From NCBI RefSeq assembly GCF_003473295.1, contig NZ_QRMP01000004.1:67318-131317 (forward strand): a stretch of DNA of 64,000 bases. Reading direction: 5' to 3'. Position 1 is the first letter of the stretch. Every line of letters begins with the position of its first letter. Source of the DNA: Parabacteroides sp. AM08-6. GTDB taxonomy: Bacteria > Bacteroidota > Bacteroidia > Bacteroidales > Tannerellaceae. Made by a program: the position numbers and the translations under genes. Under the pieces are notes generated by a model, which ran no database searches, was not told the origin of the DNA, and was given only the letters and a program-made list of their open reading frames with translations. Shown here in pieces: positions 1 through 64,000 of the stretch.

Positions 1-141
1 AAACAACACACCTGTTAACTTACATTGATGAATTGATGATTATAAAGTGCGGAAAGTAACTGGGGTAAAAGGGGTAAATAGCTTATAATAAATGTATAGG
101 GAATAAACGATTAACAATTAACATTTTAAAATTTCACAATC

Positions 142-3100
142 ATGAAGAAAAGATTACTCATGTTGTTATCAGTCTTTATGACGATAACAAGCGTAGGGTG
201 GCTGCACGCGCAAAATGAAGGCTACACACAAGATGGTAATAATTACAAGGTAACCACAGCCAAGGGACTGCAAGCGGTATTTGCGAAGCTGAACAAAGCT
301 ACTACCGCACAAACTACCACAATCACGTTGGAAAATGATTTGGATATATCCGATGGTGCCGGAGTTACGGTTCAGGGACCGAACTTGGACTTCCAAGGTA
401 TATTCTATCTGACTGCCGATACTGACAAAATTGCATCTTTGACTATCGACGGGCAAGACTATGCGATAGCAGGGGAAAATACAAGCGGACAGAATTTCGA
501 TCCCTCCAAGAAATATGTTTTCTATTTGGATGGTTCCGGAGATAGTCCGATTACTTTTAAAAACCTAACGATTGAAAATACAAACATTTTGGCTTTCAAT
601 CTTTTCAACCTAAATAACCTGAAGTTCGACAAGGTGGCTTTGAAGAATAATGCAGAAGGAGGTTTACACCTGAATTCTGCACAACTGGAAGCTACCGGTT
701 TTACAACAAGCGGGAATGGCAAATTCGCCGTTAAATTGTCTCGCGAAAGGGACAATAAGCCGAAGTTTACACTTGTAAGCGGAACAATTGGCGAAAAAAA
801 TGTTCCGCAAATCGCTTTCTTCGACAGACATGCTTATGAAGTTTGGTCTGGCAATCCTCAAAGTTCTATTGAGGATATTTCAAATGCAGTGGTAACTCCT
901 GCCGGAGAAAGCTGGTATCGCTCTTTGCAGTATGCCAAGATGCACACTAGCAACAACAGCAACTTGGCATACGTTTGGACAAAAGACGATGCAAGCGTTT
1001 TAGTCAGTACAGCCGGACAGCTTGACTCTACCTTCAGTGTAGGTTTTGCCACGGCTACCGAAATCAATCTGGCTGCAGGAACATACGATTTGAAAAAGGT
1101 AGCAGAGGTTAAAGGTAATCTGGCAATAATCGGTGAGGACTCGACCAAAACAGTTGTTTCGCAAGGATTTAAGCTGAGCGGAACGGACAAACAAATCGTT
1201 TCTTTCAAAAATATGACGATTAAGGATGCTGCTACTGCTATTGAACTGACAAATCCGAAGGTTGATTTGACAATAGAGAACGCTGCTTTACATGGTACGT
1301 ATGGCGTTAAATATAACAATTATACGGATACGCAAGCAACGGAAGCTCCAAGCTATACGGTTAAGAATTCGTACATTAAAGCAAATAAATATTATGCTTT
1401 GTGGACACGTTCGACAGGTAAATACACTTGGACAATTGAGAATTCTGTGTTGGAAGGTTGGAGTGCATTGTATACATCATTGGGAACTCCTAATATTACT
1501 GTTACTGATTCGAAATTGTACGGAATTACAACTTCGACAGCATCAGCTACCCCGGCTTATACCAATGGCTCCTCCGGAAACGGATTTGCTACGATTGTAT
1601 TTGAAAGTACACAAAACGGAAATATAACGTTAGATAATACGGAAGTCAAATCTTCTTGGACAGCATCAGCTAAGGATATTCTGAACCCGGTTATTTTCCA
1701 GGTAATGGCAGATCAAACAAAGAATCCGAAACATTTTGGTGTTAGCGGTAATACCTTGACCTTAAAGAATAACTCTTCCATGTGGATAGAAAAGCCGGTG
1801 TTGACTCCTATCTTTATTTATCACGGAGCTTCCGATGATACTTATGGAAAAGAAGAGAACAACTGGGTCAATGTGGACAATTCTGTAAAATTCACTTACG
1901 GAGCAGAAAATAAGAGTGCCATGGTAGTGGCAGCGGCAGACGGAAAAATCCGTACGGCAGTTGCTCCCATACAGGATGGTATCGATAATATGAATTATTG
2001 GACGGCTGATGGAGACATCGTTACATTGCCGATTGCTACCATTGATTTGACAAAACAATGGGAAATAACAAATGCTGTGACTTTACAGGGAATTATTTCC
2101 GGAACAGATACAACTTCTATTGTGGCCGCTACAGAATGGGAAAAGTGCCCAGATAAGAACGATTCTACCTTGATTGAAATCAAGTCGGACAATGTTTCTT
2201 TTAAGAATCTGAACGTGAAAAATTCTATGCGTAATGGTATCAATGTATTTGAAGCCAAGAATGTTACCCTGAATAATGTAACGATACAGAACAGTAAAGC
2301 TGCCGGTATGGTAGTAAACAGCTCCGAAGTAGCTATCTCCAATTTCAAAACTTCCGGTAATAAGTGGGGATATGGTGTCAATGTGGATAAAGGTTCAAGA
2401 ACAGATGCTCCGGAACCGTTACTGACTATCGGTTCGGGTTGCAGCTTTGGCGAAGCGATTGCCATCAAGTCTGATAATCCATCGGCATCCGATAAATATG
2501 TTTCTGGAAACGGATGGGTAAGGATTGAAAAAGAGGGTATTGCTTACTGGATAAATTCCGCAGCCTCCGGCATTAATTTCGCTATCACTTCTATCCCTGA
2601 AACTGTTGTTTACGGGCAGAAAAACCTGCCGCTGGTAGCCAATATAACAGGTGATAATGTTTCTATCACTGTTCCTGATAATAATGGTGTGGTATCGATA
2701 ATAAAAAAAGACAGTGCACCCGACTCTTTGCAATTCTTGAAACCCGGGACAGTTGACTTGACTTTATCCGTGGGAGACACAACCGTTACCCAGAGCTTGA
2801 CAGTCTTGAAAAAGACACTTACCGTTACAGGTATCACTGCAAAGAAGAGAGCTTATAATGGTAATACAACAGTTGAACTTGTTACAGACGATATTGTTGT
2901 AAAAGGTCTTGTCGGTGAGGATACTAAAAGTATTTTAGGAACTCTGACAGGCACATTAATGTCTGCCAATGCAGGGAATGCGGTACCGGTTAAAGTAAGT
3001 GCTACCTTAAGCAGTAAAGCCGACTATTACGAACTGGCAGAAATAACAGGCGTAACGGATACCATTACGAAAGTAGATTTGACGATTACGACTAAAAAAC

Positions 3101-6100
3101 CATCTGCTGTCGACTACGGTCAAGTAAGCAATGTAGTCTTTGCTGTAGATAACACCGATCTCGTTAATAATGAAAATTTAGTCGATTTGTCAGGAAACCT
3201 TCAATTTGACTGTCCGGCAACCAATACTTCTTTGGCCGGTAAGTATCCGGTAACGCCCTATGGTTATACATCCGGCAACTACAATATTAAATATGTAGCC
3301 GACACATTGGAAGTACAAGCTATCGCTCCGACTGCCGAATTGACGGGAGTAAAGGTAAATTCGGTAGGTAAAAATGCATCGATTACCGTCAGCGGCCGCA
3401 TTCTCTCGAACGGAGGTACGCCAAACGACAAGATAACAGCAGAATTTACACCGAAATTCGGAAGTACTACCGGTACGGCTAAAACCGTAAATGTGGCAAA
3501 TGATGGAACATTCTCCGCTGATATAACCGGATTGTCTGATGCTGAATATACAGTCGAGCTTAAAGTAACAGGTAGTGATAAAACTTCTTCTGCAATAACA
3601 TCTTCTGCCGTTGATTTGAATGCCCAATTACAGAATGTAGAGTTGGCGTCTATTCCTACTCGCCTGACTTATGGTAATTCTGTTGCCATATCAGCCAAGT
3701 CGACCGAAGCGGATGCCAAAATCGAATTCTCATTGGAAGGAACCTCCGGTGTTCTTGCGTTCAATAAAGATACAACAGCTGTAATTGCGACCCAAAAAGG
3801 GGAAGCTACTATCGTTGTAAAAGCTACGAAAGACCAGTTTGTAACCGCTGTTGCCAAACAGACCATCTCTGTAGAACCGAAGCTGGTAACCGTTACGGCA
3901 ACAGCCGAGGATAAGGTATATGACGGAAAGACCGATGCGAAAGTTTCCTTCAAGGCAAGCGGTATTTTGGATAGCGACAAGAATACAGTCTCTCTTGCTT
4001 CTACCAGCGCTATCACAGCCGCCTTTACAGACAAGAACGTAGGCGACAAAAAGACCGTAATCCTGACTGGCGAATGTGAATTGGTCGGTAATAACGCCTC
4101 TAATTACACGCTTATCCAGCCGGCCAACCCGACAGCCAATATCACAAAGGCAACAATCAAATCTATCGCTGCCAATGCTGATGGTGTAAAGCGCAAATAC
4201 AACGAAAAGACTTTGTCTTATAAGTTGGTAGCCGATGGTCTGGTAAATGGCGAAACGTTGACAACGAAAGACTTGTACTCCGGTACAATCAGTCTGAAAG
4301 AGAATAAGGATGGCGATGAATTGAATGGCAAATACACATTGACGGTTGATGCTACATTCCGTAATTACAATTATACAGGTAGCAAGACCATCACTGGAAA
4401 TGTAGAAATAGAAAAAGGTATTCCTACGGTTATCACATTCAATACAACTGAGCAAGGAAAACCTGGCGGCTATATCGTGGATAAAGCAGGTTGGGCGGAT
4501 ACAAGATATGATATTGTAACTGTTGATGGCAGTGCTCACGCGATTTGTTATTATAATAATGACCAGAGTAGCGTAATCGGTAATACTGTGGATGCTAAGC
4601 AGACAGCTCCGGTATTGAATATTTCTTTGGGAGAGGCTACTTCAACTCAAACTGCCTCTGTTCGTCGTAACGCACTTGTTACCCGTGCGGGAAGCGCTAA
4701 TAGCATGACCTATGGGGAAGAAAGAAAACTGACGATTTCTACAGGAGGCACTTTTACACTTACAACCGCTACCCCGTCTGTCCTTATCATAGATAACCAG
4801 AATAACATCACTGCGGTCGGAACAGGACAAGGTGCTATTTTAGCTGAGCGTACAACTGACGGTGCTATTGCCGAAATACTTATTTCCGTAGCTCCTAAGA
4901 CGCTGGGCGTCACTTCTGCCAATGTAAATAAGGAGTATGACGGCACGACAACCGCCAACCTCTCCCTGACAGTGGCCGACAACATCGACAATGTATCGCT
5001 TGACTTGAAGGATATCTCCTTCAACTACGCATCCAAAGATGCAGGAAGTCAGAGAAAAATTGCTCCTTCTTTGGAATTGGCCCTGACGGGTGCGAACAGC
5101 AACAATTATGAACTGGATGCTTCATCGTTGACTACAGCTCTGCAAGGAACCATCTCTCCGCGTACACTGACCGTTACCAGCCAGGTAAGCAAGTTCTACG
5201 ACGGTACGGCAACAATGACGCTGGATGACTATTCAGCCGAAGGTCTGCTGACGGAAGAAGCTGCTCCGAAACTGGAGGCTACATTTACAGGAACAGGAGC
5301 TGCAAATGTCGGTACGGCTAAGAATATGAAGTTGTCGTTGACAGGTAGCAACAACTACCGATTGGATGCTGATAAGAGTCCGAAGACCGGTAATATCGTC
5401 AAATCGACTTTGGAAGCTATCTTCCCGGAAAAGGCTACAAACGTAACCGACCTGAAGAACAAGCTTACATACGTCTTACATCAAACCGGTGATACGATTA
5501 AGGCAAATGCCGCCATCAACGCAAATATCACGGTGACGGGTACAGGTACGGAAAAGGACCCGTTTATGGTAAAGGCAACAGAAAACGACAACTGTACGTT
5601 TATCATCAACAATAAGTCCGTTGACAAAGCAGAAGTTCCTCCTGTTACTCCTCCGTCGGATATAGATGTGAACGGTATCGAGCTGGATGAAACTTCTCTG
5701 ACTCTTCAGCTGAACGAAACTGCAACGCTTACCGCTGCCATCACTCCGGATAATGCAACGAACCAGAAAGTGGAATGGAGCAGTAGCGACCCGACAATCG
5801 TAAGTGTAGCTGCTACGGAAGCAGACGGAAAGATTGCGAAGATAACAGCCCTGAAGGCAGGTGAAGTAACAATCACCGTTACCTCTAATGATAATTTCAA
5901 CTTCACCGCTACTTGTAAAGTGAAGGTGGAAGCACCTACAGGTCTGGAAGAAGCGTTGGCTAATTCGAAAGTATATGCGAAAGAAGGATATATCTATATC
6001 GAACCGCTGGCAGAAATGCAGGTAGTTGTAGTAAGTATGTCCGGTAAAGTAATATACAATAGTCGCATAAGCAGTCAAAAACAAATACCGGCTACCCCAG

Positions 6101-6165
6101 GCGTTTACGTTGTGAAACTGATAAGCGCTCATAAATCAATAACAACAAAAGTCGGTATATTTTAA
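142..6165 (+). CDS. Giant secreted YDG/Ig-repeat surface protein with C-terminal sorting-like domain
   Basis: A 2007-residue exported protein. Residues 1-24 form a signal peptide ending in LHAQ. About residues 40-830 are rich in short Asn/Thr beta-strand repeats typical of a right-handed parallel beta-helix (pectate-lyase-like). From about 900 onward there are MBG/YDG-type repeats, seen as AYNGNTT near 900, VYDGKTD near 1258, EYDGTTT near 1598 and FYDGTAT near 1685. A Big_2-like Ig domain spans about 1843-1930 (motif WSSSDPTIVSV). The last 70 residues (SKVYAKEGYIYIE to the end, with GVYVVKL) resemble a type IX secretion/DUF6383-like sorting domain. By family it should be an adhesin-like or anchored surface protein; the ligand is unknown. 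No catalytic motif is visible. It is monocistronic, closed by a strong terminator. The start is fixed by the signal peptide. Confidence 0.85.
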   Translation: MKKRLLMLLSVFMTITSVGWLHAQNEGYTQDGNNYKVTTAKGLQAVFAKLNKATTAQTTTITLENDLDISDGAGVTVQGPNLDFQGIFYLTADTDKIASLTIDGQDYAIAGENTSGQNFDPSKKYVFYLDGSGDSPITFKNLTIENTNILAFNLFNLNNLKFDKVALKNNAEGGLHLNSAQLEATGFTTSGNGKFAVKLSRERDNKPKFTLVSGTIGEKNVPQIAFFDRHAYEVWSGNPQSSIEDISNAVVTPAGESWYRSLQYAKMHTSNNSNLAYVWTKDDASVLVSTAGQLDSTFSVGFATATEINLAAGTYDLKKVAEVKGNLAIIGEDSTKTVVSQGFKLSGTDKQIVSFKNMTIKDAATAIELTNPKVDLTIENAALHGTYGVKYNNYTDTQATEAPSYTVKNSYIKANKYYALWTRSTGKYTWTIENSVLEGWSALYTSLGTPNITVTDSKLYGITTSTASATPAYTNGSSGNGFATIVFESTQNGNITLDNTEVKSSWTASAKDILNPVIFQVMADQTKNPKHFGVSGNTLTLKNNSSMWIEKPVLTPIFIYHGASDDTYGKEENNWVNVDNSVKFTYGAENKSAMVVAAADGKIRTAVAPIQDGIDNMNYWTADGDIVTLPIATIDLTKQWEITNAVTLQGIISGTDTTSIVAATEWEKCPDKNDSTLIEIKSDNVSFKNLNVKNSMRNGINVFEAKNVTLNNVTIQNSKAAGMVVNSSEVAISNFKTSGNKWGYGVNVDKGSRTDAPEPLLTIGSGCSFGEAIAIKSDNPSASDKYVSGNGWVRIEKEGIAYWINSAASGINFAITSIPETVVYGQKNLPLVANITGDNVSITVPDNNGVVSIIKKDSAPDSLQFLKPGTVDLTLSVGDTTVTQSLTVLKKTLTVTGITAKKRAYNGNTTVELVTDDIVVKGLVGEDTKSILGTLTGTLMSANAGNAVPVKVSATLSSKADYYELAEITGVTDTITKVDLTITTKKPSAVDYGQVSNVVFAVDNTDLVNNENLVDLSGNLQFDCPATNTSLAGKYPVTPYGYTSGNYNIKYVADTLEVQAIAPTAELTGVKVNSVGKNASITVSGRILSNGGTPNDKITAEFTPKFGSTTGTAKTVNVANDGTFSADITGLSDAEYTVELKVTGSDKTSSAITSSAVDLNAQLQNVELASIPTRLTYGNSVAISAKSTEADAKIEFSLEGTSGVLAFNKDTTAVIATQKGEATIVVKATKDQFVTAVAKQTISVEPKLVTVTATAEDKVYDGKTDAKVSFKASGILDSDKNTVSLASTSAITAAFTDKNVGDKKTVILTGECELVGNNASNYTLIQPANPTANITKATIKSIAANADGVKRKYNEKTLSYKLVADGLVNGETLTTKDLYSGTISLKENKDGDELNGKYTLTVDATFRNYNYTGSKTITGNVEIEKGIPTVITFNTTEQGKPGGYIVDKAGWADTRYDIVTVDGSAHAICYYNNDQSSVIGNTVDAKQTAPVLNISLGEATSTQTASVRRNALVTRAGSANSMTYGEERKLTISTGGTFTLTTATPSVLIIDNQNNITAVGTGQGAILAERTTDGAIAEILISVAPKTLGVTSANVNKEYDGTTTANLSLTVADNIDNVSLDLKDISFNYASKDAGSQRKIAPSLELALTGANSNNYELDASSLTTALQGTISPRTLTVTSQVSKFYDGTATMTLDDYSAEGLLTEEAAPKLEATFTGTGAANVGTAKNMKLSLTGSNNYRLDADKSPKTGNIVKSTLEAIFPEKATNVTDLKNKLTYVLHQTGDTIKANAAINANITVTGTGTEKDPFMVKATENDNCTFIINNKSVDKAEVPPVTPPSDIDVNGIELDETSLTLQLNETATLTAAITPDNATNQKVEWSSSDPTIVSVAATEADGKIAKITALKAGEVTITVTSNDNFNFTATCKVKVEAPTGLEEALANSKVYAKEGYIYIEPLAEMQVVVVSMSGKVIYNSRISSQKQIPATPGVYVVKLISAHKSITTKVGIF

Positions 6166-6212
6166 ATCCTATTCTTAAATAATTAATTAAAGAATAGTAA
6201 GTCAAGAAGAAA

Positions 6213-6243
6213 GGGGCGTCCGTGATGGATGCCCCTTTTTATA
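6213..6243 (+). terminator. Rho-independent terminator after the YDG protein
   Basis: GGGGCGTCC (6213-6221), a five-base loop and GGATGCCCC (6227-6235) form a 9-bp stem with one G-U pair. A run of five T follows, then AT. It lies 48 bases past the stop codon of the giant surface protein. Confidence 0.9.
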
Positions 6244-6434
6244 TCCTGCCTTTGTCTTATGCAGGAATTGAAAACGCAACCGTATAGGTGATATCGAAGT
6301 AAGTAAATTCCTGCTGTATGAAATAAGGGACATTTTTTTTGCGGGGAAAACGAAATTGATGTATCTTTCCGGAATAAAAAGCAGGTACGGGCAGAGATGG
6401 CTTATGTATTAACCTTCTAATATATATATGTAAT

Positions 6435-7298
6435 ATGACAACACGAAGAGACTTTCTGAAAATAAGCGGTCTGTTATCAGGGGCATGTTTCCTCCCCGGT
6501 ATTTTATCGGCAATTCCTGCCGAAACGCAGGCTAAGTTACCACATTTTGGGATTATTACGGGAAATACGGCCGGCAAATGGTTGGAAGAAAACCCGCGTA
6601 AAGCCTTGAAAGAGCTGGCAGCATTGGGCTATAGGGATTTGGAGTTCGGGGGAGATTTCGGGATGGGTGTCCCTGCCTTGAAAACTTTCTTGAAAGAATG
6701 CAAATTGAGGCCGGTTGCCGGTCCGACCTCCATGAATGCCATGCACGACACACAACAGTTGATGAAGGACATCAAAGCCTGCCAGGAGTTGGGGCAGGAG
6801 TATATTGTCTGCTACTGGCCCTGGACGGACGGAGGTGAAAACAAGACGCTGGACGACTGGAAAAAGGTGGCCGACAATCTGAACAAAGGCGGAGCCATCT
6901 GTAAGAAGGAAGGGCTGAAACTATTGACTCACAACCACGACATCGAATTTCGCCTGACGGAAGGCCAACTCCCCTTCGACACGCTTGTGCCGGCCCTGGA
7001 CCCGGAGCTTGTCAATGTGGAACTGGATTTATATTGGGTAAATAAAGGAAATCAATCTCCCGAAACATTTATCCGGAAATATCCCGGACGCTTCCCTATC
7101 TTCCATGTAAAAGACATGGATAAGACTCCCGGACGCGGCTTTGCTTATGTGGGCGAAGGTTGTATCGATTTCCCTTCTATTTTCCGGTTGAATAAAACTG
7201 CGGGAGTCAAGCATTTTATAGTGGAACACGATAATCCGGAAAATCCCGAATTGTGTGTAAAAACGGCGGCACGTTATTTATCCGGTTTGAAATTCTGA
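6435..7298 (+). CDS. Tat-exported sugar phosphate isomerase/epimerase-like protein
   Basis: A 287-residue TIM-barrel protein of the AP-endonuclease-2-like (xylose isomerase-like) fold. The N-terminus TTRRDFLK followed by a hydrophobic stretch and SAIPA is a twin-arginine signal, so the protein should be folded before export to the periplasm. Visible family landmarks are an early GYRDLEFGG strand, LTHNHDIEF (metal ligand region near residue 160), VELDLYWV near 195, HVKDMD near 225 and a C-terminal VEHDNP. These Glu, His and Asp residues are the usual divalent-metal ligands. Such Tat-exported members are common in Bacteroidales and are thought to act on sugars or sugar derivatives; the substrate is unknown. 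No clear -7 box is visible upstream. Confidence 0.85.
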   Translation: MTTRRDFLKISGLLSGACFLPGILSAIPAETQAKLPHFGIITGNTAGKWLEENPRKALKELAALGYRDLEFGGDFGMGVPALKTFLKECKLRPVAGPTSMNAMHDTQQLMKDIKACQELGQEYIVCYWPWTDGGENKTLDDWKKVADNLNKGGAICKKEGLKLLTHNHDIEFRLTEGQLPFDTLVPALDPELVNVELDLYWVNKGNQSPETFIRKYPGRFPIFHVKDMDKTPGRGFAYVGEGCIDFPSIFRLNKTAGVKHFIVEHDNPENPELCVKTAARYLSGLKF

Positions 7299-7373
7299 CT
7301 CTTATAAACTGAGGAGTCATGGAGTATCTTCCAAGCCCCACTTTAACAATAGATACCGGTAGCTTTTATTTCT

Positions 7374-7407
7374 TTTGCGTAAATCCGTAAATGAATCATT
7401 ATCTTTG
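7374..7407 (+). promoter_or_regulatory. Bacteroidetes-type promoter for the DUF4271-hemD-rnpA operon
   Basis: TTTG at 7374-7377 and TATCTTTG at 7400-7407 are separated by 22 bases. They match the -33 TTTG and -7 TAnnTTTG consensus and lie 21 bases before the first ATG. Confidence 0.6.
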
Positions 7408-7427
7408 TACCCGAAAAATACAGGTGC

Positions 7428-8156
7428 ATGGATTTGTTCGAAGGATATGTGGGGATTCGTCTGTGGGACGGGCAGTTGGTGGATGATATCATCTTTTCCT
7501 TGCTGCTTGCCCTGCTGATTGTTTTCGCAATCATATTCCGTACCAATTTCCGGTTGTTTGTGAAAATGCTTAAAGACGTGGCTTTTGTGAAAGAGCGGCC
7601 GAATATGTTTGACGAAGCCGTGAGGCGGGACAGTCCTTTTTTCCGGAACTTTATGGTTTTTCAAACATTGTTTCTTTGCAGTATTACTTTTTTTGTATTT
7701 GCAAGAATAAGAGGTTTTGTTCCCTATCCGGGCGAAAAAGGGGTATTGTATTCGATAGGTATTGCCTTTTTCGTTCTTTTTTTATTTTATCAGTTTAAGC
7801 AGTTTTGCTATTATTTACTGGGAACTGTTTTTGCTGACCCGGAACCTTATAGGCTTTGGAAAACAAATTATAATGCCATTATCGGGACGTGGGGTTGCTT
7901 GTTGTATATTCCTGTGCTTTGGTTGGTATTTGTAGGAACCTATTTAACAATACCTATTCTATTGTTTTGTATTCTTTATATTTTGTGTCGTTTTGTAATA
8001 ATTTATAAGACAATACGGATATTTCACACGAAAAGTTCAGGTTTATTATATATAAGTTTGTACCTTTGCACCCAAGAAATTTTACCTCTGGTATTTTTGT
8101 ACGAAGGTATGGTTTATTTGTATAACTTTATCGAGACAAGTACTCTATGGCATTGA
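7428..8156 (+). CDS. DUF4271-family integral membrane protein
   Basis: A 242-residue protein with about six hydrophobic segments (first at residues about 19-37, then from about 82 to the end), including YQFKQFCYYLLGTVF, a typical DUF4271 segment. Function is unknown; the family is largely restricted to Bacteroidetes. In this phylum it often stands directly before hemD, as here: its last ten bases overlap the hemD start, so the two are translationally coupled. The start follows a consensus promoter. There is no signal for export other than the membrane spans. Confidence 0.8.
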   Translation: MDLFEGYVGIRLWDGQLVDDIIFSLLLALLIVFAIIFRTNFRLFVKMLKDVAFVKERPNMFDEAVRRDSPFFRNFMVFQTLFLCSITFFVFARIRGFVPYPGEKGVLYSIGIAFFVLFLFYQFKQFCYYLLGTVFADPEPYRLWKTNYNAIIGTWGCLLYIPVLWLVFVGTYLTIPILLFCILYILCRFVIIYKTIRIFHTKSSGLLYISLYLCTQEILPLVFLYEGMVYLYNFIETSTLWH

Positions 8157-8920
8157 ACATCAAAAAGTTGCTGGTATCACAACCGAAGCCTGCATCCGAG
8201 AAGTCACCGTATTTCGACATTGCAGAGAAATATGGGGTTGAAATTGATTTCCGTCCGTTTATCAAAGTGGAGCCTCTTTCCTCCAAAGAGTTCAGACAAC
8301 AAAGAATTTCCATTCTAGATCATACGGCTGTTATTTTTACGGCCCGTACGGCAATTGACCATTTCTTCCATTTATGTGGAGAATTGCGGGTTACTATTCC
8401 TGAAACGATGAAGTATTTCTGTATGACGGAAGCAATTGCTGTATATTTGCAGAAATATATTGTCTACAGAAAGCGTAAGATATTTTTCGGTCAGACCGGG
8501 AAACCGGAAGATTTGGTTACGGTTATCGGCAAGCATGCGAAAGAGAAGTACCTGATACCTGTTTCCGATGTGCACAAGGAAGACTTGATTGCTATGCTGG
8601 AAGCGAAGAAAATCAATTATACGAAAGCAATCATGTTCCGTACGGTAAGTAACGATTTCTCGAAAGATGAAGCGTTCGATTACGACATGTTGGTTTTCTT
8701 CAGCCCTTCAGGAATTTCCTCTTTGCTGAAAAACTTCCCCGATTTTAAACAGGATGACATAAAGATTGGCTGTTTCGGTCCTACCACGGCAAAAGCAGTG
8801 AAAGAAGCCGGATTACGTCTGGACATCGAAGCTCCGACCCCGGAAGCTCCATCGATGACGGCTGCTCTTGAATTGTATCTGAAAAAAGAGATGGGTAGTA
8901 ACAAAAAGAATGGTAAATAA
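8147..8920 (+). CDS. hemD: Uroporphyrinogen-III synthase
   Basis: A 257-residue cytoplasmic HemD-family enzyme, which cyclises hydroxymethylbilane to uroporphyrinogen III for heme, siroheme or corrinoid synthesis. The family is poorly conserved in sequence. Recognisable parts are AVIFTARTAIDHFF near residue 65, DMLVFFSPSGISSLLKNFP near 180 and IGCFGPTTAKAVKEAGLRLDIEAPTPE near 210, the standard end of the two-domain fold. It overlaps DUF4271 by 10 bases and rnpA by 11, so it is expressed with both. No other heme genes are in the window. Confidence 0.9.
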   Translation: MALNIKKLLVSQPKPASEKSPYFDIAEKYGVEIDFRPFIKVEPLSSKEFRQQRISILDHTAVIFTARTAIDHFFHLCGELRVTIPETMKYFCMTEAIAVYLQKYIVYRKRKIFFGQTGKPEDLVTVIGKHAKEKYLIPVSDVHKEDLIAMLEAKKINYTKAIMFRTVSNDFSKDEAFDYDMLVFFSPSGISSLLKNFPDFKQDDIKIGCFGPTTAKAVKEAGLRLDIEAPTPEAPSMTAALELYLKKEMGSNKKNGK

Positions 8921-9296
8921 AAGGTATTCCCTTTCCAAAGAAGAGCGCCTGTCGTGGAAACGTTACATTGACCAACTGTTTGCGGAAGGACAATCGTTTG
9001 TTGCGTTTCCACTGCGGGTTGTTTATTTACCGCTGGAGGAGCAAATGCAGGCTCCCGTATCCATTCTGATAAGTGTCTCCAAAAAGAAATTCAAACGTGC
9101 TGTGAAACGTAACCTGATAAAGCGTCAGGTTCGCGAAGCTTACCGCGTACGCAAATACGATTTGATAGACCCGTTAACCGAAAAAGACAAGCGGATGTTG
9201 GTCGCTTTCCTCTATCTCGATAAAGAAATTCATCCTTTCTCCGATATAGAAAAAGCCATGACGAAAGCATTAAACATATTACGCGACAAAGCATGA
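8910..9296 (+). CDS. rnpA: Ribonuclease P protein component
   Basis: A 128-residue basic protein, slightly longer than the usual 110-120. The RNR signature [18 protein letters not shown] lies near residues 60-77, and a preceding [11 protein letters not shown] strand is typical. It binds the RNase P RNA and assists 5' processing of tRNA precursors. The adjacent downstream yidD is the standard partner. The start at 8910 overlaps hemD by 11 bases, and the end overlaps yidD in an ATGA arrangement. The rpmH gene that usually precedes rnpA is not here. Confidence 0.96.
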
Positions 9297-9517
9297 TAAA
9301 GCGTTTCTTTACCACACTTCTATTGTTGCCCGTCTATTTTTACAAATACTGTATTTCTCCCATGACGCCGGCATCGTGCAGATACACACCTACCTGCTCC
9401 GAATATGCTGTGCAAGCACTCAAAAAATATGGCCCGATAAAAGGTGCTTATCTGGCAATTAAACGAATCCTCCGTTGCCATCCCTGGGGTGGAAGCGGTT
9501 ATGACCCTGTACCCTGA
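9293..9517 (+). CDS. yidD: Membrane protein insertion efficiency factor YidD
   Basis: A 74-residue protein with the whole family signature: an amphipathic N-terminal hydrophobic helix, [18 protein letters not shown] with its conserved cysteines, [15 protein letters not shown] and a GGSGYDPVP end. The family assists YidC-dependent insertion of inner-membrane proteins. The start codon overlaps the rnpA stop (ATGA), implying coupled translation. TatD follows within one base. Confidence 0.96.
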
Positions 9518-9518
9518 A

Positions 9519-10193
9519 ATGACATACTACGACATACATACCCATCAACCCTCCGTTCGTCCGGAAGATATTGCTATCGTGAATACGATTGTTGAGGCCG
9601 GCCATTCTCCGGAGAGCGACGAGGCGGATAACCTGGAAGCCTCCCTTTCGCCGAATTACCGTTCCGTAGGCATTCATCCTTGGTATATAAATAACGTACA
9701 CGTGCAATTGGCCGAACTGGAAATGCTTGTTTTTCAACCCGACGTGGTTGCTATCGGCGAAGCCGGGCTGGATAAGCTGGCGGAACCCCCGCTAAGTATC
9801 CAGGAAGAAGTTTTTCTGACTCAGATAGCTTTATCCGAGGAAGCAGGCAAACCGTTAATCATCCATTGCGTAAAAGCCTGGGCGGAAATCATAGAGATAC
9901 GGAAACGGCTGAAGCCCCGTCTTCCCTGGGTGATTCATGGTTTCCGCGGGAACAGCGACCTTGCCAGGCAACTGCTTCGCCAAGGTCTTTATCTCTCTTT
10001 CGGCGAGCATTTCAATCCAGATGCGCTGCGGGTGGCATGGCCCGGAAGCCTTTTTGCCGAGACGGACGACAAGACGGACGACATACGTTCCGTCTACCGC
10101 CAGATAGCTTGTGCGCTCGATTTCTCTCCGGAACAAGTCGCAGCCCAAATAGCGGAGAACGTAAGAAATATATTCCCGTCCTTAAGTGTATGA
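9519..10193 (+). CDS. TatD-family metal-dependent hydrolase
   Basis: A putative TatD-like phosphoesterase/deoxyribonuclease of about 224 residues, a little short for the family (about 250-260). Motifs are YYDIHTHQP (HxH metal site) at the N-terminus, VGIHPWY, AIGEAGLDK (catalytic Glu), PLIIHCVKAW and VIHGFRG. The usual final TD.P segment is not obvious; the C-terminus ends in an AENVRNIFP helix. I chose the ATG at 9519, one base after the yidD stop. An upstream reading start at 9444 would overlap yidD deeply, and 9501 is also possible. It is the last gene of the DUF4271 operon. Confidence 0.85.
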   Translation: MTYYDIHTHQPSVRPEDIAIVNTIVEAGHSPESDEADNLEASLSPNYRSVGIHPWYINNVHVQLAELEMLVFQPDVVAIGEAGLDKLAEPPLSIQEEVFLTQIALSEEAGKPLIIHCVKAWAEIIEIRKRLKPRLPWVIHGFRGNSDLARQLLRQGLYLSFGEHFNPDALRVAWPGSLFAETDDKTDDIRSVYRQIACALDFSPEQVAAQIAENVRNIFPSLSV

Positions 10194-10269
10194 TTTACTG
10201 AAAAGCGGCTTATCTCCCTATATTTCTTAATTATCAATTTTCATTTATCAATTCTCAATTAAAAAGTCG

Positions 10270-10277
10270 TACCTTTG
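10270..10277 (+). promoter_or_regulatory. -7 box for tyrS
   Basis: TACCTTTG matches the TAnnTTTG consensus 32 bases before the tyrS ATG, in an AT-rich intergenic stretch. No exact TTTG is seen at -33. Confidence 0.5.
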
Positions 10278-10309
10278 TCCCCATTCAATTAATACTATAC
10301 TTTAAAACG

Positions 10310-11602
10310 ATGAATTTTGTTGAAGAATTAAGATGGAGGGGCATGATTCATGATATGATGCCCGGAACAGAAGAACAGTTGCAAAAAGAAATGACTTCTG
10401 CTTACGTAGGTATTGACCCGACGGCCGACTCACTGCATATCGGTCACTTGGTATCGGTGATGATGCTGAAGCATTTCCAACGTGCCGGACACCGTCCTAT
10501 CGCTCTTGTCGGTGGAGCCACCGGTATGATTGGCGACCCTTCAATGAAGTCGGCGGAACGTAATCTGCTGGATGAAGCCACGCTTCGCCATAATCAGGAA
10601 AGCATCAAGAAGCAGTTGGCCAAGTTTCTGGATTTCGATTCGGATGCGCCTAATGCTGCCAAGTTGGTGAACAACTATGACTGGATGAAAGATTATTCTT
10701 TCCTGAACTTTATCCGCGATATCGGTAAACATCTTACTGTAAACTATATGATGGCGAAAGACTCTGTAAAGAAACGTCTCAGTTCGGAATCGAGCGTGGG
10801 CATGTCTTTCACCGAATTCTCTTACCAGTTGTTGCAGGGTTACGATTTCTTGTACCTGTATGAACACGAGGGTTGCCGCCTGCAGATGGGTGGTTCCGAC
10901 CAGTGGGGCAATATCACTACCGGAACGGAGCTTATCCGCCGTAAACTGAGCGGTGAAGCATTTGCTTTGACCTGCCCGTTGATTACGAAAGCCGATGGTG
11001 GCAAGTTCGGTAAAACGGAAACCGGCAACGTATGGTTGGACCGTCGTTATACCACTCCATACAAGTTCTATCAGTTCTGGCTGAACGTAAGCGATGCCGA
11101 TGCTGCCCGTTACATCAAGATTTTCACGGCTCTGCCTAAAGAGGAAATCGAAGCATTGGAAAAAGAGCAGGAAGCAGCCCCGCATCTCCGCCCGTTGCAG
11201 AAATGTCTGGCTCAGGAAATAACAGTGATGGTACATTCCGAAGAAGATTACAATGCAGCCGTAGAGGCTTCCAATATCTTGTTCGGCAACTCGACTTCTG
11301 AGGCCTTGAAACATTTGGACGAAGAGACTTTGCTGGATGTATTCAACGGTGTTCCCCAGTTTGAGGTTTCCCGCGATGAACTGGGTGCCGGTGTGAAAGC
11401 TATCGACCTGTTCACGGAAAAAGCTGCCATCTTCCCTTCCAAAGGCGAAATGCGCAAGCTGGTACAAAGCGGAGGCGTAAGTGTGAACAAGGAAAAACTG
11501 GCAGACCAGGACGCGGTTATCGACTGTTCTTCCCTGCTCGACGAAAAGTATTTGCTGGTTCAGCGTGGTAAAAAGAATTATTACCTACTGATTGCAAAAT
11601 AA
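10310..11602 (+). CDS. tyrS: Tyrosyl-tRNA synthetase
   Basis: A 430-residue class I synthetase charging tRNA-Tyr. HIGHL at residues 43-47 is the HIGH motif and KFGKT at 232-236 the KMSKS-type loop. [25 protein letters not shown] is the tyrosine-binding and QxxGSDQxxNI region. A C-terminal S4 RNA-binding domain covers about the last 65 residues ([13 protein letters not shown]). Length and order are typical of bacterial TyrRS. No T-box element is seen upstream, as expected for the phylum. Confidence 0.98.
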
Positions 11603-11618
11603 GAAATTTGCTGAAAAG

Positions 11619-11650
11619 CTTGCAAGATAAGAATATTCTTCTTACCTTTG
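11619..11650 (+). promoter_or_regulatory. Promoter of tRNA-Gln
   Basis: CTTG (11619-11622), a 20-base spacer and TACCTTTG (11643-11650) lie 25 bases before the first tRNA base. This fits the Bacteroidetes housekeeping promoter with one mismatch at -33. Confidence 0.6.
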
Positions 11651-11675
11651 CATCGCTTTTAATAAAGCACAGGAT

Positions 11676-11746
11676 TGTCTCATGGTGTAATGGTAGCACT
11701 ACAGTTTTTGGTTCTGTCTGTCGAAGTTCGAATCTTCGTGAGACAA
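11676..11746 (+). tRNA. tRNA-Gln (anticodon TTG)
   Basis: A 71-base cloverleaf. The acceptor arm TGTCTCA pairs with TGAGACA (11739-11745), followed by discriminator A. The D-loop is TGGTGTAATGGTAGCAC. The anticodon loop TTTTGGT has TTG at positions 34-36, reading CAA. The T-arm GAAG-TTCGAAT-CTTC is intact. CCA is not encoded. One T-T mismatch closes the anticodon stem. Confidence 0.95.
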
Positions 11747-11760
11747 CTCACAATCAAAGA

Positions 11761-11802
11761 AAACCATCTATTATCGCTCTGATAATAGATGGTTTTTCTT
11801 TT
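11761..11802 (+). terminator. Terminator after tRNA-Gln
   Basis: A perfect 15-bp stem, AAACCATCTATTATC (11761-11775) with its complement at 11781-11795 and a five-base loop, is followed by TTCTTTTT. It closes the single-tRNA transcript. Confidence 0.95.
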
Positions 11803-11839
11803 TGGGGAGAAGGGAATATAGCTCTGTTAGTTAACGAAC

Positions 11840-11870
11840 TTTGTCATTTACAATTCTTTTCCTACATTTG
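11840..11870 (+). promoter_or_regulatory. Consensus promoter for the first sulfatase
   Basis: TTTG (11840-11843), exactly 19 bases, then TACATTTG (11863-11870), 30 bases before the ATG. It is the closest match to the Bacteroidetes sigma-ABfr consensus in the window. Confidence 0.75.
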
Positions 11871-11900
11871 TAACATTGGAGTTCTTTAATCTTAAATGCC

Positions 11901-13457
11901 ATGAACACGAAATTATTCCTTTCATTAGCCATATTGCCATTGGCTACTCCCTTGCAAGGAAAAGAAGTTGCCGGGCAGGAGAATACCACTCGGCAGACAC
12001 GTCCTAACATCATTCTTTTCTTAGTTGACGATATGGGCTGGCAAGATACGTCCTTACCTTTCTGGAAAGAGAAAACACACTATAACGAAGTTTACGAGAC
12101 ACCCAATATGGAACGCCTGGCTAAGCGGGGCATGATGTTTACGCAAGCGTATGCGTCCAGTATCAGTTCCCCCAGCCGGTGCAGTTTGTTTACCGGAATG
12201 AATGCCGCGCGTCACAGGGTCACGAATTGGACATATCCTAAAAATGCTTCTACAGACCGGAAGAGTGAGGTGCTGACATTGCCGGACTGGAACGTGAACG
12301 GTATTTGTCAGGTATCCGGTATCGCCCATACTTATCAAGCTACTTCGCTGGCACAATTGCTAAAGAACGGTGGCTATCATACCATCCATTGCGGTAAGGC
12401 CCATTTCGGAGCTGTCGACACACCGGGGGAAAATCCGTATCACATGGGCTTTGAAGTCAATATAGCCGGTCATGCCGGTGGAGGACTGGCCAGCTATTTG
12501 GGGGAAGCCAATTTCGGAAACCGTACGGATGGCAAGCCTAACCCTTGGTTTGCAGTGCCCGGCTTGGAGAAGTATTGGGGAAAAGATATTTTTATTTCCG
12601 AAGCACTGACGCAGGAGGCCGTGCAAGCACTCGATAAAGCCCGCCGGTACGACCAGCCTTTTTTCCTTTACATGGCCCATTACGCCATTCACGTTCCCAT
12701 CGATAAAGACAAACGTTTTTATCAAAAATACCGCGACAAAGGTTTGACGGAAAAAGAAGCTGCCTACGCTGCCCTGATAGAAGGAATGGATAAGAGCCTT
12801 GGAGACCTGATGGATTATCTGGATAAATACCGTCTGACCGATAATACGATTATCCTCTTTATGTCCGATAATGGCGGTCTTTCGTCCGAAGCCGGATGGA
12901 GGGATGGCGTACTACATACACAAAACTCTCCTTTAAACAGTGGCAAAGGTTCGGCTTACGAAGGAGGCATACGTGAACCGATGATTGTCAGTTGGCCGGG
13001 TCATGTACAGCCGGGCAGTAAATGCGACAGTTACCTGATAATCGAAGATTTCTACCCTACTTTGCTCGAAATGGCCGGTATCCGCCATTACAAAACCGTC
13101 CAACCGATAGACGGCATCAGTTTTATGCCGCTCCTCGAAGGTAAGGACTCTTCTTCCAAAGGTCGTAGCCTTTACTGGAATTTTCCGAATTTGTGGGGAA
13201 ATACGGGTCCGGGTATCGGAGCCACTTGCTCGGTCCGGGACGGCGACTGGAAATTGATTTACTATTATGAGACAGGAAAGAAGGAACTCTTTAATATCAA
13301 GGAAGATATAGGAGAAACACACGACCGGACAGAATCCCACCCAGCCTTGGTAAAGCGTTTATCCAAAAAGCTGGGTAAGTATCTGCGCAAAGTCGAGGCT
13401 CAACGTCCTTCCTTTAAGGCGACAGGACGACCTTGCCCTTGGCCTGACGAGCTATGA
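11901..13457 (+). CDS. Exported serine-type sulfatase
   Basis: A 518-residue sulfatase with a signal peptide (about 20 residues, ending PLQGKE). The metal site LVDDMGWQD is near residue 40. The active-site motif S-S-P-S-R at residues 89-93 carries Ser89 as the residue to be oxidised to formylglycine, followed by CSLFTG. HCGKAHFGA and SDNGG are further family motifs. Serine-type sulfatases need a radical-SAM anSME for activation, which is not in this window. In gut Bacteroidales such enzymes desulfate host or algal glycans in the periplasm; the sulfated substrate here is unknown. Its 3' end overlaps lpdA, on the other strand, by six bases. Confidence 0.93.
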   Translation: MNTKLFLSLAILPLATPLQGKEVAGQENTTRQTRPNIILFLVDDMGWQDTSLPFWKEKTHYNEVYETPNMERLAKRGMMFTQAYASSISSPSRCSLFTGMNAARHRVTNWTYPKNASTDRKSEVLTLPDWNVNGICQVSGIAHTYQATSLAQLLKNGGYHTIHCGKAHFGAVDTPGENPYHMGFEVNIAGHAGGGLASYLGEANFGNRTDGKPNPWFAVPGLEKYWGKDIFISEALTQEAVQALDKARRYDQPFFLYMAHYAIHVPIDKDKRFYQKYRDKGLTEKEAAYAALIEGMDKSLGDLMDYLDKYRLTDNTIILFMSDNGGLSSEAGWRDGVLHTQNSPLNSGKGSAYEGGIREPMIVSWPGHVQPGSKCDSYLIIEDFYPTLLEMAGIRHYKTVQPIDGISFMPLLEGKDSSSKGRSLYWNFPNLWGNTGPGIGATCSVRDGDWKLIYYYETGKKELFNIKEDIGETHDRTESHPALVKRLSKKLGKYLRKVEAQRPSFKATGRPCPWPDEL

Positions 13458-14801
13458 GAGACTTTCTTTTATGATTTCTCCTACAGTCGGATGCGGGAAT
13501 ACGATGGCTTTCAGTTCGTCCGCCTTCATCCCTTTTTCGATGGCGATACCGGCTATGACGATAAGTTCGGAGGCCGGATTTCCCAGCAGGTGAGCGCCTA
13601 TAATCGTTTCATCTACCGCTAAAATCAGTTTGCAGACGCCGTTCCCCATTTCATTCTCGGCAACAAAACGACCAGAGAAAGCCATCGGTATTTTTTTCAC
13701 GACATAAGGGATGCCCTCAGCCTGCAATTCCTCTTCCGTTTTGCCTACTCCGGCAATTTCAGGGTTCGTGTACACAACACCGGGGATGGCTTTGTAGCTC
13801 ATACCTGCTTCCGGCTTGCCCAAAATATGTTTCACTGCCACTTCTGCTTCGCTTACAGCTGTATGGGCCAGCAAAGAAAAAGCCGTGATGTCGCCACAGG
13901 CATATACATTCGGGATGGAGGTCTGCATAAACTCGTTTACCTTGATGCCGTTACGGAAAGGTTCGGGGGCCAAGTTCTCCAGGCCGAAACCTTTAGTTAC
14001 AGGTCGACGGCCTACACTCAACAGTACCTTTTCACCTTGGATAGCGAATGTTTCTCCTTCTTTCTCGACTGTCACTTCACCATCGTGTACAGCTGTTACC
14101 TTATGGCTCAGATAGAATTTGATACCTCGCTTGGCATATTCCGCCTGAAGCATTTCAGACAGTTCACGGTCCATCGGTCCCAATATCTTATCCATCATTT
14201 CCACCACATGCACTTCCGTTCCCATGCTGTTGAAGAAGGAGGCGAACTCCATACCGATAACACCGCCGCCGATAATCACCAACGAAGCTGGTAATTCCTT
14301 GGAAAGCAATGCTTCCCGGCTTGTCCAATAATCCGTCTCCGCCAATCCCGGAATGGGGGGGATAACGGTTTCCGAACCGGTACAAATCAGCAAGTGGGCT
14401 GCTTCGTAGGTCTCTTCACCGCAGGCAATCGTGATAGTACCATCGGCTGCACGGCTTTTTATTTCAGCTTCACCGTTCACGACAACTACTCCGTGTTCGG
14501 TCATTTTCATGCGGATACCGGCAGTCAGCTTCTTGACTACTTTATTCTTGCGGGCAATGATTTTAGGAAAATCGAATGTCGGGTTTTCCGCTTTTACGGC
14601 ATATTTAGGCGCATGTTTAATCGTGTCATATACCTTCGCGGAATAGAGTAACGTCTTTGTCGGTACACATCCTTCATTCAGGCAGACACCTCCCAATGCG
14701 TTCTTTTCGAAGAGCAGGGTCGACAATCCTCCGGCAGCTGCTCGTTCGGCAGCGGTATAACCGGCAGGTCCTCCTCCGATTATGGCAACATCGTATTTCA
14801 T
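13452..14801 (-). CDS. lpdA: Dihydrolipoyl dehydrogenase
   Basis: A 449-residue FAD/NAD disulfide oxidoreductase, the E3 subunit of 2-oxoacid dehydrogenase or glycine-cleavage complexes. The FAD motif GGGPAGYTAA is at the N-terminus. The redox pair Cys40/Cys45 lies in GGVCLNEGCVPTKT. An NAD motif IIGGGVIGMEFASFF is near 180 and YACGDITAF near 300. HPTVGE at the C-terminus supplies the catalytic His-Glu pair. It is cytoplasmic. No E1/E2 genes adjoin it. It is the last gene of a minus-strand run that begins with GH43. Confidence 0.95.
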   Translation of the reverse strand: MKYDVAIIGGGPAGYTAAERAAAGGLSTLLFEKNALGGVCLNEGCVPTKTLLYSAKVYDTIKHAPKYAVKAENPTFDFPKIIARKNKVVKKLTAGIRMKMTEHGVVVVNGEAEIKSRAADGTITIACGEETYEAAHLLICTGSETVIPPIPGLAETDYWTSREALLSKELPASLVIIGGGVIGMEFASFFNSMGTEVHVVEMMDKILGPMDRELSEMLQAEYAKRGIKFYLSHKVTAVHDGEVTVEKEGETFAIQGEKVLLSVGRRPVTKGFGLENLAPEPFRNGIKVNEFMQTSIPNVYACGDITAFSLLAHTAVSEAEVAVKHILGKPEAGMSYKAIPGVVYTNPEIAGVGKTEEELQAEGIPYVVKKIPMAFSGRFVAENEMGNGVCKLILAVDETIIGAHLLGNPASELIVIAGIAIEKGMKADELKAIVFPHPTVGEIIKESLS

Positions 14802-14811
14802 GTTTTCAGAT

Positions 14812-15204
14812 TTAATTAAGTTTTATATTCGGGTTAATTTGTAGTAATGTATCAATGAATAATTGTTCATCTTTCGGATAGTAGCAACGACTGCGTTCCC
14901 GGCCATTTTCCATTGCGGTGTAAAACAACGTTAAACCGCCTTTTTCTTTACATTCAATGCGTTTAACAAGCGGTATGCTGGTAATGCCATTCCCTGTTAA
15001 TTGTTTATTGTCGGTAACCGAATAAGGAACTAATTGTATATAAAGAAGGAAAAACATGACTATTAGAACTGTTAGAGGACATATATTTGCCACCTTATCG
15101 GTATTAATTAATACAACTATACCCCAAAAGATAATGCTTACAAAAACAACAACCCAACCATAAATATGAGCGTCATAGATGTTTTTTTTTATTCTTTGTT
15201 TCAT
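14812..15204 (-). CDS. Small two-helix membrane protein, PH-like
   Basis: A 130-residue protein not recognised with certainty. Two hydrophobic helices (about residues 15-33 and 42-62) precede a soluble C-terminal part ending LFIDTLLQINPNIKLN. This layout and ending resemble its neighbour at 15218, whose family (bacterial PH-like, bPH_6) ends in F.xLL.xxNPxI. It may be a divergent paralogue. It lies 10 bases upstream of lpdA and 13 downstream of the neighbour. Function is unknown. Confidence 0.65.
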   Translation of the reverse strand: MKQRIKKNIYDAHIYGWVVVFVSIIFWGIVVLINTDKVANICPLTVLIVMFFLLYIQLVPYSVTDNKQLTGNGITSIPLVKRIECKEKGGLTLFYTAMENGRERSRCYYPKDEQLFIDTLLQINPNIKLN

Positions 15205-15217
15205 GATATTCTTGAAA

Positions 15218-15634
15218 TTAGATGATAGGTTCTTTTATCTGTATCTCCGGATTATGCTTCCGAAGCAAATGTACGAAATCTTTCTTATTCACAGGTGAAA
15301 TCAGCAACCACTGTTGTTTCCCCTTATAGATAATTATCCGGTCGAGCGACAATGCGTAACTGGAAACGGGCATTACCGTTGCTTCGAGTGCCGATATGTC
15401 CGCTATGGCAATCCGCTTTTCCGGGAAAATACTGCAATGGGCAATCAGCATCCCGTCGGCCGTAATCTTATACCAGGTGTTCAGGAGGACGTGCAACGTC
15501 AGCATGGCTATTGCCAGCATCCCTACCATCAGCACGATATTCGTCCCGAGGAATACCTTAACGCATCCCGCTATTATTAACACGATTGCCAGGTGATACC
15601 ACCAACCTACCTTTGATTTGAATACTCTATCCAT
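15218..15634 (-). CDS. PH domain-containing membrane protein
   Basis: A 138-residue protein with two N-terminal membrane helices (about residues 13-30 and 33-52). A soluble PH-like domain follows, with WYKITADGMLIAHC, SSYALSLDRIIIYKGKQQWLLISP and FVHLLRKHNPEI, which fit the bPH_6 family of Bacteroidetes. Its role is unknown. The tight spacing with the neighbouring small membrane gene suggests the two act together. Confidence 0.75.
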   Translation of the reverse strand: MDRVFKSKVGWWYHLAIVLIIAGCVKVFLGTNIVLMVGMLAIAMLTLHVLLNTWYKITADGMLIAHCSIFPEKRIAIADISALEATVMPVSSYALSLDRIIIYKGKQQWLLISPVNKKDFVHLLRKHNPEIQIKEPII

Positions 15635-15652
15635 GTCTCTACTTTTTGTTTC

Positions 15653-17029
15653 CTAACCTCCGTGATTTTCTATCTCTTTCCGCACCTTTCTTTTTGCAAA
15701 ATACCAATCGATTACTTTTTCGCTTAGTTCCGAGCATAATTTAGGATACTTATCGGCTATATTGGTTGTTTCGTTCGGGTCTTTTTTGATATCATATAGT
15801 TCTAAGCCCGTCTTATCCGAGTTAATCAACAGTTTAAAATCTCCTCTGCGGATAGCTAAATGCGAGCTTTGATGATGCTTCTTTGGAGGTTTGTTGAAGA
15901 AACGGTTTCGTCCGAAGTCCCACATCATATCTTTTTTTCGCTTCTGTGCTTTGATGCCCAAGAGTGCTTTACTCATATCTTCTCCGCTATAATTATAGCC
16001 TTTGGGTTGCTTGGCACCTGTTATGGAACAAAGGGATGGGAAGATATCGACGGCATTAACCATTGTTTCATTTTCTGTTTCACCAGCTTTGATGTGCCTT
16101 GGCCAACTGATTATGAAAGGCATATTTACTCCTCCTTCGTATAAGCTAATCTTAGAACCTCTTCGTCCGCCGACTCGTATCTCATCGAAAGTAGGCATGG
16201 CTCCGTTATCGCTGGTAAAAATGACTAATGTATTTTCCCGGATACCCAACATTTCAAGTCCTTCCATTAATCGGCCTATTTGCTTGTCGTATTCTTGTAA
16301 TACAGCAACAAAGTTCTCCTTACTTACCCACGATTTTTTATCTTTGTAATATCGGGCTTCTGGTATCCATGGGGTGTGCATATCATCCGGCCATAGATTG
16401 ACGAAGCAGGGTGCATCCTTATGCCTGGAAAGGAAGTCAAGCGTTCGGTCGACAAAATAGGCGGTACGATTCCATCTTTGGATACTATCTTGCTCACTCC
16501 ATATCCAATTTGATGCCGTAATAAGAGGGTCTGGGTCCGGACCTTCGTAAGTCGTTACATATTCATCGAAACCATATAAGGGGATTTGAGGAGCGTCATC
16601 TACATCACGCCCGCCTCCCATGTGCCATTTCCCAATGTGGGCGGTCGAATAGCCGACTTCCTTGAGCGATTTAGCTATTGTCGGGGCGGAAGTAGCCAGA
16701 TAATCGAACTGTTCACAATTTGTATTTGATTTACGGTCGTTCAGAAATGTATTGATACCCCATTCCGTCGGGAACATGCCTGTCGTAAGTCCTACGCGCG
16801 AAGGGGAACTAACCGGGGAGGAGGTATAGTAGTGATTGAATTTCAGCCCTTGCGATGCCAGTTTGTCGATATTGGGGGTCATCACCCAACCACTGTTGTA
16901 ACAGGACAAGTCGCCAATACCCATATCATCCGTATAAATGATGATAATGTGAGGCTTTTCCGTAGAAGTAGCCATTGCCATATTTGTCGCAAGTCCGCAA
17001 GCACCTAATAGTAAAATTGAACTTCTCAT
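15653..17029 (-). CDS. Exported serine-type sulfatase (second)
   Basis: A 458-residue sulfatase with a signal peptide (about 20 residues, ending MAMATS). YTDDMGIGDLSCY is the metal site. The active-site motif S-S-P-S-R at residues 74-78 makes Ser74 the formylglycine precursor. HIGKWHMGG and SDNGAMP follow. It is distinct from the sulfatase at 11901 outside the motifs, so the two probably have different substrates. It lies six bases after the GH43 lipoprotein gene, which suggests joint removal of sulfate and a sugar from one glycan. That coupling is inference. Confidence 0.93.
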   Translation of the reverse strand: MRSSILLLGACGLATNMAMATSTEKPHIIIIYTDDMGIGDLSCYNSGWVMTPNIDKLASQGLKFNHYYTSSPVSSPSRVGLTTGMFPTEWGINTFLNDRKSNTNCEQFDYLATSAPTIAKSLKEVGYSTAHIGKWHMGGGRDVDDAPQIPLYGFDEYVTTYEGPDPDPLITASNWIWSEQDSIQRWNRTAYFVDRTLDFLSRHKDAPCFVNLWPDDMHTPWIPEARYYKDKKSWVSKENFVAVLQEYDKQIGRLMEGLEMLGIRENTLVIFTSDNGAMPTFDEIRVGGRRGSKISLYEGGVNMPFIISWPRHIKAGETENETMVNAVDIFPSLCSITGAKQPKGYNYSGEDMSKALLGIKAQKRKKDMMWDFGRNRFFNKPPKKHHQSSHLAIRRGDFKLLINSDKTGLELYDIKKDPNETTNIADKYPKLCSELSEKVIDWYFAKRKVRKEIENHGG

Positions 17030-17035
17030 GATAGT

Positions 17036-18172
17036 TTACTTTTGTACGGTTTCAAGTTTCTGCGGCGTAGTGGTTGGGCCGTCCACATAAAGGCGTCCTT
17101 GTTTGTCCACGCCCATTTTATCGATGAAGACTACCCGTTCATCGCCCGTTTCCTGTGTCCGTCCGTGATAAACACAATACATTTGTTTCCCGTCCAGCGA
17201 GTAAGTGACGCTGTTATGGCCGGTTCCCGTAACGGTTCCCCCTTGCTCGACATTCTTTTGCAAGACAGGGTTGTCGGGAGATTTCACAAAAGGTCCTAAC
17301 GGGTGTTCGGAGGTTGCGTAACCTACTGCATAATTCTTCCCTCCGAAGAAGTTGGCGGAATACATCATATAGAAAGTGTCGCCTTTCTTAAAAGTATAAG
17401 AACCTTCTGTCCAACGGCGGTTTACCTCACCGGAGGTCACGGAGCGGCTTTCCCATTCGGACTGCTTATCGTCGTTGGTGACGGGCGGACGGAGGATTAA
17501 GACCGGTTCGCCGATTATAGCTGTAAAGTCCGGCTTGATTTCTACCCCGTAAATCCAGCTTTCCTCTATCTCGTCGAACATCCCCTGTTCCTTTGCCCAT
17601 GTAGCTACCTCGCTTTCCACCGGGTGTTTGTAGCAGCAACGGGAGAAGTAGAGATAGCAACGTCCGTCGGAGTCTTCCACGATATTCCCGTCGATAACCG
17701 GATAGCCGGGGTCGAAGAGTGGGCGGTCGCTCATTTCCTTGAAAGGGCCGGTCGGTTTGTCGGCAACAGCCACTCCGATGCGGAAATTCTCTTTTTCGTT
17801 GGTCGGGTTCTCCTTCCAGTCGGCACTGAAGAACATATAGAACTTGCCGTTGCGTTCGTACACCTCTGGCGCCCAGAAGTTGGCCACAGCCCATGAGCCG
17901 GGAATATTCCCGTGGTAGACTTGTCCTTCGGCTTTCCAGTTTACCAGGTCGGGAGAGGAATAGGCACAGAAACCGTCCACTGCCCCGGCCCCGGTTCCAT
18001 ACATATAATATATACCGTCCGATGCAAGCAATACGTAAGGGTCACCAAACTTTACCGGCAACGGGTTTGTGTACGTGATATTTTCCTGCTTATCCGCTTG
18101 CGTGCGGTATACACAGGAGGTTGTTGCTATACAGGCAACCAAAAAGGCGGAAATGAGATACTTCTTTTTCAT
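17036..18172 (-). CDS. GH43-family glycoside hydrolase lipoprotein
   Basis: A 378-residue five-bladed beta-propeller hydrolase. The lipobox ends TTSC with Cys20. The catalytic triad expected for GH43 is visible: Asp44 in KFGDPYV (base), Asp161 in PVIDGN (pKa modulator) and Glu256 in WTEGSYTF (acid). Other landmarks are NFWAPEVYERNGKFYMFFSA and TGTGHNSV. The family contains beta-xylosidases, arabinofuranosidases and galactosidases; the specificity cannot be read here. It is the first gene of a minus-strand operon with a sulfatase. No SusC/SusD pair is nearby, so this is not a canonical PUL. Confidence 0.92.
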   Translation of the reverse strand: MKKKYLISAFLVACIATTSCVYRTQADKQENITYTNPLPVKFGDPYVLLASDGIYYMYGTGAGAVDGFCAYSSPDLVNWKAEGQVYHGNIPGSWAVANFWAPEVYERNGKFYMFFSADWKENPTNEKENFRIGVAVADKPTGPFKEMSDRPLFDPGYPVIDGNIVEDSDGRCYLYFSRCCYKHPVESEVATWAKEQGMFDEIEESWIYGVEIKPDFTAIIGEPVLILRPPVTNDDKQSEWESRSVTSGEVNRRWTEGSYTFKKGDTFYMMYSANFFGGKNYAVGYATSEHPLGPFVKSPDNPVLQKNVEQGGTVTGTGHNSVTYSLDGKQMYCVYHGRTQETGDERVVFIDKMGVDKQGRLYVDGPTTTPQKLETVQK

Positions 18173-18214
18173 CAGGTAATAAAGTGTTTTTCTTTTCTGT
18201 CATTCTTTCGCCTT

Positions 18215-18248
18215 CAAAAATACGCATAATAGTTAGATTAAGAACAAA
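18215..18248 (-). promoter_or_regulatory. Promoter of the GH43-sulfatase operon
   Basis: Read on the minus strand: TTTG (18245-18248), a 22-base spacer, then TATTTTTG (18215-18222), 42 bases before the GH43 start. Confidence 0.5.
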
Positions 18249-18405
18249 TACGGGCTACATTTATGCGGCGGGACGGCATAACTATCAGGGTGGACGCAAG
18301 CCGGACACAGCACAGCCTCCGGACAGAAAATACGCTGTAACTTCGCAGCTACAGCGTATCCACTTAAACCGGTCAAACAATTCCAGAGAAGGAATATATG
18401 TCTCT

Positions 18406-19107
18406 TTATTTGACTTCTTCCAGAACGGTATAATATTGCAACTGATTATTGTTGTTATACTGTTCGTTGCGTACCACTCCGATGTTGGGGGCATACCATT
18501 CGTATCCGTAACCCTCGATAGTCTCTTTTGGCGAACGCGATTTGATTTTGTATTTTACTTTCGTACAATCGAACGTACCGGCAGGTGTCTGTACCTGTTC
18601 GGTCGTGACGTATTCGCGGTCGTAGATGGAAATATTCTTTCTGTCTTTCTTGTTCTTTTTCGAATAGATGCGGATGAGGGCATCGTCGAAATACATGCCT
18701 TGTCCGTCGCCGGAAGGACTATTTGCCACGCTCGGATAGTTGATGACATCGTCCACCACGGCAATATCCGACTGCATATCCGAAACAAAGGAGGGATTGC
18801 TTAGCACCTCTTTCATATCCATGAAGAACTCACCGTTCTGGCAATAAGCGTCCAAGTCGCCTTTGTCGATTACCGTCCCGGCCTTGTTGGTGAAGATGTA
18901 ATCGGCTTCTACTTCGATGCCTGTCGGGGTGTTGCCGACTTCGTCCACCGTGTAGGTCATGACGCCTATCAGGTTGCCTTTGCCGTCATATCCCTTTTTT
19001 ACTAATTGTGCTCCCTGCGTCTGCGGGAAAAAGAATGTACAATCCTGAGCCATGGCGCCGGCTGTGAACAGCAGGGCCAGGGAGGCCAATAATACTTTAG
19101 ATTTCAT
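18406..19107 (-). CDS. Periplasmic protein, DUF3108/TapB-like
   Basis: A 233-residue secreted protein with a clear signal peptide (residues 1-20, ending GAMAQ). The rest is beta-strand rich. Segments such as GAQLVKKGYDGKGN, TPAGTFDCTKVKYKI and GYGYEWYAPNIGVVRNEQY fit the Bacteroidetes DUF3108/TapB-like group, which is known mainly from structural genomics. No function is assigned. It is monocistronic, divergent from nadB. Confidence 0.75.
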   Translation of the reverse strand: MKSKVLLASLALLFTAGAMAQDCTFFFPQTQGAQLVKKGYDGKGNLIGVMTYTVDEVGNTPTGIEVEADYIFTNKAGTVIDKGDLDAYCQNGEFFMDMKEVLSNPSFVSDMQSDIAVVDDVINYPSVANSPSGDGQGMYFDDALIRIYSKKNKKDRKNISIYDREYVTTEQVQTPAGTFDCTKVKYKIKSRSPKETIEGYGYEWYAPNIGVVRNEQYNNNNQLQYYTVLEEVK

Positions 19108-19278
19108 ATTTTAAAACGTTTAAGTGTTAATAATTAGCAGGATATCCAATGCCCCAATAGAACACGGCTGCAATCGGAGATGTTTACGTGATTGCTTTAA
19201 AATATCAAAAGAATAGGTAATACGGACTATATTTACATGAAAGCGGCCCGGAAGGGTACAACCAACTAAGTTAAATGT

Positions 19279-19286
19279 TAACTTTG
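19279..19286 (+). promoter_or_regulatory. -7 box for nadB
   Basis: TAACTTTG matches TAnnTTTG, 21 bases before the nadB ATG. No exact -33 TTTG is seen. Confidence 0.5.
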
Positions 19287-19307
19287 TCACGCTAAACGAT
19301 ATGAATT

Positions 19308-20882
19308 ATGGTACAACAATTCGATTTCTTAGTAATCGGTTCCGGTATCGCGGGCATGAGCTTCGCGCTGAAGGTGGCCGACAAAGGAAAAGTAGCCATC
19401 ATCTGTAAAACAGAGTTGGAAGAGGCAAACACCTATTTCGCACAAGGGGGAATTGCTTCGGTTACGAACATGCTGGTAGACAATTTCGACAAGCATATTG
19501 AAGATACAATGATTGCCGGCGACTGGATTAACGACCGGGAGGCCGTCGAAATGGTAGTCCGCAACGCCCCTTCGCAGATAAAGGAACTGATTAACTGGGG
19601 AGTGAATTTCGATAAGAACGAAAAAGGAGACTTCGACCTGCATCGTGAAGGCGGTCATTCCGAGTTCCGTATCCTCCATCACAAGGATAACACGGGGGCG
19701 GAGATACAATTGAGCCTTATCGAAGCCATCAAGCGCCATCCGAACATCACGATATTCAACCACCACTATGCCGTGGAAATCATCACGCAGCATCATCAGG
19801 GTATCATCGTCACCCGCTATACGCCGGGTATCAAATGCTACGGCGCATATGTGCTCAACGAGGGCACGGGCAAGGTGGAGACTTTCCTCTCGAAAGTGAC
19901 GGTGATGGCTACCGGAGGTTGCGAAGCTGTCTACCGGAACACGACCAATCCGCTGATTGCTACCGGCGACGGTATTGCCATGGTGTACCGTGCCAAAGGG
20001 GCTGTCAAGAATATGGAATTTATCCAGTTCCACCCGACTGCCTTGTTCCATCCCGGCGACCGTCCTTGTTTCCTGATTACCGAAGCGATGCGGGGATATG
20101 GTGGCGTTCTGCGTACACAGGATGGGAAGGAGTTTATGCAGAAATACGACAAACGCCTTTCGCTGGCTCCGCGCGACATCGTGGCTCGTGCCATCGACAA
20201 CGAGATGAAGCTCCGGGGTGAGGACCATGTGTATCTGGATGTCACGCATAAAGACCCGGAAGAGACGAAGAAACATTTCCCGAACATTTATAAGAAGTGC
20301 CTTAGCTTGGGCATCGATATCACGAAGGATTATATTCCGGTAGCCCCTGCCGCCCATTACCTGTGTGGAGGTATCTGTGTCGACCTGACCGGACAGTCCA
20401 GCATCCGCCGTCTGTATGCTATCGGCGAATGTTCATGCACAGGCTTGCACGGCGGAAATCGTCTGGCTTCCAACTCGCTGATAGAAGCCGTTGTATATGC
20501 GGACGCGGTAGCCAAACATGCCTTGAGCGTCCTCGAACGTTACGATTTCAATACGGATATACCGGAATGGAACGATGAAGGAACCATTTCCACCGAAGAA
20601 CGTATCCTGATTACCCAAAGTATGAAGGAGGTGAACCAGATTATGGAAGCTTACGTCGGTATCGTCCGCAGCAACACCCGCCTGACCCGTGCCTGGAACC
20701 GCCTGGACATCCTTTACGAAGAGACGGAAAGCCTCTTCAAACGCAGCAAAGCTTCCCGCGAATTATGCGAATTGCGTAATATGATAAATGTAGGCTACCT
20801 GATTACCCGCCAAGCGATGGAACGTAAGGAAAGTCGCGGGTTGCATTATACATTGGATTATCCGCCGGTGAAGAAGGAATAA
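19308..20882 (+). CDS. nadB: L-aspartate oxidase
   Basis: A 524-residue flavoprotein that oxidises L-aspartate to iminoaspartate, the first step of de novo NAD synthesis. It has the FAD motif VIGSGIAGMSFAL, NTYFAQGGIASV, HREGGHSEFRILHHKD, FHPTAL and the typical GGICVDLTGQSSIRRLYAIGE with CTGLHGGNRLASNSLIE. The C-terminal helical domain of the succinate dehydrogenase flavoprotein family is complete. The nadA and nadC partners are not here. It is transcribed alone and converges on the flippase. Confidence 0.96.
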   Translation: MVQQFDFLVIGSGIAGMSFALKVADKGKVAIICKTELEEANTYFAQGGIASVTNMLVDNFDKHIEDTMIAGDWINDREAVEMVVRNAPSQIKELINWGVNFDKNEKGDFDLHREGGHSEFRILHHKDNTGAEIQLSLIEAIKRHPNITIFNHHYAVEIITQHHQGIIVTRYTPGIKCYGAYVLNEGTGKVETFLSKVTVMATGGCEAVYRNTTNPLIATGDGIAMVYRAKGAVKNMEFIQFHPTALFHPGDRPCFLITEAMRGYGGVLRTQDGKEFMQKYDKRLSLAPRDIVARAIDNEMKLRGEDHVYLDVTHKDPEETKKHFPNIYKKCLSLGIDITKDYIPVAPAAHYLCGGICVDLTGQSSIRRLYAIGECSCTGLHGGNRLASNSLIEAVVYADAVAKHALSVLERYDFNTDIPEWNDEGTISTEERILITQSMKEVNQIMEAYVGIVRSNTRLTRAWNRLDILYEETESLFKRSKASRELCELRNMINVGYLITRQAMERKESRGLHYTLDYPPVKKE

Positions 20883-20909
20883 AGTATAAAATGGGGATGT
20901 GCCGGACTG

Positions 20910-22361
20910 TCATTTCCCCCTTTTCATGAACATTAAAGACTCCCGGAAAATAACGGAATTAAATTTCATCAGTGCTCCAATATACAAAGCTGCAGAAAGT
21001 AATATTTTAACAACAAAAATCAACGCATCGTTTTGCAAGTCGATTATGCGCAGAAAGCACCAAACGATTGCAAAGATTATAAGAGTAAGTCCTAAGTAAG
21101 GCGAAAAATCTTTTACTATTTGAAACAATGTTACCGGTATCAACTTACTAACAATCCGATGCCAAACCAGTATATAGAAACAACTTACGACAACATTCAC
21201 AAATGCCATCCAATATATGCCGAATGGTAAAGCAAGAATTGCCGCTCCTATCTGAATAACCGCAAACAACAAACCATTGACAAAGAAACAATTCGAACGG
21301 CCATAGGAAATAACAACTTGTGTATATAATAAAGAGATAGGAGAAAATGCAGCCCAGATACAATAACATTGAAGTATTGGGACACTGGGCAACCAATCTT
21401 CATTAATTAACCCAAAAAATTCTCTTCCGACAAATGCCAAACCCAACATGGTCGGGAATGAAATAAATGCGATAAAACGTATCATCTTACGAAAAATCAG
21501 CGCGAATCGTTTTGGCTCTCCTTGCAATTGAACAAAAATGGGTTGCGCGACATTACTGACCATTCCATTTATTACTTGCCCACCCATCCTGGACCATTTT
21601 ACTCCCTGTGAAAAGTTTCCCACATCACTTGTTGTATTGTATTTACCCAATAACACTGAAAAAATATTAGCCTGTACTTGAGAAACGACAGAAGAGATTA
21701 ACATCCTGGAACTAAAACCAAACATCTCTTTTATCGGCCTGAAATCAATCTCGAAATTCGGACGCCAAGGCGAATAATACCACCGGAGTATCATACCTAC
21801 AGTTGCCGTAACAAGGGTTTGTATTGCTAAAGCCCAATAGCCATAGCCGCTCAATGCCATATACACACCGATTCCCCCACCTATTAAAGTGGAAAGAATA
21901 TCAATTTTAGCACGTTCCCGAACAAGCAATAATTTAAAAAGAACCGCATTATGAGCTGTACTCAAACTTCCTATCACAATGGACAGAAATAATATTCTGG
22001 ATAATAAAACAAGCTCCGGTTGATTATAAAAATCAGCAATTAACGGAGCACAGAAATACAATATAATATAGATAGAACATCCTACGATTAGATTGAACCA
22101 AAATACAGCATTGAAGTCTTTATTTTGAAAAGTTGGTTTATTGGTTAAAGCCATAGTAAAACCGCTATCCTGAATGATGCTCGCTATTCCCATAAAAATA
22201 GCCAACAGTTCAATCATTCCATAGTCACCCGGAGAGAGATTTTTAAGAAATATAAGACCAATCACTACACTTAGCAGCTGCTGTACTCCATTACTTATTC
22301 CGCCCCAGAATAATCCTTTGACTGTTTTTTGCTTCAGTGTATTTTCAGGTCTCAATTCCAT
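20910..22361 (-). CDS. Polysaccharide flippase (MOP/PST family, Wzx-like)
   Basis: A 483-residue integral membrane protein with about 12-14 hydrophobic segments. The N-terminus KTVKGLFWGGISNGVQQLL, the early SPGDYGMIELLA loop and QDSGFTMAL are hallmarks of the lipopolysaccharide-flippase branch (WzxC-like) of the MOP superfamily. It should move an undecaprenyl-linked oligosaccharide across the inner membrane. The sugar-nucleotide enzymes at 22669-24857 are its likely suppliers, but a terminator lies between them. No Wzy polymerase or ligase is adjacent. Confidence 0.9.
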   Translation of the reverse strand: MELRPENTLKQKTVKGLFWGGISNGVQQLLSVVIGLIFLKNLSPGDYGMIELLAIFMGIASIIQDSGFTMALTNKPTFQNKDFNAVFWFNLIVGCSIYIILYFCAPLIADFYNQPELVLLSRILFLSIVIGSLSTAHNAVLFKLLLVRERAKIDILSTLIGGGIGVYMALSGYGYWALAIQTLVTATVGMILRWYYSPWRPNFEIDFRPIKEMFGFSSRMLISSVVSQVQANIFSVLLGKYNTTSDVGNFSQGVKWSRMGGQVINGMVSNVAQPIFVQLQGEPKRFALIFRKMIRFIAFISFPTMLGLAFVGREFFGLINEDWLPSVPILQCYCIWAAFSPISLLYTQVVISYGRSNCFFVNGLLFAVIQIGAAILALPFGIYWMAFVNVVVSCFYILVWHRIVSKLIPVTLFQIVKDFSPYLGLTLIIFAIVWCFLRIIDLQNDALIFVVKILLSAALYIGALMKFNSVIFRESLMFMKRGK

Positions 22362-22668
22362 TATAAGCAGTTTCTAAATAATTCTGTTTGTAAAGAAAGC
22401 TTGTTTTATAAACGAACGAACTGGATGTTTAGTATAAAAAGTATGAAATGGATAAAAAACAAGGGAGAGGTCGGTCGCGAACCGCCTCTCCCATCCATAG
22501 TCAAGGTATTCTTGCAACTAGCTTGGTTGCAAGTGAAAAACGTTTTTCTTGAATAATATATATATTATTTCTTCTATTACGAGACAAACATAGTACAATA
22601 TCTTCACATACAACCATAAAAATATATTTATTTTTAATAAAGTGTTTTATAACATATAAAATAGGCTT
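22362..22668. other. Gene-free gap with two hairpins inside the flippase locus
   Basis: This 307-base gap separates the flippase start from the dehydrogenase stop. It holds the minus-strand terminator at 22463-22492 and a second inverted repeat, CTTGCAAC (22511-22518) with GTTGCAAG (22526-22533). The part from 22550 to 22660 is very AT-rich. No protein-coding signal is seen. Confidence 0.6.
22451..22492 (-). terminator. Terminator downstream of the sugar-nucleotide genes
   Basis: GGGAGAGG (22463-22470) pairs with CCTCTCCC (22485-22492), and an inner CGGT/ACCG extends the stem with one bulge. Read on the minus strand the hairpin is followed by TTGTTTTTTATC. It should separate the dehydrogenase transcript from the flippase. 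Confidence 0.8.
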
Positions 22669-23694
22669 TTATTCCTTCTTTAAGGCATAAATTCGCTGAA
22701 TTATGTCGACAACTTTCATGCCCTCCAATACATTTGTTGTAATACTTTCAGCTTTTGTTCCTGAAAGGACACGGACAACATTTCGAATTACAAAATTATG
22801 ATTTTGGGCAGAACCTTTATAAGGGCCATAATCATTACCCGGATTAGTCGGGGCCAACACCGGGATTTCGTAATTTTTAACATGACAATATTCTACCTCA
22901 TTCATATATTGCCCACCTATTTTAACACTACCGTTCTCTGCTATAATCAGCATACTACTCTCCATATTTTTGTCCCAGACAGAAGTTGAATAATTTAAAC
23001 TTCCTATACCACCATCAACAAAGTTAAAATTGACAAATCCGGAATCTTCAAAATCAGTTAAGCCTGCATGGTTAAAATCAGCAAAACGAGCTTGAATATT
23101 GCAAATATCCCCAAATAACCAATACATAATATCTATAAAATGGGAAAATTGGGTAAAAAGAGTTCCACCGTCCAATTCAGCATTGCCATGCCAACCTTCC
23201 GGTTTATAATAACGTTCGTCACGATTCCAGTAACAGTTTAATTGTACCATATAAATTTTTCCCAATTTACCGGACTCAACTATTTCTTTTATCCACACGG
23301 ATGGAGGAGAATAACGGTTTTGCATGACACAGAAAACTTGTTTCCGGTATTTCAATGAGGTATAAACAACTTTTTCGGCATCAGCCAATGTCAATGCCAT
23401 AGGTTTCTCGATTACAACATTGCAACCTGCTTCTATCGATTGAATAGCCATAGAAGCATGCAAACCGTTAGGAGTGCAAATATTAACCACATCGATGGAA
23501 ATGTCACTTTGGAGCAAAGAAGTCAAATCCGGAAAGAATGGTACATCGTATGCTTCAATGCCTAATTCTTCACGAGGACGGATATCGCATAAAGCAACCA
23601 GTTCTGCATCCGGCTCACGGGTAACCATCTCTGCATGACGCTTACCGATATGACCGCAACCGACTACGGCAAATCTTATTTTATTTTGTTTCAT
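22669..23694 (-). CDS. Gfo/Idh/MocA oxidoreductase, WlbA-like
   Basis: A 341-residue NAD-dependent sugar dehydrogenase. The Rossmann motif VGCGHIGKRHAEM is at the N-terminus. EKPMALTLADAEK near residue 95 supplies the conserved Lys of the EKP motif, and GGTLFTQFSHFIDIMYWLFGD near 175 carries the family His. This pattern resembles WlbA/WbpB, which oxidises UDP-GlcNAc uronate at C3 before transamination. The aminotransferase gene lies 11 bases upstream in the same transcript, supporting that role. The exact substrate is inferred. Confidence 0.85.
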   Translation of the reverse strand: MKQNKIRFAVVGCGHIGKRHAEMVTREPDAELVALCDIRPREELGIEAYDVPFFPDLTSLLQSDISIDVVNICTPNGLHASMAIQSIEAGCNVVIEKPMALTLADAEKVVYTSLKYRKQVFCVMQNRYSPPSVWIKEIVESGKLGKIYMVQLNCYWNRDERYYKPEGWHGNAELDGGTLFTQFSHFIDIMYWLFGDICNIQARFADFNHAGLTDFEDSGFVNFNFVDGGIGSLNYSTSVWDKNMESSMLIIAENGSVKIGGQYMNEVEYCHVKNYEIPVLAPTNPGNDYGPYKGSAQNHNFVIRNVVRVLSGTKAESITTNVLEGMKVVDIIQRIYALKKE

Positions 23695-23705
23695 AACCTT
23701 TTTCT

Positions 23706-24857
23706 TTAAGACAGACGAGCGATTGCCAGAATAGCCTCAGCAAAAGAGTCTGTTATATGTCGTTGTTCACTTTCTGTCATTTCCGTATGAATAGGCAGGG
23801 ATAACACACTCCGGCTCAATTTGTCCGACTCCTGTAACGAACCGCCAATACGAATTATTCCGCGATAAGCTTCCTGCAATTGCAAAGGCAGCGGATAATA
23901 CACCATGGACGGCACACCTCGTTCTTTCAGATATGCTTGTAACAAGTCCCGTTTTTTTTCTTCAACCTGAATTGTGTATTGATGATAGACATGGGTGGAA
24001 AAAGAGGATTTTAAAGGTAACAGAACATCTTGACAAGAAGAAAGAGCTTCATCATAACGGGAAGCTACTAATTGACGAGCTTGCGTAAATTCGGACAGAT
24101 ACCGGAGTTTTACATCCAAAATAGCCGCTTGTAAAGTATCCAAACGGGAATTACATCCGATTTGTTTGTGATGATATTTCCTCACCTGCCCATGATTGGC
24201 AATTTGATGAATACGTTCTGCCAATTGTACATCCGAAGTTATCAATGCACCTCCATCTCCATAACAGGCTAAGGGCTTGGATGGGAAAAAGGAAGTGGTC
24301 CCGATATGACCGATTGTTCCGGTTTTCTGCGTACGGCCATCCGGAAATGTATAAGTTGCCCCTACAGATTGAGCGTTATCTTCTATAACAAACAAATGGT
24401 GGACATCTGCCAACGACATAATCGACTCCATATCACACGATTGTCCGAACAGGTGAACAACAATGATAGCTTTTGTTTTAGGAGAAACAGCAGCCTCTAT
24501 CAGGGAAGGATTGATATTAAATGTCCGCGAATCGACATCAACCAACACCGGTGTCAATCCTAAAAGAGCAACAACTTCAGCCGCTGCCACATAAGTAAAT
24601 GCCGGAATAATTACTTCGTCGCCCGGTTTAAGCCCTAAAGCCATCAAAGCAATTTGAAGGGCATCCGTCCCGTTTCCACAAGGGATAACACTGGGGACAT
24701 CCAGATATTCGGCCAAATGGCGGGAGAAAGTCTTGACCTGCGGACCATTAATGAAAGAGCAATCATCCATAACAGATTGCATGGCAGTGTCTATATCATT
24801 CTTAAGACGAAGATATTGCCTATGCAAGTCGACCATTTGTATTTGCTTTTCAAACAT
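23706..24857 (-). CDS. DegT/DnrJ/EryC1 sugar aminotransferase
   Basis: A PLP-dependent aminotransferase of about 383 residues for nucleotide sugars. It has PCGNGTDALQIALMALGLKPGDEVIIPAFTY-type landmarks (NGTDALQ, DEVIIPAFTY), VIEDNAQSVGA, and SFFPSKPLACYGDGGA, whose Lys should bind PLP. I chose the ATG at 24857 because a GGGAGGGAGG ribosome site stands immediately before it. A start at 24872 would leave no such site. With the WlbA-like gene it would form a 3-amino-uronate sugar; the matching N-acetyltransferase (WlbB) is absent from the window. Confidence 0.88.
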   Translation of the reverse strand: MFEKQIQMVDLHRQYLRLKNDIDTAMQSVMDDCSFINGPQVKTFSRHLAEYLDVPSVIPCGNGTDALQIALMALGLKPGDEVIIPAFTYVAAAEVVALLGLTPVLVDVDSRTFNINPSLIEAAVSPKTKAIIVVHLFGQSCDMESIMSLADVHHLFVIEDNAQSVGATYTFPDGRTQKTGTIGHIGTTSFFPSKPLACYGDGGALITSDVQLAERIHQIANHGQVRKYHHKQIGCNSRLDTLQAAILDVKLRYLSEFTQARQLVASRYDEALSSCQDVLLPLKSSFSTHVYHQYTIQVEEKKRDLLQAYLKERGVPSMVYYPLPLQLQEAYRGIIRIGGSLQESDKLSRSVLSLPIHTEMTESEQRHITDSFAEAILAIARLS

Positions 24858-24880
24858 CCTCCCTCCCGGCATCTTGCTTG

Positions 24881-26920
24881 TTATTTCACTTCACTACCCG
24901 GCTTCACTTCTTTTTCAGGAGTGATTACAGCCAGTTTGCCATCGAAATTCTCGGCTGACAGTATCATACCTTCGGAAACGATACCTTTCAATTTACGGGG
25001 AGCCAGGTTGGCTATAAAGCAAACCTGCTTGCCTACCAGTTCTTCAGGAGCATAATGCTGGGCGATACCGGAAACAATCGTACGTTTCTCTAAACCGTCG
25101 TCGATACGGAATTGAAGCAATTTGTCGGCTTTCGGAACTTTTGTACATTCCAGAATAGTTCCCACACGGATATCCAACTTTGTGAAATCATCGAATGAGA
25201 TATTTTCACGGACAGGTTTTGCCTTGTAGTTGGCTTCTTCGTTTGCCTTTTTGGTATCCAAAAGCTTCTGAACCTGCGTTTCAATTACACTATCCTCTAT
25301 CTTTTCGAACAGAAGTTCGGATTTACCCAGTTGATGACCAGCTTCCAGCAAATCGGTTGCCCCTAAACGGTTCCAGCCTAAAGGTTCTACATTCAGCATT
25401 TTATTCAGTTTTTCCATGCTAAAAGGAAGGAACGGTTCGAATGCGATTGCAAGATTCGCCGTAATCTGCAAAGCTATATTCATAATAGTAGCGACACGAG
25501 CCATATCGGTTTTCGCCAATTTCCAAGGTTCAGTATCAGCCAGATATTTATTACCGATACGCGCCAGGTTCATCGCTTCTTTTTGAGCGTCACGAAAATG
25601 GAATGTATCGAGCAAACGTTCTACATCAGCTTTTACATCTGCAAAGTCGGTCAATGTCTGACGGTCGTAATCCGTCAGTTCACCGGCTGCAGGTACTTTC
25701 CCTTCAAAATATTTATCGGTAAGAACCAGGGCTCGGTTGACAAAGTTGCCCAAGATGGCTACTAATTCATTGTTATTGCGAGCCTGAAAATCTTTCCATG
25801 TAAAATCGTTATCCTTTGTTTCCGGGGCGTTAGCTGTCAGGACATAACGAAGTACATCCTGCTTACCCGGCATATCCACCAGATATTCGTTCAACCATAC
25901 AGCCCAGTTACGGGAAGTAGAGATTTTGTCTCCTTCCAGATTCAGGAACTCATTTGCCGGAACATTCTCCGGCAGATTATAAGAACCTTCAGCTTTCAGC
26001 ATAGCCGGAAATACGATACAATGGAATACTATATTGTCTTTGCCTATGAAATGAATCATTTTGGTTTCAGGGTCTTTCCACCATTTTTCCCAACTATCGG
26101 GTAATAATTCCTTCGTGTTGGAAATATAACCGATAGGCGCGTCAAACCAGACATAGAGAACTTTCCCTTCTGCTCCTTCTACCGGAACAGGAATACCCCA
26201 ATCCAAATCACGGCTTACCGCCCGCGGTTGCAATCCCATATCCAGCCAACTCTTACATTGTCCGTACACGTTCGGTTTCCACTCCTTATGTCCTTCCAAA
26301 ATCCATTCTCGAAGAAACGGTTCCCATTTATCAAGAGGAAGATACCAATGTTTGGTTTCTTTCATGACAGGCTTACTCCCGCTTATAGCCGATTTCGGGT
26401 CTATCAGGTCCGTCGGACTCAGAGAGGTGCCACAGGCCTCGCATTGGTCACCATAAGCCTTTTCATTGCCGCAATGGGGACAAGTTCCGGTGATATAACG
26501 GTCAGCCAGAAATTGTTTTGCTTCCTCATCGTAGTATTGTTCGCTCGTTTTTTCGACAAATTCGCCTTTATCATAGAGAGTACGGAAGAAATCCGAAGCC
26601 ATCTGATGGTGCGTAAGAGAAGTGGTACGGGAATAGATATCGAATGTGATTCCGAATTCTTCAAAAGATTTCTTGATGATACCATGATAACGGTCTACCA
26701 CATCTTGCGGAGTAATCCCCTCTTTTTTTGCTCTCAGCGTAATAGGCACTCCATGTTCGTCCGAACCGCCGATCATCAAAACCTCTTCCCCTTTCAGGCG
26801 AAGATAGCGGGCATAAATATCGGCAGGCACATATACTCCGGCCAGGTGACCGATATGTACCGGTCCGTTAGCATACGGTAACGCTGTAGTTATCAGCGTT
26901 CTCTTAAATTGTTTTTCCAT
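24881..26920 (-). CDS. metG: Methionyl-tRNA synthetase
   Basis: A class I synthetase of about 679 residues. It has [14 protein letters not shown] (HIGH motif), a four-cysteine zinc knuckle (CPHCGNEK...QCEACG), WFDAPIGY, and [13 protein letters not shown] in place of a strict KMSKS. A C-terminal OB-fold tRNA-binding domain ([14 protein letters not shown]) fills about the last 110 residues. I chose the ATG at 26920 (MEKQFKRT). An alternative start eight codons upstream lies inside the -7 box region. The two sugar enzymes begin 23 bases past its stop and are probably co-transcribed. Confidence 0.97.
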
Positions 26921-26943
26921 ACCTTGTGTTCTCTTTTGAGGCA

Positions 26944-26951
26944 CAAAGGTA
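26944..26951 (-). promoter_or_regulatory. -7 box for metG
   Basis: On the minus strand this reads TACCTTTG, 23 bases before the metG ATG at 26920 and just past the stop of the PCMD operon. It argues that metG has its own promoter. No exact -33 box is seen. Confidence 0.5.
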
Positions 26952-26970
26952 TGGAAAATATTGTAAATAA

Positions 26971-28614
26971 CTATTCGTATATCAGCTCAAAATCGTCAAT
27001 CCAGAGCGTGCTGCCTTCACCTCCGGTAAAATAGTCTCCGTATTTACTTGCGGAAGCCACAATAAGAATATACTTCGGCTTACGTGTCAGAGAACGATAA
27101 TCCAATTTGAGTTTGAATTCAGTCCAGTTACTGACAGTCTTATCTACTATCATCTCCTGATAAGCAATGATATGGGAATCGTTTTTGTCGAAAAGCTGAC
27201 GCGCAGATTTCATTGTTCGAATTCGTACCGGAGCATCCCAATCGCCTAACGCTATATAAATATGGGCTTTGTCATTCATTCCTTTTTGAGCGTCTTCAAT
27301 CGGATCGTCTGCCGATACACGGGTAATGGGAGTAGAAGTGTATTTAAACCAACCTTTTAAAGTGGTTGGTCGAACAGTAAAAGGACGTCCGAAATCCAAA
27401 ATTCCATCACTACTGTTCGTATCCAAATCTACAAATTTTCCGGTAAAGATATTTCCGGCAGCAAATTTGATTACGACCCATTCCGAACCTAACCGGGCAG
27501 AACGTCTCCCCCCATGTACAACGGTTTCATCATAATTTGTTACATTTTTGCCTATCACGGCAGCACCGCCATTACCGGAATCCCAGAACATATCTCCTCC
27601 TTCGGCATAAATCATCCAAGCTTTTCCATCTTTCCACCAATCTTCAAAACCCGGATTAGGCAACTGGGAGACAGGGTCCGTCGTAAATGTACGGATATCG
27701 TTTACCTGCGAGCCGACCGTAGCTTGGTATTCATAAACCGTAGAAGGAGAAAGATGCCGCATTACTGCAGTAAAACTCCCATTTGAAAACTCTATTTCAT
27801 CATCGAAAACCCGGTCCCATTCTTCTTCCCCTTGTTTACGATATTTGATATCAATTGCTGTTCCTTCAGCAGCATCACCAACCAAATAGGCGCGTTTAGA
27901 CCAGGCAGACAGAGTGATTGAAGAACCCGTAAAATGAACTACACTCACCGTCCATTCTTCTGTCTCGCCAAAAGCCGTGACTTTAAATTTTAAAGGACGA
28001 CGAAAATCTGTTATCCGCATAGGTTCCGGTTCCGTTTTTGCTATAGAAGACCCTAATACAAACTCTTCAACAGATAAACGACTTAAATCTGTTTTCTCTT
28101 CCACATAAATAATCACCTGTTTATTCTGCTCGTCGACAAGCGGGATGCCTACCTGCACATCTTGCCCGTCAGCGCCTTTTAGCTTAAAGCTTCTCTGAAT
28201 ATTCCGTTTAGCCGTAATTTGCCAGATATAATCCTGATAAGTGCTTAAAACAAAGTGTACCGGAGAAGACAAGTCTATATGCGTATTGGCTCCGGTAGCC
28301 AAACTGTCCAAAGATGCAAATCCGGTATCCGGAAAATGATTATAATCTTTACAAGCCAATGTATCCGGAGTAATTTTAACATCTTCGGATACAAGCAATT
28401 TTGTAATCCTGACATCACGCAAATCAGTTGTATCGTCAACCAATATCACAACTTCCCTGGTCTCTTTATTTATTGAAGCAGAAATAAAACCATCGGTTTC
28501 AATCTCTTTTATCTCTCCTTTTATAACCGGATAAGGAATATCATTTTCTATACATCCGGCCAATAGGTTGATGATAAACAGATAAATTATATATTTTTTA
28601 TATCGCATCATCAA
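26971..28614 (-). CDS. PCMD-domain lipoprotein (module A absent)
   Basis: A 547-residue lipoprotein; the lipobox ends LLAGC, followed by acidic IENDI. The first 230 residues contain two DUF5018-like beta units (each ending like [19 protein letters not shown]). Residues about 235-325 look like a fibronectin-III-like unit ([17 protein letters not shown]...FTTD). The rest is a PCMD domain (putative carbohydrate metabolism): [35 protein letters not shown], and a C-terminal [14 protein letters not shown] with [11 protein letters not shown]. It is the last gene of the six-gene operon and starts next to the barrel gene stop. The acidic residues suggest surface exposure. Function is unknown. Confidence 0.85.
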
Positions 28615-29343
28615 TTATAAATAGAAAGTAATACCTAAACTGATAGACAATAGATTTATCTGAAAATTCGCACCACTGCTTGTCCTTTTACCTGTTTCCA
28701 CCTGGTTAGTTTTCTGGTCATACCATTTAAAATCCAGTCCTAAAACGTCGACACATGCCTCTACAGCCGTAAAGTCGTTGATAAAGCAGGTAATCCCCGG
28801 TGCCAGACCAAAATTCAGATTCTGCTTAATCTGATGCGTCCCTTTCAAATCATCCCCTTTGCCATCTTCTACTTTACTTTGTCCGTAGCCATAAGTTACG
28901 CGTGCTTCATTGAACAAGCCAAATCGTTTGCTGTCCCCCAAGTTCAGATAGGTACGGACAAAAAATGAACCGGACACGGTATGAGACCTATCTTTGTAAT
29001 CAGATAAATCAAAATTAAGGTCATCCCCCAAATCTAAAGACAGATTTCCTAAATCCGTCAAACTGCGGGAATAAGCGACACGTCCGCCGATTGCGACATT
29101 ATCACGGATAAAATAACTGACAATCGGAGATACTTTAAAAGTATATCCCACACTGTTCACTTCGTCCAAGACCAACCATTTAAAGTTATCATCCGTATGT
29201 TCAGAATAAGAGAATGATGCTCCACACATCCATTGCCCTTTCGGAATGAATGTTTTCTGTTCTATACCACGGTCAAATTTCTCCCCTCTTGCCATTGCCG
29301 GTACACTACATGCCAGCAAAAGCATCACCAATATATGCTTCAT
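28615..29343 (-). CDS. Outer-membrane beta-barrel protein
   Basis: A 242-residue protein with a signal peptide (about 18 residues, ending PAMARG). Alternating hydrophobic strands follow, such as VGYTFKVSPIVSYFI, VAIGGRVAYSRS and GSFFVRTYLNLG, ending in INLLSISLGITFYL, a typical last barrel strand. It fits the small porin-like/OmpW-like barrels of Bacteroidetes. It is the only non-lipoprotein in the PCMD operon, with 6 bases to the upstream and none to the downstream gene. It may anchor or export the lipoproteins; that is inference. Confidence 0.8.
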   Translation of the reverse strand: MKHILVMLLLACSVPAMARGEKFDRGIEQKTFIPKGQWMCGASFSYSEHTDDNFKWLVLDEVNSVGYTFKVSPIVSYFIRDNVAIGGRVAYSRSLTDLGNLSLDLGDDLNFDLSDYKDRSHTVSGSFFVRTYLNLGDSKRFGLFNEARVTYGYGQSKVEDGKGDDLKGTHQIKQNLNFGLAPGITCFINDFTAVEACVDVLGLDFKWYDQKTNQVETGKRTSSGANFQINLLSISLGITFYL

Positions 29344-29349
29344 TGTTTG

Positions 29350-31590
29350 TTATTTGTTCGTATTAGCCGGTGTCAGTTCTTCCAAGAAAGTACCGATAAA
29401 AGAATTTTCATTATAATCAAAACCTAATTCATAATCATCGATATAAAGGACACTACTTTCACTCCCTGCAAAATAATCGCCATACTTACTGGCAGATGAC
29501 ACGATTAATATATATTGAGGAATACGCGTCAAATCACGATATTTTATATCAATATTAAACTGAACATAATCATCTTTTGATTTGATTGAATTAGAAGTAG
29601 TCGTACCTGTCTCAAATTTGCCGTAAGCAATGATTTCTTTATTATTTTCTGAGAAGTCGATAAATGTCTCCGGTTTGTTTGTATTAATCTGATAGGGAGC
29701 AGACTTGTCCAACAATGCGATATAAATACTGCATGTATCAGGTTGCCCCACAGACAAATTGGAATTACCTTTATAATCTATCGGGCCGGTTGTATAATGA
29801 TAATAACCTGTAAGTTTTGTCGGTCTGAGATTTACTGAAACTTTCTGACCAAAATTCAAAATACCCCCCATTCCTGAAACATCTACAAAATTACCGGTAA
29901 ACAAACTTGCCGCAGCAAATTGCCCCAAAGAACCAAAGCCAACAAAAACAGAAGCTAATTTTGCGGCATATTGACCACCGTGAGCTATCGTTGTTTTTGA
30001 TGTCGGGTTTTTAGTCCCAATCGTATTGGCACCCCTATTCCCGGAATCCCAGAAAACAGGTTCACCTTCCAAATTGGCCATCGCACTTTTCCCATCTGAA
30101 TATGTAGTCCAATCGTCAAATCCCAAATTCGGAATAAAAGGTTTACCACTCGTATCCGAATTCACAAAACCAGTAGTAAATTGAACTTCATTACCATAAA
30201 CAGTAACTCCAGCCGGACTTACTCCTACCGCACGATACAGGTAAGCAGTACAGGGCTTCAAACCAACAATCAAACTCGAAAAAGCTTCCCCTTTCTTTAT
30301 CGAATCAAAGGAGACTTCATTCCAATCTTCTGCCGACAATTCCTTATATTGGAAACCTAAACCGTTTTCATACTCAGTACTTCCCTTTAATACTGCAAAT
30401 GTAGCCCACAAACTTTCAACATCGGCAGTAATAACATCTCTATTGGGTTTTGCCTCATACGTCAACGTTATCGTTTGTTCCTGATGCTTTTTATCCATTA
30501 CACAGAATGTAAACTGATGTTTTTGGATAGCATCTTCATCGGAAAGCAATTTACCGCTCATGGCACTCAAATCGAGAGTCAATTCCGTTGCCGAAACATC
30601 CGGTAACGGGAATTCCATTGTTTCCAATTTAGCACGGTCATCGGCCGTAAGCTTCACAAAATCAAAATCATACAGGCCTTGTTCATTCAACTGTTTGGAA
30701 CGGACAGACATCGTAAAGGTTTCTATACCTGCTTTTACTTTCAATGTCAAGCCATTAGGTGCTCCGACGCCCGCTTTCATACTCAATGTATAATTCTCGT
30801 CAAACCCTTCCAAACTAAATTCCGGAACCTTCAAATTATCCAAATCCTCCACTTCAATCGGAATTCGGACAAAGACAGTATCCGCCGTCTCATCTACCGT
30901 TATATCAAAATTTCCACCTGCAACTCCTTCCTTATCAGGGACATCCTCTCCCAAAGAGAATTTTAAGTTATAATGACAACGTTCTTTTATATCCGGAAAA
31001 ACACGTTTTAATTCGAATTTCTGTCCGTCCTTATTGACTAGGTTCAATAAAGCAGTTAGCTTTTCCGCAGCAAAAAAACCTCCGCGTGTTTCTCCTTTTT
31101 CATATCTCAGAGAACCGGAACTATTACTTACGGTAGTACTATAATCAGGAAAATACTCCTTAAACTGGTTTGTATAATCGACCGTCACTTTCGTATTCGC
31201 TATTTTACATACGACTTTCACAACACTTACTTCATTCGCCACAATCTGAAATTCTTCCTTCCCATAAAAATAAGGAGTCTCCCATACTGCAGAATCAGCC
31301 TGACCTGAAGTTATTACAACCTGATAAGCACCGGCATCGAGCAATATATCCTCCTTCATTGCCGTACTATCATAACCCGGAATAAATTTCACCGTATCTT
31401 CAGCTTCGTCCAAAATCAATACGTTCAAATTAATCTCATAGGCCTTTGTTTGTAACGCGACATTATTTTCTATATCCAGAAACAGATAACCCTTATTCCC
31501 TTTCGCTCCCGCATGTTCATCATCGCATGAATAAAAGCAAGCAACGAGTATCGATAATATACCATAAACAAACTGTTTCATATTCTGCAT
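29350..31590 (-). CDS. DUF4493 + PCMD lipoprotein
   Basis: A 746-residue lipoprotein; the lipobox ends FYSC followed by acidic DDEH. Module A (DUF4493, about residues 25-230) has AGAYQVVITSG, PYFYGKEEFQI and VVCKIANTKVTVDYT. Module B (about 255-380) is Ig-like. A fibronectin-like unit (about 385-470) and a PCMD domain ([58 protein letters not shown]) follow. Its PCMD closely resembles that of the gene at 26971. A unique 15-residue tail follows the PCMD. It begins 3 bases after the preceding gene. Probable surface protein of unknown function. Confidence 0.85.
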   Translation of the reverse strand: MQNMKQFVYGILSILVACFYSCDDEHAGAKGNKGYLFLDIENNVALQTKAYEINLNVLILDEAEDTVKFIPGYDSTAMKEDILLDAGAYQVVITSGQADSAVWETPYFYGKEEFQIVANEVSVVKVVCKIANTKVTVDYTNQFKEYFPDYSTTVSNSSGSLRYEKGETRGGFFAAEKLTALLNLVNKDGQKFELKRVFPDIKERCHYNLKFSLGEDVPDKEGVAGGNFDITVDETADTVFVRIPIEVEDLDNLKVPEFSLEGFDENYTLSMKAGVGAPNGLTLKVKAGIETFTMSVRSKQLNEQGLYDFDFVKLTADDRAKLETMEFPLPDVSATELTLDLSAMSGKLLSDEDAIQKHQFTFCVMDKKHQEQTITLTYEAKPNRDVITADVESLWATFAVLKGSTEYENGLGFQYKELSAEDWNEVSFDSIKKGEAFSSLIVGLKPCTAYLYRAVGVSPAGVTVYGNEVQFTTGFVNSDTSGKPFIPNLGFDDWTTYSDGKSAMANLEGEPVFWDSGNRGANTIGTKNPTSKTTIAHGGQYAAKLASVFVGFGSLGQFAAASLFTGNFVDVSGMGGILNFGQKVSVNLRPTKLTGYYHYTTGPIDYKGNSNLSVGQPDTCSIYIALLDKSAPYQINTNKPETFIDFSENNKEIIAYGKFETGTTTSNSIKSKDDYVQFNIDIKYRDLTRIPQYILIVSSASKYGDYFAGSESSVLYIDDYELGFDYNENSFIGTFLEELTPANTNK

Positions 31591-31593
31591 CTT

Positions 31594-32928
31594 TTATTTA
31601 ACCACTAAAGTCAATGTTGCTTTAGCAGATTTACCATCCACATCCTTTACTTCTATATTGAACTTATGCGTACCTGATATTTCAGACAGTATCGGCATAA
31701 AACCTGTAATATCGAACGTAATTGTTGTTTTCTGTCCTTCAACAGGCAATGTCATCGTCGAGAATAAATTCTTTTGGATTTCCGTTAAATTCAACATGTC
31801 AAAACGAGAACCGCCAACTGCCGGCAATAAAGGAGCCAATGTGGGCGAATCAATATTTACAATTAACGATTTCAAACCAGCCGGGGCCGTAATGGCGACT
31901 TTTACCTTCGAATTGGCATCTACCGTAAACGCCCCCGTAATATCAGCAGGGATAATCCCCTTAATAGTCGGCTTGGTATTTATGGTTCCTCCCCCTTCAC
32001 CGGAACCACTATCCGAGCTACCTCCTCCATCTGCCGGAATAAAATTGGATGGAATTTCAATCGTATAATCACGTTCCACCAATTTCACATCCACTTTAAT
32101 AACAGGACGCTCCACGCTACCGCCTTCTTCATCCGTACCCGGTCCCGGCTCAGGCTCCGGAGTTGGATCGACAACCCCGATTGAATCCGAAGGAATAGAA
32201 GGTATCGTATCAGGCACTACATCAAGGACAACAAGTATATTATTGTAGTCCTTAACTGTCGGATTTTCAAATAAATCACATTGATAATTTACATCCAAAC
32301 CTTTTTTCGTCGTCGCATGCAAAATAAAATTCAGATTATCGGTCGTTTTAAAATAGGGTATTTTCGTATCTCCGGCATGTGAAGTCAGAACTCCTAGACC
32401 ATTGGTCATTACAATATCATAATCTGACTCAAAACGTTCCAAAAACTCATCGGAAAAAACGACTGTCACTTTTTTATTTTCCAAGACACAAGGTGTCACG
32501 ACATCTGCAACTTCTTTCGGATTTACTACACACAATTGTATACCTTGGTAATATGGCTTATCATATGCGGCAATTTCCAATTCGCCTTTTGCTGCTACCA
32601 CCTGATAATTTCCGGCAGGAAGCAATAATTCATCAATATCGGCATAAGAATCATAACGACGCACAGCTTTACCCTCTTCATTCAATATTTCTACTGAAAA
32701 GTCATTTACATCTAAAGTCTCATCAGAAGCTTTAGTATTAGCAGAGGTAGACACTTCCTTTTGAGGATCCAGCTTCAAGGCCAATAATCCCATTTGTTCC
32801 GAGGAAATTGTATTTTCATTTTTTTCGGGGGCTTTTACTCCACCTGTCAAATCCTGCTTCATTTCACAAGATGAAAAGGCAAGTAGCAATCCAATCGATA
32901 AATAAACTATACTAATATACTTTTTCAT
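31594..32928 (-). CDS. DUF4493 lipoprotein (modules A and B only)
   Basis: A 444-residue lipoprotein; the lipobox ends FSSC, followed by EMKQD. Module A (about residues 45-235) has PAGNYQVVAAKG, KPYYQGIQL and VTPCVLENKKVTVVFSDEF. A Pro/Glu/Gly-rich linker (PTPEPEPGPGTDEEGG) and a Gly/Ser linker follow. Module B (about 320-444) carries TLPVEGQKTTITFDITGF. It lacks the fibronectin and PCMD parts and ends right after module B, so it looks like a complete shorter subunit rather than a broken gene. It is third in the operon. Confidence 0.82.
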   Translation of the reverse strand: MKKYISIVYLSIGLLLAFSSCEMKQDLTGGVKAPEKNENTISSEQMGLLALKLDPQKEVSTSANTKASDETLDVNDFSVEILNEEGKAVRRYDSYADIDELLLPAGNYQVVAAKGELEIAAYDKPYYQGIQLCVVNPKEVADVVTPCVLENKKVTVVFSDEFLERFESDYDIVMTNGLGVLTSHAGDTKIPYFKTTDNLNFILHATTKKGLDVNYQCDLFENPTVKDYNNILVVLDVVPDTIPSIPSDSIGVVDPTPEPEPGPGTDEEGGSVERPVIKVDVKLVERDYTIEIPSNFIPADGGGSSDSGSGEGGGTINTKPTIKGIIPADITGAFTVDANSKVKVAITAPAGLKSLIVNIDSPTLAPLLPAVGGSRFDMLNLTEIQKNLFSTMTLPVEGQKTTITFDITGFMPILSEISGTHKFNIEVKDVDGKSAKATLTLVVK

Positions 32929-32942
32929 TGTCTATTACGTAT

Positions 32943-33689
32943 TTAGAAAGACACTTTTACAGCGGGTTTTTCCCCATCAAATGTTATAATATAATACTCG
33001 CCTATCGACGGATTTCCATTTCCATTCTTGACATAATAAGTCCGTGTAGGATAAGGCTCACCGGCATTTTTAGGTTGTACTGTAACTGTCAGTTTAATTG
33101 ACTCCCCTATCCGGTCAAAATAGATAATTTGTCCTTTATTTTCCCGGGTATAAGTCACTTTCCCATTTTGCCCGTTTTCAACAATAATCGAATAATTATC
33201 GCTGAAAAGATAATTAAAGTTATCCGACATACGGATATCAACTCCCACGTTACTAAACTTACAGACTAACTTATCAACCGTGGTAACTGTTTTATCTTCA
33301 ATTTCAAAATTTTGTTCAGCCATAAAATAAGGTTTATCATATACACCGTTTTCAGGTTCGCACGAATAGACATAAACTTTGTACGAACCGACAGGAAGGA
33401 CAACCATCGGACGTTCCCCATCCAGCATTTCCTGATAAGAAGTATATTTTTTTACAGTTTCCCCCGTAATACGGTTTATGATTTCCACTTGGAAAGTAGT
33501 AACATCCATATCGAAGCTTTTCGTACGAATGACTGTTATTTCCGAACTATCCTCAACCGCGACAGTACGGAGATTCAGCCCGCCACATCCTTCAGGCAAT
33601 GCTGTATCATCCATATCTTTTTGACACGAAGCTACCAGCATACAAAAAAGGCTGAACAACAAGATTGATATGTTATATTTCATTTTCAT
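32943..33689 (-). CDS. DUF4493 lipoprotein (module A only)
   Basis: A 248-residue lipoprotein; the lipobox ends LVASC, followed by QKDMDD. It consists of module A alone: PVGSYKVYVYS, KPYFMAEQNFEI and KLVCKFSNVGVDIRMSDNF align with the N-terminal parts of its neighbours. It is the smallest of the four DUF4493 proteins. The gene starts 3 bases after the upstream gene and ends with a normal stop, so there is no sign of truncation. Second gene of the operon. Confidence 0.82.
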   Translation of the reverse strand: MKMKYNISILLFSLFCMLVASCQKDMDDTALPEGCGGLNLRTVAVEDSSEITVIRTKSFDMDVTTFQVEIINRITGETVKKYTSYQEMLDGERPMVVLPVGSYKVYVYSCEPENGVYDKPYFMAEQNFEIEDKTVTTVDKLVCKFSNVGVDIRMSDNFNYLFSDNYSIIVENGQNGKVTYTRENKGQIIYFDRIGESIKLTVTVQPKNAGEPYPTRTYYVKNGNGNPSIGEYYIITFDGEKPAVKVSF

Positions 33690-33692
33690 ATT

Positions 33693-36347
33693 TTATTCGT
33701 AAATTAATTCGACGTCATCGATGTAAAGTTGGCTACCTTCGAAATACTTATATGTATTATTATGGTGTCCAAAATATTTATCCAAATAGTCATTCGCATT
33801 TTCACTCAAGCTACCTCCTATATCTTCATATTTAGAAGAAGACAAAAACTCTAAATAGAAATGGGTTGCTTTCAAATTCATATATTTAGAATCATACTTT
33901 ATCTCAAAGCTTTCATCGACATAGCTATTAGTGACCATAGTTCCAATATATTCACTATAACCAATTCTAATAGAAGAATCTCCTTCTCTATGTTCAGCAA
34001 CTGCACGAATTTTAAAAGAATTATCTTCCCCATATGATACATACTTATACGCAAATTTCACTCCTGATGGTCTTGAAGTAAAAGGTATTCCATAATCATA
34101 AGTTTCTTCATTATTCTTGTGATTATAACTATAATCACCTAAAAACAATTTCCCTACAGAAAAATGCTTTATGACTGTAGCCAATCCTAAAACTTTATAA
34201 GAGTTTCCAGATCCATTATCCCAGCCCACACTACGAAGTAAAACACCATTTCCTTCTTTACCTGATGTCTTAACCGTAGAAGGACGCAAATTCCAAGTTG
34301 ATAAAACATTCGGAGAACCTCCAAATGTTTTATCATTCACAGTTGACCATCCTTTTGGTTGATTCGCTGTAACTGTATATTTTTTACTCCATAGAAAAAC
34401 ATCAGCACCACTATATAAAGATTTATTCCAATCCTCTTCCCAATTATCCATCCCACCATTTTCCAACATTTTTGCATCTTCTGTTACAAAGGAAAATTCT
34501 TGATTTCTATTTCTTTCATTCTCATAAACAGCTCGCACCATATAATTCGCACTTGGTGTAAGCCCTTTCAACGTATCAATCACCACTGTTCCCTCTTTGA
34601 CGCGAGCATCAGCAGACACATCCACCCAGCTATCTCCTTCCTTCTTCTGGAACTTCAACTTTGTGGAAAGGCCCACTTTTACATCAGCCCTGAGGATTGC
34701 TCGCTTAGCAAACACATCACCTTCATTTTCCGCCATTACGAATTCGAACACTGGTATTTTGACCAAGATAGTATTAGTCAGAGTCGTACTCATCAAAGAT
34801 TCCGAGCCTTCTTTCGCATCAACTGTAATACTCAATTCATAAGGTTGGTCACTGTCTGATAAAGCATTTAATTTTTGAGTAAACTCCTTCGATATAGTTA
34901 ATACACCTTTTGTATCAGCATCACTCAATACCAGTTCAGCACCGAATGCTGCCAACTGTTCAGTCGTATATTTCGTTTCCTCTCCGACAGCATCTTTCAG
35001 TGAGACAGTCACCTCCTTGATACCCCCTTCAGCTTCCAGCTTGACAACCAAATCTTGATTCAAAGACTCCCCTTCAACAACCCCGTTAACCGGCCATTCC
35101 GTTTCCGGTTTTATTTTCGGAGACGCATAAAAACGTTTCACAAATAAGCGGACAGTATCCGTATAGTTCGTTACCGGTAAATTATCTTTAATAAAGAATA
35201 TAAATTCATATTCCTTATCTTCGCCAATATAAGGCAGACGTTTGAATGCTTCTTCAAGTTGCAAAGCTGCATTCTTTTTATAATTGAAAAGAGAACTGCC
35301 GCCCCAATCGAAACCGGCATTCACAGCAGCTACCGCCCCTGCAGAATTCGCAATATCATATTTGACCGTATCTTCAGAACCCGCTATCGTCTGCCAGATA
35401 TGGAAACTACCGATACCCGAAGGAACGCCAAACGCAAGATAAGGAGGAACATCCAGCCCATCACCCGAAATAGCAACATGGTCGCCATTTTCAAAATCCT
35501 GCGCTTTCAGTGTCGGTTTATCAAAAGGTTTCCACATAAAATCAGGAATCGTATCATTCAATTCGACTTCCTCCATCGTATCATCCAATACAACAGATAA
35601 AGCAAGGCCATCGCCGGTCTTTCCGTCCGTCGTGAATTTTAATGTAATTGATTCTTTCGGCAGGATAGTAATTGCAGGGTTGGTAACCGTATAAACTTTA
35701 GCCTCCGTCCAACCGTTCCGTTTTAAAGAGATAGCCACATTCAAAGCCGTTCCATCCCTATCCGTCTCCAGATAAGCATAGCGTGTTTCTTCTTTCGAGA
35801 TAAGAAAAGGAGAATCCAGATAAGAAGTTTTCAGCATCACGGTATAATTGGTATATGCTTTCAGGAAATCCTCGCTATATTCGGTTTTTACACGTGCGTT
35901 AGCCATCGTACAAGTCACTTCCAAGGGCGTTTTCATGCCCTCTTTAATCGTAAATTCCCTGCTTCCCTCAAAATAAGGATTATCAAATGCAGCCGGGATG
36001 TTTTCTCCTTTGAAAGCTTTCAAGGTATAATTACCTTCTTTCACAGCCAACTCATTTGGGAAATCCCGATACAAAAAGCTTTCAAGCGTATCCTCCTCTT
36101 GAATGATACGGATTGCATAGTTCTCCACTTCCTGAAAACTATCAAACTCACCAATCGCTTTAGTAGTCAGAGTTCCTCCCCTAATACCCGTCGTATCCGC
36201 GGACAGGCTTAAACTTAAACTTCCCTTGCGTTGAGTCTCACTCAAACGGTCGGAATCGCAAGAAAAAAGTCCTGCAGTCCACGACAGGACACAAACAAAA
36301 ATTATCATAGCCTTCACCAGACCATACCTCAATTCACATTTTTTCAT
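33693..36347 (-). CDS. Large DUF4493 + PCMD lipoprotein, first gene of the operon
   Basis: An 884-residue lipoprotein; after a long N-terminal h-region the lipobox ends LFSC, followed by DSDRLSE. Module A (about residues 35-250) has KEGNYTLKAFKG, NPYFEGSREFTI and VTCTMANARVKTEYSEDF. An extra Ig-like unit (about 270-410) precedes module B (about 410-540) and a fibronectin-like unit (about 540-630, LKGLTPSANYMVRAVYEN). A divergent PCMD domain ends in FYLEFLSSSKYEDIGG and LYIDDVELIYE. The PCMD carries an insertion rich in Asn and Tyr. It opens the operon, opposite the AraC-type gene. Confidence 0.83.
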   Translation of the reverse strand: MKKCELRYGLVKAMIIFVCVLSWTAGLFSCDSDRLSETQRKGSLSLSLSADTTGIRGGTLTTKAIGEFDSFQEVENYAIRIIQEEDTLESFLYRDFPNELAVKEGNYTLKAFKGENIPAAFDNPYFEGSREFTIKEGMKTPLEVTCTMANARVKTEYSEDFLKAYTNYTVMLKTSYLDSPFLISKEETRYAYLETDRDGTALNVAISLKRNGWTEAKVYTVTNPAITILPKESITLKFTTDGKTGDGLALSVVLDDTMEEVELNDTIPDFMWKPFDKPTLKAQDFENGDHVAISGDGLDVPPYLAFGVPSGIGSFHIWQTIAGSEDTVKYDIANSAGAVAAVNAGFDWGGSSLFNYKKNAALQLEEAFKRLPYIGEDKEYEFIFFIKDNLPVTNYTDTVRLFVKRFYASPKIKPETEWPVNGVVEGESLNQDLVVKLEAEGGIKEVTVSLKDAVGEETKYTTEQLAAFGAELVLSDADTKGVLTISKEFTQKLNALSDSDQPYELSITVDAKEGSESLMSTTLTNTILVKIPVFEFVMAENEGDVFAKRAILRADVKVGLSTKLKFQKKEGDSWVDVSADARVKEGTVVIDTLKGLTPSANYMVRAVYENERNRNQEFSFVTEDAKMLENGGMDNWEEDWNKSLYSGADVFLWSKKYTVTANQPKGWSTVNDKTFGGSPNVLSTWNLRPSTVKTSGKEGNGVLLRSVGWDNGSGNSYKVLGLATVIKHFSVGKLFLGDYSYNHKNNEETYDYGIPFTSRPSGVKFAYKYVSYGEDNSFKIRAVAEHREGDSSIRIGYSEYIGTMVTNSYVDESFEIKYDSKYMNLKATHFYLEFLSSSKYEDIGGSLSENANDYLDKYFGHHNNTYKYFEGSQLYIDDVELIYE

Positions 36348-36670
36348 CTATACAGCGAATAGTTCTATTTTCGTCTTAACTTACTCTCAATCAAAAATCA
36401 CTAAACAATTTGATAATATTGCTCTCCCTTTAAATATATCTTGACCCAAAAAAACGCTGCAAATTAACGGTAAACGCAAAAAAAGTACAAGGTCTATTTA
36501 TACGATCACGTGTCCTCTTTTTTAGATTCTCAACAAATTACAGCAATGAAACGCATTGAAACACATAGGATAATGTTTTTTTTCACAACGCGAGTGTCCC
36601 ATACTTAAGATAACCGGTATCCCTTTTACAAAAATCTACTTATCTTTGCGAGCATCACAATTTTTGAAAG
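36348..36670. other. Divergent control region between PCMD operon and AraC regulator
   Basis: A 323-base AT-rich gap with no plausible gene. A TATCTTTG -7 box for the regulator is at 36641-36648. On the minus strand I find no exact TAnnTTTG before the operon, so its promoter may be activator-dependent or use another sigma factor. A-tracts (for example 36446-36453 and 36477-36484) could bend DNA for regulator binding. Confidence 0.5.
36641..36648 (+). promoter_or_regulatory. -7 box for the AraC-type regulator
   Basis: TATCTTTG, 22 bases before the ATG at 36671. No exact TTTG is found at -33. Confidence 0.5.
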
Positions 36671-37516
36671 ATGGAGAATGATATACCTAAAATAGACTTA
36701 CCCGGAGACTGGGTAATCGGAACAGACTTGAGCCGGGAGATACTGAGTTTGTACACCAATTTTCCCTGCCGGTTGAAGGCGGAAATATTCGTACTTTGCA
36801 TGCAAGGGGAAATTGAAGCTTCTATCAATCTGGCACATATACAGGTCAAACCGTTCGACTTTGTCACAATTCTGCCGGGGAGTATTTTTCAGATACATAA
36901 GGTGAAAGGAGATTTGAAGATTTATTTTATGGGATTTTCTTCCGGCTTTATCAGCTATGTCAATATAGCGAAATCATCTATGGACCTTGCTTATTCCATC
37001 CGGGAAAGACCGGTTATTTCTTTTGATGAAAGGGCGGCACAACTATTAGAGGACTATTTCTCCTTATTAATAAAGACATACGGTTTTTGCGGGGATAAAC
37101 TAAATAAAAAAGTGACAGAGCACCTGTTTTCCGGTATACATCTCGCTATAGGAGCAATGTATAAAGACAAAACTTATAACAACGAGAAAATTCTGTCGAA
37201 AAGCCAACAGATTAGTAAAGATTTCGGGCAGCTCGTCATGCAAAACTATCACAAGGAACGGAATGTTTCCTGGTATGCCCAAAAATTAGGTATCACACAC
37301 GCCCATCTTTGCACGACCGTTAAACAGGTGACAGGGCAAACTTGTATCGAAATTATTTCGGCAATGGTTATTATGGATGCCAAAGCACAACTAAAATCGA
37401 CCGACCTTTCCATACATGACATCGCTTATTCGTTGAATTTCACAAATATGTCATTCTTCGGGAAATACTTTAAACGGCATGTCGGCGTCGGACCACAAGA
37501 ATATAGAAATAGCTAA
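36671..37516 (+). CDS. AraC/XylS-family transcriptional regulator
   Basis: A 281-residue regulator with an N-terminal cupin-like sensing domain (about residues 1-165; FDFVTILPGSIFQIHKV is typical) and a C-terminal double helix-turn-helix (about 180-281). The second half reads VSWYAQKLGITHAHLCTTVKQVTGQT and IHDIAYSLNFTNMSFFGKYFKRHVGVGPQEYR, the AraC signature. It is divergent from the DUF4493/PCMD operon and is the only regulator in the region, so it probably controls that operon. The ligand is unknown. Confidence 0.92.
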   Translation: MENDIPKIDLPGDWVIGTDLSREILSLYTNFPCRLKAEIFVLCMQGEIEASINLAHIQVKPFDFVTILPGSIFQIHKVKGDLKIYFMGFSSGFISYVNIAKSSMDLAYSIRERPVISFDERAAQLLEDYFSLLIKTYGFCGDKLNKKVTEHLFSGIHLAIGAMYKDKTYNNEKILSKSQQISKDFGQLVMQNYHKERNVSWYAQKLGITHAHLCTTVKQVTGQTCIEIISAMVIMDAKAQLKSTDLSIHDIAYSLNFTNMSFFGKYFKRHVGVGPQEYRNS

Positions 37517-37571
37517 ATTCTATATTCTACAAAAACCAAGGTCTCTAAAATTAAAAGGCTTCCCTTGCCGA

Positions 37572-39086
37572 TTACCGGTCGTCAATCTTTATTAATTCCT
37601 CAATAAACGTCCGGTCGTTGCTGAGACGAGGTATTTTATGTTGCCCGCCTAATTTCCCTTTACTTTTCAGCCATTCATAAAAGGTACCTTCGCGAGCAAC
37701 AATAATTTTGAGAGGCTGAAGGGATATTTCTTTATAGCGTTTGGCTTCGTAATCGGAATTCAGTCCCTGCAACGTTTTGTCCAACAATGAGGCGAAATCA
37801 TCGACAGAAAGAGGCATCTTTTCAAATTCGATAAACCATTGGTGGTAACCTTTTGCCTTATCCAAAACAAAAAACGGAGCGGCCGTATATTCTTTCACTT
37901 TGGCTCCCGTTTCCCTGCTTACCAAGCTAATCGCTTTATCCGCATTATCCACCATCAGCTCTTCACCAAAAGCATTGATATAGTGTTTGGTACGTCCGGA
38001 TATTACAAATTTATGCGGATACAAAGAAGTGAAACGGACGGTATCCCCAATCAGATAACGCCATAATCCTCCGGAAGTCGTAATGACCATCGCATAGTTT
38101 TTGCCCGTTGTGACCGCTTCCAAAGGAAGCACGGTCGGGTTATCGGAGCCAACCTCGTTCATCGGGATAAATTCGTAAAAGATACCATAATCCGGCATCA
38201 TCAACAAGCTTTGCTCCGCCGGGTCATCCTGCATGCCGAAGAAACCTTCCGAAGCGTTATAGGTTTCCATATAATGCATCTTATCCGACGGGATAAGCGT
38301 CTTATACTGGTCCCGATAAGGCTCGAAACTGATACCTCCGTGAAAAAAGACTTCCAAATTCGGCCACACATCCGTCAGATATTCACATCCGGTTTTCCTC
38401 AACACGGATTTAATCAGCACCAACATCCACGATGGGACACCGGAGAGACTGTTCACATCCTCTTTCCAAGTACTATCTACGATGGCCTTTATCTTACTTT
38501 CCCATTCGTCCATCAGAATAATACGCTTGGCTGGAACCCGTATCAGGTTGACTAATGGATTCAAGTTCTGCAATAATACAGCAGACAAGTCGCCGCAATG
38601 CGACTTGTGATTAATTGGTGAAGGGCTGTGGCTACCACCCAATATCAACCCTTTCCGGGAAAAGAAATTACTTTCAGGATTGTTTCGAAGATAGAGAGCA
38701 ACGGTATCGAAGCCTCCTTTATAATGGCAACCTTTCAATATTTCAGGGGTAACAGGCAGGAATTTACTCTTATCGTTCGTGGTACCGCTACTTTTAGCAT
38801 ACCACTTGACCACCGAAGGCCACAGAATATTCCTTTCCCCGTTAATCATACGCGCGACATAAGGCTTAATGTCGTCATATATCTGCAATGGTACCCGCTC
38901 ACGAAAATCAGCATAGCTACGGATGCTTTTATAATCATACTTCAGACCCCACTCCGTATTTCGTGCGGTCGAAAGGAGGGATTGCAGCTGTTCCCGCTGG
39001 ATACTGTCCGTATCCTGCCCAAACCTTGCAATCTCTTTTTGTCGTGGACGGAAGAGTAGTGATATTGTGTTTGTTAAAATATCCAT
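37572..39086 (-). CDS. GH3 auxin-responsive-promoter-family acyl-adenylating enzyme
   Basis: A protein of about 504 residues of the plant GH3/JAR1-like fold within the acyl-adenylate superfamily. Landmarks are AKSSGTTNDKSKFLPVTPE (ATP-binding Ser/Thr-rich loop, near residue 95), GGISFEPYRDQY, METYNASEGFFGMQDD, TTSGGLWRYLIGDTVRF and ISGRTKHYINAFGEEL. Plant relatives conjugate amino acids to hormones. Bacterial members are common in Bacteroidetes and their substrate is unknown. I chose the ATG at 39086 because it lies just inside a -7 box; a start 12 codons upstream would overlap the promoter. Confidence 0.85.
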   Translation of the reverse strand: MDILTNTISLLFRPRQKEIARFGQDTDSIQREQLQSLLSTARNTEWGLKYDYKSIRSYADFRERVPLQIYDDIKPYVARMINGERNILWPSVVKWYAKSSGTTNDKSKFLPVTPEILKGCHYKGGFDTVALYLRNNPESNFFSRKGLILGGSHSPSPINHKSHCGDLSAVLLQNLNPLVNLIRVPAKRIILMDEWESKIKAIVDSTWKEDVNSLSGVPSWMLVLIKSVLRKTGCEYLTDVWPNLEVFFHGGISFEPYRDQYKTLIPSDKMHYMETYNASEGFFGMQDDPAEQSLLMMPDYGIFYEFIPMNEVGSDNPTVLPLEAVTTGKNYAMVITTSGGLWRYLIGDTVRFTSLYPHKFVISGRTKHYINAFGEELMVDNADKAISLVSRETGAKVKEYTAAPFFVLDKAKGYHQWFIEFEKMPLSVDDFASLLDKTLQGLNSDYEAKRYKEISLQPLKIIVAREGTFYEWLKSKGKLGGQHKIPRLSNDRTFIEELIKIDDR

Positions 39087-39109
39087 GCTCCTTTTAATTG
39101 TATCAAGCA

Positions 39110-39117
39110 CAAAGGTA
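39110..39117 (-). promoter_or_regulatory. -7 box for the GH3-like gene
   Basis: On the minus strand this is TACCTTTG, 23 bases before the ATG at 39086. It is back-to-back with the pfkA promoter. Confidence 0.5.
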
Positions 39118-39136
39118 GGCATTCTCTTTTTATTTA

Positions 39137-39144
39137 TATCTTTG
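39137..39144 (+). promoter_or_regulatory. -7 box for pfkA
   Basis: TATCTTTG, 23 bases before the pfkA ATG. It lies only 20 bases from the divergent -7 box of the GH3-like gene. Confidence 0.55.
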
Positions 39145-39167
39145 CTGTATACATAATTAACATAACG

Positions 39168-40181
39168 ATGAAAATAGGTATCCTTTCTTCAGGTGGCGAT
39201 TGTCCGGGTATTAACGCAACAATCCGGGGCGTAGGTAAAACAGCAATCATGCATTACGGGATGGATGTGATTGGCATCCACAGTGGATTTATCGGACTGT
39301 TAAACAAAGACATTCAGGCTTTCGACGAACGTAGCCTGTCCGGTATCTTGAATCTGGGAGGAACCATTCTCGGTACTTCCCGCGAAAAACCTTTCCGCAA
39401 AATGCTGGCTTCCGGCGAGAGTGAAAAGCCGCAAATTATTCTACAAAATTATGAAGAATTAGGATTGGACTGCCTGGTTTGTATCGGAGGGAACGGTACG
39501 CAAAAGACCGCTGGCATGCTTTCCGCACTCGGAATGAATATTGTCGGTGTTCCCAAAACCATCGATAATGACATCTGGGGTACGGATATCACGTTCGGTT
39601 TCGATACCGCAGTCAATATAGCGACAGAGGCTATCGACCGCCTGCATTCTACAGCCAGTTCGCATAAACGCGTCATGGTCGTTGAAGTGATGGGACATCA
39701 TGCCGGCTGGATAGCTTTATATGCCGGTATGGCGGGAGGTGCCGATGTAATCTTGCTTCCCGAACTGGGCTACGATATGGAAAAAGTGAATGAGACTATC
39801 CTGAACCGAGCCCACCGTGGAAAACCTTATTCTATCGTTGTGGTCGCCGAGGGTATCACAACCCCCGACAAGAAACGTCCTTCCGACTATATCACCCGTG
39901 CCATCGAGGAAGCTACCGGCATCGAATCACGAGACACTGTTTTAGGATATATTCAGCGCGGCGGCAATCCCTCGCCTTTCGACCGTAACTTGGCAACCCG
40001 TTTAGGCGGACATGCCACGGAACTGATAGCAAAAAAACAGTTTGGACGCATGGTCTGTATGAATGGGGAAAAAGTAGAATCCATTCCATTATCGGAAGTA
40101 GCCGGCAAATTGAAATTAGTGACGCCCGATCATGACTTAATCATACAAGGGAAAAGAATGGGAATTTGTTTTGGGAAATAA
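39168..40181 (+). CDS. pfkA: 6-phosphofructokinase
   Basis: A 337-residue phosphofructokinase, the committed step of glycolysis. It has SSGGDCPGINATIRG at the N-terminus, CIGGNGTQKTAG near residue 105, VGVPKTIDNDIWGTD near 125, FGFDTAVNIA, VEVMGHHAGW and LGYIQRGGNPSPFDR. The Gly after the Asn of GGNGT together with the Lys of PKTIDND is the combination found in the ATP-using clade that otherwise looks PPi-like. The first motif has Asn where GGDGS enzymes have Asp. The phosphoryl donor should therefore be treated as open, with ATP favoured. Confidence 0.94.
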   Translation: MKIGILSSGGDCPGINATIRGVGKTAIMHYGMDVIGIHSGFIGLLNKDIQAFDERSLSGILNLGGTILGTSREKPFRKMLASGESEKPQIILQNYEELGLDCLVCIGGNGTQKTAGMLSALGMNIVGVPKTIDNDIWGTDITFGFDTAVNIATEAIDRLHSTASSHKRVMVVEVMGHHAGWIALYAGMAGGADVILLPELGYDMEKVNETILNRAHRGKPYSIVVVAEGITTPDKKRPSDYITRAIEEATGIESRDTVLGYIQRGGNPSPFDRNLATRLGGHATELIAKKQFGRMVCMNGEKVESIPLSEVAGKLKLVTPDHDLIIQGKRMGICFGK

Positions 40182-40193
40182 AGAAGCCGGATA

Positions 40194-41075
40194 TTAATTT
40201 CCCACAGTAGAAACAGATTCTACTTCGACTGTTTCTTGCTCACTGTCCCCTGCAACTTCTTCGGGCAGCTCTTCAAACTCATGCCCGGCTGTGCTTTCGT
40301 CGGTTTGCTTCTTTTTAAGTTCCGATACAAACTGTTGGAATTCTCTATCCGTACGCAGCTTCTTAATAGCCATCCTGGCTGCATTTTGTTGCGATTCTTT
40401 CTTTGAATATCCGATACCCACGCCAATCTGCGTATCCGAAAGAATAATTCCGGTTTGAAACACAGGATTGCCTTCGTTATCCACAAATGACTCTATCAAA
40501 TCGAACGAAATTTCAAGTTTATTCTTCTGGCTCCACTCGATTAGATTCGATTTAAAGTTCACTTCCTTACGGGCAATCGTTTCCAGATTGATATGCTGCC
40601 TGATAATAACATCCTGCACAAACTTATAGCAAGTCTTATACCCTTGGTCCAGATAAATAGCACCAATCAATGCTTCCAAAGCATTCCCGTACAGGTGGTT
40701 ATTGTGTGAAGTCAATTTTGCGGAATAAACAACCATTTTATCTAACCCCAACTCCACTGCAATACCATTCAAAGTTTCACGCTGTACTATTTTGGAACGG
40801 GTATTGGTCAGAAAGCCCTCCCGTTTATTTTGAAAACATTTATACACAATATCAGCGACGACAGCATCCAATATCGCATCACCCAAGAATTCCAACCGTT
40901 CATTATTCAACCATTTTCCGTCGCCATTCTCCACTGAAGAAGATTTATGCAGAAAAGCCTGTTCGTACAGATGGATATTATCAGGATAAAAATTCAGTAT
41001 TTTATATAAAGAAGAATAAGGCTCCTTATTTTTATTCTTCAGGAGCCTTATCCATTTGTATAGCTGTGTAAACAC
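40194..41075 (-). CDS. rnc: Ribonuclease III
   Basis: A 293-residue double-strand-specific RNase for rRNA and mRNA processing. It has NNERLEFLGDAILDAVV (catalytic signature) near residue 57 and EALIGAIYLDQGY near 133. A dsRNA-binding domain covers about 170-245 (GIGYSKKESQQNAARMAIKKL). About 35 extra residues at the C-terminus are strongly acidic (EFEELPEEVAGDSEQETVEVES), longer than the usual 225-250-residue enzyme. It follows fabF by one base in an acpP-fabF-rnc operon, a standard Bacteroidetes order. Confidence 0.96.
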   Translation of the reverse strand: MFTQLYKWIRLLKNKNKEPYSSLYKILNFYPDNIHLYEQAFLHKSSSVENGDGKWLNNERLEFLGDAILDAVVADIVYKCFQNKREGFLTNTRSKIVQRETLNGIAVELGLDKMVVYSAKLTSHNNHLYGNALEALIGAIYLDQGYKTCYKFVQDVIIRQHINLETIARKEVNFKSNLIEWSQKNKLEISFDLIESFVDNEGNPVFQTGIILSDTQIGVGIGYSKKESQQNAARMAIKKLRTDREFQQFVSELKKKQTDESTAGHEFEELPEEVAGDSEQETVEVESVSTVGN

Positions 41076-41076
41076 G

Positions 41077-42342
41077 TTACTTCACAAATTTTTTTACGAT
41101 TGCACAAGCATTATGACCACCAAACCCGAAGGTATTCGACAGTGCAGCCCGTACTTCTCTTTTTTGAGCTTTATTGAATGTAAAATTCAGTTTATAATCG
41201 ATTTCCGGATCATCATCACCTTCTGCGTGATTAATAGTCGGAGGAATGATACCATTCTGTATAGCCATAATGCAAAGCATTACCTCTATGGCTCCGGCTG
41301 CGCCCAACAAATGTCCGGTCATAGACTTTGTAGAACTGATATTCAGATTGTAAGCACTATCTCCGAATACTTCTTTGATTGCTTTTACTTCTGAAATATC
41401 ACCTACCGGAGTGGATGTTCCGTGAACATTGATATAATCAATATCTTCCGGATTCATTTCTGCATCTTCCAATGCATTGCGCATAACCAACATAGCTCCC
41501 AGTCCTTCCGGATGAGAAGCCGTCAGGTGGTATGCATCGGCAGACATTCCGGTTCCGGCAATTTCGCAATATATTTTAGCTCCACGCGCCAAAGCGTGTT
41601 CCATTTCTTCCAATACCAAGCAAGCTCCACCTTCTCCCATTACGAATCCGTCACGACTGGCACTAAACGGACGAGAGGCTGTTTCAGGTGAATCATTGCG
41701 CGTAGACAGTGCATTCATCGAATTGAATCCACCGACACCCGATTCTGATATAGCGGCTTCCGCACCACCTGTAACAATAACGTTCGCTTTTCCCAAACGA
41801 ATATAGTTGAACGCATCACTAATCGCATTAGTAGAAGAAGCACAAGCCGAAACCGTAGCGAAATTCGGACCATGAAATCCATAAAGCATGGAAATATGTC
41901 CGGCCGCGATATCTGAAATCATTTTCGGAATAAAGAACGGATTGAATTTCGGACCGATTGTGTCTTTCGTTTTTGCATATCCTAATACTTCTTCGTCGAA
42001 TGTTTTGATACCACCGATACCGGAGGCGAAAATAACGCCGATACGGTTTTTATCTTCCTTGTCCAAATCCATGGCAGAGTCGGCAATCGCTTGTTTTGCG
42101 GCATTAATTGCGAATAAACTATAGCGATCACACTTACGGGCTTCTTTACGATCCATCATTTTCAAAGGATCGAAGTCTTTTACCTCGCACGCAAATTGTG
42201 TCTTGAATTTGGAGGCATCAAACTGAGTAATAGGCCCAGCTCCACTCTTTCCATTGATAATACCTTCCCAGGTTTCCGGGAGGGTATTACCAAGAGGAGT
42301 AATGGCACCCAGACCTGTTACTACAACTCTTTTTAATTCCAT
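41077..42342 (-). CDS. fabF: 3-oxoacyl-[acyl-carrier-protein] synthase II
   Basis: A 421-residue condensing enzyme for fatty-acid elongation. The nucleophile is Cys167 in TVSACASSTNA. The two catalytic histidines are in VHGTSTPVGD and SMTGHLLGAAGAIE. The C-terminal NTFGFGGHNAC is typical. It follows acpP by 21 bases. Confidence 0.98.
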   Translation of the reverse strand: MELKRVVVTGLGAITPLGNTLPETWEGIINGKSGAGPITQFDASKFKTQFACEVKDFDPLKMMDRKEARKCDRYSLFAINAAKQAIADSAMDLDKEDKNRIGVIFASGIGGIKTFDEEVLGYAKTKDTIGPKFNPFFIPKMISDIAAGHISMLYGFHGPNFATVSACASSTNAISDAFNYIRLGKANVIVTGGAEAAISESGVGGFNSMNALSTRNDSPETASRPFSASRDGFVMGEGGACLVLEEMEHALARGAKIYCEIAGTGMSADAYHLTASHPEGLGAMLVMRNALEDAEMNPEDIDYINVHGTSTPVGDISEVKAIKEVFGDSAYNLNISSTKSMTGHLLGAAGAIEVMLCIMAIQNGIIPPTINHAEGDDDPEIDYKLNFTFNKAQKREVRAALSNTFGFGGHNACAIVKKFVK

Positions 42343-42363
42343 ACCTTTAATTAAAAGGATTGA

Positions 42364-42600
42364 TTACTTCGCGTTTGCTTCGATGTAAGCGATAGCATCA
42401 CCTACAGTTGTAATCTTTTCTGCTTGATCATCAGGAATTGAGATTCCGAATTCTTTTTCAAATTCCATAATCAATTCTACCGTGTCAAGAGAGTCTGCTC
42501 CCAGATCGTTAGTAAAGCTTGCTTCGTTTGTAACTTCTGTTTTCTCAACGCTCAGTTTGTCAACGATGATATCCTTTACTCTTTCAGCAACTTCAGACAT
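42364..42600 (-). CDS. acpP: Acyl carrier protein
   Basis: A 78-residue acidic four-helix carrier. Ser37 in [10 protein letters not shown] receives the phosphopantetheine arm; [17 protein letters not shown] is the usual helix III region. It leads the acpP-fabF-rnc operon. Confidence 0.98.
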
Positions 42601-42682
42601 AACTTTTTCAATTTAGATTAATAAATACGAATATACTTTTTAAATTTGCAGTGCAAAGAAAAGAATTTTTTATGTTACAAAA

Positions 42683-42690
42683 CAAATTTA
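42683..42690 (-). promoter_or_regulatory. Possible -7 box for acpP
   Basis: On the minus strand this is TAAATTTG, matching TAnnTTTG, 82 bases before the acpP start. The AT-rich context makes chance matches likely. Confidence 0.3.
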
Positions 42691-42754
42691 ATAAGCTAAA
42701 AATGCGGAAAACTGCACATTTTTTCTTTTCGTGTGCACTAAAACATAGAAAAAT

Positions 42755-43318
42755 ATGAAAAACGTAGCAATTTTTGCCTCCGGGTCGGGTACGAATGCCG
42801 AAAATATCACCCGATATTTCTCTCAAAGTGAAAGTATTAAAGTTGCAGTTGTTTTGTCAAACAACAAGAATGTCGGTGTGCATGACCGCGTAAACAAATT
42901 AGGGGTTCCTTCGTTCGTCTTTTCGCGTGAAGAATTTGTGGAAGGAACAGTTGTTCTTGCAAAACTTGCCGAATATCGTACAGACCTGATTGTTCTTGCC
43001 GGTTTTATGAACAAAATATCCGACGCATTACTAAAAGCTTATCCCGGAAAAATAATCAACATCCATCCGGCTTTACTGCCCAAACATGGCGGGAAAGGGA
43101 TGTATGGCATGCATGTACACGAAGCGGTAGTTGCCGCCGGAGAAAAAGAGTCGGGCATCACCATCCATTATGTCAATGAGAATTATGACGAAGGAACCAC
43201 TATTTTCCAAGCCAAATGTCCGGTATTACCGACTGATACGCCCGAGGAGGTAGCTGCCAAAGTTCATGCACTGGAATACGCGCATTACCCGCATGTCATT
43301 GAAGAGTTGCTGAAATAA
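42755..43318 (+). CDS. purN: Phosphoribosylglycinamide formyltransferase
   Basis: A 187-residue folate-dependent GAR transformylase of purine synthesis. It has IFASGSGTNAENI at the N-terminus, VLAGFMNKI, IINIHPALLPKHGGKGMYG with the catalytic Asn-His pair, and GITIHYVNENYDEGTTI with the catalytic Asp. Length is normal. It is divergent from acpP and ends six bases from the convergent MFS gene. Confidence 0.97.
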   Translation: MKNVAIFASGSGTNAENITRYFSQSESIKVAVVLSNNKNVGVHDRVNKLGVPSFVFSREEFVEGTVVLAKLAEYRTDLIVLAGFMNKISDALLKAYPGKIINIHPALLPKHGGKGMYGMHVHEAVVAAGEKESGITIHYVNENYDEGTTIFQAKCPVLPTDTPEEVAAKVHALEYAHYPHVIEELLK

Positions 43319-43323
43319 ACAGC

Positions 43324-44523
43324 CTACCGCAATTTATATCTGTTAAAGTGAGGTCCTGCTTTGACCAGAAAGAAGACAGCAGACAGTACGGTCAGGCAGG
43401 CTCCGAACAGGTAAGCATAATCAAACCCACCGAACGCCTGTGCAATACTTCCTCCAATCATCAATCCGATACCGATACCGACATCCCAACTGGTCAGGTA
43501 AGTAGAGGTAGCTGTTCCACGCTGACTATTAGGAGCCAGATTGACGAACAACGTATTGAAGGCCGGAAACATGGTTCCGAAAGCCACACCTTGCGAAAGC
43601 GCGATTCCTATATATAAATAAGAAGTGAAAACCGGATTCCATTGCATCAACCTATCCAATGAAGCCAAGACAAAAAAACTGAGGCTGGCCAGACACATGC
43701 CAAGAGAAATAACCAACGTAATCCGCCCTTTATCGACTTGCCGCCCGGAGAACAGACGGGAGACTGCCAGCCCGATTGCCATAAATGTAAAATACAAACC
43801 GGAATTGACAGAAATACCGATATCTTGTGCATACATGGCTACATAAGTCGTTGTCATGCCATACGGAATAGAGAGCAACAGCAAGGAAATCCCCGCCCAA
43901 GTCCCTTTCACTAAGAAAAAACGGTCTAACGAAACCGGCTCTCTTTTTACCGGCTGCTTATAAGGAGTCTTCACAAGAAAAGCCATGATAAAACCGAGGA
44001 AACAGGAAATCAGCGAACAGGAAAATATCGTTTCATACGAACAACTCCCCCGCATAAACAAACCAATCATCGGTCCGAAACTCATCGCCAGGTTATTGGC
44101 CAGACCGTAATAGCCCAATCCCTCGCCGCGCCTGGACGACGGCAGGATATCAATCACAATGGTATTCCCCGAAACCGTCACCATCCCAAAAGCGAACCCA
44201 TGCAAGATACGCAAAATGATAAAAATACTTAGCACGCTTGCCACCATATAGCCGGCAAAAATAACCATAAAGACAGCATACGCCACCAAATACAAAGGAC
44301 GGCGCGCAAACGTATCCAGCAAATAGCCCGAAAAAGGACGGATACAAAGGCAAGCGATTGTGTAGCACGATAATATAAAACCAATCATCGAATTGTCTGT
44401 CATGAACCGTTCTCTCAGATAAAATGGCAAAACCGGCAATATCAGATAGAAAGCAAAAAACAACAAGAAGTTGGCTGCCAATATATAGCAGAAGCCGGGT
44501 GATACGAGTTTGTCCTTAGTCAT
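43324..44523 (-). CDS. Major facilitator superfamily transporter
   Basis: A 399-residue protein with 12 predicted membrane segments. The loop 2-3 motif GYLLDTFARRPL and the loop 8-9 GRQVDKGR are MFS signatures, and SSRRGEGLGYYGLANNLAMSFGP fits a drug/metabolite efflux subgroup. The substrate cannot be read from sequence. It lies 20 bases after pdxB on the same strand and is probably co-transcribed. Confidence 0.9.
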   Translation of the reverse strand: MTKDKLVSPGFCYILAANFLLFFAFYLILPVLPFYLRERFMTDNSMIGFILSCYTIACLCIRPFSGYLLDTFARRPLYLVAYAVFMVIFAGYMVASVLSIFIILRILHGFAFGMVTVSGNTIVIDILPSSRRGEGLGYYGLANNLAMSFGPMIGLFMRGSCSYETIFSCSLISCFLGFIMAFLVKTPYKQPVKREPVSLDRFFLVKGTWAGISLLLLSIPYGMTTTYVAMYAQDIGISVNSGLYFTFMAIGLAVSRLFSGRQVDKGRITLVISLGMCLASLSFFVLASLDRLMQWNPVFTSYLYIGIALSQGVAFGTMFPAFNTLFVNLAPNSQRGTATSTYLTSWDVGIGIGLMIGGSIAQAFGGFDYAYLFGACLTVLSAVFFLVKAGPHFNRYKLR

Positions 44524-44543
44524 AAATTTTCCGATATCCGTTA

Positions 44544-45653
44544 TTAATAGAGTTGAAAACCGAGATTTTTTAATAAAGCACCCTCTGCCACAGTCGCGTT
44601 CCTGGCTGTATAAGCAGCATATTCCCGTGGATGATGATAATTTGAACGAAACTCTTCAAACTTTCCGGGCGTTTCCCGCAGAGCGGCATCCACAATAAGG
44701 GGATTGAAGCTTGCCAAAATCGCCCGTTCGACACGATAGTCCGGGAAATGCTCCAAATCTATCACCGGAGTAGCCGGCGCGGGAGGTACGACCTCTCCTT
44801 TCTTTTCTATTTTGACATGAAAGAATGTTTCAATATTCTCAAGGCACATACGAGTTCCATTCGCCTTTCCGTCTGCCGAAAAGCCGGCGATATGCGGAGT
44901 TGCGATAGCCGCAATATCCAATAATTCCCGGTCGATATTCGGTTCGTTTTCCCAACAATCGATAATTAATTCACCGATTATCCCCTCTTTCTTTGCTTTC
45001 AACAAGGCGGACGTATCATGAACAGCACCACGGGAAGCATTGATAAACCAAGGATTTTTCTTCAACTTTCTAAAAAAGTCTTCATTTGCCAAATGAAAGG
45101 TAGCAAAACGTCCAGCCCGGGTCAAAGGTGTATGAAAAGTAATAATATCAGCCCGTTCGGCGATGGCATCCAATGAAATGAATCCCTCATTCCCCTCTGC
45201 TTCAGCGCGGGGCGGGTCGTTTCGCAATACATGCATACCATAAGCCACGCAAAGCTTTTCCACTTCTTTCCCGACATGCCCGACTCCGACGATACCGATT
45301 GTCTTTCCTTGCAGGGACTCATTTCTGCGCATACCTACCACAACAAGCGAAGCCAACACATATTGGGCTACAGAGACGGCATTGCAACCCGGTGCATTTT
45401 TCCAAGTGATGCCTGCCTCATCGCAATACAACGTATCTATATGGTCGAAACCGATGGTCGCACTTGTTATCAGCCTGACGCGACTTCCTTCCAGCAAATG
45501 CCGTGTACATTTATCTATACTCCGAACAATCAGGGCATCTGCATCATGGATATTCTCCGGGGTAAACGCACTCGCATTCAGATATTTCACATCTGCAACC
45601 GATTCTGCAATTCCTTTCAGGTAAGGGACAGTGTTGTCAGCTACTATTTTCAT
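44544..45653 (-). CDS. pdxB: 4-phosphoerythronate dehydrogenase
   Basis: A D-2-hydroxyacid dehydrogenase of about 369 residues for pyridoxal-phosphate synthesis. The N-terminus MKIVADNTVPYLKG and ATIGFDHID are PdxB-like, GIVGVGHVGKEVEKLC binds NAD, and FHTPLTRAGRFATFHL is a PdxB hallmark. ATPHIAGFSADGKANGT supplies the catalytic His. The C-terminal PdxB dimerisation region is present. The start at 45653 gives the family N-terminus and follows a -7 box; nine upstream codons are probably untranslated. Confidence 0.94.
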   Translation of the reverse strand: MKIVADNTVPYLKGIAESVADVKYLNASAFTPENIHDADALIVRSIDKCTRHLLEGSRVRLITSATIGFDHIDTLYCDEAGITWKNAPGCNAVSVAQYVLASLVVVGMRRNESLQGKTIGIVGVGHVGKEVEKLCVAYGMHVLRNDPPRAEAEGNEGFISLDAIAERADIITFHTPLTRAGRFATFHLANEDFFRKLKKNPWFINASRGAVHDTSALLKAKKEGIIGELIIDCWENEPNIDRELLDIAAIATPHIAGFSADGKANGTRMCLENIETFFHVKIEKKGEVVPPAPATPVIDLEHFPDYRVERAILASFNPLIVDAALRETPGKFEEFRSNYHHPREYAAYTARNATVAEGALLKNLGFQLY

Positions 45654-45677
45654 CTTACGACTCACTTTTAGAGGAGG

Positions 45678-45685
45678 CAAAGATA
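45678..45685 (-). promoter_or_regulatory. -7 box for pdxB
   Basis: TATCTTTG on the minus strand, 24 bases before the ATG at 45653. It lies between the ExoX-C-like gene stop and pdxB. Confidence 0.5.
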
Positions 45686-45697
45686 GCAGTTATTCCG

Positions 45698-46576
45698 TCA
45701 GGTCTCCCTATTATTTAGAGAACCTTTGTTGAATTTTATATAATTTAAACGGGTATAACAAATACCCCGGTTTTCATACGTGCCGGAAATACGTGCCGAA
45801 GCGATATGCAGAACTTCACCGGGTTGGAAAGCATGTTCCAGCGAAGGTAGCCTGCCGGAAACCAAGCTGGGAGTGCTGGACGAAAAAGCGAGATTTACCA
45901 GATTCCCGTTCGCATCCACGGCAGTCAGCCGCTGACGGACATAAAACAAAGGCGTTGTTCCGCTAAGTTCCGTTTTATAGGGGTCATCCTCCAAACGAAC
46001 GCGAAGTACTTTCAGAGTCAAGTTCGTCAGTTTCTCCCCCTTCACCCCCAAATAACGGCTGAGCGGCTGGGTACGCCTTCTTTTTCCCGACATTTTATCC
46101 AGGTAAATCGTATTATAGGCCTGAGCCATCTTAACAAAACGTTCCTGCTTCGGTATCCTTGCCGTGAATTTAAAAGCAATCCAATTCACATAGGAAGGGT
46201 CTATCCGTAACACCTCATACAAGAAATGTCCGCGATATTTACCGAAAGAGACCAAGTCGTCACCGTTGTGCGACATTCTTTTCTCATTATATTGGGTGAC
46301 AAGCACCTGCCGGTTTACATACCAGAGTACAGAAGTGGCAATCCGGAGGGAAGAGACAATATCGGGTTTTAAATCTTCAATAAACAAAATATTCCTCCGT
46401 TCGAGGAAAGGGGTATAAAACCAAAGGCTGTAATCAGGATGTCCCTCCCGGGGAAGGACTATCAAATAACATCCGGCTTCCTTGTAGGAAGTCCTGTTCC
46501 GGTTGTACGCATTCAACTTCTCATACAGAAGGTTTTGTTCTGCTTCTGTGATATCAGGTAATCTCGGATTTGCCAT
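45698..46576 (-). CDS. Protein with ExoX-like C-terminal domain
   Basis: A 292-residue protein of unknown function. Residues about 110-150 (DLVSFGKYRGHFLYEVLRIDPSYVNWIAFKF in the sequence, core motif FGKYRG...DPSYVNW) match the small domain found at the C-terminus of exodeoxyribonuclease X and DUF3820-type proteins. No DEDD exonuclease domain is present. The last 130 residues are beta-rich with a possible OB-like layout. A near-perfect AAGGAGGTAAT ribosome site precedes the ATG. It stands 44 bases upstream of the pdxB start. A nucleic-acid role is likely but unproven. Confidence 0.7.
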   Translation of the reverse strand: MANPRLPDITEAEQNLLYEKLNAYNRNRTSYKEAGCYLIVLPREGHPDYSLWFYTPFLERRNILFIEDLKPDIVSSLRIATSVLWYVNRQVLVTQYNEKRMSHNGDDLVSFGKYRGHFLYEVLRIDPSYVNWIAFKFTARIPKQERFVKMAQAYNTIYLDKMSGKRRRTQPLSRYLGVKGEKLTNLTLKVLRVRLEDDPYKTELSGTTPLFYVRQRLTAVDANGNLVNLAFSSSTPSLVSGRLPSLEHAFQPGEVLHIASARISGTYENRGICYTRLNYIKFNKGSLNNRET

Positions 46577-46595
46577 ATTATTACCTCCTTTTCGT

Positions 46596-46603
46596 CAAAT
46601 ATA
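46596..46603 (-). promoter_or_regulatory. -7 box for the ExoX-C-like gene
   Basis: On the minus strand this is TATATTTG, 19 bases before the ATG, overlapping the region of a strong ribosome site. Confidence 0.5.
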
Positions 46604-46701
46604 CAAAAAAGGTGGGAAATACGCAAAAGATACCGTACTTTTATCCGGATGATTAGTATCTTTTTTCAATTTTCACCCAAGCAAATTTCCTTTCCATTCT
46701 C

Positions 46702-46741
46702 ATTGAAATCAAAAACAACAATTGTATACTTTGATTTCAAT
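46702..46741. repeat. 12-bp perfect inverted repeat (left of pair)
   Basis: ATTGAAATCAAA (46702-46713) is the exact reverse complement of TTTGATTTCAAT (46730-46741), with a 16-base spacer. It is immediately followed by a second inverted repeat. Confidence 0.9.
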
Positions 46742-46750
46742 AATTGTTAT

Positions 46751-46780
46751 TTTTACTTTCAACATATATTGAAAGTAAAA
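46751..46780. repeat. 12-bp perfect inverted repeat (right of pair)
   Basis: TTTTACTTTCAA (46751-46762) is the exact reverse complement of TTGAAAGTAAAA (46769-46780), around a six-base CATATA centre. It shares a TTTCAA core with the adjacent repeat. Confidence 0.9.
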
Positions 46781-46884
46781 TAGCTTGAATGAAAATCAGG
46801 CAAAGGTAAGGACGTTTCCTATGATTCGTAAGGCAGGATTTACAAAAGGGAAGTAGCGGTATCTGCAAAAGAAACAACAATAGA

Positions 46885-46940
46885 GCCAAAAATATTATTG
46901 CCGGGTATCAATTGCATTTCCTGCAACGATACCCGGCAAT
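46885..46940 (-). terminator. Terminator of the CotH gene
   Basis: ATTGCCGGGTATC (46897-46909) pairs perfectly with 46928-46940, and an inner TTGCA/TGCAA extends the stem. Read on the minus strand it is followed by AATATTTTTGG. It begins 27 bases after the CotH stop. Confidence 0.9.
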
Positions 46941-46966
46941 AAACATTGCTTTATAGAGTAGCACTA

Positions 46967-48472
46967 TTAAAACTGGCTTACTTCCTGATCTATATAGTTG
47001 GCTCTGTTTTTCAGCCAAGTTTTCAATTCTCTCACTTTGGCGTCATATGAGCGGGTCTTTTCCCAAATCTCACTATCTTTTTTCGCAGATGGTTTAAGCA
47101 CTTCGGAGTAATCATCTATATATTGTAGCAGCTGACTTAATTTATTCTTCTTAAAATCTTGCCAAACTTCTTTATACAATGCTCTCACCCGGCTGTCTTG
47201 CAGGAAACGCTGGAAAAAGACCGTTCCGATACCTTCCCCTACCTGATTAGAAAAAAGCGGGGTGTTATACCTACCAAAGTGAACTCCTGTCCCTTCATAA
47301 TCAAATGCCCAGTCAAAATCCCAAAGAGGACCCATCACATATTTACCACCTTTCTCCTTATGGATAAAAATACTTTTCGGATGATTAATTTCCATATTGT
47401 GCACCAGATTAAAGGTAATTAAATACTTAACGACTGATTCTATATCAATCATATCCACATACGTGTTCGTATTCAACGGTTCTTTAGCGAACTGCCCCAT
47501 AAACGCGTTAAAATCCTTCCGCCAGTAATCAAACTGTTCCGCTGACAAATCCGGATCTTTCACCATCACAGGAAGGTTATATATTTCCGACTTGAACTTC
47601 GGGTCTTCATCAAAATAGGAATCAAGCTCCCACATGACACTGTTATCTTCGTCCAAATCCACGCGATTTTTTTTCACTTCAATCTGTTCTGTCAGCAAAT
47701 AAGAGCCTTTATATTTGCCATTCAGGACTACATCTACAGGGATTGCATGATTTGTGAAAGGAAGTTCCAACAGATGTCCGATTTTGAAAGTCACCGAATT
47801 CAACATTAATGTCGGGTCGATATAGTTTGCCAACAATACATAGTTCTTAGCCTCTCCAAAACCGCAGATTTCCGCTTTCTTATCGAGTTTCAACCGGTAA
47901 GGTTTCTTTGGATAGCCCCAAGTTGAGTTACCACGTCCCTTTATCTGGGTTTTACCGGTATAGTCTTCGTAAACACCTTTTCCCTTCACCGTCAAAGTAG
48001 CATCCAAGTAATCGTCTTTACTTGGTATTTCAGTTATGGAAGGATCATTCAGCGTTATGACGAATTCGGGAACGCCCAATACCCGGTCCGGGTCATCATT
48101 CATCAAATCAATCTTGACAGTGTAGGAGACTTTACTTCCGTCTTCAGCCACCACTGCGATAATCAATGGTTGGGAATAATCATTCGCGGTCACACCCGAT
48201 TTCTGCTCCACACCATTTATCGTAAGGGCTTTCCCTTCATATACGAACGTAGCAATCAACGAGGTCAAGTTATTGGACCGATAAAACGGCAATACGACCT
48301 GGTCGCCTTGAATAACTGCTTCTACATCACCACTGATTTTACCTTGATTGTCACTTTCCAAAAGAGAAAAGCTTACCAACTGTTTCGTTGAAGAAAGTGG
48401 AGTTTCTTCGTCTTTACAAGCAGAGAACAGTAATATAAAAACTACCAGAACTCCAAAAATTTTATTTACCAT
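46967..48472 (-). CDS. CotH-kinase-family lipoprotein
   Basis: A lipoprotein of about 501 residues; the lipobox ends LFSAC, followed by acidic KDEE, suggesting surface display. Residues about 25-125 form a DUF5018-like beta domain (motif AEDGSKVSYTVKI). The CotH domain fills the rest: IKGRGNSTWGYPKKPYRLKL, YVLLANYIDPTLMLN, GSYLLTEQIEVKKNRVDLD, and KYVMGPLWDFDWAFDY, which carries the metal-binding Asp residues of this atypical protein kinase fold. The target is unknown. I chose the ATG at 48472 because it starts the signal peptide; the longer reading adds 15 non-signal residues. Confidence 0.88.
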   Translation of the reverse strand: MVNKIFGVLVVFILLFSACKDEETPLSSTKQLVSFSLLESDNQGKISGDVEAVIQGDQVVLPFYRSNNLTSLIATFVYEGKALTINGVEQKSGVTANDYSQPLIIAVVAEDGSKVSYTVKIDLMNDDPDRVLGVPEFVITLNDPSITEIPSKDDYLDATLTVKGKGVYEDYTGKTQIKGRGNSTWGYPKKPYRLKLDKKAEICGFGEAKNYVLLANYIDPTLMLNSVTFKIGHLLELPFTNHAIPVDVVLNGKYKGSYLLTEQIEVKKNRVDLDEDNSVMWELDSYFDEDPKFKSEIYNLPVMVKDPDLSAEQFDYWRKDFNAFMGQFAKEPLNTNTYVDMIDIESVVKYLITFNLVHNMEINHPKSIFIHKEKGGKYVMGPLWDFDWAFDYEGTGVHFGRYNTPLFSNQVGEGIGTVFFQRFLQDSRVRALYKEVWQDFKKNKLSQLLQYIDDYSEVLKPSAKKDSEIWEKTRSYDAKVRELKTWLKNRANYIDQEVSQF

Positions 48473-48497
48473 AGCATCAAATAAAAAGTTGTTTGCA

Positions 48498-48527
48498 CAA
48501 ATATATGATTTTATCAAGTAATCACAA
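48498..48527 (-). promoter_or_regulatory. Possible promoter of the CotH gene
   Basis: On the minus strand: GTTG (48524-48527), 18 bases, then TATATTTG (48498-48505), 25 bases before the chosen ATG. This also argues against the longer reading. Confidence 0.45.
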
Positions 48528-48644
48528 CATTATTTTTATGTTTTTTCAAAAATATCTTTACAGAAAGACCTATTCTTTCACGCTCGACATACACCGTCTC
48601 TTTGACAAAAAAGGGTTGCATGCTAAAAGGATAAAAATTCTTTC

Positions 48645-48652
48645 TATCTTTG
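48645..48652 (+). promoter_or_regulatory. -7 box for the DUF4254-glycosyltransferase operon
   Basis: TATCTTTG, 35 bases before the DUF4254 ATG. No -33 TTTG at the right spacing. Confidence 0.5.
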
Positions 48653-48687
48653 TGCTTTAGTATTTACAGAAAGAAAAAAAGACGCGT

Positions 48688-49293
48688 ATGAATTTCAGCG
48701 AACAATGTTGCCGGGTTTTCGAGCAGGCAACAAAAGCTTATCATGTTACTGACCATGTGGATGCAACGGTTCACAATCCTTACGAAGTAAAAAGTATAGA
48801 GTTTTATCTCTATCTGAAAAACTGGATTGATGCCGTACAATGGCATTTGGAAGATATAATCCGTAACCCGGCTATCGACCCGGTAGAAGCATTGGCTATC
48901 AAAAGGAGAATTGATAAATCCAATCAGGATCGTACCGATTTGGTTGAATTGATAGACAGTTTTTTTCTGGACCAATATAAAAATGTAAAAGTTCAGCCCA
49001 ACGCTACCATTAACACCGAAAGTCCGGCTTGGGCGATAGACCGTCTTTCCATTCTGATTTTAAAAATTTATCACATGCAGCAAGAGGTGGCTCGAACAAA
49101 CACAAGCCAGGAGCATAAAGCACAATGCCAAGAAAAGTTGCATGTTTTGCTGGAACAGAAAAAGGATTTATGTACTGCCTTGGACCAACTGTTGGAAGAC
49201 ATTAAGACCGGACGTAAATTCATGAAGGTTTACAAGCAAATGAAGATGTATAACGACCCGGCATTGAACCCTGTACTGTACGGCAAACAGTAA
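48688..49293 (+). CDS. DUF4254-family protein
   Basis: A 201-residue, mostly helical cytoplasmic protein without signal peptide or membrane span. Segments NWIDAVQWHLEDIIRNPAIDP, IKRRIDKSNQDRTDLVE and ESPAWAIDRLSILILKIYHM are the conserved core of DUF4254. Function is unknown; in Bacteroidetes the gene commonly precedes lipopolysaccharide glycosyltransferases, as here, where a GT9 gene starts seven bases later. A link with core-oligosaccharide synthesis is inferred from context only. Confidence 0.85.
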   Translation: MNFSEQCCRVFEQATKAYHVTDHVDATVHNPYEVKSIEFYLYLKNWIDAVQWHLEDIIRNPAIDPVEALAIKRRIDKSNQDRTDLVELIDSFFLDQYKNVKVQPNATINTESPAWAIDRLSILILKIYHMQQEVARTNTSQEHKAQCQEKLHVLLEQKKDLCTALDQLLEDIKTGRKFMKVYKQMKMYNDPALNPVLYGKQ

Positions 49294-49300
49294 ATAACGG

Positions 49301-50356
49301 ATGAAAAAAACGATTAAACATATTTTAGTTATTCGTTTTCGCCGTGTCGGGGACTCCGTCCTTGCTACTTCGTTGTGCTCCAGCTTAAAGAAATCTTTTC
49401 CGGAAGCACAGGTAGACTTTGTTTTAAATGACAATATCATTTCTTTATATGATAATCATCCGGATATCGACCGTATAATTTCTTTTAATAATGAAGAAAA
49501 TCATTCTATCCGGAAGTATCTTTTACGGGTCCGGCAAGTGATGCGGGAAACAGATTACGATGTGATTATAGACATGCGTTCCACAATAAAAACATTGTGG
49601 TTCAGTCTTTTTTCCTTACATACGCCTTACCGGATAGGGACAAAGAAGAGATATAATTTCCTGATACACAACCATCGGATTGACAATCACAAGGACAATT
49701 CCCTGGACATGGTACAGCACAATCTGGCTTTATTAAAACCATTGGAGAAAGAGAGTAAAATTGTATATGACCCGGCCTTTCGTCTTTATGTAAGCAAAGA
49801 TGAAAAGAGCAGATTTCGTTCCTATATGGAACAACAAGGCATAGACTTCTCCAAGCCGGTGATATTGGCATCTGTTGTTACCCGCGTTGCAGACAAAATG
49901 TGGAGCCTGTCACTAATGAAGGAAGTTTTATTCCGTATCATAGATAAATACGAGCCTCAAATCATTTTTAATTATACAGGAACAAAGGAAGAAGAACTTG
50001 CTAAAAGACTGTTCCGGGAGATGGAATGCGACTCACATTTATTCGTAAACATTCAGGCTGATGCCTTGTCCGATTTACGTGCAATGATTGCAAACTGCGA
50101 TTTCTTTTTTGGAAACGAAGGCGGCCCGCGCCACATTGTGCAAGCACTCGATATTCCGTCTTACGCTATCTATTCGCCTGGAATTTCCAAGTCGGTCTGG
50201 TTGCCGGAAGATGGCGACAAATTTCAGGGCATAGAAGCCGGTGATAATAAAAATCCGGAAGAAGTAAGAGCTACAGCCGACGGACACACCGCAGTTTCAG
50301 TTGATGAAGTCTGGTCAGGAGTATCTCCGATGCTGGATAAATATTTGAAAAAATAG
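49301..50356 (+). CDS. Glycosyltransferase family 9 (heptosyltransferase-like)
   Basis: A 351-residue ADP-heptose:LPS-heptosyltransferase-family protein with a GT-B fold. The N-terminal ILVIRFRRVGDSVLATSL is the acceptor-side signature. The C-terminal half contains FFFGNEGGPRHIVQALDIPSYAIYSPG, the nucleotide-sugar-binding segment. It should add a sugar to the lipid A-core on the cytoplasmic side. The donor is unproven, since many Bacteroidetes family members may not use heptose. Second gene of a four-gene run. Confidence 0.9.
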   Translation: MKKTIKHILVIRFRRVGDSVLATSLCSSLKKSFPEAQVDFVLNDNIISLYDNHPDIDRIISFNNEENHSIRKYLLRVRQVMRETDYDVIIDMRSTIKTLWFSLFSLHTPYRIGTKKRYNFLIHNHRIDNHKDNSLDMVQHNLALLKPLEKESKIVYDPAFRLYVSKDEKSRFRSYMEQQGIDFSKPVILASVVTRVADKMWSLSLMKEVLFRIIDKYEPQIIFNYTGTKEEELAKRLFREMECDSHLFVNIQADALSDLRAMIANCDFFFGNEGGPRHIVQALDIPSYAIYSPGISKSVWLPEDGDKFQGIEAGDNKNPEEVRATADGHTAVSVDEVWSGVSPMLDKYLKK

Positions 50357-50374
50357 ATAATTATTTTAATATTC

Positions 50375-51403
50375 ATGGCAAATATATTGGTAATAAGACT
50401 TTCTGCCATTGGCGATGTCGCAATGACCGTTCCGGTTATTTACTCGGCCGCTAAAGCTAATCCCCAAGACACGTTCACCGTGCTGACGCAGGCATTCCTG
50501 ATGCCGGTCTTCATGAACCGTCCCGCCAACGTGGATGTCATCGGCATAAATACCAAAGCGGCAGAAAAAGGACTTACCGGTCTGCTTAGATTTGCATCAG
50601 CCTTGGTCAGATACGACTTCGACATTGTTCTGGATTTACACAATGTAATCCGTACGATGATTCTCCGTACCTTCTTCTTCCTTAAAGGAAAACATGTTTT
50701 TGTGGTAGATAAGGCCAGAAAAGAACGCAAACAACTGACAGCCAGAGAAAAGAAATCCAGAAAACCACTTCGCCCCGTAATAGAACGTTATGCGGATGTA
50801 TTCCGGGCTGCCGGATTAAATTATACGGAAACATTCACTTCGCTTTACGAGAATCATCCGGCAGACCTTTCGGTCATAAAATCGCTGACCGGCCCCAAAT
50901 CCGGGAAATGGATTGGTGTGGCTCCTTTTGCCAAACATGATGGAAAGATTTATCCAATCGATGATATGGAACAGGTTGTTGCCAAACTTTCCAAAAATGA
51001 GGAATATACAATCTTTTTGTTTGGAGGACGCGGATACGAGGAAACGGTTCTGGAACAATGGGAATTTCAATATCCGCATGTCGTAAGTGTAGTAGGCAAA
51101 TATTCGTTGGATTACGAGCTGGCCTTAATAAGCCTGCTGGATGTATTGCTTTGCATGGATTCTGCCAATATGCACTTTGCCTCTTTAGTCAACACACGAG
51201 TGGTTTCAATCTGGGGTGCGACACATCCGTATGCCGGTTTTTACGGATACCATCAAAATCCGGAAGATGCCATTCAGGAAAAACTGCCGTGTCGTCCTTG
51301 CTCCGTTTTCGGACAAAAGCCCTGCTTCCGGGGAGATTGGGCATGCTTGACAAAAATTAAACCGGAAGCGGTTGTGGCTAAAATAAAAGAAGTTCTTAAG
51401 TAA
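50375..51403 (+). CDS. Glycosyltransferase family 9 (second)
   Basis: A 342-residue GT9 protein, a distant paralogue of its neighbour. It has ILVIRLSAIGDVAMTVPV at the N-terminus and LCMDSANMHFASLVNTRVVSIWGATHP with PCRPCSVFGQKPC near the C-terminus, the latter typical of heptosyltransferases. It starts 18 bases after the first GT9 and precedes a GT4. Role in LPS core is inferred from family and context. Confidence 0.9.
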   Translation: MANILVIRLSAIGDVAMTVPVIYSAAKANPQDTFTVLTQAFLMPVFMNRPANVDVIGINTKAAEKGLTGLLRFASALVRYDFDIVLDLHNVIRTMILRTFFFLKGKHVFVVDKARKERKQLTAREKKSRKPLRPVIERYADVFRAAGLNYTETFTSLYENHPADLSVIKSLTGPKSGKWIGVAPFAKHDGKIYPIDDMEQVVAKLSKNEEYTIFLFGGRGYEETVLEQWEFQYPHVVSVVGKYSLDYELALISLLDVLLCMDSANMHFASLVNTRVVSIWGATHPYAGFYGYHQNPEDAIQEKLPCRPCSVFGQKPCFRGDWACLTKIKPEAVVAKIKEVLK

Positions 51404-51423
51404 CATTATTGCCCTTTGGAATC

Positions 51424-52566
51424 ATGAATATAGGATATGAAGCAAAACGGATTACACATAACGCGACCGGACTGGGAAATTACGGGCGTTTCATAATCAG
51501 AATATTAGCGACATATTATCCGGACAACATATACAATCTGTATTCTCCTTCTCCGGGGAAAGAACGGTTGCGTTGCCAGATAGAAAACCTTTCAGGTATC
51601 CGGTTTCATTATCCGGAAAAGTTTTTCCATAAAATGTTCAAGTTTATCTGGCGTTCAGGAGCCTTGGTCACAACATTGAAGAGAGATAAAGTTGAACTTT
51701 TTCATGGTTTGAGCAATGAACTCCCACTAGGGCTGGCAAAAAACCATATTCCTTCCATTGTCACTATCCACGATTTGATATTTCTCCGTTATCCTGAGTT
51801 TTACAAGCCGATAGACCGTTGTATTTATACATACAAATTTAAAAGAGCCTGCCGGCAAGCTGACCGGATAATAGCTGTCAGCGAAATGACCAAACAGGAT
51901 ATTATTCACTTTTTCGGTATTGATGAGAAGAAAATATCCGTAGTTTATCAAGGATGCGATGCCTCCTTTACGCATCCGGTTTCCAATGAGGTTAAAAAGC
52001 AGGTAAAAAAGACTTACCGGTTACCGGAAAAATATATATTAAATGTCGGAAGCATCGAAAGCCGGAAAAATCTGATGCTGATAGTAAAAGCCATGGCATT
52101 GCTGGAAGACAAAGAAATAGCATTGGTTGCGGTCGGCAAACATACGCCTTATACGGATGAAGTGGAACAATACATACAAGAACATCATTTATCCGACCGC
52201 ATTTTTCTGCGAAGCGATGTTTCTTTTGCCGATTTGCCCGCAATCTATCAAATGGCCTCCCTTTTCATTTATCCTTCTTTTTTTGAAGGATTCGGTATTC
52301 CCATCATCGAAGCAATCCATTCCGGACTTCCGGTAATTGCAGCAACCGGTTCATGCCTGGAAGAGGCCGGAGGACCCGGTTCTGTTTATATTAACCCGAA
52401 CGATGAAGTTGCGCTGGCCGGAAAGATTAACCAAATATTTTCCTCTCCCGAATTAGCTGAAAAGATGAAAACGGAAGGCAAAACATACGTGCAACGTTTT
52501 GAAGACGAAGTCATTGCAAAACAACTGATTGATATTTACCAATCGGTTGCCCGCCTCCGCCCTTAG
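51424..52566 (+). CDS. Glycosyltransferase family 4 (GT-B)
   Basis: A retaining glycosyltransferase of about 380 residues. It has GLGNYGRFI at the N-terminus, a FHGLSNELPL...IVTIHDLIFLRYPEFY segment, YILNVGSIESRKNL near residue 200 and SFFEGFGIPIIEAIHSGLPVIA, whose EGFGIPIIE is the E-x7-E region. I prefer the ATG at 51424; the TTG at 51409 is the longer alternative. It ends one base before the convergent LTA-synthase-like gene. Confidence 0.9.
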   Translation: MNIGYEAKRITHNATGLGNYGRFIIRILATYYPDNIYNLYSPSPGKERLRCQIENLSGIRFHYPEKFFHKMFKFIWRSGALVTTLKRDKVELFHGLSNELPLGLAKNHIPSIVTIHDLIFLRYPEFYKPIDRCIYTYKFKRACRQADRIIAVSEMTKQDIIHFFGIDEKKISVVYQGCDASFTHPVSNEVKKQVKKTYRLPEKYILNVGSIESRKNLMLIVKAMALLEDKEIALVAVGKHTPYTDEVEQYIQEHHLSDRIFLRSDVSFADLPAIYQMASLFIYPSFFEGFGIPIIEAIHSGLPVIAATGSCLEEAGGPGSVYINPNDEVALAGKINQIFSSPELAEKMKTEGKTYVQRFEDEVIAKQLIDIYQSVARLRP

Positions 52567-52567
52567 C

Positions 52568-54493
52568 CTATTCTTTTTGTTTGACTATATACTGTGCAGC
52601 TTGTATCATAGAAGCTGCATATTCCTTCATTTCCTGTGCTTTACCGGATAAGAAGTCCAAAGAATCTTCCGCACTGCCTGCCGCATAATTATAAAGACTT
52701 TCCCGGCCATCCAACCGATTGACATAATAGTATTTACGGTCGACACAGGCATACGAATCATCTGAAGAAAAATACATATAAGGCCGTGTTTCACGGAATA
52801 AATCGATACCGAATGTCTCGTTTCGATAAGGTATCCCCAGCATACCCATAACAGTCGGGAATATATCGATTTGTCCGGCCAGTTTGTTTATAACCTGAGG
52901 ATTGTCACAATCCGGTTGGAATATGATTAAAGGGACTTGATGATAGGCAAGCGAAACGTCATATAAATTATCCCCGGCAGGGGAACCATGATCTCCCGTC
53001 AGCACAAAAATAGTATTCTCATACCAAGGCTGCTTGCCGGCCCATTCGAAGAAACGTGCAATAGCCCAGTCGGAATACTCGATAACCTGGTCTTTCCGGC
53101 TTCCTTCTTTAGGGGTGAAATATTCCGGAATAACAATCGGCTGATGATTGCTGGCAGTCATCATTGTTGCAAAAAACGGCTTTCCATCCTGACTGACCCT
53201 ATTCAAGACTTCAATGGAACGCCTGAACATATAATCGTCGCATACCCCCAGATTACTATGTATTTCTTCGCTCGGATAATCTTTCTGGGATATAATTGTT
53301 TCTACCTGGTTAGCAAGCAGGTAACCTCCAATATTGTCGAACTGGTCGTCATGAGTCGTAAAATACAACGTGTGATAACCGTTTTGTTTCATAACAGCCG
53401 GCCAACAATTGTAAGATTTGATATTTCCCGTTTTAAACGGATGTTGGCTCAATAAAGCCGGGAAGGAAAACAAGGTACCGTAAACCCCATTCATGGTATG
53501 TATACCTGCCGAAAACGCATAAGGGAAATAAATGGAACGCCGGACCAAATCGTTTACAAACGGAGTCCGGTCCTTTTTGTCCAGGAGGTTTGTACAAAAA
53601 CCCTCCATTAAGATAAATACTACATTTTTATGCGGAAGCGTGTCATTTCCTGCCACTTCCTTACAACAAGTTTTACCGGATACATCCGTAAACTTCAGAC
53701 TCGCAGCAACTTTTTGTATTGCAATACTGCTATCCATTAAATGTACTTCACTGTTTTTTTCCTTTTTCATATCGAGGACAGAACGCAGAAAAACAAAGGC
53801 CGGGTCGAGTCCCAATTGGTTCAGAAAAGAATTATTACAGAAATAAGCCGTACCTATCCGTATCGGTGATTTACGTGCCAAGCGTCCGCGAATGCCCAGA
53901 AAACAGACAGTACAGACGAGCAAGCAAACAAAAGGGGTCAATCCGTAATACAGTTTTACAGGCTCTACTCCCTCTTGCAAACGAAGCATCCTCTTTTTTA
54001 TATATCCCGCCAACGAGCAAAATAGAATATCCACCACAATAAAAAGGACAATATATACAAGAAAACTCTTTTCCTGGAATAACATGCCGGTTACAAAAGA
54101 AAGCTCGCCGGCCCAATTCAGTACAGATGCGTTAATTGGCTTATAAAACTGGAGGAAATAAGGAATATTGGCTGCCGAAAGAAGCAAACAGATTGAAAAA
54201 AACGTACAACACCAAATATGGATGCCTTTATACAAAGCAGAAGAAGATGTCTTCAAAAAAGAATGAATGCAAATCAGTACAACCGGAAGTATCAATATAT
54301 AGCATGCAATTACGGTATCAAAACGTATCCCCATGACAAAAGCTTTGAAGATAAGCCCCGATTGAACAGATGCTTCTTTAGCTATATTATCATATTCACA
54401 CGCAAAGAGTATCAACCTGAATAAAGTTAAAAATAAAATAGCGATGATATAAATAGAAAATAGATATTTTATTCCGTTAAATAGTTTCCTCAT
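52568..54493 (-). CDS. LTA-synthase-family sulfatase-like membrane enzyme
   Basis: A 641-residue protein with five N-terminal membrane helices (to about residue 205) and a periplasmic alkaline-phosphatase/sulfatase-fold domain. ILMEGFCTNLLD carries the presumed Thr nucleophile, and TMNGVYGTLFSFP, YHTLYFTTHDDQFDNIGGY and VLTGDHGSPAG (metal ligands) follow the LtaS pattern. In Gram-negative bacteria such proteins transfer phosphoglycerol or phosphoethanolamine-type groups to glycans or lipids. In this LPS locus it could decorate the core or a capsule. Donor and acceptor are unknown. Confidence 0.87.
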   Translation of the reverse strand: MRKLFNGIKYLFSIYIIAILFLTLFRLILFACEYDNIAKEASVQSGLIFKAFVMGIRFDTVIACYILILPVVLICIHSFLKTSSSALYKGIHIWCCTFFSICLLLSAANIPYFLQFYKPINASVLNWAGELSFVTGMLFQEKSFLVYIVLFIVVDILFCSLAGYIKKRMLRLQEGVEPVKLYYGLTPFVCLLVCTVCFLGIRGRLARKSPIRIGTAYFCNNSFLNQLGLDPAFVFLRSVLDMKKEKNSEVHLMDSSIAIQKVAASLKFTDVSGKTCCKEVAGNDTLPHKNVVFILMEGFCTNLLDKKDRTPFVNDLVRRSIYFPYAFSAGIHTMNGVYGTLFSFPALLSQHPFKTGNIKSYNCWPAVMKQNGYHTLYFTTHDDQFDNIGGYLLANQVETIISQKDYPSEEIHSNLGVCDDYMFRRSIEVLNRVSQDGKPFFATMMTASNHQPIVIPEYFTPKEGSRKDQVIEYSDWAIARFFEWAGKQPWYENTIFVLTGDHGSPAGDNLYDVSLAYHQVPLIIFQPDCDNPQVINKLAGQIDIFPTVMGMLGIPYRNETFGIDLFRETRPYMYFSSDDSYACVDRKYYYVNRLDGRESLYNYAAGSAEDSLDFLSGKAQEMKEYAASMIQAAQYIVKQKE

Positions 54494-54514
54494 TATTATT
54501 CCCTTTTATGTTTG

Positions 54515-55537
54515 TTATAAATATTTGGATGCTTTCTTTTTTTTAAAGAAGTTTGGTTTTAGTACCAATTTCGTAATAAAATCATCCATTTCAAAACGAG
54601 CAGCACAACGCGGCATAAGCATTGCATTTGTATTAGATTTCAAACGATCCTGGACTGTGGTAAAAGCAAGTTTATAACCGACTTCCGCCGCAGTAGTTAA
54701 CGCATAGTTCGTTATGTCCCCCTTGCGATAAATACCATTTGGATAAGCCAGAAAATCACAAGAGGTATGTAGTTTCTCTTCAATTATTTGTTTACTGCCT
54801 TGCAGTTGTTCCCTTATATCCTCCTCTGTTTGGTAAATATTGCAAATAAAATGGTCTTTGCAATGCGAACCAATCGTACAATCATATTCCGTATGCAATT
54901 TTATCACATCCGTCCAGTTCATAGGCGTTTCCATTTTATGAATATGACATAGCTCCTCATATTCATCAGGGGATACATTTGCAATAAGCTGATTGCAAAT
55001 TTCATTAACAAGCTGAATATTACAACATTTTAAAACACGGAGAATTGCTTCACAAACTTTTTCCCTCTGCTTGCTATCTTTTAAAGTCACAGAGTATTTA
55101 AGACAATCTATCTTCAGAAAAGATAGATTGCTGTATCGTATAATTATACGAGCGATAGCTGTCGGAAAATAGTCTCCGCTTCCGATGTGATTGGTTGAAA
55201 CAAAAACAGTAAACGGAATATTCAAAGACTTTAAAATTGGCGCAGCCAATGTCAGATTGTTCTTATAACCATCATCAAACGTTACAACTATTTCTCTGCC
55301 GGTGAACCGGTTAGTACGGAAACGGTTTTCATATTCATGGATGGATATTATCTCGTAATGCTTTAACAAAAAAATCATTTGCTGTTCAAAGATATCCGGA
55401 TTTATATGCAAGGAGTTAATACTTTCGGCAAAGTCGACACCATGATAGAAAATAACCCTAGGGTTCTTATTCAGGAAACGTAATAACCCGGTAAGTCCAA
55501 ATTTCACGAGATTATGTTTCAGTCTACTTTTTCTCAT
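54515..55537 (-). CDS. NodB-type polysaccharide deacetylase
   Basis: A 340-residue carbohydrate esterase 4-like protein. TFDDGY at residues 86-91 is catalytic motif 1 (base Asp and metal Asp). SHCKDHF is a plausible variant of the usual metal-binding H-x3-H motif 2 (S/T-x-x-H). FLAYPNGIY stands for motif 3. No signal peptide or membrane helix is evident, suggesting a cytoplasmic action on a lipid-linked glycan, or non-classical localisation. It lies 21 bases upstream of the LTA-synthase-like gene and is probably co-transcribed with it. A weak -7 match (TAGTTTTG on the minus strand, 55646-55653) lies upstream. Confidence 0.85.
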   Translation of the reverse strand: MRKSRLKHNLVKFGLTGLLRFLNKNPRVIFYHGVDFAESINSLHINPDIFEQQMIFLLKHYEIISIHEYENRFRTNRFTGREIVVTFDDGYKNNLTLAAPILKSLNIPFTVFVSTNHIGSGDYFPTAIARIIIRYSNLSFLKIDCLKYSVTLKDSKQREKVCEAILRVLKCCNIQLVNEICNQLIANVSPDEYEELCHIHKMETPMNWTDVIKLHTEYDCTIGSHCKDHFICNIYQTEEDIREQLQGSKQIIEEKLHTSCDFLAYPNGIYRKGDITNYALTTAAEVGYKLAFTTVQDRLKSNTNAMLMPRCAARFEMDDFITKLVLKPNFFKKKKASKYL

Positions 55538-55695
55538 ATTTTACTACTCTTCGGATTGAAAGATAGTGGAATTATTTACTCAATTCAACCGCTGTTTGAC
55601 CAACAGGTACCATTTTCAACACTTATACCAGTGAATAAAATCGGACAAAACTATACAAAGTTTTTGTACAATCCAATTATTCAGGAAGAATATCT

Positions 55696-55703
55696 TATCT
55701 TTG
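55696..55703 (+). promoter_or_regulatory. -7 box for the UDP-uronate operon
   Basis: TATCTTTG, 41 bases before the epimerase ATG. No well-spaced -33 TTTG. Confidence 0.5.
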
Positions 55704-55744
55704 TCCATTCATAACATTTCTTTAAGGCTGATTGGCTATTTAGT

Positions 55745-56722
55745 ATGGAAAAAGGAGCAACAATTCTGATAACAGGCGGAGCTGGTTTTATCGGTTCAAA
55801 TTTATGTGAGTATTTTTTGAATGAAGGTCATCAGGTTATTTGTCTGGATAACTTTGCTACGGGAAAACCGGATAATATCCGCATGTATTTCGATAATCCG
55901 CATTTCCGGTTGATTGTAGGAGATATCCGCAATGAGGAAGATTGCCGGAAGGCAGTAGAAGGCGTTGATTATGTGCTGCACGAAGCTGCTTTAGGCTCGG
56001 TTCCCCGTTCCATCAAAGACCCGGTTACTACTAATGCCGTTAATATAGCAGGTTTTCTGAATATGCTGGTAGCCGCCCGCGATGCAGGGGTAAAACGGTT
56101 CGTATATGCAGCCAGTTCTTCCACCTACGGCGATTCCCAATCGCTGCCGAAAGTAGAGGATGTCATCGGTAAGCCGCTCTCCCCTTATGCTGTAACGAAA
56201 TATGTCAATGAGCTTTATGCAGACGTATTTTCCCGTACTTATGGAATGGAATGTATCGGTTTACGCTATTTCAATGTATTCGGACGCCGCCAAGACCCGA
56301 ACGGAGCTTATGCAGCCGTAATTCCTCTGTTTGTAAAGAAGCTGATGCAGCACGAATCACCTGTCATTAATGGCGACGGCGAATATTCGCGTGATTTCAC
56401 TTATATCGAAAATGTTGTGCTGATGAATAAACTGGCGCTCTCTACCACCGATAAAGCGTCTGTCAACACTGTTTACAATACCGCTTTCGGAGAGCGTACA
56501 ACGTTAAATCAGCTTGTCGGCTATCTGAAAGAATATCTAAGTATTTATGACCCGAAAATTGCCGGGGTAGAAGTGAAACATGGCCCTGAACGTTTAGGCG
56601 ATATTCCGCATTCGCTCGCTTCCATCGACAAAGCACGCCGTTTACTGAAATATGAACCGCTTTACAATATGCGGGAAGGATTACGGGAAGCCGTAAAATG
56701 GTATTGGGAACATCTGAAATAA
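55745..56722 (+). CDS. NAD-dependent UDP-sugar 4-epimerase (WbpP/TviC-like)
   Basis: A 325-residue extended short-chain dehydrogenase. ITGGAGFIGSNLCEYF is the NAD motif, and YAASSSTYGDS plus the YAVTK motif (SPYAVTKYVNELYA) give the Ser/Tyr/Lys triad. EAALGSVPRSIKDP and FGRRQDPNGAYAAVIPLF are characteristic of UDP-GlcNAc/GlcNAcA 4-epimerases of the WbpP/TviC group. It is followed after 32 bases by a UDP-HexNAc dehydrogenase; together they would make UDP-GalNAc uronate. Substrate is inferred from pairing. Confidence 0.9.
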   Translation: MEKGATILITGGAGFIGSNLCEYFLNEGHQVICLDNFATGKPDNIRMYFDNPHFRLIVGDIRNEEDCRKAVEGVDYVLHEAALGSVPRSIKDPVTTNAVNIAGFLNMLVAARDAGVKRFVYAASSSTYGDSQSLPKVEDVIGKPLSPYAVTKYVNELYADVFSRTYGMECIGLRYFNVFGRRQDPNGAYAAVIPLFVKKLMQHESPVINGDGEYSRDFTYIENVVLMNKLALSTTDKASVNTVYNTAFGERTTLNQLVGYLKEYLSIYDPKIAGVEVKHGPERLGDIPHSLASIDKARRLLKYEPLYNMREGLREAVKWYWEHLK

Positions 56723-56754
56723 TAATCTGGTTCGCTTAATTAAGAAAGTATAGA

Positions 56755-58044
56755 ATGGAAAAGATAAAAGTGGCCGTTGTCGGTCTGGGATATGTCGGCT
56801 TACCGTTAGCCCGTTTGTTTGCAACCCGTTATCCGGTAGTCGGTTTTGATGTTAAAAAAAGCCGGATTGCCGAACTGATGTCCGGACACGACGCGACATT
56901 GGAAGTTTCCGATGATGTATTGGGTTCGGTATTGCTGCCGCACGTACCCGGTGAAACGGAAAAAGGATTATATTGTACCGACAATCTGAATGATATCCGC
57001 AGTTGCAACTATTATATCGTAACGGTTCCAACCCCGGTTGACAAACATCACAATCCCGATTTGACCCCCCTATATCGTGCCAGCGAGACAGTAGGAAAAG
57101 TAATAGGAAAAGGTGATATCGTCATCTACGAATCAACAGTTTACCCCGGTGTCACGGAAGAAGAATGCGTTCCGGTTATCGAAAAGACATCCGGCCTTGT
57201 TTTCAATCAAGATTTCTTTGCCGGTTATTCCCCCGAGCGCATCAATCCGGGAGACAAGGAACACACCGTTGAAAAGATAAAGAAGATAACCTCCGGTTCC
57301 ACACCGGAAATAGGAGAGAAGGTAGACGCACTCTATCGTTCGGTTATCACAGCAGGGACATTCCGGGCATCCGGTATCCGGGTTGCCGAAGCCGCCAAAG
57401 TAATTGAAAATTCCCAGCGGGATATCAATATCGCTTTTGTAAACGAACTATCGAAAATATTCAATGTATTGGGAATCGATACGTTCGAAGTACTGGAGGC
57501 AGCTGCGACCAAATGGAACTTCTTACCCTTCAAACCGGGGCTGGTTGGAGGACATTGTATCGGAGTCGACCCGTATTATCTGGCACAAATAGCACAAGAC
57601 AGGGGCTATCATCCGGAAGTAATCCTTGCCGGCCGCCGTATTAATGACACAATGGGCGAATACATCGCCAACCGGGTCGTTAAATGTATGATAAAGAAAG
57701 ACATTCCGGTACGCAATGCCAAAGTCTTAGTCATGGGCTTTACTTTCAAGGAGAATTGCCCGGACGTACGGAACACCAAAGTCTACAATGTAGTAACAGC
57801 TTTGGAGGATTACGGTATCCAAGTGACAATTTATGACCCTTGGGCTAAACCGGAAGATGTCCGGAAAGAATATGGCCTGGAACTGACCCATGAATGTCCG
57901 GAAGAAACGTTCGATTCAATCATTCTGGCTGTCGCCCACCAAGAATTTGCGAAATTCGACATTCGTTCCCTGGCAAAGGAAAAACATGTTATTTATGATG
58001 TGAAAGGTTGTCTAAACCCGGCTTGGGTAGATGCCCGCCTGTAA
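56755..58044 (+). CDS. UDP-N-acetylhexosamine 6-dehydrogenase (WbpO/TviB-like)
   Basis: A 429-residue nucleotide-sugar dehydrogenase that oxidises C6 to the uronate. VAVVGLGYVGLPLARLFA binds NAD, YYIVTVPTPVDKHHNPDL and YESTVYPGVTEEE follow, and the catalytic Cys lies in GGHCIGVDPYYL. FKENCPDVRNTKVYNVV marks the UDP-binding C-terminal domain. The pattern matches the GalNAcA/GlcNAcA-forming branch rather than UDP-glucose dehydrogenase. Pairs with the preceding epimerase. The kinase gene starts 6 bases after its stop. Confidence 0.93.
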   Translation: MEKIKVAVVGLGYVGLPLARLFATRYPVVGFDVKKSRIAELMSGHDATLEVSDDVLGSVLLPHVPGETEKGLYCTDNLNDIRSCNYYIVTVPTPVDKHHNPDLTPLYRASETVGKVIGKGDIVIYESTVYPGVTEEECVPVIEKTSGLVFNQDFFAGYSPERINPGDKEHTVEKIKKITSGSTPEIGEKVDALYRSVITAGTFRASGIRVAEAAKVIENSQRDINIAFVNELSKIFNVLGIDTFEVLEAAATKWNFLPFKPGLVGGHCIGVDPYYLAQIAQDRGYHPEVILAGRRINDTMGEYIANRVVKCMIKKDIPVRNAKVLVMGFTFKENCPDVRNTKVYNVVTALEDYGIQVTIYDPWAKPEDVRKEYGLELTHECPEETFDSIILAVAHQEFAKFDIRSLAKEKHVIYDVKGCLNPAWVDARL

Positions 58045-58049
58045 AATAT

Positions 58050-58817
58050 ATGCAGTACAAGATTACCTCCAAATATCTGTATCTGAAAGATTATCTTTTA
58101 TCCCTTCCCGACCGTTTTGACCGGGAAGGTAAAGTGATTTATTCCGGCCGCAATACCCTGAAGGTTTTTGAACACGAAGGGTTGCAGTTTTGTGTAAAAT
58201 CATTTAAGGTGCCTCATCCGGTAAATAAGATTGCTTACACCTATTTCCGCAAATCAAAAGCCGAACGCTCCTTTCTTTACGCAACCCGTTTTATGGAGCT
58301 GGGAATCGGCACTCCCGAACCGGTAGCATATATCGTATTTTGCGACAAAATCGGCGTGACCCGCAGTTATTATATTTCCTTATGGCAAACCTGCGACTTT
58401 ACTTTCCGGGGAATTGCCACTTTGCCGGAAGTCGAACAAGACGATGTTTACAGAGCCTTTACCCGTTTCACATACGATTTTCATCGGAAAAATGTCTATT
58501 TCACAGACCATTCTCCCGGTAATACCTTGTTGAGAAAAGAAAAAGACGGCCATTGGAATTTCTGGTTAGTCGACTTAAACCGGACTGAGTTCAAACCCGT
58601 TTCACCGGACAAAGGCTTGAGAAACCTATGTATGCTGGAGCTTCCTGATGAAAAACTAAAAGTAATCGCTACCGAATATGCCCGGTTAACCAATCGCAAT
58701 CCGGAACAAATGACCCGTACATTAACAAAACTCACCTGCAAGCATAATGAACTTGTAAAACGGAAAAGCTGGATACGTAATACCCGCCGGGCTATCAAGC
58801 GCCGGTTGTTTCATTAA
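58050..58817 (+). CDS. InaA/Kdo-kinase-like lipopolysaccharide kinase
   Basis: A protein kinase-fold protein of about 255 residues of the LPS kinase (InaA/WaaP/KdkA-like) group. The catalytic loop is visible as FHRKNVYFTDHSPGNTLL near residues 145-162, followed by WLVDLNRTEF with the metal-binding Asp. The N-terminal lobe has CVKSFKVP with a candidate ATP-binding Lys. It should phosphorylate Kdo or core sugars. I chose the ATG at 58050; the reading open from 58008 overlaps the dehydrogenase. Its end overlaps the convergent GT4 by 23 bases. Confidence 0.85.
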   Translation: MQYKITSKYLYLKDYLLSLPDRFDREGKVIYSGRNTLKVFEHEGLQFCVKSFKVPHPVNKIAYTYFRKSKAERSFLYATRFMELGIGTPEPVAYIVFCDKIGVTRSYYISLWQTCDFTFRGIATLPEVEQDDVYRAFTRFTYDFHRKNVYFTDHSPGNTLLRKEKDGHWNFWLVDLNRTEFKPVSPDKGLRNLCMLELPDEKLKVIATEYARLTNRNPEQMTRTLTKLTCKHNELVKRKSWIRNTRRAIKRRLFH

Positions 58818-59778
58818 AATGAACCAGTATCTTTCTCGCCAAATTATGCCAATCAAACTGTTCGACATGTCTGCGAGCATTGCGGCCTAAGCGTTCCCGC
58901 AAAGCTTCATCCTCAATCATACGTTTGATTTTCCGGCGGAACAGGAATGTGAAACGACGAGTCAACAAGCCCGTTTCTTCATCTATCAATAAATCTTTTG
59001 TTCCGGCTCGGGTTGCAATTACGGGCAAGGCACACGACATAGCCTCACATACCGTATTCGACCAACCGGCATGCCGTTCGGCTGCAACAAACAAATCCGC
59101 CCGGTTAAACAGTTCGCTATTCTTGTCAAACGGATGATTCTGTACAAAATCGAATGGCACGATTGTCGCAAAATTGTCTATCAGACTCTGAGCCTTCTCA
59201 TTGACAGCCGTATCAAAAAGCAGCAGACGAATATTATATCCCTTTTTATATAGCTTTTCGCAAGCACGGATTACATATTTGGTTCCTTTTACCCGTTCAA
59301 CCAAACGACCGTAAGCCATCACAACAAAAGGACGGTCTTTTACAAGATAGTCTGTTTTAGGCTGATAATTAGCAGTATTTACACCTCCCAATGCTTTAAA
59401 AGCTTCAATGCCATATTTCTTTTTATCGTGCAGATAAATATTGGTAGAACAAGCGAATATTTCAATATTTTTGTGTTTCAGGAAAGGACGCAGGTTTTCT
59501 GTAATGCGCACATGGTAAAGTATCCGGCGTTTTGCATTGGCATTCACCAATTCATCAATAAACTTTGTTTCGGTAGTGAATAAAGCGTCTGTCTCATCCT
59601 CTTTCAGTTTATCGAACGTTTTGGTTTCCCCTTTGAAATCAAACCAGTCCGGCGCAATTCCTTCTACAGTATATACAGTAAAACGATGCCCCAGCTCAAT
59701 AAAAACATTCCCCAATTCGAGGAAACGCTTTACGCCCCCGTATAACTTGGTATGAGGTAAAATAACTCCTAAATTCAT
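58795..59778 (-). CDS. Glycosyltransferase family 4
   Basis: A 327-residue GT-B transferase. The N-terminal LGVILPHTKLYGGVKRFLELGNVFIELGH is the acceptor-side Gly-rich region. FVVMAYGRLVERVKGTKYVIRA and HAGWSNTVCEAMSCALPVIATRAGTKDLL (E-x7-E region) mark the donor domain. It lies 19 bases after the GT2 gene and is probably co-transcribed. The last 23 bases overlap the InaA-type kinase gene tail to tail. Confidence 0.9.
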   Translation of the reverse strand: MNLGVILPHTKLYGGVKRFLELGNVFIELGHRFTVYTVEGIAPDWFDFKGETKTFDKLKEDETDALFTTETKFIDELVNANAKRRILYHVRITENLRPFLKHKNIEIFACSTNIYLHDKKKYGIEAFKALGGVNTANYQPKTDYLVKDRPFVVMAYGRLVERVKGTKYVIRACEKLYKKGYNIRLLLFDTAVNEKAQSLIDNFATIVPFDFVQNHPFDKNSELFNRADLFVAAERHAGWSNTVCEAMSCALPVIATRAGTKDLLIDEETGLLTRRFTFLFRRKIKRMIEDEALRERLGRNARRHVEQFDWHNLARKILVHFNETTGA

Positions 59779-59797
59779 AATCTCCGATTTTATTGAT

Positions 59798-60694
59798 TTA
59801 TTCCCATAGCATTTTAGCCTGCCCGCTCTTTTTAAACATCGAAAGCATTTTTTTCAGGCGGCTACGGGTGATATCCTTTTGCAACGCCAATTCGTGCACT
59901 TTTTCTATTTCATCTTCCCGGAAAGGTTCCCCTCTTTTCAACACATTACGCATGAAAGAGGCGGAAGTAATACCCCATTTCATCAAAAATTGAAGACTAC
60001 CGTTATTCTTCTTCACCCGACCGGTCGATACCGACTCAAAATGATATACTCTGCTATCCGAAAGGCCTTTAAACAAACGAATACCAACCATCCATAATTT
60101 GGCGGAAAAATCCGGATCACTATACATTCCCGGTGAAAATTCGAGACTGTATCCCCCCACCAAATCCCATATTTCCTTGTGTACGACATTGGGTGGCCAA
60201 GTAGACCCGAACCAATCGTAGTGAGGCAATGAGCGGTAGTTCTCCAGCAAATCCTGCTCTCTGAACGATTCCACACTTTCTCCGAAGTTGGCAGGAGCAA
60301 TCACACTTTTGCAAAAAAACGGACGAGGTTGTATCAGGGTAGCAGACAAGAAAAACTTATTATCCGGCAATCGCTGTATCTCTTCCCACAGCACTTTGTC
60401 CCATTCCGGGCAAACATACATATCGTCATTCATGTACAAGATATAGTCGGTCGTCACCTTTGTACGCAACGCATTCAAGGCCTGGCATACACCGACATTC
60501 TCTTTATTGCTGATATACTCGTATCCCTGTTCCTCCAGCCACTCAGCCGTCCCGTCCGAACTTTCATTCACATAAACAAGCACCTGATGATTGAACGTTG
60601 AATTTTTACGAATACTTTTCAGACATAATTTCAGATAATCCAAATTGTTCCAAGTAGGAATAAGGATAGAGAATATTTGTTTGTCCTGCACCAT
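59798..60694 (-). CDS. Glycosyltransferase family 2
   Basis: A 298-residue GT-A transferase. It has FSILIPTWNNLDYLKLCLKSI, NESSDGTAEWL and YILYMNDDMYVCPEWD, whose DD-containing strand is the DxD-type metal site, then GGYSLEFSPGMYSDPDF. The fold is cytoplasmic with no membrane helix. First gene of the GT2-GT4 pair. Confidence 0.9.
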   Translation of the reverse strand: MVQDKQIFSILIPTWNNLDYLKLCLKSIRKNSTFNHQVLVYVNESSDGTAEWLEEQGYEYISNKENVGVCQALNALRTKVTTDYILYMNDDMYVCPEWDKVLWEEIQRLPDNKFFLSATLIQPRPFFCKSVIAPANFGESVESFREQDLLENYRSLPHYDWFGSTWPPNVVHKEIWDLVGGYSLEFSPGMYSDPDFSAKLWMVGIRLFKGLSDSRVYHFESVSTGRVKKNNGSLQFLMKWGITSASFMRNVLKRGEPFREDEIEKVHELALQKDITRSRLKKMLSMFKKSGQAKMLWE

Positions 60695-60714
60695 CTGATT
60701 ATTTTATTTAGGAG

Positions 60715-60748
60715 CAAAGATAAGGATAAAAATGAGAATGAGAGCAAG
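60715..60748 (-). promoter_or_regulatory. Promoter of the GT2-GT4 pair
   Basis: On the minus strand: CTTG (60745-60748), 22 bases, then TATCTTTG (60715-60722), 20 bases before the GT2 start. Confidence 0.55.
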
Positions 60749-60792
60749 TGGTCATAAACAAAGGGTTTAACAAATCTGCAACCAGAAAGTGC

Positions 60793-61071
60793 CTATCTAT
60801 CGTCATAGTGCGCATATGTCCTTAGAATTATAACTTTTATGGTATCTTCGTGAATTTCGTAAATTAGACGATGTTTGTCCGTTATCCTACGTGACCACTT
60901 GCCGGAGAGATTACCCCGCAGCTGTTCGGGTTTTCCTGTTCCGGTGGTAGGATGTTCTTCCAATTCGGAAAGCAAAGAGTTCAATTTCTTTAACGCCTGT
61001 AATTCTCCCGCTTTCTTTAGCTGTTTGATGCCTTTTAACGCATCTTCAGTCAGCTCAATTTTGTACTTCAT
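60793..61071 (-). CDS. yoeB: Txe/YoeB-family toxin (ribosome-dependent RNase)
   Basis: A 92-residue toxin of the RelE/YoeB fold that cuts mRNA in the ribosomal A site. GTGKPEQLRGNLSGKWSRRI and KHRLIYEI are the family core, and the final TYAHYDD holds the catalytic His88-Tyr89 pair expected from E. coli YoeB. It overlaps the antitoxin by one base (TAATG), so translation is coupled. All catalytic positions look intact, so it is probably active. Confidence 0.95.
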   Translation of the reverse strand: MKYKIELTEDALKGIKQLKKAGELQALKKLNSLLSELEEHPTTGTGKPEQLRGNLSGKWSRRITDKHRLIYEIHEDTIKVIILRTYAHYDDR

Positions 61072-61343
61072 TACTTTTCAAACAGTTCTTTGCGCAGGTC
61101 GGCAGTTAGTTTCACCGTTTGTCCATTTTGAGCTTGTTCGCTTGCTTTTATAATATCCTCAATATTGCGGGGATCGTCAAAATAGACATCATTTGAGGGG
61201 CTTACACTTTCGGGGATAAATTCACCTCTCGGCACAAGTTCCAAAAATTGATTTTTGCGCTTGATGATAACCCTTTGCACTTCAGCAAGGTCAAAGAACT
61301 TCTTTTGGTTCTCCCTAAATTCTCTTGTTGTAATCACTATCAT
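61071..61343 (-). CDS. yefM: YefM/Phd-family antitoxin
   Basis: An antitoxin of about 90 residues. The N-terminal MIVITTREFRENQKKFFDLAE is the DNA-binding YefM/Phd domain. The C-terminal acidic/helical half (DIIKASEQAQNGQTVKLTADLRKELFE) should wrap the toxin. I chose the ATG at 61343, since the eight upstream codons do not belong to the family. As in other modules it should repress its own promoter together with the toxin. Confidence 0.92.
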   Translation of the reverse strand: MIVITTREFRENQKKFFDLAEVQRVIIKRKNQFLELVPRGEFIPESVSPSNDVYFDDPRNIEDIIKASEQAQNGQTVKLTADLRKELFEK

Positions 61344-61388
61344 ATAATCGCATTTTTGTGTACACAATTATGTACCATTTTACACACA

Positions 61389-61420
61389 CAAAGGTAAAGC
61401 ATACTTTCGTGATTTCCAAA
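61389..61420 (-). promoter_or_regulatory. Promoter of the toxin-antitoxin module
   Basis: On the minus strand: TTTG (61417-61420), 20 bases, then TACCTTTG (61389-61396), 45 bases before the antitoxin ATG. A full consensus match. Confidence 0.7.
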
Positions 61421-61477
61421 AGCAAGAATATTATTTAACACGCAATCGAAACTCACTCATGAAATCATATTGAAAAT

Positions 61478-61514
61478 CATACTATATAAAAACATTCGAT
61501 TTTTATATAGTATG
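61478..61514 (-). terminator. Long AT-rich hairpin after the RNase H gene
   Basis: CATACTATATAAAAA (61478-61492) is the exact reverse complement of 61500-61514, with a seven-base loop. It lies 24 bases past the RNase H stop on the minus strand. The stem has its own T-run, so it can act as a terminator, but the AT-only stem is atypical. Confidence 0.6.
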
Positions 61515-61538
61515 TTCTACACCTGTCGCATCCGCTCT

Positions 61539-62177
61539 TTATTTCCTTCCGAAATCGGCTGGTATTTCTCCCCACTCCGATGTTTCCCATTTTAGGATAG
61601 TAGTCGTATAAGTATTGGTGTTCAGCCATTTTTCAGCCCGTTCAATCAGGTCGAAAATCGGCTCATTTTCGGGGAGTCGTTCCAGCAAAGTCTTGCATTT
61701 CTTCTTCTTCACCCAGCCAATAGCATTCCGGCTGTCCGAATAAATCGGCAAGTTACTTCCTTTCTGCTTAAGCAAAGCCAAACCATGCACTAAAGCCAGA
61801 AATTCCCCCACATTGTTGGTCCCTTTTTTCAACGGTCCGATATGAAAAATCTCCTGACCGGTAGCCGTATAAACCCCCCGGTATTCCATATCCCCCGGAT
61901 TTCCGCTACAAGCAGCATCCACAGCCAGACTCTCGTTAAGAGGCTTCCCTACCGGTATTTTCGGCGTAGTAAGAGTGGAAGCCGCTTTTGCAGAAGATGC
62001 CGATTTCAAATATTGCGCATATCCCTTATCAAAAGCCTCAACCGCCTCTTCACGGGTTTCGAAGGATTTGTATTTCGCACCATCCTGCCCTTCCACCTGC
62101 ATCTTACACTCGGCCCAATTATCGTAAATACCTGGGTTCAAGCCTTTCCAAACTACGTAATATTTATTTTTAGCCAT
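61539..62177 (-). CDS. Viroplasmin-RNase H1 fusion protein
   Basis: A 212-residue RNase HI. An N-terminal viroplasmin/caulimovirus-type RNA:DNA-hybrid-binding domain (about residues 1-55: KYYVVWKGLNPGIYDNWAECK, YKSFETREEAVEAF) is followed by a linker and the catalytic domain. That domain has AVDAACSGNPG (Asp), NNVGEFLALVHGL (Glu) and PIYSDSRNAIGWV (Asp). It removes RNA from hybrids. This two-domain form is common in Bacteroidetes and supplements the separate RNase HII. Confidence 0.94.
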   Translation of the reverse strand: MAKNKYYVVWKGLNPGIYDNWAECKMQVEGQDGAKYKSFETREEAVEAFDKGYAQYLKSASSAKAASTLTTPKIPVGKPLNESLAVDAACSGNPGDMEYRGVYTATGQEIFHIGPLKKGTNNVGEFLALVHGLALLKQKGSNLPIYSDSRNAIGWVKKKKCKTLLERLPENEPIFDLIERAEKWLNTNTYTTTILKWETSEWGEIPADFGRK

Positions 62178-62201
62178 TCAATATCTTTTCTGTTGCAGGA
62201 G

Positions 62202-62235
62202 CAAAGATAACGAACTCTCCCGATTCCACATCAAA
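62202..62235 (-). promoter_or_regulatory. Promoter of the RNase H gene
   Basis: On the minus strand: TTTG (62232-62235), 22 bases, then TATCTTTG (62202-62209), 24 bases before the ATG. Confidence 0.6.
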
Positions 62236-62721
62236 AAAACTTTATTCGCATTATTTATCCTGATTTCAGATAGGACTTTTTCCCCATGATGAAGGAGCAG
62301 GTCCGAGCTTAACCATTCTGCAAGGGGTACACACACCGGGAAAAACATTCCCGTCTCCTTCAGTTCCGATATACGGGTCTACATATTGTGCATACTCGTT
62401 TTCAACTCCGTAACAACTATGTATTACTACAGGGAGAATCGTTAAAAAAATGACATTATATATTTTTTCACCCGAACAGGCATTAAATTCAAGAAATCAC
62501 ATTAGCCTAAACCTCAATATGGACAATGAAAACATCTCTTATCCATATACAAATATAAACATACTCTAAATAAGAACTTTCCGATAACACGTTTTTTGAG
62601 GTTCTATTTATTTTTTACATCAAAAAAAACCTTTGTAAAGATATACATAAAAATTGGGGGCTGTTATTTTTTTACAATTATCAAAATGTCACTACTACAG
62701 CGACTAAATGGGATTAGTATG

Positions 62722-62759
62722 GCGGGTAAAATAAATTACCCGCACATGTAACCCTTTTT
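62722..62759 (+). terminator. Possible hairpin terminator in the gap
   Basis: GCGGGTAA (62722-62729) pairs exactly with TTACCCGC (62736-62743) over a six-base loop, with CCTTTTT about ten bases later. No plus-strand gene ends nearby, so it may be a remnant or a 5' element. Confidence 0.35.
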
Positions 62760-62923
62760 AACGTATCAAACAGATTGCAAAATACAAAAACAATGAGCAT
62801 TTTGTCATTTACTCTTGAAGCATAAAAATAGGAAAAACAAGACATCCCTTCTTTTATCAAAGTACCAAAAGCCAATAAAGTATAAAAATATAGCAAAAAA
62901 GTATTTTGCACAAAAACATTTAT

Positions 62924-62931
62924 TATGTTTG
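62924..62931 (+). promoter_or_regulatory. -7 box for the GT-C-like gene
   Basis: TATGTTTG, 29 bases before the ATG at 62961. A TTTG at 62905-62908 is only 15 bases upstream, closer than usual. Confidence 0.45.
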
Positions 62932-62960
62932 TAAAAAATAGACAAAACTAAATCTACGTT

Positions 62961-64000
62961 ATGAGAAACCTCTCTCTTAAATATACATATTATAATAGTA
63001 CATATATAGCACTATTTCTCATAGTACTTTTAACAGTCCTAATTTATTCTCCTATACTATCGAACGATTTTTTATACTATTGGGATGATCAATGGCAGGT
63101 CTTCAACCAGTATACAGAAGGGGGCATCAATATTAAAAACCTACACAACATTTTAACTCAATCATACGGAGGCCAGTATTCACCGGTCAATGAAATAATG
63201 TACTTATTACTATATAGCATAAACAAATACGACCCCTTCTATTTTCATCTGGCATCTTTAATTATACATAGTTTGAATGTTCTGCTCGTATATTTAGTCT
63301 TTTCGAAATTATTCGATTCTCCCAAATTTAAGATGAAATACTCACCTAAGTATATTATATTACTAATAACCCTTATATACGCTATTCATCCTCTAAATGT
63401 AGAAACTGTTGCATGGATTAGTGCTTCAAAAGTAGTATTGTATACCTTTTTCTATTTATTAGCAAGCTATACATATTGCATCTTTCTATCAACACAGCAC
63501 TGGAAATACTACATTTACTCAATCATATTATTCATTTTATCATTTGGTTCCAAAGAACAAGCTATCACTTTTCCAATATGGATATTATTCATCACCTGGC
63601 TCCTAGGATACGATATCAAAAAGGAGAAAAAAGAATACTTAAAAGTTATCCCCATAATACTTATATCTATAATATTCTTCTATATAACAGTAAATGTACA
63701 AAACACGGCAGAAGGTGATAATTACTTCGACAGAGAGTTCTATCCATTATGGCAACGCATTGTTTTTTGTTGTTACTCCATAATTGAGTACCTATCTAAA
63801 TTCATACTTCCGTACAATCTAAATTATTTATACCCATTTCCGGTTAAAACAGGTGAATCATTACCATACTGGTTACTCTTGTATCCTTTATTCACCTCTA
63901 TCATCATTGTTTCATTATGGAAATATATCATTCGTTGGCCTATTTTAGTCGGATTACTTATATTTCTTATACATATTAGTACAGTAGCACATATTGTTCC
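62961..64000 (+). CDS. Partial multi-membrane GT-C glycosyltransferase (TMTC/PMT-like)
   Basis: Open from the ATG at 62961 to the window end (346 codons, no stop), so the 3' part is missing. Membrane helix 1 is followed by FLYYWDDQWQVFNQY, the acidic first periplasmic loop of GT-C enzymes. AIHPLNVETVAWISASKVVLYTFFYLLA near residues 145-172 matches the HPxxVExVAWIS...RKDVL-type motif of TMTC/PMT-like proteins, with SK for RK, and YLSKFILPYNL also fits. By family it would transfer a sugar from a polyprenyl-linked donor outside the cytoplasm; full-length relatives often end in TPR repeats. The codons are much AT-richer than its neighbours, suggesting acquisition. Confidence 0.78.
   Translation, partial: MRNLSLKYTYYNSTYIALFLIVLLTVLIYSPILSNDFLYYWDDQWQVFNQYTEGGINIKNLHNILTQSYGGQYSPVNEIMYLLLYSINKYDPFYFHLASLIIHSLNVLLVYLVFSKLFDSPKFKMKYSPKYIILLITLIYAIHPLNVETVAWISASKVVLYTFFYLLASYTYCIFLSTQHWKYYIYSIILFILSFGSKEQAITFPIWILFITWLLGYDIKKEKKEYLKVIPIILISIIFFYITVNVQNTAEGDNYFDREFYPLWQRIVFCCYSIIEYLSKFILPYNLNYLYPFPVKTGESLPYWLLLYPLFTSIIIVSLWKYIIRWPILVGLLIFLIHISTVAHIV

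Follow-up and report, generated by a model that had tools for sequence, protein, structure and literature searches.

The type V (FimA/Mfa1) fimbriae of Porphyromonas gingivalis and Bacteroides are assembled from lipoprotein subunits, several different ones per operon, that share a two-domain fimbrillin fold, carry a Lys/Arg (K/R) site after the first strand, and include tip-type subunits with C-terminal binding domains. Excerpts of the published work on these pili describe a surface protease that cuts the lipoprotein pilins at this end, whereby a groove opens for the next subunit (PMC12632263, PMC5954841, PMC7616799). The available parts of a survey of the Parabacteroides distasonis surface describe Fim and Mfa clusters (PMC9409006).

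The six-gene operon analyzed here, located in a 64,000-nucleotide stretch of a Parabacteroides sp. AM08-6 contig (the window), seems to specify a relative of the type V fimbria that has not been described before. The subunit features listed in the first sentence above are common to both, the fold being a predicted one in the operon proteins. The operon differs from type V loci by a small barrel, by PCMD heads, and by a lipoprotein, E, that is devoid of a pilin domain, and Pfam analysis of its six proteins reports no Mfa2/FimB anchor pilin. To our knowledge, no membrane barrel has been reported for the known type V pili.

Operon layout and domain content

The operon lies on the minus strand (26971-36347), and its genes are transcribed in the order A, s, B, C, barrel, E, separated by 0, 6, 3, 14, and 3 bases (Table 1). 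The six open reading frames, five lipoproteins and one barrel with gaps of 0-14 bases, are where the earlier note had placed them, and a lipobox-type cysteine is present in the sequence of all five non-barrel proteins. The start of E is uncertain by one or two codons, since its reading frame opens with TTG followed by two ATGs.

Table 1. Genes and sites of the operon and its upstream neighbor, in window positions
Feature	Position	Strand	Basis
Gene A, 884 aa lipoprotein, opening the operon	33693..36347	-	Pfam and own HMMs
Gene s, 248 aa lipoprotein, DUF4493 pilin-type domain and nothing else	32943..33689	-	Pfam, AlphaFold model, fold search
Gene B, 444 aa lipoprotein	31594..32928	-	Pfam, own profiles
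Gene C, 746 aa lipoprotein	29350..31590	-	Pfam, own profiles, structure model, fold searches
Barrel gene, 242 aa, probable outer-membrane beta-barrel	28615..29343	-	Sub-threshold Pfam OMP_b-brl
Gene E, 547 aa lipoprotein without DUF4493	26971..28614	-	Pfam, own profiles, motif
Putative maturation Lys63 of A, T-T-K-A	36159..36161	-	Aligned K/R column
Putative maturation Lys57 of s, R-T-K-S	33519..33521	-	Aligned K/R column
Putative maturation Lys66 of B, N-T-K-A	32731..32733	-	Aligned K/R column
Putative maturation Lys49 of C, Q-T-K-A	31444..31446	-	Aligned K/R column
Cys21 of E, presumed lipid site, begins C-I-E-N-D-I-P-Y-P motif	28552..28554	-	Motif pattern
Divergent AraC-type regulator, 281 aa	36671..37516	+	Pfam HTH_18 7e-18

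Pfam analysis reports DUF4493 (PF14900) in A (E = 3e-36), s (5e-30), B (3e-30), and C (7e-43), and PCMD (PF13201) in C (3e-38) and E (1e-47), together with a weak PCMD hit in A (1e-7; 32 bits for a cut-off of 28). The barrel protein scores 24.6 bits with OMP_b-brl, under the cut-off of 28.7. Our own profiles locate module B in proteins B and C, and an FN3-like domain in A, C, and E; A returns no match with the module-B profile, although this module does occur in several same-slot proteins of other loci. DUF4493 in four proteins, module B in two, and FN3-like plus PCMD in C and E agree with the module series proposed in the earlier note. Protein A comprises a DUF4493 pilin-type domain, an Ig/module-B-like middle, an FN3-like domain, and a diverged PCMD head; B, a DUF4493 domain, a Pro/Gly/Ser-rich linker, and a C-terminal Ig-like module B; C, a DUF4493 domain followed by module B, FN3, and PCMD, a CBM-like jelly roll; and E, an N-terminal region and an FN3-like domain, with a short motif at its lipid site. 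The heads sit C-terminally in A, C, and E, as delineated by Pfam. A sequence search of the PDB returned no meaningful match for A (best E 0.13) or s (best E 0.36), and E matches four PCMD entries, 3hbz (BT_2081), 4het (BT3745), 3s30 (BVU_0247), and 4jrl (BACOVA_00087), structural-genomics-type depositions titled putative glycoside hydrolases in which no pilin domain was matched. The open-access literature, most subscription journals being outside the search, returned no paper on DUF4493 or the PCMD domain, apart from one cardiovascular microbiome paper listed for PCMD in connection with Bacteroides lipoproteins.

The DUF4493 domain and its K/R site

The DUF4493 domain is predicted to adopt the two-domain transthyretin-like fold of the type V (FimA/Mfa) pilins, the fold search with the AlphaFold model of s reaching the two-domain fimbrillin topology. 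A signal peptidase II lipobox was found, with a loose regular expression, in 215 of 219 DUF4493 proteins. One column of their N-terminal alignment is K/R in 198/217 rows (102 R and 96 K) and is directly followed by A or S in 190/216 rows, yielding a T-(K/R)-(A/S) motif that separates strand one (G-x-L-x-L) from the following strand (F-x-V-x-I). By slot, K/R is found in 65 of the 68 proteins occupying the A position across the loci, 15/17 for s, 56/68 for B, and 62/66 for C, some of the misses, among them several in B, being alignment slips, with TKA, TKS, or TKG still readable; the stricter count was kept. In the control sets, the matching place is K/R in 18/19 Mfa_like_1 and 9/11 FimA-family sequences, and additional K/R columns occur more distally in FimA and Mfa2 proteins. 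Several of the 12 proteins in the Mfa2 set do not resemble anchors; in the five that read as clear anchors the K/R site is absent by eye, and another member of the set (L089) shows T-T-K-G. Clostripain-type (C11) peptidases are encoded in 19 of 20 operon-bearing genomes, which indicates compatibility only, the set being limited to operon carriers.

Unlike the subunits of type V fimbriae, the six operon proteins match no FimA/Mfa Pfam family at an E value of 0.1. A first profile comparison with fimbrillins gave 93-94%, which proved to be a signal-peptide artefact: with signal peptides trimmed (imperfectly in a few rows), hhalign of the mature parts gave 37% (Mfa2), 22% (FimA), and 1.9% (Mfa_like_1), for controls at 0.3-1.5%. 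The likeness of DUF4493 to fimbrillins by sequence is weak, and, since the scores dropped in this way, the pilin-like reading rests on the predicted fold and the site, not on sequence homology.

The same proteins might form a non-polymeric complex capturing glycans or other ligands, in which the lipoproteins would stay lipid-anchored round the barrel and the pilin fold would be a structural heritage. PCMD resembles the jelly rolls of carbohydrate-binding modules, and the FN3/Ig stalks and C-terminal heads of A, C, and E recall the surface glycan-binding proteins of polysaccharide utilisation loci, which are lipoproteins whose Ig/FN3 stalks are followed by a binding-type module at the C-terminus (the Bacteroides ovatus SGBP-B, 6e57, ranks 42nd in the Foldseek results for C). 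Moreover, neither a donor strand nor a repeated stalk gene is evident, A, B, and C each terminating in an additional domain. However, permanent anchoring would not need K/R and then A/S at one place, as the 198/217 rows display, and, in contrast to polysaccharide utilisation loci, Pfam reports neither SusC/SusD nor a glycoside hydrolase in the operon, and none appear among the 25 commonest flanking families listed (82 of 104 listed flanking proteins scanned; 111 rarer families lie beyond). We therefore regard such a capture complex as doubtful, albeit a serious contender.

Gene order and co-occurrence in Bacteroidales

Protein C as a single query returned zero relatives in a first genome scan. 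A profile of C-type proteins identified 519 in a species-level genome collection; the best 80 of these were kept as loci, so the set is enriched for close relatives. Together with the window (n = 81), ORF maps display the full order A-(s)-B-C-barrel(s)-E in 60/81 loci, the record titles naming Parabacteroides, to which the nearest named relatives of the window belong, Barnesiella, Coprobacter, Odoribacter, Cryptobacteroides, Bacteroides, and Muribaculaceae. Member-to-member gaps (n = 298, leaving out those of at least 400 bases) have a median of 7 bases and are of 50 bases or fewer in 277 cases. Among the loci fetched, small DUF4493 genes in the s position, after A and before B, are a Parabacteroides feature, certain Bacteroides-type loci having small DUF4493 genes downstream of E instead. 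Seven of the 21 loci devoid of the full order consist of barrel(s) and E without adjoining A-B-C (L053, L065, L070, L072, L075, L079, and L080); six of these have other genes upstream, and L065 is not a proven split because its barrel sits at a contig end. Several others are short or stop where a contig ends (e.g., L021, L036, L039, L055, L059, L068, L074, and L078), and L009, L016, L045, L060, L062, and L071 exhibit a variant order, or fragmented or undetected genes. All seven genomes with barrel and E alone possess another stretch bearing three DUF4493 genes, a search that was positive in each of the nine genomes it covered; therefore, the A-B-C and barrel-E cassettes tend to stay in one genome even if separate.

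DUF4493 is present in 10 of 119 Bacteroidales genomes drawn from the order, a sample that includes two already known carriers, the centre genome G001 and G005. Hits with the barrel profile occur in 18 of the 119, strong ones in seven (E 4e-29 or better; next 5e-10), and the profile of the E N-terminus matches 62, six strongly (E 3e-80 or better) and the remainder partially. The genomes with at least three DUF4493 genes are the same seven as those with a strong barrel, an overlap whose chance value of 1.8e-11, computed ignoring kinship, serves only as a guide since the sampled genomes are related. In six of the seven, a strong E adjoins the barrel and the DUF4493 cluster; the other, G103, has its five DUF4493 matches spread over three contigs and its barrel on yet another, without a strong E. 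Three further genomes (G017, G052, and G127) have one DUF4493 gene each and no strong barrel or E. DUF4493 is carried by 32 of 38 genomes in the genus of P. gordonii, and all 42 DUF4493 matches in ten genomes picked via the studied loci are clustered. The conservation of gene order that the earlier note had proposed to check is thus seen in the 60 ordered loci, and the scattering it had named as counter-evidence is mostly absent, apart from the single or scattered genes of the four genomes just cited. Its view of the proteins as subunits of one structure, or as glycan binders with a docking module, is strengthened on the former count by the predicted type V pilin fold of DUF4493 and the conserved maturation-type site, which make the shared module something more than a means of docking; given the resemblance of the PCMD heads to binding modules, the two counts may both hold. 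Not seen in that note were the pilin fold, the K/R position, the lipid-site motif of E, and the divergent AraC gene.

Operon-bearing genomes also possess classical fimbrillin genes separate from the operon (Mfa2 in 12/14; Mfa_like_1 and FimA in 8/8), no Mfa2 match being found anywhere in G007 and G018 (2/14). DUF4493 copies are few per genome as compared with fimbrillin genes, G001 having 8 DUF4493 matches versus 51 for Mfa_like_1. These separate genes argue against an ordinary type V pilus locus diverged beyond Pfam, with A/C as tip, B/s as stalk, E in place of Mfa2, and the barrel as an incidental passenger. Such a locus would account for the predicted fold, the K/R site, and the tip-type C-terminal domains. 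Yet the barrel is located between C and E, remains with E where E stands apart, and in strong form is restricted to genomes with at least three DUF4493 genes (n = 119). It also tops the alignments made in mean column identity, with 44% over 31 rows as compared with 37% for both C and the E N-terminus and 21% for DUF4493, row choices differing and part of the barrel invariance being due to selection, as its rows were picked for the F-I/V-P-K-G motif. An ordinary pilus is therefore improbable.

The barrel, E, and a proposed surface assembly

The window barrel exhibits F-D-R-G-I...F-I-P-K-G near its start and F-Y-L at its C-terminus; F/Y-I/V-P-K-G is found in 62 of 76 first barrels, relatives having one or two barrel copies. 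A C-I-x-N-D-x-P-Y-P-like motif is located at the lipid site of 68 of 77 E proteins, a variant being visible by eye in seven of the nine that miss the pattern, and E is proposed to be a retained anchor.

Lipoproteins and a barrel could also serve as a set for acquiring vitamins, haem, or metals, the PCMD jelly roll being the part that binds the ligand. A 242 aa barrel is, however, far too small for a TonB receptor, and Pfam reports no TonB-dependent receptor in the operon. The available parts of a study on Bacteroides thetaiotaomicron provide a parallel in jelly-roll lipoproteins of another DUF that bind vitamin B12, but these belong to DUF4465, and PCMD is not a term used in those parts (PMC12751083). 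We consider an acquisition set very improbable.

We lean, somewhat beyond an even chance, towards a heteromeric surface assembly of the type V-fimbria kind, with cut and strand-exchanged subunits, binding heads, and a base formed by E and the barrel(s). A, s, B, and C would be exported as lipoproteins, and a trypsin-like or clostripain-like surface protease would cut after the conserved Lys/Arg, so that the lipid leaves together with the first strand and a groove opens at which subunits would join by strand exchange. A and C would be the binding tips, presenting CBM-like PCMD heads on Ig/FN3 stalks, and B, with s where present, would serve as spacer or adaptor subunits; E would keep its lipid and form the base with the barrel(s). 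A complex of fixed stoichiometry is as likely as a long fibre. More tentatively, the operon might represent a barrel-based type V branch, an organelle distinct from Fim/Mfa pili in which cut, strand-exchanged pilin-type subunits with carbohydrate-binding heads form a short fibre of fixed order seated on a dedicated barrel via E. DUF4493 thereby gains a predicted structure and a mechanism open to testing, and is linked with PCMD and an unassigned barrel in a single unit conserved across common gut genera. Should a fibre be formed, it would be a second, conserved type V-like surface organelle alongside the many fimbrillins of these bacteria, with a definable set of genes whose deletion would help to learn what they hold on to.

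The divergent AraC-type gene upstream of A possibly regulates the operon; look-alike divergent genes are seen by eye in L002 and L006, and the commonest flanking families are of AraC type or housekeeping genes. A phase-variable promoter is not supported, positions 36200-36800 containing one weak 13-nt inverted repeat (85%) and no more. The Bacteroidetes-type promoter pattern has 11 matches in the window versus 3.3 expected, with zero in 36348-36670, and Rfam at gathering cut-offs is empty for 24000-39500. A giant Listeria-Bacteroides-repeat protein is encoded downstream in L002, L004, L006, L007, L008, and L026; it was left out of the operon parts because it is not beside the operon of the window, whose 2007 aa protein does not match that of L006 (best E 0.54). 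Lastly, a methionyl-tRNA synthetase gene lies just downstream of the operon by eye (24881-26944), and the same gene start is found near the operon in L002 and L006.

Giant repeat proteins downstream of the operon

In six Parabacteroides loci, taken from the best 80 of 519 relatives by C-type profile, the operon is followed by a same-strand gene encoding a protein of 1300-1940 residues. Domain scanning of five of these giant proteins returned Listeria-Bacteroides repeats in all five, the sixth (L004) being judged by eye. A search for the T9SS sorting domain in two of them, those of L026 and L006, reports a sub-threshold match in the former and none in the latter. These proteins recall Mfa5 of P. 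gingivalis, a T9SS-secreted protein named in PMC5954841. The window's own operon has no adjoining giant protein with Listeria-Bacteroides repeats. Elsewhere in the window are encoded a CotH-kinase family protein and a 2007-residue protein, the latter with a T9SS sorting tail match just below threshold.

Coordinates of the operon copies and proteins discussed
Feature	Location	Strand	Matches
Giant protein, L006	14973-19766	operon strand	Listeria-Bacteroides repeats
Giant protein, L007	14674-20502	operon strand	Listeria-Bacteroides repeats
Giant protein, L002	15498-19592	operon strand	Listeria-Bacteroides repeats
Giant protein, L004	15052-20478	operon strand	by eye
Giant protein, L008	11467-15393	operon strand	Listeria-Bacteroides repeats
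Giant protein, L026	14571-18536	operon strand	Listeria-Bacteroides repeats
2007 aa protein	window 142-6165	plus	YDG, MBG, Big_2, beta-helix
CotH-kinase family protein	window 46967-48517		CotH-kinase
2596 aa open frame, G039	C25:45679-51471		E N-terminal part
Operon copy, G001	C1:1987000-1996400		
Operon copy, G001	C2:1543100-1551200		

Possible origin of the E N-terminal part

Profile searching with the N-terminal part of E (~170 residues), the proposed base lipoprotein, reports eleven adjoining matching stretches in a 2596-residue open frame of another Bacteroidales genome, G039. A repeat of this kind, carried by giant surface proteins, may be the source of the E base.

Copy number and variant layouts

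P. gordonii G001 carries the operon twice, and profile searches identify four DUF4493 genes, the barrel and E in each copy. In a variant layout found in the P. gordonii genus set (G136, G155, G159, G166, G168 and others), a small DUF4493 gene is followed by one of B size and by a third, shorter one (about 580-640 residues); additional DUF4493 genes lie on that contig at a distance of several kb. Genome G103 (contigs C42, C14, C21 and C47) has divergent DUF4493 genes on three contigs and a weaker barrel on a fourth, and the E N-terminal profile search found no strong E match there; this genome possibly represents a different arrangement of the operon's parts.
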